From Sphingomonadales bacterium (GTDB taxonomy: Bacteria > Pseudomonadota > Alphaproteobacteria > Sphingomonadales > Sphingomonadaceae): a stretch of DNA of 30,013 bases. The stretch covers positions 1 through 30,013 of the forward strand of contig JAGWVC010000045.1 of assembly GCA_018971065.1 (NCBI GenBank), in the 5' to 3' direction. The notes below the pieces were generated by a model, which was given only the letters and a program-made list of their open reading frames with translations, was not told the DNA's origin and ran no database searches. A program made the translations under genes and the position numbers. Positions 1 through 30,013 of this stretch are shown here, piece by piece (the stretch's first letter is position 1; every line of letters begins with the position of its first letter).

Positions 1-18
1 GAAATCCGAGGGAGACGG

Positions 19-474
19 GTGAGTATGACGGGCACGATCCTGGTCCTGAACGGACCGAACCTGAACCTGCTTGGCGAGCGTGAGCCGCACATCTACGGCC
101 ACGAAACGCTGGCCGACGTCGAGGCGCTGTGCCGTGCGGAGGCTGAACCGGCGGGCTATGCCATCGACTTTCGCCAGACCAATGCCGAGCATGAGATGGT
201 CGACTGGATACAGGCCGGGCGCAAGGGGCTGGCCGGCATCGTCATCAACCCGGCGGCGTTCACCTATGCGGCCTATCCGGTGCTGGACGCGATCAAACTG
301 TGCGATTGCCCGGTGATGGAAGTGCATATCTCCAATATCCACCGTCGTGAGGCGGAGTGGCGGTCGCACTCGATCATGACGCAGGTGTGTACCGGCATCG
401 TCTCGGGGTTGGGCATCCACGGTTATCCGCTGGCGGTGCGCCACGTGATCTGGCTGCGGAGCCGGGGCGCATGA
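19..474 (+). CDS. aroQ: Type II 3-dehydroquinate dehydratase (divergent, probably catabolic)
   Basis: This enzyme dehydrates 3-dehydroquinate to 3-dehydroshikimate in the cytoplasm. The 151-residue length and the N-terminal signature LNGPNLNLLGEREPHIYG fit the type II family, with Tyr26 as the expected catalytic tyrosine, Asn77, and His103 in EVHISNIH with Arg115 after it. Some normally conserved positions differ: the usual SNHEG reads TNAEH (residues 54-58), and the usual TH after the INPxA motif is Thr82-Tyr83. The start is GTG at 19, with ATG at 25 as an alternative; a GAGGGAG-like ribosome site lies just upstream. The stop overlaps the next start as ATGA (471-474), so the transporter is probably translationally coupled. 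The nearby quinate/shikimate dehydrogenase suggests a quinate-degrading role, but a biosynthetic role is not excluded. Confidence 0.88.
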   Translation: MSMTGTILVLNGPNLNLLGEREPHIYGHETLADVEALCRAEAEPAGYAIDFRQTNAEHEMVDWIQAGRKGLAGIVINPAAFTYAAYPVLDAIKLCDCPVMEVHISNIHRREAEWRSHSIMTQVCTGIVSGLGIHGYPLAVRHVIWLRSRGA

Positions 475-1736
475 AGCCGACCAAAGCCCGCCTCGGCATC
501 CTCGTGCTGATCAGCCTGGCCACGCTGATCAACTACCTCGATCGCTCGGTCATGGGCGTTGCCAAGCCCGAACTGGTCAGGGAACTGCACATCACCCCGC
601 AGGTGATGGGGCTGATCTTCTCGGCGTTTTCGTGGACTTATGCGCTGGCGCAACTGCCCGGTGGCTATGTGATCGACCGGCTGGGCACGCGGCTGACGTA
701 CGCGCTGTCGCTGGGCCTGTGGTCGGCGGCAACGGCATTGCACGGCTTCATGACCAGCGTGGCCGGGCTGGTCTCGGCGCGGCTGGCGCTGGGCGTGGCC
801 GAGGCGCCGTGCTTTCCCGCCAACAGCCGGGTGCTGTCCACCTGGTTCCCCCAGCAGGAGCGGGCGAAGGCCACCGGGGTCTACACCGTGGGCGAATATG
901 TCGGGCTGGGGATGCTGCTCCCGGTGCTGGGCTGGATGCTCGGCCACTACGGCTGGCGCTCGCTGTTCTGGGCGGTGGGCGTGCTGGGCATCGTGTTCGC
1001 GGGCCTGTTCTTCGCGTTCTATCGCGAACCGCATGAAAGCACCCGCGCCAACGCTGCCGAACGCGCGCTGATCGCGGCGGGCGGCGGGTTTTCCAACGCC
1101 ACGCCCAGCCTGCCGTTCACCTGGGACCGGGTGCGGCGGCTGGTGACGACGCGGCAGATTGCCGGTGCGTCGATCGGGCAGTTCTGCAGCAATTCGACAC
1201 TGGTGTTCTTCCTGACCTGGTTTCCCAGCTATCTGGCCGAGGAAAGGGGGATGACCTTCATCAAGGCCGGGTTCATGGTCTCGCTGCCGTATCTTGGCGC
1301 ATCGCTGGGGGTGCTGCTGGGCGGGGTGTTCTCGGACTGGCTGATCCGCCGCACCGGTTCGCCCACGATCGGCCGCAAGGTGCCGATCATCGCCGGGCTG
1401 CTGCTGTGCGCCTCGATGATCTCGGCCAACTTCCTCACCAGCAACGAGGCGGTGATCGCGGTGATGAGCGTGGCGTTCTTCGGGCAGGGCCTGGCGGGCC
1501 TGGGCTGGACCCTGCTCGCCGATGTCGCGCCCCGGGAAATGATGGGGCTGACCGGCGGGTTGTTCAATTTCTTCACCAACCTGGCCGGCATCGTCACCCC
1601 GCTGGTGGTCGGCTTCGTCGTCGGCGCCACCGGCAGTTTCTATGGCGCACTGGCCTATATCGGCGCGCTGGGGGTGGTGGGAGCGCTGGCCTACCTGCTG
1701 CTGCTGGGGCCAGTGGAGCGCGTCCACATCGACTGA
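471..1736 (+). CDS. MFS transporter, ACS (anion:cation symporter)-like, candidate quinate/shikimate permease
   Basis: A 421-residue major facilitator protein with about twelve hydrophobic segments. The N-terminal LINYLDRSVMGVA and the loop sequence DRLGTRLTYA resemble the anion:cation symporter family that carries hexuronates, glucarate and other organic acids across the inner membrane. I chose ATG 471 because it overlaps the aroQ stop as ATGA; the open frame runs back to 357, but that extension lies inside aroQ and has no membrane-protein character. Coupling to a dehydroquinate dehydratase and closeness to a quinate/shikimate dehydrogenase suggest import of quinate, shikimate or a related hydroxy acid. 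The substrate is inferred from context only. Confidence 0.85.
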   Translation: MKPTKARLGILVLISLATLINYLDRSVMGVAKPELVRELHITPQVMGLIFSAFSWTYALAQLPGGYVIDRLGTRLTYALSLGLWSAATALHGFMTSVAGLVSARLALGVAEAPCFPANSRVLSTWFPQQERAKATGVYTVGEYVGLGMLLPVLGWMLGHYGWRSLFWAVGVLGIVFAGLFFAFYREPHESTRANAAERALIAAGGGFSNATPSLPFTWDRVRRLVTTRQIAGASIGQFCSNSTLVFFLTWFPSYLAEERGMTFIKAGFMVSLPYLGASLGVLLGGVFSDWLIRRTGSPTIGRKVPIIAGLLLCASMISANFLTSNEAVIAVMSVAFFGQGLAGLGWTLLADVAPREMMGLTGGLFNFFTNLAGIVTPLVVGFVVGATGSFYGALAYIGALGVVGALAYLLLLGPVERVHID

Positions 1737-1771
1737 TTCGCGCTGAGCCGGCTGTCGATTGTGACGGCCGC

Positions 1772-1811
1772 TTGACATGTACCAGTTAGTTCATGTACCG
1801 ATTCGTACATG
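1772..1811 (+). promoter_or_regulatory. Putative promoter/operator with three CATGTAC half-sites upstream of the TonB receptor
   Basis: A TTGACA hexamer (1772-1777) suits a -35 element, although no good -10 is visible 17 bases on. CATGTAC occurs at 1776-1782 and 1792-1798 in the same orientation, and its reverse complement GTACATG at 1805-1811. The last two form an inverted repeat with 7-base arms and a 6-base spacer. The half-sites overlap and follow the presumed -35, as expected for repressor binding. The regulator is not identifiable in the window. Confidence 0.5.
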
Positions 1812-1860
1812 AGGAGTGGGGTCCGCGCGGCGGACTCACGTTTTTCCGGGAGGGGTTACC

Positions 1861-4695
1861 ATGAACAAGTTCCGCTTTGCGGCCTGTGCGTCGCTGTTTG
1901 CCATTTCGTTGGGCTGTGCGGTTCCCGCGCTGGCGCAGAAGGCCCCGGCCAAGGCCGACGATGCCGATCAGGGCGCCGAAATCATCGTCACCGGTTCCAG
2001 CATCAAGGGCGTCGCCCCGGTCGGCTCGAACCTGACCACGGTGGGCCGCGCCGATCTGGAAAATTCCGGCGCGCAGACCGTCCAGCAGGTGCTGAAGTCG
2101 GTTCCGGCGGTGGTGGGCCTGCAATCGCCGGGTCAGGGCGCCTATGGCTCGGCCGACGGTTCGGGCACCAACGCGCCCACCATCCACGGCCTCGGCGCGT
2201 CGGCCTCGAACTCGACGCTGATCCTGATGAACGGGCACCGTATTCCCACCAGCGGCCTCAATCACGTGCTGGCCGATCCGAACATCATCGCGCCGATCGC
2301 GCTGGAGCGCGTCGAGGTCCTGGCCGACGGCGCCTCGTCGGTCTATGGTTCGGACGCGGTCGCCGGCGTCATCAACTTCATCACCCGCAAGAAGTTCGAC
2401 GGCCTCGAGGTCGATGCCCAGAAGGGCTTCGGCAAGGACTACAGCACGTTCAGCGCCGGGCTGCTGGCGGGCAAGACCTGGGATACCGGCTCGGTCCTGC
2501 TGGCCTACAACTACTCGAACCGCTCGAGCCTGGCCGCCGCCAACCGCGCCTTCGTTCACGCCGACCTGCGCGCGCAGGGCGGCACCAACTTCACGCCGAC
2601 GCGCTGCGTGGTGCCCACCATCGGCGGCAGCTTCAATCCCTACCTCACCTACACCCCGTCGGGCTGCGATCCGACCGGCACCTGGGACCTGCTGCCTTCG
2701 GAAAAGCGCCATAACGTCTATGCCGAGATCACCCAGGACGTGGGCGACAAGCTGCACCTGAGCGCGGACTTCATCTATTCGCACCGCAAGGACGTCCAGA
2801 ACGTCACCCGCGGCAACGCCTCGGCCGCGATCTACAACTCGGCCACCGGCATCGCCGCCGGGCGCTCGGTCAACCCGTTCGCCCCCGCCGGCCTCGCCAA
2901 TGGCGCCACCGTCGGTTGGGATGCCGACCAGATGTTCGGACCCGGCGCCACCATCACCGGCAAGGCCGAGGATTTCTACGCGCACCTCGACGCGGTCTAT
3001 GACCTGTCGCAGAAGTGGTCGGTCAACGTCGGCGGCGTGCTGGGCCGCGACACCTCCGAACAGATCAACGACGGCCAACTCAACGCTTCGGCGTTCAACC
3101 TGGCGGTCAACGGCTTCACCTCGGCGGCGATCAACGGCGTCACCCAGTCGGTCAGCCAGGCACTGACCACCGCCAACGCGGTCGATCTGTGGGGCACCGG
3201 CACGTCGGCCGCCACCAAGGCCGCGCTGATCGACAACCACCAGTACGCCGCTTCGAAGCATACGCTGCGCAATGCCTACCTGAAGCTGAGCGGCGACCTG
3301 TTCGACCTGCCCGGCGGCGCGGTCAAGCTGGCAGTGGGTGGCGAACTGCTGGGTTATTCGCTGCATCAGGACATCGTCCGCCCCAACAACCTCGGCGTCG
3401 CCAGCCAGAATTCGCAGTTCCTGGCGATCGACTATCACCGCAACGTCCAGTCGGCCTATGCCGAACTTTACGTGCCGCTGGTGAAGGACGGCTTCGTCCG
3501 CTCGCTCGACCTGAACCTGTCGGGCCGCTACGATCACTATTCGGCGATCGGCAGCACCACCAACCCGAAGATCGCGATGAACTTCGAGCCGGTGCAGGGC
3601 ATCAAGTTCCGCGCCAACTGGGCCAAGTCGTTCGTGGCCCCGGCGCTGACCTCGATCGGTTCGAACGCGGCCGGCCTGACCGGTGAATCGAGCTTCTCGG
3701 GCGGCCTTGCCAGCGCGCTGCCGGGCGGTGCGCCCACGCTCAGCCTGGCCAGCTTCCCGACGGCGGCCAGCGTTCCGGGGGCTAGCTGCACCGCCACGGC
3801 CTGCACCATTCCCAACGTGTTCGGCGTCACCATTGCCGGTGGCAACGGCAACCTGAAGCCGCAGAAGGGCACCGCGTGGAGCCTGGGCGTGGACCTGACG
3901 CCCGTGCAGGTGCCCGGCCTGCGCCTGTCGGTTACCTACTGGAAGAACATGCTGCGCGGCGGCATCACCGCGCCGCAGCCGGCGCTGGCGGTGGGTGCGG
4001 CCGATCTTCAGCCGCTGCTGCAGCTCTATCCGGCGGGCGCCACCCCGGCGCAGATCGCGGCGCTGACCACCGGCCTGCCGCAGACCAGCGCGATCACCAG
4101 CCCGGTCTACTTCATCTACAACTTCCAGCAGAACAACGTGCTGAACCTCAACGTCGCCGGCATCGACGTCGCGGCCAGCTATCGCCTGAACACCGACGTG
4201 GGCAACTTCACCTTCAACGGGTCATTCACCCGCAAGCTGAAGTTCGACCAGTTCTTCGGCAGCAACGGCACCGTGTTCAGCGTGCTGGGCACCACCGGCT
4301 TCAACACGACCTTCCCGTCGCTGAAGTTCGAGGGCCGCTTCAACCTCGGTTACGAGAACAACGGCTTCAGCGCCGATGTCTGGTACAACTATCTGGGCGG
4401 CTACACGTTCTGGGGCAGCTCGCCGGTCAACCCGGTGGTGCGCACCAATGGCGTGCCCACCAGCGGCGGCGATGCGGTAGGCTCGTTCGGCACCATCGAC
4501 CTGCACGTGGCCTACCACTTCAAGCAGCTCGGCGCGGTGAAGGACGCGACCGTCTATGCCGACGTCACCAACATCGGCAACAAGGCGCCGCCGTTCCTGA
4601 ACAGCTACACCACCAACGGCGCGGTCGGTTATGACAGCCTGAACGCCAACCCGATCGGGCGCGTCGTCAGCATCGGCTTGCGCACGAAGTTCTGA
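1861..4695 (+). CDS. TonB-dependent outer-membrane receptor
   Basis: A 944-residue receptor for energised uptake through the outer membrane. It starts with a signal peptide (about residues 1-25, cleavage after VPALA). A segment containing EIIVTGSS, typical of sphingomonad receptors at the edge of the plug domain, follows at about residues 43-52. The plug (GSDAVAGVINFITRK at about 160-180) and a long beta-barrel rich in alternating aromatic residues come next, and the protein ends in Thr-Lys-Phe. ATG 1861 follows a strong GGGAGGGG ribosome site; the longer frame from 1816 would bury the signal peptide. It sits between the dehydroquinate dehydratase/MFS pair and a quinate/shikimate dehydrogenase, so a plant-derived ester or hydroxy acid is a plausible ligand. 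The sequence does not reveal the ligand itself. Confidence 0.93.
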   Translation: MNKFRFAACASLFAISLGCAVPALAQKAPAKADDADQGAEIIVTGSSIKGVAPVGSNLTTVGRADLENSGAQTVQQVLKSVPAVVGLQSPGQGAYGSADGSGTNAPTIHGLGASASNSTLILMNGHRIPTSGLNHVLADPNIIAPIALERVEVLADGASSVYGSDAVAGVINFITRKKFDGLEVDAQKGFGKDYSTFSAGLLAGKTWDTGSVLLAYNYSNRSSLAAANRAFVHADLRAQGGTNFTPTRCVVPTIGGSFNPYLTYTPSGCDPTGTWDLLPSEKRHNVYAEITQDVGDKLHLSADFIYSHRKDVQNVTRGNASAAIYNSATGIAAGRSVNPFAPAGLANGATVGWDADQMFGPGATITGKAEDFYAHLDAVYDLSQKWSVNVGGVLGRDTSEQINDGQLNASAFNLAVNGFTSAAINGVTQSVSQALTTANAVDLWGTGTSAATKAALIDNHQYAASKHTLRNAYLKLSGDLFDLPGGAVKLAVGGELLGYSLHQDIVRPNNLGVASQNSQFLAIDYHRNVQSAYAELYVPLVKDGFVRSLDLNLSGRYDHYSAIGSTTNPKIAMNFEPVQGIKFRANWAKSFVAPALTSIGSNAAGLTGESSFSGGLASALPGGAPTLSLASFPTAASVPGASCTATACTIPNVFGVTIAGGNGNLKPQKGTAWSLGVDLTPVQVPGLRLSVTYWKNMLRGGITAPQPALAVGAADLQPLLQLYPAGATPAQIAALTTGLPQTSAITSPVYFIYNFQQNNVLNLNVAGIDVAASYRLNTDVGNFTFNGSFTRKLKFDQFFGSNGTVFSVLGTTGFNTTFPSLKFEGRFNLGYENNGFSADVWYNYLGGYTFWGSSPVNPVVRTNGVPTSGGDAVGSFGTIDLHVAYHFKQLGAVKDATVYADVTNIGNKAPPFLNSYTTNGAVGYDSLNANPIGRVVSIGLRTKF

Positions 4696-4707
4696 GCCTC
4701 CACCCTG

Positions 4708-4735
4708 CCCGCTCCGGGTTCGCGCCCGGGGCGGG
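4708..4735 (+). terminator. Hairpin after the TonB receptor gene
   Basis: CCCGCTCCGGG (4708-4718) pairs with CCCGGGGCGGG (4725-4735), all Watson-Crick except one G-U pair, around a 6-base loop, 12 bases after the receptor stop. Only ACTTT follows, so the U-tract is weak. It may attenuate rather than fully stop transcription into the downstream dehydrogenase gene. Confidence 0.55.
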
Positions 4736-4768
4736 ACTTTCCCCGTATTCTACAATGACAGGACCGCC

Positions 4769-5671
4769 GTGACCCTGAATTCCCGCATCACCGGTATTGG
4801 AACCGATCGGGTTCTGGCCGGGCTGGTCGGGCGCGGCATCCTCGAATCGCGCACGCCCTGGATGCATGAGCGCGAGGGCGATGCGCAGGGTTTGCGGCTG
4901 CTTTACGCGCTGTTCGATTTCACCGATCGCGGCTGGGCCGACAGCGAACTGGAAACCCTGCTGGCGGCCACGCAGCGGGTCGGGTTCGTCGGCCTGAACG
5001 TCACCTTTCCGTTCAAACAGGCGGTCATCCCGCTGCTGGACGAACTTTCCGATGGCGCGGCGGCGGTGGGGGCGGTGAATACCGTGGCGTTCCGCGACGG
5101 TAAGCGCATCGGTTTCAACACCGACGTCACCGGCTTCGCAGCCGGGTTCCGTCATGGCCTGCCAGGATTGTCGCCCGGCCGGGTGCTGCAGCTTGGCTGC
5201 GGCGGTGCGGGATCGGCCACCGCCCACGCCCTGCTGGGCGCGCTGGGGGCAGAGCAGGTGCTGCTGTGCGATACCGACGCCGCCCGGGTGGAAGCCCTGC
5301 GTGCCGATCTTGCCGGTCGATACGGTGCGGCACGCGTCGGCGTGGCGGTCGATGCGGCGGCGGCGGCGGTCGAGGCGGATGGCATCCTCAACGCCACGCC
5401 GATGGGCATGGCCAAGTTCCCCGGGATGCCGATTGCCGCCGCTGCCATCCAGCGGCACCATTGGGTTGCCGATATCGTTTATTTCCCGCTGGAGACGGCG
5501 CTGCTGGCCGAAGCGCGCGCGCGCGGGTGCCGCACGCTGGATGGCGGCGGCATGGCCGTGCATCAGGCGGTGGACGCGTTCGGCATCTTCACCGGGCTGA
5601 CGGCCGATCACACCCGCGTGCGGGCCAGTTTTGCGGCGTTTTCCGATGAGCAAGGGCGCAGCGCCACCTGA
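4769..5671 (+). CDS. qsuD: Quinate/shikimate dehydrogenase, NAD-dependent QsuD type
   Basis: A 300-residue shikimate-dehydrogenase-fold protein. The substrate motif is SRTPWMHEREG (Ser27, Thr29) rather than the SxSPxxHN of biosynthetic AroE. By memory it closely resembles Corynebacterium glutamicum QsuD, where the Thr is linked to accepting quinate. Other expected residues are present: Lys83 in NVTFPFK, Asn104 in GAVNT, Asp119 in FNTD, Gln266 in HQAVDAF, and the dinucleotide loop GCGGAG (143-148). The second Rossmann strand ends in Asp168 (CDTD) instead of the NR(T/S) of NADP enzymes, which favours NAD. GTG 4769 follows AGGA with 6-base spacing. It likely oxidises quinate to 3-dehydroquinate and shikimate to 3-dehydroshikimate, feeding the aroQ product pool. 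Confidence 0.88.
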   Translation: MTLNSRITGIGTDRVLAGLVGRGILESRTPWMHEREGDAQGLRLLYALFDFTDRGWADSELETLLAATQRVGFVGLNVTFPFKQAVIPLLDELSDGAAAVGAVNTVAFRDGKRIGFNTDVTGFAAGFRHGLPGLSPGRVLQLGCGGAGSATAHALLGALGAEQVLLCDTDAARVEALRADLAGRYGAARVGVAVDAAAAAVEADGILNATPMGMAKFPGMPIAAAAIQRHHWVADIVYFPLETALLAEARARGCRTLDGGGMAVHQAVDAFGIFTGLTADHTRVRASFAAFSDEQGRSAT

Positions 5672-5727
5672 GGCGCTTGTGGAACACGGTACGCCAGCGT
5701 GAACGACAACGGTTGAGGAGCGCAGGT

Positions 5728-6696
5728 ATGCGGAACGTGTTGATGGGTCTGGCGCTGGTGGCAATGCCGGCGATGGCGCAGCCGACCGGTGAGGAAACCC
5801 CGCCGGCCGACATCGCCGCGAAGGTGGCCGAGGCCACGGCGGACGCCGATGCCGGTGGTGCCGGGCCGTTCAAGGCGGAAATGACCGCCGAAGCTTCGCT
5901 GCCCACGCACACCATCTATCGCCCGCGCAACCTGGCCGCCGCCGCGCGGGCGGGCAAGCTGCCGATCGTGGCCTGGGGCAATGGCGCCTGCGCCAACCTG
6001 GGCAACCGCTTCCGCTACTTCCTGACCGAGGTGGCCAGCCACGGCTACCTGGTAGTGGCCGTTGGGCCGCAAGGGCCGCACACCGTCGAGTGGAAGGTGG
6101 ACATCGCCCCGCCCGGCGCGGCGCCGAACCCGGCCGACCGGCCGCCCAATTCCTATGCCGCGCAACTGGGCGACGCGATCGACTGGGCGGTGGCAGAGAA
6201 TGCGCGCAAGGGCAGTCGCTATTTCGGCAAGCTGGACACTGGCGCCATCGCGGTGATGGGGCAATCCTGCGGCGGGCTTCAGGCGATTGCGGCGGCGGCG
6301 GACCATCGCGTGAAAACGCTGGTCGTGCTGAACAGCGGCACCTTCCCCGAGGGCACCAAACCGCTGGCCGGCACCGGCGACGCGACCAAGGCCAGCTTGA
6401 AGCGCATTCAAGTGCCCACCGCTTGGATCAGCGGCGACGACAGCGATGTGGCGCACAAGAATGCCGATGCCGACTATGCCGCGTTCACCGACGCGCCGGC
6501 GCTGCGGGTCTGGCACAAGGGTACCGGGCACAGCGCGCACTGGCGCGATCCGCGCGGCGGCCTGTTCACGCCGCTGGTGGTCGACTGGCTCGACTTCTGG
6601 CTGAAGCACCGCCGCGCTGCGGCGGCCAGCTTTGCCGGCAAGGACTGCACGCTGTGCAAGGCCGACGGCTGGTACGTGGACCGGAAGCGGTTCTAA
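5728..6696 (+). CDS. Exported alpha/beta hydrolase, candidate hydroxycinnamate ester hydrolase
   Basis: A 322-residue protein with a cleavable signal peptide (about 1-17, ending PAMA), so it probably acts in the periplasm. An alpha/beta-hydrolase core follows: nucleophile Ser180 in GQSCGG, acid candidates Asp237/Asp238 in SGDDSD, and His268 in GTGHSAHW. An Asn-Gly oxyanion-type segment lies near residue 85. The C-terminus carries a Cys308-x-x-Cys311 pair, possibly a disulfide. ATG 5728 follows GAGGAG with 7-base spacing. It lies between the quinate/shikimate dehydrogenase and ferulate genes, which suggests cleavage of chlorogenate- or feruloylquinate-type esters, comparable in role to Acinetobacter HcaG. 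That role is inferred from position. It ends tail-to-tail with ferC with a 4-base overlap. Confidence 0.78.
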   Translation: MRNVLMGLALVAMPAMAQPTGEETPPADIAAKVAEATADADAGGAGPFKAEMTAEASLPTHTIYRPRNLAAAARAGKLPIVAWGNGACANLGNRFRYFLTEVASHGYLVVAVGPQGPHTVEWKVDIAPPGAAPNPADRPPNSYAAQLGDAIDWAVAENARKGSRYFGKLDTGAIAVMGQSCGGLQAIAAAADHRVKTLVVLNSGTFPEGTKPLAGTGDATKASLKRIQVPTAWISGDDSDVAHKNADADYAAFTDAPALRVWHKGTGHSAHWRDPRGGLFTPLVVDWLDFWLKHRRAAAASFAGKDCTLCKADGWYVDRKRF

Positions 6697-7136
6697 CCCA
6701 CCAGCGCCTGCAGCGCGGGGACGAAGTGCGGGCGATGCTCGGACGGAATTCGCGCCATCAGGTCACTCTCGAAATCGTCGGTGATCCGGCGAACCTGCGC
6801 CAGCCGCGCTTCGCCCGCGTCGGTCAGGACAATCGCCTGTGACTTGCGGTCCAGCGGCACGCGGTGGATCAGCCCGGCGGTTTCCAGCCGGCCCAGCAGC
6901 GGCACCATGTTGGCGCGCTGGATATCCAGCACCTTGCCGATTTCGGATGACGTCATGTCGTCGCGCCCGGCGATCAGCAGCAGCACCGACGCGTCGGAAA
7001 TGCGCAGTTCGGCAGCGCCAAGGCGGGTGGCCAACTCGGCCATCATCGCATTGGCGGCGCGCCGCAAGGCATAGCCGGGCAGGTTGGACAGGGGATCGAC
7101 GTCAGGCAAGGCAATCTCCAAAACGCTATTGACCAT
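6693..7136 (-). CDS. ferC: MarR-family regulator, FerC-like repressor of the hydroxycinnamate operon
   Basis: A 147-residue MarR protein with a winged helix-turn-helix: helices around MTSSEIGKVLDIQRANM, then LLGRLETAGLIHR, and a wing with DRKSQAIVLTDAG. It is divergent from a ferB-ferA pair, the arrangement of Sphingobium SYK-6, where FerC represses ferBA and CoA thioesters of hydroxycinnamates relieve it. ATG 7136 is the start that leaves a normal MarR N-terminus; the open frame continues upstream across ferB but is clearly a shadow. The start codon lies inside an inverted repeat (7134-7154), so it may repress itself. The symbol is assigned by context and family. Confidence 0.8.
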   Translation of the reverse strand: MVNSVLEIALPDVDPLSNLPGYALRRAANAMMAELATRLGAAELRISDASVLLLIAGRDDMTSSEIGKVLDIQRANMVPLLGRLETAGLIHRVPLDRKSQAIVLTDAGEARLAQVRRITDDFESDLMARIPSEHRPHFVPALQALVG

Positions 7137-7154
7137 AGCAATAACTTGGCTATG
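7134..7154. promoter_or_regulatory. Inverted-repeat operator candidate in the ferC-ferB intergenic region
   Basis: CATAGC (7134-7139) and GCTATG (7149-7154) form a perfect inverted repeat separated by 9 bases. The left arm includes the ferC start codon. A TTGGCT hexamer at 7146-7151 overlaps the right arm and could be the ferB -35. Bound MarR protein here would cover both divergent starts. The surrounding 7130-7180 stretch is AT-rich for this genome, as expected of a promoter region. Confidence 0.55.
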
Positions 7155-7248
7155 CTGAATATCAATTACACACGTTTCCTGATTTCCGCATCGCGAAAAG
7201 CCGAAACCGGCTCCCACCTTCGGCGCGATGCTCAATGCGAGGATTGTC

Positions 7249-8088
7249 ATGTCTGATCGTGCCGAGGAAGATACCGTTGCCGTCCGTGTCGAGGACGGGA
7301 TTGCCTGGGTTTCGTACAACCGCCCCGAAAAGCGCAACTGCATGAGCCCGAAGCTCAACAGGCAGATGGGCCGCGTGCTCGAGGAACTCGAATTCCGCGA
7401 CGACGTGCGCGTGCTGGTGCTGACCGGTGAGGGCGACGCGTTCTCGGCCGGCATGGATTTGAAGGAATACTTCCGTGAGAACGAGGCGCTGGGGATCGGC
7501 GCCATCCGCAAGAGCCAGCGCGAGGCTTATGGCTGGTGGGACCGGCTGCGCTGGTACGAAAAACCCACGATCGGCATGGTCAATGGCTGGGCGTTCGGCG
7601 GCGCCTATGGGCCGCTGCACGCGCTCGACATCGTCGTCGCCGCCGATGATGCCACGTTCGGCCTGTCGGAAATCAACTGGGGCATCCTGCCCGGCGGCGG
7701 CGCCAGCAAGGTGGCGCAGGAACTGATGCCGTTCCGCAAGGCGATCTATCACGCGATGATGGGCGAGAACCTGACCGGCAAGCAGGCCGCCGAGCAGGGC
7801 CTCGTCACCGAAAGCGTCCCCGCCGACCAGCTCAGGGCGCGGGTTGTCGAGATTGCCGAGGTGCTGAAGAAGAAGGACGCCAACGCGCTGCGTTCCACCA
7901 AGTGGGCAATGCGCCGGATGGCCGAGATGACCTTCGACAACGCGATGGACTACCTGATCCGCGCGCAGGAAGCGCTGAACGGCATGGGCGGCCTCGAAGC
8001 GCGCAAGGAAGCGACCAGGCAGTTCCTCGACGACAAGACCTTCAAGCCGGGCCTGGGCGCGTTCGACGCCACGAAGGTGGCGAAGTAA
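7249..8088 (+). CDS. ferB: Hydroxycinnamoyl-CoA hydratase-lyase (feruloyl-CoA hydratase/lyase)
   Basis: A 279-residue crotonase-fold enzyme that hydrates and cleaves feruloyl-, caffeoyl- or p-coumaroyl-CoA to the benzaldehyde plus acetyl-CoA. Family signatures include NRPEKRNCMSP, SAGMDLKEYF, PTIGMVNGWAFGG and ATFGLSEINWGILPGG, with Glu141 matching the catalytic Glu143 of the Pseudomonas fluorescens enzyme. The position of Ser123 in that enzyme is Gly121 here. The C-terminal FLDDKTFKPGLGAF is also typical. ATG 7249 has GAGGA 7 bases upstream and fits better than ATG 7228. It is separated from ferA by a single base, so the two form an operon. Vanillin and related aldehydes would be the products. 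Confidence 0.92.
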   Translation: MSDRAEEDTVAVRVEDGIAWVSYNRPEKRNCMSPKLNRQMGRVLEELEFRDDVRVLVLTGEGDAFSAGMDLKEYFRENEALGIGAIRKSQREAYGWWDRLRWYEKPTIGMVNGWAFGGAYGPLHALDIVVAADDATFGLSEINWGILPGGGASKVAQELMPFRKAIYHAMMGENLTGKQAAEQGLVTESVPADQLRARVVEIAEVLKKKDANALRSTKWAMRRMAEMTFDNAMDYLIRAQEALNGMGGLEARKEATRQFLDDKTFKPGLGAFDATKVAK

Positions 8089-8089
8089 C

Positions 8090-10204
8090 ATGACGCGACC
8101 GACGTCGGCGATGATCGACCGGTTGCTGCGGCCGAAATCGGTCGCGGTGGTCGGCGCCAGCGACAAACCCGGGGCGCTGGGCGCCTCGGTGCTGGGCAAT
8201 CTCGATCGCAACGGTTTTGCCGGGGCGGTCTATCCGATCAACCCCAACCGTGAGTCGATCGGCGCCCGCCCGTGCCTGCCATCGGTGGATGCCCTGCCCG
8301 AAGGCGTGGACGTGGCGGTGCTGGCGATCCCGCAAGCCGCGGTGCTGGACGCGGTGCGCGGGCTGGCGGCGCGCAAATGCGGCGCGGCGATCGTGTTTGC
8401 CGCCGGATTCGCGGAGGGCGGCCCCGAAGGACTGGCCGCACAGGCCGAGATCGCGCGGATCGCGGCGGAATCGGGCATGGTCGTCGAAGGACCGAACTGC
8501 CTGGGCATGGTCAGCCACGTCGATGGCGTGCCGCTGACCTTCGTCGAAACCGAATGCAGCGCGCCGAACGGTCGCCGCGCCATCGGCGTGGTCTCGCAAA
8601 GCGGGGCGATGGCGGCAGTGCTGTGCACCACGCTGCTGGCGCGCCAGATGGCGGTTTCCTACTCGATCTCGACCGGCAACGAGGCGGCTTCGGGCGTCGA
8701 GGACTATGTCGAATGGCTGGTCGATCAGCCCGACACCCGCGTCATCGCCATGATCGTCGAGCAGTTCCGTCACCCCGCCGCGTTTCTGGCGGCGGCAAGG
8801 CGCGCGCGCGCGGCGGGCAAGACCATCGTGCTGCTGCACCCCGGCAAGTCCAGCGCGGCGCGCGAATCGGCGGCAACCCACACCGGCGCGATGGCCGGCG
8901 ACCACATGCTGATGCGCGCCAAAGTGGAGCGCGCCGGGGTTAATCTGGCCGAGACTCTGGAAGAACTGGGCGACATCGCCGAAATCCTGGTGCGCTGCGC
9001 GCCGATGACCAACCCGGCCCTCGCGGTTCTGGGGGAATCGGGTGCATTCAAGGCCTTGACACTCGATCTTGCCGAGGAACTGGAACTGCCGCTGGCGGAC
9101 CTGCACGACGCCAACGCGCCGGCCCTGCGCGCCGCGCTGCCGCCGTTCGTGCCGGTCAGCAACCCGCTGGACATCACCGCGCAGGGCCTCAGCCAGCCAC
9201 AGATCTACACCCACTGCCTGACCGCGCTGTTCGATGACGATCGCGTCGGCGGCGTGGTCTGCGGCATCATCCAGGGCGATCCGGTGACCAGCGGCATCAA
9301 GGTGCCCGCCATCCTCGCGGCGCTCGACGGGCGCGAACTGACCAAGCCGATGGTGTTCGCCGGGCTGGATGAAGGCGCGGGTATTCCGGCCGACTATATC
9401 GCCCAGTTGCGCACGCGGGATATTCCGTGGTTCCCCTCGACCGAACGCGCGTTTCGCGCGCTGGCGCGGCTGGGGCAGGCGTCGGTGCGCGATCTGGCGG
9501 ACAACGGCCCCGCGCCGGTGCCGCTGGCGGGCCTTGCCGATCAAGCCGGCGTGGTTCCCGAATACCGGGCGAAGGCCCTGCTGGCGCCGCTGGGCGTGCC
9601 GTTCCCGGCGGGAAGGTTTGCCGACAGCGTCGATGCCGCCGTGGCAGCCGCCGCAGCAGTCGGCTATCCCGTTGCCATGAAGGCGCAGGCCGCCGCGTTG
9701 AGCCACAAGAGCGACGCCAGCGGCGTGGCGCTGAACCTGGCCGATGCCGCTGCCGTGCGCGCCGCGTGGCACGCGATGTTCGCCAGCGTTGCCGCCTACG
9801 ATGCCGCGATCCGGCTGGACGGCGTGCTGATCGAGGGCATGGGCAAGCGCGGGTTGGAGATGATCGTCGGCGCCCGGAATGACCCCGAATGGGGGCCGGT
9901 GGTGCTGGCCGGATTCGGCGGGGTGACGGCGGAAATCCTTCAGGACGTGCGCCTGATCACGCCCGACCTGTCCGAAGACGCGATCGTCGCAGAACTGCTG
10001 AAGCTCAAGAGCGCGGCATTATTGCGCGGTTATCGCGGCACGCCGGCGCTGGACGTGCGCGCGCTGGCCCGGCTGATCCGCAGCGTCAGCGCCGCCCTGC
10101 TGGCCGAGCCGGACTTGCGCGAGCTGGACCTGAATCCGGTGATATTGCACCCGGAAGGCGAGGGCGCGGTGGCGCTGGACGCGCTGATGCTGGTATCGGG
10201 TTGA
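8090..10204 (+). CDS. ferA: NDP-forming hydroxycinnamoyl-CoA (feruloyl-CoA) synthetase
   Basis: A 704-residue acyl-CoA synthetase of the nucleoside-diphosphate-forming (acetyl-CoA synthetase ADP-forming) superfamily, not the AMP-forming ANL family. Order: CoA-binding Rossmann domain (about 1-140, VGASDKPGALG and EGPNCLGM), succinyl-CoA ligase-like domains (about 160-450, VSQSGAMA), with His264 in THTGAMAG as the likely phosphohistidine, and a C-terminal ATP-grasp domain (about 485-700, LSHKSDASGV, AGFGGVTAEILQD). SYK-6 FerA belongs to this superfamily and is paired with FerB in the same way. It activates ferulate and related acids with CoA and ATP. ATG 8090 begins two bases after the ferB stop. 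Confidence 0.88.
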   Translation: MTRPTSAMIDRLLRPKSVAVVGASDKPGALGASVLGNLDRNGFAGAVYPINPNRESIGARPCLPSVDALPEGVDVAVLAIPQAAVLDAVRGLAARKCGAAIVFAAGFAEGGPEGLAAQAEIARIAAESGMVVEGPNCLGMVSHVDGVPLTFVETECSAPNGRRAIGVVSQSGAMAAVLCTTLLARQMAVSYSISTGNEAASGVEDYVEWLVDQPDTRVIAMIVEQFRHPAAFLAAARRARAAGKTIVLLHPGKSSAARESAATHTGAMAGDHMLMRAKVERAGVNLAETLEELGDIAEILVRCAPMTNPALAVLGESGAFKALTLDLAEELELPLADLHDANAPALRAALPPFVPVSNPLDITAQGLSQPQIYTHCLTALFDDDRVGGVVCGIIQGDPVTSGIKVPAILAALDGRELTKPMVFAGLDEGAGIPADYIAQLRTRDIPWFPSTERAFRALARLGQASVRDLADNGPAPVPLAGLADQAGVVPEYRAKALLAPLGVPFPAGRFADSVDAAVAAAAAVGYPVAMKAQAAALSHKSDASGVALNLADAAAVRAAWHAMFASVAAYDAAIRLDGVLIEGMGKRGLEMIVGARNDPEWGPVVLAGFGGVTAEILQDVRLITPDLSEDAIVAELLKLKSAALLRGYRGTPALDVRALARLIRSVSAALLAEPDLRELDLNPVILHPEGEGAVALDALMLVSG

Positions 10205-10247
10205 ACGCAAGCCCGACACGGCGACGCCGGCGGGCAGGGGGAGAGGA

Positions 10248-11579
10248 ATGATGGAACCGACATCACAGGCGCTGGATCGCGATCCCCGCAAGTTGCTGGC
10301 GGGAACGCCGATGACGGTCATGCAGATCGTTGCCATCGGCGTCTGCGTCCTGCTGAACGCGCTGGACGGGTTCGACGTGCTGTCGATCAGTTTCGCCTCG
10401 CCCGGCATCGCGAAGGAATGGCACATCGAACGCGGTGCGCTGGGCGTGGTGCTGTCGATGGAACTGTTCGGCATGGCGGCGGGGTCGGTACTGCTGGGCC
10501 AGGTGGCGGATCGCATCGGCCGCAAGGCGACGACGCTGCTGTGCCTGTGCGTGATGGCGCTGGGAATGCTTTCGACCACGCAGGTCGGCAGCATCGGCGC
10601 GCTGGCCGCAACCCGGCTGTTCACCGGCATCGGCATCGGCGGCATGTTGGCCACCACCAACGCGCTGGTGGCCGAATATGCCAACGACAAGTGGCGCGGC
10701 GCGGCGGTGGCGATCATGGCGGCCGGCTATCCGGTGGGCGGCATTGCCGGGGGGGCAATCGCCAGCGGGCTGCTGGCGCACGGCGACTGGCGGCAGGTGT
10801 TCTGGCTGGGCTTCGCGATGACCGCGATCTGCCTGCCGCTGGTGCCGTGGCTGTTGCCAGAGCCGGTGAGCGCGCTGCTTCAGAAACGGCGCGGCGATAC
10901 GCTGGCGCGGGTGAACGCCACGCTGGCGAAGCTGGGCCATGAAGGCGTTAACGGGCTGCCGCCGGTGGAGCCGGGCGCGCGCAAGGCGCATATCGCCGAG
11001 CTGTTCCGGGGCGGCATGGCGCCGGTCACGGTGCTGCTGACCGCCGCCTATTTCCTGCATATCCTGACCTTCTACTTCATCCTGAAATGGACCCCGAAGA
11101 TCGTCGTGGACATGGGCTTCACCCCGTCGGCGGCAGGCGGCGTGCTGGTCTGGGCCAATGTCGGCGGGCTGCTGGGCGGACTGGTGTTCAGCGCGCTATC
11201 GCTGCGGTTCGGGCTGCGCGGACTGCTGGTGGCGTTCATGCTGGCCTCCACCGCGATGGTCACCGCGTTCGGCCAGGGCCATGCCGATCTCCACGCCCTG
11301 TCGATGGCGGCGGCGGCGGGCGGGTTCTGCACCAACGGCGCCGTGGTGGGCATCTATGCGCTGGTGGCGGCCTCGTTCCCCACGGCGATCCGGGGCGGCG
11401 GCACCGGGTTCGTCATCGGCGTGGGCCGGGGCGGGGCGGCGCTCAGCCCGATTGTGGGCGGGGTGCTGTTCCAGGCGGGGCTGGGCCTGAACCGCGTGGC
11501 GATGGTGATGGCGTGCGGGTCACTGGTGGCAGCGGCGGCGCTGCTGGTGCTGCCCCGGCGCGAATCGCAGGGCCATTGA
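10248..11579 (+). CDS. MFS aromatic acid:H+ symporter (AAHS family)
   Basis: A 443-residue twelve-helix permease. The TM1 sequence LLNALDGFDVLSISFASPGI carries the acidic DGFD motif of aromatic acid:proton symporters, and GQVADRIGRKATTL is the loop 2-3 motif. It follows ferA by 43 bases with a strong GGGGGAGAGGA ribosome site. ATG 10251 has better spacing (7 bases from GGGGAG) than ATG 10248, so the product may be one residue shorter. The position suggests inner-membrane import of hydroxycinnamates or their esters, comparable in role to Acinetobacter HcaK. The substrate is not determined by sequence. Confidence 0.88.
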   Translation: MMEPTSQALDRDPRKLLAGTPMTVMQIVAIGVCVLLNALDGFDVLSISFASPGIAKEWHIERGALGVVLSMELFGMAAGSVLLGQVADRIGRKATTLLCLCVMALGMLSTTQVGSIGALAATRLFTGIGIGGMLATTNALVAEYANDKWRGAAVAIMAAGYPVGGIAGGAIASGLLAHGDWRQVFWLGFAMTAICLPLVPWLLPEPVSALLQKRRGDTLARVNATLAKLGHEGVNGLPPVEPGARKAHIAELFRGGMAPVTVLLTAAYFLHILTFYFILKWTPKIVVDMGFTPSAAGGVLVWANVGGLLGGLVFSALSLRFGLRGLLVAFMLASTAMVTAFGQGHADLHALSMAAAAGGFCTNGAVVGIYALVAASFPTAIRGGGTGFVIGVGRGGAALSPIVGGVLFQAGLGLNRVAMVMACGSLVAAAALLVLPRRESQGH

Positions 11580-11675
11580 TGTCCCGATTTTTGACCTGAG
11601 CCCATGATTGCGCTTGCAAGGGCGGCTATGTAAGGCGCGGCCCTGTACAGTGTGGCCGGGCAACGGAACGGGATC

Positions 11676-12968
11676 ATGGCGGACAACAGGGTAATCATTG
11701 CCGGCGGTGGCATCGCCGGGCTTTCGCTGGCGCTGACGCTGCACCAGATCGGCGTGGACGCAGTGGTCTACGAAGGCGTGCGCGAACTGGCGCCGCTGGG
11801 CGTGGGCATCAACCTGCAGCCGAACGCGGTGCGCGAGCTGGAAGACATGGGCATCACCGCCGCCGATCTTGACGCATGCGGCCTGCCCGCGCGCGAATGG
11901 GCGCTGCTGGGGCTGAACGGCAAGGAAATCTACAGCGAACCGCGTGGCAAGCTGGCCGGCTACAAGTGGGACCAGTATGCCGTGCATCGCGGCAAGTTCC
12001 ACCTGCTGCTGGCGCGCAAGGTGGTAGAACGGCTGGGTGCCGATGCGCTGGTGCTGGGCCACAAGGTTACCGGCTATCGCAAGGAAGCCGACGGCGGCGT
12101 CACTGCGCTCGTCACCGCCGAGGACGGCACCACCCGCGAAGCGCGCGGCAGCCTGCTGATCGGCGCCGACGGCATCCATTCCACCGTGCGCGCGCAGATG
12201 CATCCCGGGCAGCCGCCGATCCACTGGGGCGGCACGATCATGTGGCGCGGCACAGCGAAAGGCGTGCCGATCCGCACCGGCTCGTCGTTCATCGGCCTGG
12301 GCACCGACCGGCACCGCGTGGTTCTGTACCCGATCTCGCACCCCGATGCCGACGGCCTGGCCGACATCAACTGGATTGCCGAGCAGACTTTCGACACCGA
12401 CCATGACTGGCAGAAGGCGGGCTGGTTCCGGCCGGTGGCGCTGGACGAGTTCGCGCACGAATTCGCCGGCTTCGTCTATGACTGGCTGGACCTGCCGGCG
12501 CTGCTGGCGAAATCGGACTGTGCCTACGAAAACCCGATGATCGACCGCGAGCCGCTGCCCACCTGGGTGGATGGGCCGGTGGCGCTGATCGGCGATGCCG
12601 CGCACGCGATGTACCCCACCGGATCGAACGGGGCGACCCAGGCGATCATCGACGGGCGCGTGCTGGGCCGGATCATGCTGACCCGGGGAGTAACCCCGGC
12701 GGCGCTGCGCGGCTATGACGACGAACTGTGCGGGCCGGTCGGGCAACTGGCGCTGCGCAATCGCGGCGCCGGGCCGTTCGGCCTGCTGCGCATGGTGGAC
12801 GATCGCTGTGGCGGCGTGTTCGAAAACATCGACGACGTGATCCCGGCAGCGGAACGCTCGGCGTTCATGCTGGCCTACCAGCAGGCGGCCGGGTTCGCGC
12901 GGGACGAATTGAACGCCAAGCCCGGAATCCTGCCCGCCGGCGCACAGGTTGCGCGGGAGCCGGCATGA
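11676..12968 (+). CDS. FAD-dependent aromatic monooxygenase (PhzS-like, group A)
   Basis: A 430-residue flavoprotein hydroxylase of the p-hydroxybenzoate hydroxylase fold. The FAD dinucleotide motif VIIAGGGIAGLSLA is at about residues 5-18, the DG motif GADGIHSTVR near 165, and the GDAAHAMYPTGSNGATQA motif at about 308-325. The C-terminal part, with RCGGVFENIDDVIP, resembles PhzS-type 5-methylphenazine-1-carboxylate monooxygenases and their uncharacterised relatives. It would use NAD(P)H and oxygen to hydroxylate an aromatic acid, possibly with decarboxylation. ATG 11676 follows GGAACGGG; the GTG at 11652 only adds eight non-family residues. The stop overlaps the DUF3237 start as ATGA. No phenazine genes are nearby, so an aromatic-catabolic substrate is more likely, but it is unknown. 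Confidence 0.85.
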   Translation: MADNRVIIAGGGIAGLSLALTLHQIGVDAVVYEGVRELAPLGVGINLQPNAVRELEDMGITAADLDACGLPAREWALLGLNGKEIYSEPRGKLAGYKWDQYAVHRGKFHLLLARKVVERLGADALVLGHKVTGYRKEADGGVTALVTAEDGTTREARGSLLIGADGIHSTVRAQMHPGQPPIHWGGTIMWRGTAKGVPIRTGSSFIGLGTDRHRVVLYPISHPDADGLADINWIAEQTFDTDHDWQKAGWFRPVALDEFAHEFAGFVYDWLDLPALLAKSDCAYENPMIDREPLPTWVDGPVALIGDAAHAMYPTGSNGATQAIIDGRVLGRIMLTRGVTPAALRGYDDELCGPVGQLALRNRGAGPFGLLRMVDDRCGGVFENIDDVIPAAERSAFMLAYQQAAGFARDELNAKPGILPAGAQVAREPA

Positions 12969-13420
12969 CCCCGGCGCTGGAACATGTCTGTGACTTCGTC
13001 GTCGAACTGGCGCGGCCGCATGAACTGGGCGACGGCCCCAACGGCGTGCAGCGGATCATCCCGATCGTGGGCGGCACCGTTTCCGGACCGCTGCTGAACG
13101 GCCGCATCATCGGTGTCGGCGCGGACTGGCAGAGCGTGACCGCCGATGGCCTGGCACGGCTCGATGCCCGCTATGCGCTGGAAACCGACGACGGCGCGGT
13201 GATCGAGATCCTCAGCCAAGGCATTCGCCACGCGTCCGCCGCAGTGGCCGCCCGGATTGCCGGCGGGGAAGCGGTGCCCCCCGGCGAATACTACATGCGC
13301 ACCGCGATCCGGCTGACCACCGGCCATCCCGGGTATGACTGGGTGAACCGCGCGCTGTTCATTGCCGCCGGCGGCAAGGTGGGCGCCACCGTGCACCTTC
13401 AGGTGTTCCGGGTAACCTGA
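12965..13420 (+). CDS. DUF3237 domain protein
   Basis: A 151-residue cytoplasmic protein matching the DUF3237 pattern: an N-terminal HVCDFVVELARPHELG strand, QRIIPIVGGTVSGP and LNGRIIGVGADWQ, DARYALETDDGAVIEI, a YYMRTAIRLTTGHPGYDWVN segment and a short C-terminal strand. The family is predicted to form a small beta-barrel and is often found beside catabolic enzymes; no general activity is established that I can cite. The start overlaps the monooxygenase stop by 4 bases, so the two are almost certainly co-translated. It may process or isomerise the monooxygenase product, which is inference. Confidence 0.85.
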   Translation: MTPALEHVCDFVVELARPHELGDGPNGVQRIIPIVGGTVSGPLLNGRIIGVGADWQSVTADGLARLDARYALETDDGAVIEILSQGIRHASAAVAARIAGGEAVPPGEYYMRTAIRLTTGHPGYDWVNRALFIAAGGKVGATVHLQVFRVT

Positions 13421-13464
13421 TGTACTTTCCCCGAAATATCCGATAAGTTGCCGGTATTCATGAT

Positions 13465-13866
13465 TTACCCGGCCAGTGGGCCGACCAGCTCGACAATGTG
13501 CCCATCGGGATCGCTGACCAGCCCGGCGCGAACCGCGTGGTCGGGAATATCCTCGCCCTCGCGCACCAGCGTGCCACCATTGGCAACCGCGGCGGCAATC
13601 GTCTCCTCGACATCGCGGACCCGGAACGCCAGCCAGGCCTGACCCGGATAAGTCGCCGCAGCTGGGGTCGGTAGCTGGGTAAAGCGGCTGAGAATCAGGA
13701 TGTGGGCGTTGTTCTCACCGCTGGCCAGCCACACCTGATCCTGTCGCACCTCGCCATCGCCGCCCAGGTTGCGGCTGACTTCGACGAGCCCCAGCGCCGC
13801 GTAGAACCGCACCGACGCGTCGAGGTTGGCGACCACCAGCTTGGTGGCATGAAACTGCTCGATCAT
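13465..13866 (-). CDS. VOC-superfamily (glyoxalase/bleomycin-resistance-like) protein
   Basis: A 133-residue single-chain VOC protein with two beta-alpha-beta-beta-beta modules: KLVVANLDASVRFYAALGLVEVSR at the start, then AWLAFRVRDVEETIAAAVANGG, and the C-terminal signature VSDPDGHIVELVGPL. The Glu in HIVEL and a His near the N-terminus (HATK) are possible metal ligands. The substrate cannot be told from sequence; dioxygenases, isomerases and lactoylglutathione lyases all share this fold. ATG 13866 has AAAGGG upstream; the frame extends to 14001 but without family similarity. It is convergent with the DUF3237 gene and divergent from the GGDEF-EAL gene, so it is probably a single-gene unit. 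Confidence 0.82.
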   Translation of the reverse strand: MIEQFHATKLVVANLDASVRFYAALGLVEVSRNLGGDGEVRQDQVWLASGENNAHILILSRFTQLPTPAAATYPGQAWLAFRVRDVEETIAAAVANGGTLVREGEDIPDHAVRAGLVSDPDGHIVELVGPLAG

Positions 13867-14050
13867 CCCGTTGCCCTTTCGCATCCAGCGCCCGGGCGCA
13901 TCTGAATGGCACGCGGACACCGGTGCAAGCGGAAATTTTGCGGATTTCGACCGGTCGGTGCGGGCGGGAAAGGCGACGAAGCGGTTGCCCGTGTCTGACA
14001 CGCGCCTAGGGATTTACGCGGTGCTAAGCATTGCCGGGTATAGCCTCGGC

Positions 14051-16399
14051 ATGGTTACCCCATCCGAGAACCCGCAGCGATACGACGCGCTATCCGCGTT
14101 CGCCGTGCTGGGCATCGGCAATGGCAGCGACGAGGAATGGATCAGGCTGCGCGGGCTGCAATATGCCCGCCTGGGCGAAGCCGGCCTGTTGCGCATGGTC
14201 AGCCACGCCGCCGCCGCGCTGGCCACCGCCTGGTTGCTGCAAGGCGTGCTGCCGACGGCGATCATCGCCGTCTGGCTGGTCGCGCTGGTGGGCACGCTGG
14301 TCTACGGTGCGCGCTGCGACCGCGTGCTGGCCGATTCCGACCGGCGGCAGATGACCCGTGACGAATTCTGGCGACAGGCCGGCGCCACCGTCGCGCTGGG
14401 CCTGATCTGGGCGGCGCCGACGATCTACTTTACGCACCACGCCTCGCATTACGCGCGGCTGGAGTTGTGGACGATCCTGGCGATGCTGATGACGGCATCG
14501 GCGGTGGTGATACCGGCGGCACCGCTGGCAACGCTGCTGTTTTCCAGCGTCGTCGGTTCGGCCGCCGTCTACTCGTTCGCGTCGGTGGGAATCTGGCCGA
14601 TGGCGGCGCTGACCCCGGTGTTCGTGGCGGTGATCATGCTTGGCGCCATCGAGAATTCGCGGAATTTCCTGCTCTCGCGCCTGGCCGAGGCGGGGGTGGC
14701 GGACCGCAACGAAGTGGTGTCGCTGCTGCTGCGCGAGTTCGAGGAGGCCGACGCCGACTGGCTGTGGGAAACCGATACCGCGCGCCGGGTGCGCGGCGTC
14801 AGCCGGCGGTTCTGCTATGCGCTGGGCGGCGAATCCGTCGAGATCGAGGGGCGCAGCTTCATCCAGTTGATCGCCGGCCGGTCCTGGGAAACTGGCCAGT
14901 TCCATGCCTCGCTGCGTGATCTGGCCGAACGGATGAAGCGCCGCGAGCATTTTGCCAACCTGCTGGTGCGGGTGGAGATCGACAACGCGCAGCGCTGGTG
15001 GGAAATTTCGGGCACGCCGCGTTTCGACGAAACCGGGCAGTTCGACGGCTATCGCGGCGTCGGCTCGGACGTGACGCTGCAGCGCGAAAGCTCGGACAAG
15101 ATTGCGTGGATGGCGCGTTACGACACGCTGACCGGGCTGCCGAACCGGATGATGCTGACCGAGACGCTGGGCGAGGCGATGCGCTATGCCGACCAGTGGC
15201 GCACGCGCTGTTCGTTCCTGATGATCGACCTCGACCGCTTCAAGGCGGTCAACGACACGTTGGGGCATCAGGTGGGCGACCAGTTGCTGGCCTGCGTGTC
15301 GTCGCGGCTGAAGCAGTTGATGACCGATAACGAGTTGTGCGGCCGTCTGGGCGGTGACGAGTTCGGCGTGGTGGTGCGTGATGCGTCCGAACCGGGCCGC
15401 GTTGACCGGGTGGCGCAGGCGGTGATCGATCGCCTGTCCGAGCCCTATCTGGTCGATAACCACACCTTGTATGTCGGCGCCAGCGTCGGTTCGGCGATCG
15501 GGCCGCGTGACGGATCGACCGTCGAGACGCTGATGCGCAATGCCGATCTGGCGCTCTACCGCGCCAAGGACCAGGGCGGCGGCGTCCATTGCACGTACGA
15601 ACCATCGCTCCATGCCCAGGCCGAGGAACGGCGCAAGCTGGAATTCTCGCTGCGCCGGGCGCTGGAACGCGACGAATTCCAGCTCAACTTCCAGCCGGTG
15701 GTCGATGCCCACGACGAGCACGTCGTCAGCTTCGAGGCGCTGCTGCGCTGGAAAAGCCCCGAGCATGGCATGGTCAGCCCGGTGAAGTTCGTGCCCTTGG
15801 CGGAGGATACCCGGCTGATCGTGCCGATCGGCGAATGGGTCATGCGCGAGGCCTGCAAGCAGGCGATGCGCTGGCCCTCGCATGTCAAGGTGGCGGTGAA
15901 CGTGTCGGGCGAACAGTTGCTCGATCCCGAGCTGATCCCTTGCGTGGTGCGCGCGTTGTCGGTCGCCGGGCTGCCGCCGCAGCGGCTGGAAATCGAGGTG
16001 ACCGAGAGCATCTTCCTGCGCGACGCGACGATGGCGCGCGGCGCGCTGGAGAAGATCATGGCGCTGGGTTGCGGCGTGGCGCTGGACGATTTCGGCACCG
16101 GCTATTCGTCGCTGGGCTACCTCCGCAAGCTGCACTTCTCGACGATCAAGGTGGACCGCACTTTCGTGCAGGGCGCGGCGCAAGGGTCGCCCGAAAGCCT
16201 GGCGATCATCCGCGCGGTGGTGGCGATGGCGGACAGCCTGGAAATGTCCACGACCGCCGAGGGCGTGGAAACCACGTCCGAACTGGCGCTGGTGCGGGCG
16301 CTGGGCTGCCGCAAGATCCAGGGGTACTACTTCGGCCGGCCGATGAGCGCCGACGATGCCGCCGCGCTGTTCGACCAGCCGGGGATGAAGCGGGCTTAG
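14051..16399 (+). CDS. Membrane-anchored PAS-GGDEF-EAL protein (cyclic di-GMP turnover)
   Basis: A 782-residue inner-membrane signalling protein. An N-terminal membrane region with five or six helices (about 45-200) is followed by a PAS-like sensor (about 233-345), a GGDEF domain with intact GGDEF at 434-438, and an EAL domain with Glu562-Ala-Leu in FEALLRW. The EAL catalytic set looks complete (VNVSG, EVTES, DDFGTGYSS, IKVDR, AEGVE). Both synthesis and hydrolysis of cyclic di-GMP are therefore possible. The inhibitory RxxD site expected five residues before GGDEF reads TDNE (425-428). The start is uncertain: ATG 14051 has no clear ribosome site, GTG 13991 is possible, and the frame opens at 13871 in sequence that looks non-coding. 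Confidence 0.88.
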   Translation: MVTPSENPQRYDALSAFAVLGIGNGSDEEWIRLRGLQYARLGEAGLLRMVSHAAAALATAWLLQGVLPTAIIAVWLVALVGTLVYGARCDRVLADSDRRQMTRDEFWRQAGATVALGLIWAAPTIYFTHHASHYARLELWTILAMLMTASAVVIPAAPLATLLFSSVVGSAAVYSFASVGIWPMAALTPVFVAVIMLGAIENSRNFLLSRLAEAGVADRNEVVSLLLREFEEADADWLWETDTARRVRGVSRRFCYALGGESVEIEGRSFIQLIAGRSWETGQFHASLRDLAERMKRREHFANLLVRVEIDNAQRWWEISGTPRFDETGQFDGYRGVGSDVTLQRESSDKIAWMARYDTLTGLPNRMMLTETLGEAMRYADQWRTRCSFLMIDLDRFKAVNDTLGHQVGDQLLACVSSRLKQLMTDNELCGRLGGDEFGVVVRDASEPGRVDRVAQAVIDRLSEPYLVDNHTLYVGASVGSAIGPRDGSTVETLMRNADLALYRAKDQGGGVHCTYEPSLHAQAEERRKLEFSLRRALERDEFQLNFQPVVDAHDEHVVSFEALLRWKSPEHGMVSPVKFVPLAEDTRLIVPIGEWVMREACKQAMRWPSHVKVAVNVSGEQLLDPELIPCVVRALSVAGLPPQRLEIEVTESIFLRDATMARGALEKIMALGCGVALDDFGTGYSSLGYLRKLHFSTIKVDRTFVQGAAQGSPESLAIIRAVVAMADSLEMSTTAEGVETTSELALVRALGCRKIQGYYFGRPMSADDAAALFDQPGMKRA

Positions 16400-16400
16400 A

Positions 16401-16446
16401 GCATCGTGCGAAAAAGTGGGAACCGGTTTTTCGCCGAAAACGATGC
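16401..16446. repeat. Palindromic intergenic element (REP-like)
   Basis: Two nested inverted arms: GCATCGT (16401-16407) with ACGATGC (16440-16446), and GCGAAAAA (16408-16415) with TTTTTCGC (16427-16434), around the core GTGGGAACCGG. CGAAA (16435-16439) bulges on one side. Similar palindromes with a GTGGGAACCGG-type core are scattered between genes in many alphaproteobacteria. It begins one base after the GGDEF-EAL stop codon. It is the only copy I see in the window. Confidence 0.65.
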
Positions 16447-16458
16447 GACAACCAACAC

Positions 16459-16489
16459 GTAGAGCGGGTTGCCGTGCAGCCCGCTCTAC
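16459..16489. terminator. Hairpin between convergent GGDEF-EAL and purQ genes
   Basis: GTAGAGCGGG (16459-16468) and CCCGCTCTAC (16480-16489) form a perfect 10-base-pair stem with an 11-base loop. It lies between the ends of two convergent genes and could serve both directions. The flank on the purQ-sense side is GTGTTGGTTG, moderately T-rich; the other side lacks a T-run. A short direct repeat, CGCTTAAG, follows at about 16494-16510. Confidence 0.6.
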
Positions 16490-16505
16490 GTACGCTTAAG
16501 TGCGC

Positions 16506-17186
16506 TTAAGCCCCCACTAGCCCGCGCACGATGCCGTCGAACAGCACGCGGCCATCGCGGCCGCCGTGCGCAGGCTCGATCATGCGTTCGGGGTGCGGCA
16601 TCATGCCCAGCACGTTGCCCTGTTCCGAAAGCACGCCGGCGATCTGCCGGGCTGAGCCGTTGACCGGCTCGGCATAGCGGAACGCGACGCGACCTTCGCC
16701 TTCGAGGCGATCGAGCGTCGCTTCGTCGGCCTGGTAGTTGCCGTCGTGGTGCGCCACCGGAATGGTGATGCGCTGCCCGGGCAGATAGCCGCGCGTGAAC
16801 GGCGACTGGGTGTTGGCGACGGTGAGCGCGACATCGCGGCAGACGAAGCGGATGCCGGCGTTGCGCATCAATGCGCCGGGCAGCAGGCCCGATTCGGTGA
16901 GGACCTGAAAGCCGTTGCACACGCCCAGCACGGCGACGCCGCGCCCCGCCGCCTCGACGACGGCGCGCATGATCGGCGAACGCGCGGCCATTGCGCCCGA
17001 GCGCAGGTAATCGCCATAGGAAAAGCCGCCGGGCAGGGCGATGAGGTCAAGCCCCTGCGGTAGTTCGGCATCGCGGTGCCACACGCGGTGGACCGTGCCG
17101 CCGCAGACGTCCTCGATCGCCACCGCCATGTCACGGTCGCAGTTCGAGCCGGGGAAAGTGATGACGGCGGCGGAAAAGCTTTTCAT
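16506..17186 (-). CDS. purQ: Phosphoribosylformylglycinamidine synthase subunit PurQ (glutaminase)
   Basis: A 226-residue class I glutamine amidotransferase subunit that supplies ammonia to PurL for formylglycinamidine ribonucleotide synthesis, step four of purine biosynthesis. The N-terminus [13 protein letters not shown], the nucleophile-elbow GVCNGFQVL with the catalytic Cys, [14 protein letters not shown], and the C-terminal MMPHPERM carrying the His-Glu pair are all present. The length is typical of the small separate PurQ used with PurS and small PurL. Its ATG shares one base with the purS stop (TGATG at 17184-17188), indicating coupled translation. purL is not in the window. Confidence 0.97.
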
Positions 17187-17422
17187 CAGGCGGCCACCCG
17201 TTCGATCCGGTAATTCTCGATCACCATGTTGGCGAGCAGCTTGCTGGCCATTTCGTCCAGCGCGGCGTCGGTAACGGTGTCGTCCACTTCCAGTTCGATC
17301 AGCTTGCCGGCGCGCACATCGTGGACGCCGGTGTGGCCCAGACCCTCGATGGCGTGGTGGATGGCGCGGCCCTGCGGATCGAGCACACCGTTCTTGAGGC
17401 TGACGTAGACGCGGACCTTCAT
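17186..17422 (-). CDS. purS: Phosphoribosylformylglycinamidine synthase subunit PurS
   Basis: A 78-residue PurS, the small bridging subunit that holds PurQ and PurL together. The typical features are [39 protein letters not shown] and a C-terminal [13 protein letters not shown]. It precedes purQ with overlapping stop and start. Upstream, on the coding strand, the sequence before ATG 17422 includes CCCCCGCG but no strong ribosome site stands out. About 130 bases separate it from the dehydrogenase-fusion gene, enough for its own promoter, though none is obvious. Confidence 0.96.
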
Positions 17423-17514
17423 CGCGGGGGCCTTTCGACTGGCAGTATGGCACGTTTGGATTCGCGGCCGCCTATGCCCCCGGATCGCCTGCGGGGCAAG
17501 GTTCCTGCGTCATC

Positions 17515-17546
17515 GGGGCGGGGGTGACGGTCGCTTTTCCCCGCCC
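17515..17546 (-). terminator. GC-rich hairpin after the dehydrogenase-SnoaL gene
   Basis: GGGCGGGG (17516-17523) can pair with CCCCGCCC (17539-17546), four bases beyond the dehydrogenase stop on the minus strand, with a 15-base loop. There is no T-run after it, so it is at best a weak or factor-dependent stop between this gene and purS. Confidence 0.35.
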
Positions 17547-17550
17547 TTGC

Positions 17551-18741
17551 TCAGCCGCGCATGTAGACGCCCAGCGACCTGATCCTGCCCGCGTCGTCGA
17601 AGCGGTAGTGGTTGGTGGTCTGCCGCACCGTGCCGTCGGGCAGGGCGGCGGCGATTTCCACCGCGATGCCCTCGCTGCCGACGAAGCGCGCGCCGGGGGT
17701 GGGGTAGGGCGAGCCGGAGGCGAACACGGCTTCATGGGTGGCGCGGATCGCCACCTTGCCGGTGAAGGCCTTGCCATTGGGCAGGGTGAAGGTGGCATCC
17801 TCGGCATAAAGCGCCATCAGCGCGTCGATGTCCTTGGCGCGGATCGCGGCGAAGTAGCCATCGACGGTGGCGTTCGGATCGGCGGGCGCGGGCTGGCCGG
17901 CGGTTTCGGCGATGGCACGGCGGATGCGGGCCAGCATGACATCGCACGACGCCAGCAGGCCGGTCAGCGATTCGGGGTGCGCGGCGGCGGGCAGGTCGCG
18001 GCAGTGATCGACGTCCTTTTTCAGCAGGTCGTGCAGCGTTTCCAGCGAGCCGGTGGCGCCGGTGCCCTCGCGCGGCAGCACCATGCGCGGGCCGACCCCC
18101 AGCGCGAAGCTTTGCGCCGAGCCGGCATTGAACGCGGCGGTGATCTGGTCGCGATCGAACCCCATGTCCAGCGCGACATCGATGATGGCGGCGGACATGC
18201 CGTAGTTGGCGATGGAGATCAGGTTGTTGAGCAGCTTGCCTTCCTGTCCGCGCCCGACCGGGCCAAGGTGCGAGGTGCGCTTGCCGATCGCGTCGAGCCA
18301 GGGCGTGGCGCGGGCGATATCGGCATCGGTGCCGCCGACATAGAGCGACAGCGCGCCCTCGATCGCGGCCGGGCCGCCGCCCGAAACGCCGACATCGACG
18401 AAGCCGACGCCGTGTTCGGCCGCCTTGGCGGCAAGACGTTGGGCCAGTTCGGGCGAGACGGTGGAGTGCAGGATGACGGTGTTGCCGGCACCGAGCGCGG
18501 CGAACAGCGCGCCGTCTCCGCACAGCGATTCGAGCTGCTCATCGGTGCGCACGCAGATGCCGAGCAGTTCCGAGGCGCGGGCGGTGGCGATGGGATCGGC
18601 CGAGCGGGCGGTGCCGGGTTCGTCGAACGCTGCGAGCATTTCGGGCGAGACATCGCAGCCGGTGACGGTGAACCCGCAGCGGGCGAGGCGCCGGGCGATG
18701 GGCGCGCCCATGCTGCCGAGGCCGATGAATCCTGCTTTCAT
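17551..18741 (-). CDS. Beta-hydroxyacid dehydrogenase family protein fused to a SnoaL-like domain
   Basis: A 396-residue protein in two parts. Residues 1-275 form a 6-phosphogluconate/3-hydroxyisobutyrate dehydrogenase-type oxidoreductase: nucleotide loop GLGSMG (7-12), substrate motif DVGVSGG (116-122), catalytic-position Lys169 in GQEGKLLNN, and Lys242 in KKDVDH. After an Ala/Pro linker, residues about 291-396 form a SnoaL/NTF2-like cone (ATVDGYFAAIRAKDIDALMALYAEDATF, ending in RIRSLGVYMRG). The frame is continuous across the junction. ATG 18741 has GGGAG upstream. Arg31 is absent after the second strand (CDVSPE), suggesting NAD rather than NADP. The substrate is unknown. SnoaL domains bind small hydrophobic ligands, so it may act as a second active site or a lid. 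Confidence 0.85.
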   Translation of the reverse strand: MKAGFIGLGSMGAPIARRLARCGFTVTGCDVSPEMLAAFDEPGTARSADPIATARASELLGICVRTDEQLESLCGDGALFAALGAGNTVILHSTVSPELAQRLAAKAAEHGVGFVDVGVSGGGPAAIEGALSLYVGGTDADIARATPWLDAIGKRTSHLGPVGRGQEGKLLNNLISIANYGMSAAIIDVALDMGFDRDQITAAFNAGSAQSFALGVGPRMVLPREGTGATGSLETLHDLLKKDVDHCRDLPAAAHPESLTGLLASCDVMLARIRRAIAETAGQPAPADPNATVDGYFAAIRAKDIDALMALYAEDATFTLPNGKAFTGKVAIRATHEAVFASGSPYPTPGARFVGSEGIAVEIAAALPDGTVRQTTNHYRFDDAGRIRSLGVYMRG

Positions 18742-18929
18742 GGGTGTCGCTCCCGGAATTGGCTGGCTTGTTGCGGGGAGGATAATCGGGCCGGCGGGGG
18801 AGGGGCAACCGTGGGGGCGTTATGCGGGGGGGCTGCCGGCGGTGCAGAGGGAGGCGACGGACGGCATCAGCGCGAGAATGGCAGTTTAGGTGATGTGGGA
18901 AAATTTCGGGGGTGCAGCTTGCGACCCAG

Positions 18930-18957
18930 TTGCGGTCATTCAGTGATGCGCTAATCT
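18930..18957 (+). promoter_or_regulatory. Candidate promoter for the small lipoprotein gene
   Basis: TTGCGG (18930-18935) and TAATCT (18952-18957) are separated by 16 bases. A start site about seven bases after the second hexamer would fall on the A of the ATG at 18964, implying a leaderless transcript, consistent with no clear ribosome site. Both hexamers are imperfect. Confidence 0.3.
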
Positions 18958-18963
18958 TGTAAG

Positions 18964-19263
18964 ATGAAAACCTATATATTTCTGATCAGCGCAGCCTTGT
19001 TGCTCAATGGTTGCGATATGATTCGGATGGTGCTTCCACGCCACGGCGCAACGGATGCGCAAGCGCGAGCTGCAATGCAAAAATGCGGCATTATACCTGA
19101 TAGCATTGGTTGGACGGTACGAGAGGACGGTACTTTCGCTTTTGGTAGGAAGAGCGCCAATGCTGCGCCGATGACTGAAACGCAAGACGAGTGCCTAGTC
19201 CGCTGGGCTGAGGACAACAGGATCAAGATCGCATTTATTGGCTGGGAAACAGGACCTCGCTAA
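18964..19263 (+). CDS. Small predicted lipoprotein of unknown function
   Basis: A 99-residue protein with a lipoprotein signal: Lys2, a hydrophobic stretch YIFLISAALLL and the lipobox LNGC with Cys17 as the lipidation site. The mature part has two further cysteines (about residues 41 and 76) and no family I recognise; IGWTVREDGTFAFG suggests a short beta-hairpin. By hand count the gene is about 52% GC against roughly two thirds for neighbours, and it uses rarer AT-rich codons such as ATA and TTG. It is the only plus-strand gene between 16506 and the right end. This points to recent acquisition or a fast-evolving orphan. Coding status is supported mainly by the convincing lipobox. Confidence 0.6.
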   Translation: MKTYIFLISAALLLNGCDMIRMVLPRHGATDAQARAAMQKCGIIPDSIGWTVREDGTFAFGRKSANAAPMTETQDECLVRWAEDNRIKIAFIGWETGPR

Positions 19264-19353
19264 CGTCCGCTAACCACCCCATTTCGGCCGTTGCAGACAC
19301 TGCCAGTCAACTGGGAAAGCCGTCGTCGTGACGGGAGGCTATCCGTCCACCGC

Positions 19354-19389
19354 TGGCTTTGCTTCGGCCAGTGAGGCGAAGCAAAGCCA
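19354..19389. repeat. Perfect 13-bp inverted repeat in the spacer after the lipoprotein gene
   Basis: TGGCTTTGCTTCG (19354-19366) and CGAAGCAAAGCCA (19377-19389) form a perfect stem with a 10-base loop. It stands about 90 bases after the lipoprotein stop. It could end transcription from either side, but no T-run follows, so it may instead be a mobile REP-like hairpin together with the adjacent element. Confidence 0.6.
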
Positions 19390-19390
19390 A

Positions 19391-19451
19391 ATCCCGGATC
19401 AAGTCCGGGATGCCGAACCGGGGTGCCGGGATGGCTGAACTGGGGTGTCGG
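19391..19451. repeat. REP-like palindrome and degenerate tandem repeat
   Basis: ATCCCGGA (19391-19398) and TCCGGGAT (19404-19411) form a hairpin with loop TCAAG; this motif resembles a palindrome widespread between alphaproteobacterial genes. It is followed by two copies of an 18-base unit at 19412-19429 and 19434-19451, starting GCCGAACC and GCTGAACT, that differ at three positions, each C to T. The period is 22 bases. Confidence 0.6.
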
Positions 19452-19502
19452 CGCCGCTAACGCCCCGGTGCACGGGTTGCGCGACGCCAAGGTGTCGGGG
19501 GT

Positions 19503-19525
19503 GCAGGGGGAATGATTCCCCCTGC
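19503..19525 (-). terminator. Hairpin downstream of the outer-membrane factor gene
   Basis: GCAGGGGGAAT (19503-19513) and ATTCCCCCTGC (19515-19525) are exact inverse copies around a single base, giving a strong stem of about ten pairs, 15 bases after the outer-membrane factor stop. The sequence after it in the minus direction is ACCCCCG, so this is not a classical U-tract terminator. Confidence 0.55.
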
Positions 19526-19540
19526 TTCAACCCTTGTCCT

Positions 19541-20920
19541 TCACTCCCCGGGTGTATCCGCGCCCAGCGAGCGGTAGAGTTCCACCAGGTTGATCGCCCG
19601 CGTTGCCTCGGTGTTAGTGGCCGTCCGGCGCGCGGTGTAGAGCGCCTGCTGGGCGGTCAGGCTGTCGAGATACGAGGCGATGCCGCCGGTGTAGCGATGG
19701 TTGGCCAGCGTCGCGTTCTCGCTGGCGGCGGCAAGGCCATTGCGGGTGGCGGCGCGTTCGGCGTCGATGGTGGCGCGGCGGGCCAGGGTGTTGGCCACAT
19801 CCTTGAACGCCGACTGGATCGCCTTCTGGTATTGCGCCAGCGCGGCGTCGGCCTGCGCCCGGGCCAGCGCGACCCCGGCCTTGCCCTTGCCGGCGCTGAA
19901 GATCGGGTAGCTGGCCGCGCCGCCAGCGCTCCACGAGAACGCGCCACCGGTGAACAGGGTGGACAGCGCGGTGCTGGCGACGCCGAACGCGGCGGTCAGG
20001 CTGATCTTCGGGAACAGCGCGGCGCGGGCGGCGCCGATATTGGCGTTGGCGGATTTCAGGCTGTATTCGGCGGCGACCACGTCGGGCCGCTTCAGCAGCA
20101 CGCTGGAATCGAGGCCGACGGGCACTTCGCCCAGCCGGGCAGCGGCGTCCTCGATGCTCAGCGGCAGGTCCGCCGGCGCCGGCTCGTCGCCCAGCAACAG
20201 GCGTAGCGCGTTTGCGTCCTGCGCGACCAGCGTAGTCTGGCGGGCGATGTCGGCCTGCGCGGTGGCGCGGACGATCTCGGCCTGGCGCTGGTCGCTGAGC
20301 GGGGCGATGCCGCCGGTGACTCGCTTGGTGGTCAGCGTCACCTGGTCGTCGGCGGTGCGCGCGGTATCCTGCGCGATGGCCAGCAGGCTGCGATCGGCCC
20401 CCAGCGTGATCCACGCTTCGGCCACCGACGCGACCAGCGCCAGCCGGGTGGCGCGGGCGGTGGCGACGGTGGCCAAGGTTTTCTGGCGCTGCACGTCGGT
20501 GAGCGAGCGGACGCGGCCGAACAGGTCCAGCTCCCACGCCGAAACCCCGCCGCCGACGCTGAAGCTGTCGCCGGGCGTGCGCGCGGCATCGCCGCCGCTG
20601 CGGGTGTAGGCGGCGCTGGCGTCCAACTCGGGGAACAGCGACGCGCGTTGGGTGCGGTATTGCGCGCGGGCGGCGTCGATGTTAGCCAGCGCCAGCGCCA
20701 CGTCCTGGTTGTGCGCCAGCGCCTGTTCGACAAGGCGTTGCAGGCGCGGATCGGCCAGCGCCGCGTGCCAGCCATAGCCGGGCAGGGTGGCTTCGGACTG
20801 GCGCAGCGCCGGATCGCCGGGCCAGGTGGCGGGCACGGCCGGCGCGGGGCGCTGGTAATGCGGCGCCATCGAGCAGGCGGCGAGGCTGGCGGTCAGCAGC
20901 AGGGTCAGCGGGCGCTTCAT
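19541..20920 (-). CDS. RND efflux outer-membrane lipoprotein (NodT/OprM family)
   Basis: A 459-residue outer-membrane factor forming the exit duct of a tripartite pump. A lipoprotein signal ends in LAAC (Cys16), followed by the family start MAPHYQRPAPAVPATW. Two outer-membrane-efflux repeats follow with long coiled helices (for example LVEQALAHNQDVALALANIDAARAQ and the C-terminal YQKAIQSAFKDVANTLA) and the barrel-strand marker SWELD-like SAWELDLFGRVRS. ATG 20920 overlaps the pump gene stop as ATGA. The frame runs on to 22183, but that part is a shadow of the pump gene. It is the last gene of the adaptor-pump-duct operon. Confidence 0.94.
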   Translation of the reverse strand: MKRPLTLLLTASLAACSMAPHYQRPAPAVPATWPGDPALRQSEATLPGYGWHAALADPRLQRLVEQALAHNQDVALALANIDAARAQYRTQRASLFPELDASAAYTRSGGDAARTPGDSFSVGGGVSAWELDLFGRVRSLTDVQRQKTLATVATARATRLALVASVAEAWITLGADRSLLAIAQDTARTADDQVTLTTKRVTGGIAPLSDQRQAEIVRATAQADIARQTTLVAQDANALRLLLGDEPAPADLPLSIEDAAARLGEVPVGLDSSVLLKRPDVVAAEYSLKSANANIGAARAALFPKISLTAAFGVASTALSTLFTGGAFSWSAGGAASYPIFSAGKGKAGVALARAQADAALAQYQKAIQSAFKDVANTLARRATIDAERAATRNGLAAASENATLANHRYTGGIASYLDSLTAQQALYTARRTATNTEATRAINLVELYRSLGADTPGE

Positions 20921-23900
20921 GCGGCATCTCCGGCGCCGGCTTCGGGATGCTTGCGCAGATAGCGATCGTGGAGCCGCTTCAGCGTGTCGCGCGTGGTGCG
21001 GCGGACGATGACGAAGAACAGCGGGATGTAGAACACCGCCAGCCCGGTTGCGGTCAGCATTCCGCCGATGACGGCAGTGCCGATGGCGATGCGGCTGTTG
21101 GCGCCGCCGCCGGTGGCGATGGCCAGCGGCATGACGCCGAAGATGAACGCGCAGCTTGTCATCAGGATCGGCCGCAGGCGGATGCGCGCGGCTTCCATCG
21201 CGGCCTCGATGATGCGCTTGCCCTTCTTCTCTTCCTGCTCGGCAAACTCGATCATCAGGATCGCGTTCTTGGCGGCCAGGCCCATAGTCGTCAGCAGGCC
21301 GATCTGCAGGTAGACGTCGTTTTGCAGGCTGCGCAGCGTGACCGCGACGATCGCGCCGATCAGCCCCAGCGGGATCACCATCAGCACCGCCACCGGGATC
21401 GACCACGATTCGTAGAGCGCGGCAAGGCACAGGAACACGACGAGGATCGAGATGGCATAGAGGTACGGCCCCTGTCCGGTGGACAGCCGCTCCTGATAGC
21501 TGGCGCCCGACCATTGCAGGCCGACGCCGGGGTATTTGGCGACGATCTTCTCGATCTCGGCCATCGCCTCGCCCGAGGAGGAGCCGGGCGCGGACTGGCC
21601 GCTGATCTCGTAGTTGGAGATACCGTTGAACCGCGAGGTGGCGTTGGGCGTGCGGCTCCAGTCGAGGCTGGAGAACGCCGAGAACGGCACCATCTGGCCG
21701 CCGCTGCCGCGCACCTGCCACTGGGCGATGTCCTCGGGGCGCGAGCGGAACTGCGGCTCGCTCTGCATGTAGACGCGCTTGACACGGCCGTTGTCGACGA
21801 AATCGTTGACATAGCGGCCACCCCACGCGGCGCTGAGCGTGGCGTTGACGTCGGTCTGGTTTAGGCCCAGCACCGCCAGCTTTGGTGTGTCGGTGGTGAT
21901 CTTCAGCGTCGGCTGGTCGGGCAGGGTGGACAGGCGGACGTTCAGCAACTTGCTGTCGGCGCGGGCTTCGGCAACGATGTCGTCGCGCACCTTGGCGAAC
22001 TGGTCGCGCGACATCGCGGCGTTGTTGACCAGTTCGGCGGTGAAGCCCGAGGACTGGCCCAGCCCGCGCACCACGCCGGGAACGGTGGCGTAGAATTCGA
22101 GATCGCGATAGCCGCTCATCGCTTTGGTGACGCGCTGGGTGATGGCGTCGGCGGTGTTCTGCGCGCCCGGCCGATCGTCCCACGGCGCAAACGCCATGAA
22201 GCCCCGGCCGGAGTTCTGGCCCGAGGCGCCGAAGCCGCCGCCGGCCACGGTGAACATGCCCGAGAGGTTCTTGCGCTCATGCTTGAGGATGTAATCCTCG
22301 ATCTGGAGCTGCGAGGCGATCGTGCGCTCCAGCGTGGCGCCGGCGGGCAACTGCCACGAGATCTGGCCCATGCCCTGGTCCTCGCTGGGCATGAAGCCGG
22401 TGGGCAGGCGCAGGAACAGCACGGCCAGCAGCACGACCACGCCGGCATAGATCAGCAGCGGCTTCTTCTTCTGTTCGGCGACGCGATAGGCGTGGGCATG
22501 ATACCAGGCGACCAGCTTCGCGAAGTTCTCCTCGAACCAGTGGTGCATCCGGTCGCTGTTGCGGCCGACGAAGCCCGACTTGTCCTCGTCCTCGCGGCGC
22601 TTGAGCAGCGTCGAGGTGAGCGCCGGCGACAGGATCAGCGCCACCGCCACCGACAGCGCCATCGCCGAAACGATGGTCAGCGAGAACTGGCGATAGATCA
22701 CCCCGGTGGAACCGCCGAAGAACGCCATCGGCAGGAACACGGCGGACAGCGACATGGCAATGGCGACCAGCGCCACCGAAATTTCCCGCATCGACTGGAT
22801 CGTCGCTTCGCGCGGGGTCATCCCCGGATTCTCGTGCATCAGTCGCTCGACGTTCTCCACGACGACGATGGCGTCATCGACCAGCAGGCCGATCGCGAGC
22901 ACGAGGCCGAACAGCGTCAGCGTGTTGATCGAGAAGCCCACCGCCGAGAAAATGCCGATGGTGCCCAGCAGCACCACCGGCACGGCGATGGCCGGCACCA
23001 GCGTGGCGCGCCAGCTTTGCAGGAACACGAACATGACGATGACCACCAGCACCACCGCCTCGCCCAGGGTGATGGCGACATCCTTGACCGACTTCTTGAT
23101 GAAGTTGGTGGAATCGTTCGCGAACAGGTACTTGTACCCCGGCGGGAAGCTCTTGGCCTGGCGCGCGAACTCGGCCTTGATCAGGTCGGCGGTGACCAGC
23201 GCGTCGGCGCCGGGGGCCAGCGACACCGACATGCCGGCGCCGGAGTGGCCGTTGACCCGGCCCAGCGAATTGTAATTCTCGGCGCCCAGTTCGACTCGGG
23301 CGATGTCGCCCAGCCGGACGATGGAGCCGTCGGACTGGGTCTTGATGACGATCTGCCGGAACTGTTCGGGCGTGGACAGCCGCGATTGCGCGGTGACGAT
23401 CGCGTCGAGTCGCTGGCCCGGGGGCGCGGGCTGGCCACCGACTTCGCCGGCGGCGACTTCGGCGTTCTGCGCCTGGATGGCGGTGACGATGTCGGACGGC
23501 ATCAGCGAGACCGCCGCCAGCCGGTTCGGGTCGAGCCAGATGCGCATGGCATAGGGCGTGCCGAAGATGTTGAGCTGGCCCACGCCGGGGATGCGGCCGA
23601 TGGGGTCCTGCAGGTGGGTGACCATGAAGTCCGACAGGTCGATGTTGGTGGCGCGGTCGTTCTCGTCATAGACCGCCGCGACCAGAAGCTGGTCAGGGTT
23701 CGACTTGAACACCGTCACGCCCTGCTGCTGGACGATCTGGGGCAGACGGCTGACCGCCTGCTGCACCTTGTTCTGCACCTGGACCTGGGCAATGTCCGGG
23801 TTGGTGCCCTTGGCGAAAGTGGCGGTGATCTGCACCTGCCCCTGCGACGACGAGGTCGAGGCGAAGTACAGCAGCCCGTCCACGCCGGTGATCTGCTGTT

Positions 23901-24096
23901 CGATCACCTGGGTGACGCTGGATTCCAGCGTCACCGCCGAGGCGCCGGGATAGCTGGCGTTGATGTAGACCTGCGGCGGGGCGATGTCGGGGAACTGCTC
24001 GACCGGCAGCTTGGTCAGCGCGATCGCGCCGATCAGCATGGTGATGATGGCGATCACCCAGGCAAAGATCGGGCGATCGATGAAGATGCGCGACAT
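20917..24096 (-). CDS. RND multidrug efflux pump, HAE-1 (AcrB/MexB) type
   Basis: A 1059-residue inner-membrane proton/drug antiporter. The N-terminus SRIFIDRPIFAWVIAI and the sequence LPVEQFPDIAPP are diagnostic of hydrophobe/amphiphile efflux-1 pumps. Proton-relay residues are visible: the Asp pair in LLVDDAIVVVENVER in TM4 (about residue 405) and the Lys in LAAKNAILMIEFAEQ in TM10. Two large periplasmic loops follow TM1 and TM7. The length matches AcrB (1049). It begins 4 bases after the adaptor stop and overlaps the outer-membrane factor start. Substrates are not predictable; a detergent- or aromatic-type spectrum would be usual. No dedicated TetR-type regulator lies beside it. Confidence 0.97.
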   Translation of the reverse strand: MSRIFIDRPIFAWVIAIITMLIGAIALTKLPVEQFPDIAPPQVYINASYPGASAVTLESSVTQVIEQQITGVDGLLYFASTSSSQGQVQITATFAKGTNPDIAQVQVQNKVQQAVSRLPQIVQQQGVTVFKSNPDQLLVAAVYDENDRATNIDLSDFMVTHLQDPIGRIPGVGQLNIFGTPYAMRIWLDPNRLAAVSLMPSDIVTAIQAQNAEVAAGEVGGQPAPPGQRLDAIVTAQSRLSTPEQFRQIVIKTQSDGSIVRLGDIARVELGAENYNSLGRVNGHSGAGMSVSLAPGADALVTADLIKAEFARQAKSFPPGYKYLFANDSTNFIKKSVKDVAITLGEAVVLVVIVMFVFLQSWRATLVPAIAVPVVLLGTIGIFSAVGFSINTLTLFGLVLAIGLLVDDAIVVVENVERLMHENPGMTPREATIQSMREISVALVAIAMSLSAVFLPMAFFGGSTGVIYRQFSLTIVSAMALSVAVALILSPALTSTLLKRREDEDKSGFVGRNSDRMHHWFEENFAKLVAWYHAHAYRVAEQKKKPLLIYAGVVVLLAVLFLRLPTGFMPSEDQGMGQISWQLPAGATLERTIASQLQIEDYILKHERKNLSGMFTVAGGGFGASGQNSGRGFMAFAPWDDRPGAQNTADAITQRVTKAMSGYRDLEFYATVPGVVRGLGQSSGFTAELVNNAAMSRDQFAKVRDDIVAEARADSKLLNVRLSTLPDQPTLKITTDTPKLAVLGLNQTDVNATLSAAWGGRYVNDFVDNGRVKRVYMQSEPQFRSRPEDIAQWQVRGSGGQMVPFSAFSSLDWSRTPNATSRFNGISNYEISGQSAPGSSSGEAMAEIEKIVAKYPGVGLQWSGASYQERLSTGQGPYLYAISILVVFLCLAALYESWSIPVAVLMVIPLGLIGAIVAVTLRSLQNDVYLQIGLLTTMGLAAKNAILMIEFAEQEEKKGKRIIEAAMEAARIRLRPILMTSCAFIFGVMPLAIATGGGANSRIAIGTAVIGGMLTATGLAVFYIPLFFVIVRRTTRDTLKRLHDRYLRKHPEAGAGDAA

Positions 24097-24100
24097 CGGC

Positions 24101-25261
24101 CTAGTGCCCCTTGCCGGGGGTTCTCGGCTGCTGGGGCTTGCTGTCGGGCACGGGGCGGACCGGCTGGCCCGGCTTCACCTTGCCCAGGCCCTGGGTGATC
24201 AGCCTGTCGCCATCCTGCAGCCCGCCGGTAACCACCCAGTCGGCGCCGACGGTGCGTTCGGCATTCACCGGGCGGACCAGCGCCTTGTTGCCGGGGCCGA
24301 CGACGAAGACCGTGGCATTGCCGCGCGGATCGCGGCTGACCGCGCCCTGCGGGACCAGCCAGACGTGATCCTGATTGCCACGTGCCAGCCGGGTGCGCAC
24401 GAACATGCCGGGCAGCAGCAGGTTGTCGGGGTTGGGAAAGCGGGCGCGCAGCGTGACCGTGCCGGTGGCCGGATCGACGGTGACTTCCGAAAATTCGAGG
24501 CTGCCGGTGAACGGATAGTCGCTGCCGTCGTCGAGGAGCAGCTTGACATCGACATGCTGCGCCAGTTGCCCGCCCGAACCGGCGCGGCGCAGCTTCAGCA
24601 CGTCGGCAGCGCTCTGCTGGATATCGACATAAAGCGGATCGAGCACCGAGATCACCGCCAGCGGGCCGGCCTGGCCGCTGGTGGCCAGCGCGCCCTCGGT
24701 CAGCAGCGAGCGGCCGATGCGGCCGGTGACCGGGGCGGGAACCGTGGTGAAATGCAGGTTCACCTGCGCGGTCTGCAAAGCGGCGCGGGTCTGCGCGACT
24801 TGCGCCTCGGTGGCGCGGGCTTGCGCGGCGGCGTCGGTATAGTCCTGCTGCGAGACCGCCCTTTCGGCGGCGAGCGGCTTGTAGCGATCGGCCTTGGCGG
24901 CGGCGGCGGCGGCGCTGGCCTGCGCGGCGGCAAGGTTGGCCGAGGCCTGCCCGGCGGCGGCGCGATAGAGGCTGGAATCGATCTGATAAAGCGACTGCCC
25001 CTTGCGGACCAGCGCGCCTTCGGTGAACAGGCGGCGCTGGATCACCCCGGTGATCTGCGGGCGCACTTCGGCGGTGAGGAACGCGCTGGTGCGGCCCGGC
25101 AGTTCGGTAACCAACGGAACCGAGGTGGCCCTGACCACGGTGAAGCCGACTTCGGGCGGGCCTTTCGGCCCCTTGCCGTCATTGCCCGCACCGCAGGCGG
25201 CAAGCGGGATCGACAATGCAACGGCAAGAACGGCGGGAAATCGGGGCGTACAATAGAGCAA
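24101..25261 (-). CDS. RND efflux periplasmic adaptor (membrane fusion lipoprotein)
   Basis: A 386-residue AcrA/MexA-like adaptor that bridges pump and outer-membrane duct. The lipobox LAAC (Cys23) is followed by the first lipoyl half-motif (LPGRTSAFLTAEVRPQITGVIQ), a hairpin of Ala-rich helices (about 75-140), the second lipoyl half (VPAPVTGRIGRSLLTEGALA), a beta-barrel and a membrane-proximal domain with QGLGKVKPGQPV. I place the start at TTG 25261, which has AGGA nine bases upstream and gives a normal signal peptide. The ATG at 25306 would add 15 residues before it, and a TTGACA at 25321-25326 (minus strand) would put the transcript start downstream of that ATG. It is the first gene of the efflux operon. 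Confidence 0.9.
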   Translation of the reverse strand: MLYCTPRFPAVLAVALSIPLAACGAGNDGKGPKGPPEVGFTVVRATSVPLVTELPGRTSAFLTAEVRPQITGVIQRRLFTEGALVRKGQSLYQIDSSLYRAAAGQASANLAAAQASAAAAAAKADRYKPLAAERAVSQQDYTDAAAQARATEAQVAQTRAALQTAQVNLHFTTVPAPVTGRIGRSLLTEGALATSGQAGPLAVISVLDPLYVDIQQSAADVLKLRRAGSGGQLAQHVDVKLLLDDGSDYPFTGSLEFSEVTVDPATGTVTLRARFPNPDNLLLPGMFVRTRLARGNQDHVWLVPQGAVSRDPRGNATVFVVGPGNKALVRPVNAERTVGADWVVTGGLQDGDRLITQGLGKVKPGQPVRPVPDSKPQQPRTPGKGH

Positions 25262-25320
25262 GTCGAGTGTTCCTGTTGCGTCCGATCCCCACGAAGGCTC
25301 TGACATCACCCGTGGGGGCC

Positions 25321-25326
25321 TGTCAA
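25321..25326 (-). promoter_or_regulatory. Candidate -35 element of the efflux operon
   Basis: The minus strand reads TTGACA here, a perfect -35 hexamer 60 bases upstream of the chosen TTG start of the adaptor gene. No convincing -10 lies 16-18 bases downstream (the sequence there is near TCAGAG). It is the best promoter candidate in the 133-base gap before the protease gene. Confidence 0.35.
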
Positions 25327-25394
25327 TCGGTGCTGGGGTAACACTACGTCTCAACTTTGCTGCAGTGCAATCGTTCCGACTGTATCAGCTTGTA

Positions 25395-28250
25395 TCAGCG
25401 GGTCACCGGGCGCGGCAGCACGACGACATCCACCTCGCGCTCCGGCACCAGATAGCGGCGGGCGACGGCCTGAACGTCGGCCGGGGTCAGCGCCAGCAAC
25501 CGCTGCCGGGCGTGGACCTGCCGTTCGACGCGATCGGGCTGGGTCTGGGCGCGGGCGACGATCGCCAGCCAGCCGGCATTGGTCCTGAGCTGGTTGTCGA
25601 ACGCTTCGGCCAGCGGCGCGCGGGCGCGTTCGAACACGTCGGACGAGACCGGATGGTCGCGCAGGCCGGCGGCGGTGGCGGCGATGGCGGTGCGGGTGGC
25701 CTCGACGTCGCTGACGTTGACCGAGGCCGCGACCGCAAACGTGCCGTAATGGCGCCAGGTGCGTGACGGTTCGCTGGACGCGCCGGGGGCATAGGCCTTG
25801 CCCAGCTTCTGGCGCAGGGTTTCGGTCAGTTCGATGCGCATCACCCGGTCGAGCATGTTCAGCGCCTGCTTCTCGACGGGATCGCTGTCGTCGCGGGTCA
25901 GCCAGGTCATCCGCACCATCGCCTGGTCGGCCGGGCCGGTGTGGGTGACGGTGCGCAGGCTGTGGTCCTGCGTCCACGGTCGCTCGCGACGATCCGCCCA
26001 GGCGCGGAAATCGGGTTCGCGCGCGGGCAGGGCGCCCAGGGTGCGACCGACCAGCGCGATGGTCGCATCCTCGTCGATATCGCCGACCACGCCGACCTCG
26101 ATGGCGCCCCGCGCGAACGCGTCGGCAAGGTCACGGCGCAGCCGGTCATAGCCCAGCGCGGTATAGGCGCTGAGCGGTTGCAGGGTGAAACGTGGGTCGT
26201 TGTCCGACAGGATGCCGCCGATCGCGGTGCCCAGCGCGCCCGCCGGGGTGGCATCGAGCGAGGCGTACCAGTTGCGAAGCTGCGCCTTGAACTGCGCCTC
26301 GCCCTCGGGCCGATAGCCGGGATCGGTCAGCAGCGCCGTCATCAGCCGCAGTTGCAGGGCAAGGTCTGCCGGGGTGGTCTGCGCCGAACTGGCCAGCGTT
26401 TCGGGCGCAACGCCAAGGCCGAACTGCACCGCGTGGCCGGCCAGCAGGGTCTGCAATTCATCGGCGCTGTGCCTGCCCAGCCCCCCGGCGGCCAGCGACG
26501 GCACCATCGTCATCGCCAGCGGATTGGTGCGCGTTGCCAGCAGCGTGCCACCGTCGAGGTTCAGTTCGATCAGCACGCGGTCCTTGTCGAGATCGGTGCG
26601 ATGGAGATTGAGCCGCACGCCGTTGGCAAAGCGGACGGTGCGGATGCCCAGCAGCGGTTCGTGCGTGTCGCCGACGACGGTGCCCTGACCAAGGTCGCCA
26701 TACGCAAAGGCACCGTCGGTGGCGTGTTCGGCGGTGGCCAGCGGGGCGCGGGCGGCGGCATTCCACGCATCGCGCAGGGCGCGTTCCCCGCCGGCGGGGG
26801 CCTGCTTGCCCTGGAAGCGGATCAGCGGATCATCGAGCGGGACCGCTTCGCCGCGCAGCGCCGCCAGCACGCGATCGGGCGTGGCCTGCCCGACCAGCGC
26901 CTTGAACCGGGCCAGGCTGTCGGCCGGCGTGGATGGAATGCGGTCGTCATGCAGCAGCGCGAACACGCTTTCGACCAGCCCGGCGCTGGGGCGCGTATCG
27001 GCGGCGGCGGCGGCGTGTTCGGCGGCGATGTCGAGATTGGCGAGCTGTTCGGCGATTTCGCGATCGGTGAAGCCCTGCTCCAGCGCGCGCCGGTATTCGC
27101 CGGCGGCGGCATCCAGCCCGCGCTGCCACTGGCCGTCCTGCGTATCGACAACCAGGCTGGTGGTGCGGCCGACGCGGAACTGGTCGCCGGTGCCGAAGCC
27201 GGCATCGCGGAACGGTGGATCGGGGCGGTGAGCCAGACGATCGAGCCGGCGGTTGACGATGCCGTAGCCGATGCCGCGCAGCAGCGATTGGCGTCGCCAG
27301 GCGGCGGTGTCCGGCTCATCCTGCCACGGCCCATCGCGCGAGATCGTCAGGCGTTCCGGCATCGCCGGGTCGAGATAGATCGCGGTGCGGCCGTGATCGG
27401 CGGGATTGAGGGGGCCGGGCGCGGGCTGGCGCGGCGCTTTCGCGGGCTTCCAGTCGCCGAAGCGGCGTTCGATCAGGGCGCGGGCGGCGGCCTCGTCGAT
27501 ATCGCCGATGACGATCACGGTGGTATTGGCTGGGGTATAGTGCCGCTGCCAGAAAGTGCGCAGGTCCTTCGCCGTGGCGCCGTTCAACGCGGTTTCGGTG
27601 CCGATCGGCAGGCGGTGGACATAGCGCGCACCGGGGTGAAGGAACGCCAGCCGTGCTTCCAGATCACGGAAGTTCCAGGTGTTGCGATCGCGCTTTTCGG
27701 CAAGAATAACGCCGCGCTCACGCGCCAGTTGCGCCGGATCGAAGGTTAGTTCGCCGGCGGTCTCGCGGAACAGGGTGAGCGCGGTGTCGAGCAGGTCCGG
27801 CTCGGCACGCGGCAGGTCAAGCACATAAGTCGTGCGCTCGAAGGTGGTGAAGGCGTTGGTATCGGCCCCGAACGCCAGCCCCTTGCGCTCCAGCAGGCGC
27901 ACCATCTCGCCCGGCGGAACATGCGTGCTGCCCTGGAACGCCATATGTTCGACGAAATGGGCAAAGCCGCGCTCGCGCTCGGTTTCGTCCAGCGAACCGG
28001 CGGCCACTTCCATGCGGACAAGCACCTGCCCGGCGGGATGGACGTTGCGGCGCAGTGCAAAACGCATCCCGTTGGCAAGCCGGCCGAAATGGAATGCCGG
28101 GTCGGCAGGAATGTCGCTGGCGGGGAGCTGCCACGCGGGCGGCGCTGCGGGGCGGGAAGCAGCCGGGGCAACGATTGCGAGGCCCAGCAGGGCGGCGAGT
28201 GAGGCCTTTGCCGCACCCCCCCAGCCGGTGCTTCGCCGTGACCCGTCCAT
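25395..28250 (-). CDS. Exported M16-family zinc metalloprotease (PqqL-like)
   Basis: A 951-residue inverzincin. A signal peptide (about 1-33) indicates a periplasmic enzyme. The N-terminal M16 domain carries the inverted zinc motif His98-Phe-Val-Glu101-His102 within FAHFVEHMAF and the third ligand Glu178, 76 residues on. It is followed by an inactive M16 pair (FGTGDQFRVGRTT region), and a C-terminal M16C domain with TETLRQKLGKAYAPG and a Tyr typical of substrate binding. The size matches four-domain PqqL/pitrilysin-like proteins. ATG 28250 has GAAAGG five bases before it. It lies 37 bases after purC, so it may be co-transcribed with it. Its substrates are likely periplasmic peptides or, as for PqqL, imported fragments; this is inferred. 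Confidence 0.93.
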   Translation of the reverse strand: MDGSRRSTGWGGAAKASLAALLGLAIVAPAASRPAAPPAWQLPASDIPADPAFHFGRLANGMRFALRRNVHPAGQVLVRMEVAAGSLDETERERGFAHFVEHMAFQGSTHVPPGEMVRLLERKGLAFGADTNAFTTFERTTYVLDLPRAEPDLLDTALTLFRETAGELTFDPAQLARERGVILAEKRDRNTWNFRDLEARLAFLHPGARYVHRLPIGTETALNGATAKDLRTFWQRHYTPANTTVIVIGDIDEAAARALIERRFGDWKPAKAPRQPAPGPLNPADHGRTAIYLDPAMPERLTISRDGPWQDEPDTAAWRRQSLLRGIGYGIVNRRLDRLAHRPDPPFRDAGFGTGDQFRVGRTTSLVVDTQDGQWQRGLDAAAGEYRRALEQGFTDREIAEQLANLDIAAEHAAAAADTRPSAGLVESVFALLHDDRIPSTPADSLARFKALVGQATPDRVLAALRGEAVPLDDPLIRFQGKQAPAGGERALRDAWNAAARAPLATAEHATDGAFAYGDLGQGTVVGDTHEPLLGIRTVRFANGVRLNLHRTDLDKDRVLIELNLDGGTLLATRTNPLAMTMVPSLAAGGLGRHSADELQTLLAGHAVQFGLGVAPETLASSAQTTPADLALQLRLMTALLTDPGYRPEGEAQFKAQLRNWYASLDATPAGALGTAIGGILSDNDPRFTLQPLSAYTALGYDRLRRDLADAFARGAIEVGVVGDIDEDATIALVGRTLGALPAREPDFRAWADRRERPWTQDHSLRTVTHTGPADQAMVRMTWLTRDDSDPVEKQALNMLDRVMRIELTETLRQKLGKAYAPGASSEPSRTWRHYGTFAVAASVNVSDVEATRTAIAATAAGLRDHPVSSDVFERARAPLAEAFDNQLRTNAGWLAIVARAQTQPDRVERQVHARQRLLALTPADVQAVARRYLVPEREVDVVVLPRPVTR

Positions 28251-28287
28251 GCGACCTTTCAGCCGATTCCCGTCGGCGGAAACGCGG

Positions 28288-29073
28288 TTACTTCTTGTTG
28301 CGCAGCTTGCGGTGCTTCGACAGGTCGAACACCTCGCTGGGGCCGTTGTCGTTTTCCAGCAGGCCCAGACGGCGCGCGACTTCCTGGTAGGCTTCTTCCT
28401 CGCCGCCCAGATCGCGGCGGAAGCGGTCCTTGTCCAGCTTTTCGCCGGTGATCATGTCCCACAGGCGGCAACCGTCGGGGCTGATTTCGTCGGCCAGGAT
28501 CACGCGGCTGTAATCACCGTCCCAGATGCGGCCGAACTCCAGCTTGAAATCGACCAGGCGGATGTTGATGGCCGCGAACATGCCGACCATGAAGTCGTTG
28601 ATGCGGATCGCCATCGACGAGATGTCCTGCATCTCCTCGTTGCTGGCCCAGCCGAAGCAGGCGATGTGTTCCTCGGCGATCATCGGATCACCCAGGGCAT
28701 CGTCCTTGTAGTAGTATTCGATCAGCGTGTGCGGCAGCGGCTCGCCCTCGGGAATGCCAAGGCGCTTGCTGATCGAGCCGGCGGCGACGTTGCGCACCAC
28801 CACCTCGATCGGGATGATCTCCACCTGGCGGATCAACTGCTCACGCATGTTCAGGCGGCGCAGGAAGTGGGTGGGGATGCCGATGTGCGCCAGCCGGGTG
28901 AACACATACTCGCTGATGCGGTTGTTGATCACGCCCTTGCCGTTGATGGTGCCCTTCTTCAGCGCGTTGAAGGCGGTGGCATCGTCCTTGAAATACTGGA
29001 TCAGCGTGCCCGGCTCGGGACCCTCGTACAGGATCTTGGCCTTGCCTTCGTAGATCTGGCGGCGGCGGGACAT
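28288..29073 (-). CDS. purC: Phosphoribosylaminoimidazole-succinocarboxamide synthase (SAICAR synthetase)
   Basis: A 261-residue enzyme joining aspartate to CAIR with ATP hydrolysis in purine biosynthesis. Signatures: [15 protein letters not shown] at the N-terminus, [47 protein letters not shown] and [15 protein letters not shown]. The length is normal for the bacterial single-domain form. ATG 29073 has AAGGA eight bases upstream; a TTG at 29091 sits inside that ribosome site and is less likely. The expected partners purS and purQ are about 11 kb downstream on the same strand instead of adjacent. Confidence 0.97.
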
Positions 29074-29121
29074 GGTATCTGTTCCTTGCAATCGGGGCGC
29101 AGGCCCGCGCGGAAATCAAAA

Positions 29122-29157
29122 GCCCCGGCGGGCGAAATCAATCGCGACGGCCGGGGC
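29122..29157 (-). terminator. Terminator of the LysR gene
   Basis: On the minus strand GCCCCGGC (29157-29150) pairs with GCCGGGGC (29129-29122) around a 20-base loop, and the sequence that follows is TTTTGATTT. The stem and T-rich tail lie about 40 bases after the LysR stop and before purC, so this looks like a factor-independent terminator. Confidence 0.6.
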
Positions 29158-29197
29158 GTTTGCCCGGCCCATAATCAAACGCGGGGCAAAACGCAAA

Positions 29198-30013
29198 TCA
29201 GGATAGCTCGGCATAGGCGGCGCGGACAAGCGCGACGAACGGGCTGTCGGCCAGCGCCGCCGGGTCCAGCCCCGGCGCGTGCAGCAGGCCGATGGTGCGG
29301 GCAAGGTCGAAATCGCGCACCGGCACCATCCGCACCCGCGCATCGGCAAAGCATTCGGGCATCATGCCCACCCCCAGCCCGGCGCGGATGACCGCCAGCG
29401 CGCGCTCGTCGCTGGTGGTCTTCAGCACCAGCCGGGGGCGCACGCCGCGCTGGGTGAAGAAGCGGTTGATCTCGGGCAGCGATTCGCAATGGCGGCGCAA
29501 CACCATCGGATCGGCGGCGAGCTGCTCGGGCCGCAGGCTGGGCGCGGCGGCCAGCGCGTGCTCGTGCGGCAGCACCATCAGGTAGCGTTCGTGCGCCAGC
29601 TCTTCGGGCCGGAACCGCGCATGGTGCGGGCGAACGGCGGTCAGCGCCAGATCGAGCCGGCCGCGATCGAGCCGCTCGGCCAGATCCCGTTCCGAGCCTT
29701 CCAGCATCTCCAGCGTCTCGTCGGTGGCGGTCTCGTGGTGGCGGGCCAGCAGCGCCTCGATCGTCGCGGTGGGAATGGTGGCCAGCACGCCCACCCGAAG
29801 CACGCGCGGTTGGGGCACGTGACCCAACTCCTGCAAGGCCAGATCGTATTCTTCGGCAATACGGCGGGCGCGGGCCAGGAACCGGGCGCCAGCAGCGGTC
29901 AGCGCCACGCGGCGCTGGTCGCGATCGAACAGGCGCGCGCCCAGTTGCCGTTCCAGCTTGGCGATGCCGGCCGAGAGCGTCGGTTGCGTGACCGCGACGG
30001 CGCGGGCGGCGCG
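29198..30013 (-). CDS. LysR-family transcriptional regulator (5' end beyond the window)
   Basis: The visible 271 residues lack about the first 20. The reading frame runs open to the right edge and begins inside the helix-turn-helix: RAARAVAVTQPTLSAGIAKLERQLGARLFDR, with the LysR linker VALTAAGARFLARARRI. The effector-binding domain follows (RVLRVGVLATIP, LDLALTAVRP, ERYLMVLPHEHALA, GVGMMPECFA). Typical full length is about 290-300. It is separated from purC by a terminator, so it is unlikely to share its transcript. Its target is probably divergent from it, to the right of the window. Confidence 0.93.
   Translation of the reverse strand, partial: RAARAVAVTQPTLSAGIAKLERQLGARLFDRDQRRVALTAAGARFLARARRIAEEYDLALQELGHVPQPRVLRVGVLATIPTATIEALLARHHETATDETLEMLEGSERDLAERLDRGRLDLALTAVRPHHARFRPEELAHERYLMVLPHEHALAAAPSLRPEQLAADPMVLRRHCESLPEINRFFTQRGVRPRLVLKTTSDERALAVIRAGLGVGMMPECFADARVRMVPVRDFDLARTIGLLHAPGLDPAALADSPFVALVRAAYAELS

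Follow-up and report, generated by a model that had tools for sequence, protein, structure and literature searches.

Among described systems, the hca-qui cluster of Acinetobacter baylyi ADP1 is the nearest counterpart of the locus analysed here; we take its layout to be one in which quinate genes, a hydroxycinnamate CoA ligase, a hydratase/lyase, an ester hydrolase and a MarR repressor are located together. In SYK-6, marR is presumably oriented divergently from ferB-ferA, and FerA presumably belongs to the NDP-forming CoA ligases. A third point of comparison is the qsu system of C. glutamicum with its QsuD-type quinate/shikimate dehydrogenase; to our knowledge, this organism has no outer membrane, and neither a TonB receptor nor an esterase is found there. 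According to excerpts of two reports, the substrates of A. baylyi ADP1 include chlorogenate, quinate, shikimate, coumarate and ferulate (PMC2606687), and the Acinetobacter HcaR repressor is relieved by CoA esters (PMC10458429). For sphingomonads, the matches listed from the CC-licensed literature, in the parts accessible, describe no quinate-ester locus, which is weak evidence of absence. Within the excerpts concerned, 'quinate' is used only for a plant transgene in PMC10807440, and the wheat-rhizosphere transcripts listed in PMC6043799 include those for chlorogenate esterase and 3-dehydroquinate dehydratase, with no such locus in that text.

A profile search of the window (the whole stretch of 30,013 nucleotides that was analysed), together with the closest solved relatives, bears out the nine genes named in an earlier note on this DNA, in the same order and within 19..11579 (Table 1). 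They form two modules. The left, quinate module has the order aroQ-MFS-TonB receptor-QsuD, followed by an exported hydrolase of PETase fold (HYD), and the right module has the order marR-ferB-ferA-MFS. The genes are indeed adjacent but do not constitute a single co-directional run, since marR, on the minus strand, points towards the hydrolase gene and away from ferB. Upstream of aroQ the window contains only 18 bases, so that it misses whatever precedes aroQ in the quinate locus. The right unit probably extends as far as 13420 and then includes genes for a flavin monooxygenase and a DUF3237 protein. The host is a Novosphingobium-like bacterium, which would use these genes for the uptake and degradation of quinic acid and of plant phenolic acids, which are frequently linked to it.

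Table 1. Coordinates of genes and sequence elements in the analysed window.
Feature	Position	Strand	Evidence or remark
aroQ, type II 3-dehydroquinate dehydratase	19..474	+	PF01220 174 bits; NF003806 above cut-off
MFS permease, D-galactonate/ACS-like	471..1736	+	PF07690; best model TIGR00893 371 bits, below cut-off 395
Two overlapping ATGTACN6GTACAT copies	1777..1810 (1777-1794, 1 mismatch; 1793-1810, exact)		before TonB gene
TonB-dependent outer-membrane receptor	1861..4695	+	PF00593, PF07715
G+C-rich hairpin, then short T run	4696..4745	+	3' of TonB gene; read by eye, unscored
QsuD-like quinate/shikimate dehydrogenase	4769..5671	+	NF009201 382 bits, cut-off 235
HYD, serine hydrolase, cutinase/PETase fold	5728..6696	+	apparent signal peptide (by eye); homologues, motif, model
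MarR regulator, ferC-like	6693..7136 (about)	-	PF12802, PF01047
Tandem GCTATN5ATAGC, 24 bp apart	7125..7163 (7125-7139, exact; 7149-7163, one mismatch)		before ferB
ferB, hydroxycinnamoyl-CoA hydratase/lyase	7228..8088	+	NF006588 418 bits, cut-off 276
ferA-type NDP-forming hydroxycinnamate-CoA ligase	8090..10204	+	PF13549, PF13607, PF13380
MFS permease, aromatic acid/H+ symport type	10248..11579	+	TIGR00895 298 bits, below cut-off 419
Flavin monooxygenase, PRK07538 type	11652..12968	+	NF005720 556 bits, cut-off 400
DUF3237 protein	12965..13420	+	PF11578 154 bits

The region is marked by its genes, their families and order, their conserved neighbours and two distinct palindromes. We interpret it, with a probability of roughly 0.68, as a supercluster for the catabolism of hydroxycinnamoyl-quinate esters of the chlorogenate type, consisting of two separately regulated modules. 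In function it may best be read as a counterpart of the Acinetobacter hca-qui cluster, with which it shares the combination of quinate genes, hydroxycinnamate CoA ligase, hydratase/lyase, ester hydrolase and MarR repressor. In contrast to that cluster, it comprises a TonB receptor, a PETase-fold hydrolase, a QsuD-type dehydrogenase and a CoA ligase of the NDP-forming type. The right module corresponds to SYK-6 ferCBA in its enzyme families and in the divergent arrangement: a hydratase/lyase, the adjoining NDP-forming CoA ligase and a divergent MarR gene with operator-like palindromes in between. Unlike in SYK-6, the neighbours of these genes are a quinate module on one side and an MFS permease gene on the other.

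Within the quinate module, aroQ probably starts at the ATG at 25, and the majority of the closest quinate loci have a copy with 79-90% identity, none being found in G436, G351, G486, G437 and G466. The adjacent permease gene, which overlaps aroQ by 4 bp, has 76-91% identical copies in most of these loci, and the permease probably imports quinate/shikimate. In most quinate loci, a TonB receptor of the window type or of a second type adjoins QsuD; the hairpin behind the TonB gene is a possible attenuator. The best solved relatives of QsuD are 2nlo ('Shikimate dehydrogenase', E 1.6e-72) and 3jyo ('Quinate/shikimate dehydrogenase', E 3.6e-72), both of which we take to be C. glutamicum proteins. 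QsuD passes the cut-off of the subfamily model and scores 262 against the quinate equivalog NF010631, below the cut-off of 515. Quinate dehydrogenase and dehydroquinate dehydratase of the pathway from quinate to protocatechuate are both present. For the 3-dehydroshikimate dehydratase, a QuiC-type probe (best model NF042435, 654 bits, below the cut-off of 1200) gave no match within the window at E≤1e-6; a QuiC-type gene adjoins QsuD in G436 and other relatives. The quinate module is conserved in relatives, where it comes with TonB receptor, MFS permease, QuiC-type dehydratase and PQQ dehydrogenase; frequent additions to their loci are QuiC, the PQQ enzyme and an exported hydrolase from the feruloyl-esterase family BD-FAE. 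Since the order of the left module is repeated in relatives, a chance gene order is implausible.

HYD is proposed to be a hydroxycinnamoyl-quinate ester hydrolase on the basis of its fold, motif and neighbourhood. The structure model (mean pLDDT 91.2) has its best fold matches in 2fx5 and PETases. Ser197, situated in GQSCGG, and His285 are invariant across 30 sequences, with Asp254 and Asp257 as candidates for the acid. Against the PETase family PF12740, HYD reaches 21.0 bits, below the Pfam gathering cut-off of 28; the precomputed annotation of most of the 120 HYD homologues listed includes this family. Among 7995 candidates scored, 1435 homologues were found at E≤1e-10. A close orthologue occurs in 4 of 195 genus genomes; in three it is located ≤3 kb from QsuD, and in the remaining one, on a short contig, it adjoins QuiC. 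HYD and QsuD lie ≤20 kb apart in 8 of the 27 genus genomes that contain both, where random placement predicts 0.4. For HYD and FerB, such proximity is seen in 3 of 36 genomes of the genus (0.62 expected); at family level it is seen in 3 of 29 genomes, namely G066, G137 and G207, against an expectation of about 0.6. In G066 and G137, the HYD relative is located ≤1.5 kb from ferB, together with PobA and a TonB gene, and QsuD was not found in the 20 kb read. Many further HYD homologues adjoin TonB genes only 26-36% like that of the window, with no quinate gene found there. In a HYD tree, which apparently lacks G001 and G002 and was not relied on, the gammaproteobacterial protein of L006 falls outside the close group of the window protein, making L006 at best a distant parallel.

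In the right module, the start of marR is uncertain, as the first operator-like palindrome overlaps the ATG used. Copies with 71-85% identity lie beside ferB in G436, G002, G475, G301 and G343. The likely start of ferB is 7249, and its best solved relative is 7xwc ('Feruloyl-CoA hydratase/lyase', E 5.7e-119). Next to ferB, ferA was found in G436, G002, G301, G343, G001 and G371 and had no match in G475, G003, G466, G137 and G066; relatives of the following MFS permease, which probably imports hydroxycinnamate, are encoded near ferBA in G436, G301, G343 and G371. The flavin monooxygenase gene, likely to start with the ATG at 11676, is separated from the permease gene by a gap of 72-96 bp, whose length varies with the start codon assumed, and overlaps the DUF3237 gene by 4 bp; it is probably part of the same transcription unit as ferBA-MFS. 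The pair recurs in G301 and G426 with 74-76% identity for the monooxygenase and 68% for the DUF3237 protein. A DUF3237 domain is also carried by PinX, described in the available part of PMC12607616 as a decarboxylase of the lignan pathway, as are PhcG and PhcF.

Comparison across genomes revealed that QsuD and FerB are encoded ≤20 kb apart in 3 of the 50 genus genomes that contain both and in 2 of 15 family genomes, with at least four layouts. Random placement, which here and for the HYD pairs above ignores kinship and contig breaks, would give about 0.74 instead of 5 genomes (rough Poisson 0.001; the genomes are not independent). In the remaining 47 of 50 genus genomes, the two were not found within this distance, contig breaks hiding some cases such as G475. 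The halves are therefore usually apart, an outcome which the earlier note had named beforehand as speaking against its reading. Nor is the combined arrangement unique: it is shared by G436, and other layouts are present in G002/G475, G031 and G346. In G436, which has the join, neither HYD nor BD-FAE was found in the 20 kb read. The joined arrangement is uncommon yet recurrent, and each half is known.

The two modules also differ in their palindromes. ATGTACN6GTACAT, counted anywhere in a stretch, is present at ≤2 mismatches in 29 of 43 quinate stretches and in 1 of 13 control stretches (at ≤1 mismatch, 19 and 0); it is absent from 14 of the 43 at ≤2 mismatches, pLA3 and L201 included, and among the 29 positives the site of N. 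capsulatum lies away from the locus. In the window, 2 copies compare with 0.03 expected in shuffles. The tandem GCTATN5ATAGC, presumed to be the MarR operator of the ferB promoter, likewise occurs twice at ≤1 mismatch (0.13 expected). It is kept in 7 of 10 aligned relatives (G436, G002, G475, G301, G343, G371 and G426; not in G001, G003 and G346), and the motif at ≤1 mismatch is found in 14 of 20 ferB stretches and in 6 of 38 quinate stretches without ferB. Weaker matches mean little, since 12 are present in the window at 2 mismatches, one of them inside HYD (6218), where 4.5 are expected. No further copy of either palindrome was found in the window at ≤1 mismatch. Unlike in the Acinetobacter cluster, presumed MarR operators were detected only before ferB and not before the hydrolase unit, whose first promoter, that of aroQ, lies outside the window. 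The same holds for G436, whose sequence takes in the promoter ahead of the quinate genes: the MarR-type site is present only before ferB. Because the modules have different conserved palindromes, neither of which occurs elsewhere in the window at ≤1 mismatch, it is unlikely that all nine genes are under a single MarR switch, and one regulator for both halves was rejected as the simple reading. The contiguity of quinate and hydroxycinnamate genes with a hydrolase is a feature shared with the Acinetobacter cluster.

Such observations invite the question of whether ordinary quinate/shikimate and hydroxycinnamate modules adjoin merely by chance, having only the end product protocatechuate in common, with HYD serving the quinate side or an unrelated role. 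We consider this unlikely: the usual separation of the modules, their separate palindromes, the HYD-less join in G436 and, from pathway knowledge, the drainage of both modules to protocatechuate agree with it, whereas the recurrence of joins in several layouts, above the number expected, and the association of HYD relatives with QsuD and, less strongly, with ferB argue against it.

Support for the ester reading is provided by the esterases at quinate loci in combination with the HYD relatives beside ferB. BD-FAE or HYD is encoded ≤12 kb from QsuD in 26 of 41 loci read, compared to 0 of 8 control ferB loci, and in 24 of 38 without the window, G355 and G346. In the other 15 of 41 neither was found within 12 kb, 5 of these 15 having under 6 kb on one side. 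The 41 loci comprise the window, 22 of 57 genus genomes, 17 of 18 family genomes and G355, which was fetched for HYD. The 22, among them G001, the eighteenth family genome, are the 21 closest plus G346, which was fetched because ferB is near; 35 genus genomes with QsuD lie outside this count. The control set excludes L202, L203, L204 and L221, all read because HYD was near, as well as L196, which is short, and the joined or linked L161, L164, L181, L189, L201, L205, L207 and L220. BD-FAE was accepted from 45% identity, so that the relative in L192 (34%) falls under the line, and gene calling in relatives was heuristic, with some over-long frames (L001:1388-3853, L165:17230-18333).

Of the 147 plasmid records that match QsuD, the two examined are Novosphingobium plasmids (pLA3 of N. 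pentaromativorans US6-1 and one of N. capsulatum HAMBI_0103); they carry two hydrolases beside quinate genes, and as in the window, hydrolases, MFS, TonB receptor and shikimate dehydrogenase are located together. In contrast to the window, both have TetR and QuiC-type genes and no annotated ferBA in the stretch. Their QsuD is only 53-54% identical to that of the window; at ≤2 mismatches, the pLA3 stretch has no ATGTACN6GTACAT, and the sole match in N. capsulatum lies about 6 kb from QsuD. The use of chlorogenate-type esters, as suggested in the earlier note, is the best reading of the esterase counts, the HYD relatives near ferB and these plasmids, qualified by the usual separation of the halves.

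For the substrates, the location of the enzymes, the ester specificity of HYD and the regulation, we infer the following route. The TonB receptor would take the ester across the outer membrane, and HYD, perhaps together with a BD-FAE esterase beyond the window edge, would split it in the periplasm. One MFS permease would import quinate and the other the hydroxycinnamate. QsuD would then convert quinate to 3-dehydroquinate and AroQ the latter to 3-dehydroshikimate, from which a dehydratase encoded outside the window would form protocatechuate. FerA would activate the hydroxycinnamate with CoA, and FerB would cleave the product to a benzaldehyde and acetyl-CoA. MarR would repress ferBA, and another regulator, perhaps of the TetR type, would act on the quinate side.

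Less probable than a chance neighbourhood of the modules is that the targets of HYD and the TonB receptor are a different quinate/shikimate conjugate (such as galloyl- or acetyl-quinate) or a plant polyester such as cutin or suberin with bound hydroxycinnamates, the released acids being handled by ferBA, as might be suggested by the cutinase/PETase fold of HYD, the ferulate generally known to be carried by plant polyesters and the ferB-linked HYD relatives of G066 and G137, because a polyester enzyme could hardly explain why the close HYD orthologue was found at quinate loci only (4 of 4 in the genus).

A wider version of the ester reading falls somewhat short of even odds. Sphingomonad quinate loci might represent a widespread and so far undescribed system for plant hydroxycinnamoyl-quinate esters that leads from the outer membrane to protocatechuate. 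It would have its own dedicated TonB receptor and one or two esterases that are exported, BD-FAE and a novel family of chlorogenate esterases with PETase fold. A PQQ quinate dehydrogenase, soluble in the periplasm and paired with a c-type cytochrome, an ATGTACN6GTACAT regulon and repeated fusion to hydroxycinnamate operons would complete it.

Among the soluble phenolics of plants, chlorogenic acids are common. Should the proposed function be correct, a group of plant- and soil-associated bacteria would possess a dedicated system for the uptake and hydrolysis of these compounds. The substrate of one class of TonB receptors would become predictable, and a family of PETase-fold enzymes would gain a natural substrate. 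Moreover, the two modules would represent a case of repeated gene-cluster joining around a single substrate.

All nine genes that the earlier note had placed at 19–11579 are present in the order it gave. The left unit comprises aroQ, an MFS permease overlapping it by 4 bp, a TonB receptor, a QsuD-like quinate/shikimate dehydrogenase and HYD, an exported serine hydrolase of the cutinase/PETase fold. Next comes marR on the minus strand; its end and the end of HYD share 4 bp. The right unit extends from ferB (hydroxycinnamoyl-CoA hydratase/lyase) through ferA (NDP-forming CoA ligase) and an aromatic-acid-type MFS permease to a flavin monooxygenase, 72–96 bp further on, and an overlapping DUF3237 gene. 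The earlier note stopped at 11579; this unit probably closes near 13420. Since aroQ starts 18 bases into the window, the region before it, including its promoter, lies outside view. The cluster works like the Acinetobacter hca-qui cluster but is built from different parts.

Coordinates of selected cluster genes and of downstream features in the window
Feature	Position	Strand
QsuD-like dehydrogenase	4769–5671	
HYD	5728–6696	+
Flavin monooxygenase (PRK07538 type) and DUF3237 gene	11652–13420	
Small glyoxalase-family gene (minus strand) and PAS-GGDEF-EAL protein, directly past the catabolic genes	13465–16399	
Outer-membrane efflux protein domain, frame overlapping the RND gene; unrelated to the cluster	19541–22183	−
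RND efflux permease; unrelated to the cluster	20917–24096	−

The monooxygenase–DUF3237 pair also occurs in G301 (stretch L183) and G426 (L204), two relatives' genomes, with 74–76%/68% identity and close to HYD relatives. Further DUF3237 genes lie a few kb from ferB in G002, G475, G301, G343, G031, G174 and G207. The DUF3237 relatives PinX, PhcG and PhcF are decarboxylases in lignan-type pathways, according to PMC12607616.

Among solved structures, QsuD is near 2nlo and 3jyo (E about 1e-72); its profile score passes the cut-off of NF009201 but falls short of the one set for the stricter quinate equivalog NF010631. FerB scores above the NF006588 cut-off; its closest relative with a solved structure is 7xwc, which bears the name Feruloyl-CoA hydratase/lyase. 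HYD carries an apparent signal peptide, and its predicted structure (mean pLDDT 91.2) best matches the Pseudomonas mendocina lipase 2fx5 and PETases. In an alignment of 30 sequences the serine in GQSCGG and H285 are both invariant, with D254 or D257 as candidate acid of the triad. A probe for QuiC-type 3-dehydroshikimate dehydratase, itself scoring below the cut-off of its best model NF042435, found no match in the window.

The nearest relatives found fall into the same genus group as Novosphingobium ovatum (genome G001), the closest being G436 (85% identity in QsuD, 95% in FerB). In G436 a QuiC-type gene sits between QsuD and the MarR gene, the position held by HYD in the window. The order in G001 is QsuD-QuiC-HYD, and on a short contig of G460 HYD adjoins QuiC; these arrangements would be compatible with an ancestral order QsuD-QuiC-HYD from which the window lost QuiC and G436 lost HYD. 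The G436 locus (L161) contains no aroQ. The region before its MFS gene (reverse strand, about 5000–5200 from the reversed start) retains an ATGTAC-type site and apparently the first ~14 bases of aroQ, matching G001, which suggests a local deletion.

QsuD matches at E≤1e-60 occur in 57 of 195 genus genomes, with 63–84% identity among the 21 closest. In 11 of these 21, aroQ (only a partial match in G438), the same MFS permease, the TonB receptor and QsuD stand together; in the others one module gene is missing or replaced, or the locus stops at a contig end. Many relatives add upstream a PQQ dehydrogenase, a ThuA protein, a small c-type-cytochrome-like protein and a BD-FAE-family (feruloyl esterase) hydrolase that seems to be exported. 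The PQQ enzyme lacks the membrane part; its best NCBIfam model is TIGR03074 (glucose/quinate/shikimate family), where its 459 bits stay below the cut-off of 833. Forty-one QsuD loci were compared: the window, the 21 closest genus genomes, 17 family genomes, and G346 and G355, chosen for a nearby ferB and HYD, respectively; in the other 35 genus genomes QsuD is less similar. In these 41, genes within 12 kb include QuiC (27), BD-FAE (22), the PQQ enzyme (14) and HYD (6). BD-FAE or HYD accompanies 26 of the 41, and 23 of the 33 whose flanks both reach 6 kb or more, compared with none of eight control ferB loci, a set from which loci picked for HYD, joined or linked loci and one short locus were excluded. 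On plasmids of N. pentaromativorans US6-1 (pLA3) and N. capsulatum, genes for a carboxylesterase, an alpha/beta hydrolase, a QuiC-type protein, a TetR regulator, an MFS permease, a TonB receptor and a shikimate dehydrogenase stand in a row. A parallel locus beyond Alphaproteobacteria, L006 from a Steroidobacteraceae MAG, combines BD-FAE, MFS, HYD, ThuA, PQQ dehydrogenase, TonB receptor and QsuD relatives (47–58% identity) on one contig; ATGTACN6GTACAT is absent from it.

Close HYD orthologues (70–72%) are found in 4 of 195 genus genomes, less than 3 kb from QsuD in all except G460. Distant relatives flank QsuD in G122 and G355, and lie 15–19 kb from it in G301, G322, G366, G388 and G434. The distance to ferB is about 4 kb for one of them in G355 and below 1.5 kb in G066 and G137, where PobA and a TonB gene are present too. 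Many others adjoin TonB genes without quinate genes, so the wider HYD family is not quinate-specific.

Joined quinate and fer halves are not the usual state. FerB matches (E≤1e-90) occur in 98 of 195 genus genomes, and 50 genomes contain both enzymes, within 20 kb only in G436, G002 and G346. G475, whose locus is spread over separate contigs, resembles G002; no ferA is seen beside its ferB. In the family sample QsuD is present in 18 of 298 genomes; FerB, searched in all of these but G001, was found in 15 of 17, lying 2.9 kb from QsuD in G031, about 15 kb in G037 and about 28 kb in G174. Five genomes thus have both within 20 kb, against about 0.74 expected from random placement. The layouts differ. 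In the window, as in G436, fer comes after the quinate unit; in G002 and G475 it immediately precedes BD-FAE, in G346 a 6-kb gap separates the two, and in G031 ferBA converges with aroQ-QsuD-TonB. The join is therefore uncommon but recurrent, and probably arose on more than one occasion.

A single regulator over both halves is unlikely, as different palindromes precede ferB and the TonB gene. The marR–ferB gap holds two GCTATN5ATAGC palindromes 24 bp apart, a pair kept in 7 of 10 aligned relatives (absent in G001, G003 and G346). Upstream of the TonB gene, the intergenic gap contains a pair of ATGTACN6GTACAT palindromes that overlap each other. With no more than 1 mismatch allowed, the window has no further match to either motif (2 versus 0.13 and 2 versus 0.03 expected, respectively). 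Relaxation to 2 mismatches adds ten scattered matches of the former, one within HYD, and 3 mismatches add one of the latter, at 13420. In relatives ATGTACN6GTACAT precedes aroQ and the TonB gene, with BD-FAE as a further case in G001 and G002; at up to 2 mismatches it occurs in 29 of 43 quinate stretches versus 1 of 13 control stretches. In G436, where the region corresponding to the unseen aroQ promoter is visible, the GCTAT-type site (up to 1 mismatch) stands only before ferB. Judged from these sites, the halves look separately controlled. Additional exact GCTATN5ATAGC sites lie outside the marR–ferB gap in L204 (near 7240), L189 (near 6624) and L203 (near 16193), one of them, in G426, directly before an MFS gene; possibly they mark further members of the MarR regulon.

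Use of chlorogenate-type esters, as the earlier note proposed, is the best available reading and is strengthened by the neighbouring genes, although the halves are usually apart and the substrate of HYD is putative. Hydroxycinnamoyl-CoA is the signal for FerC-type regulators according to PMC10458429, and an ester could induce both halves, each through its own moiety.
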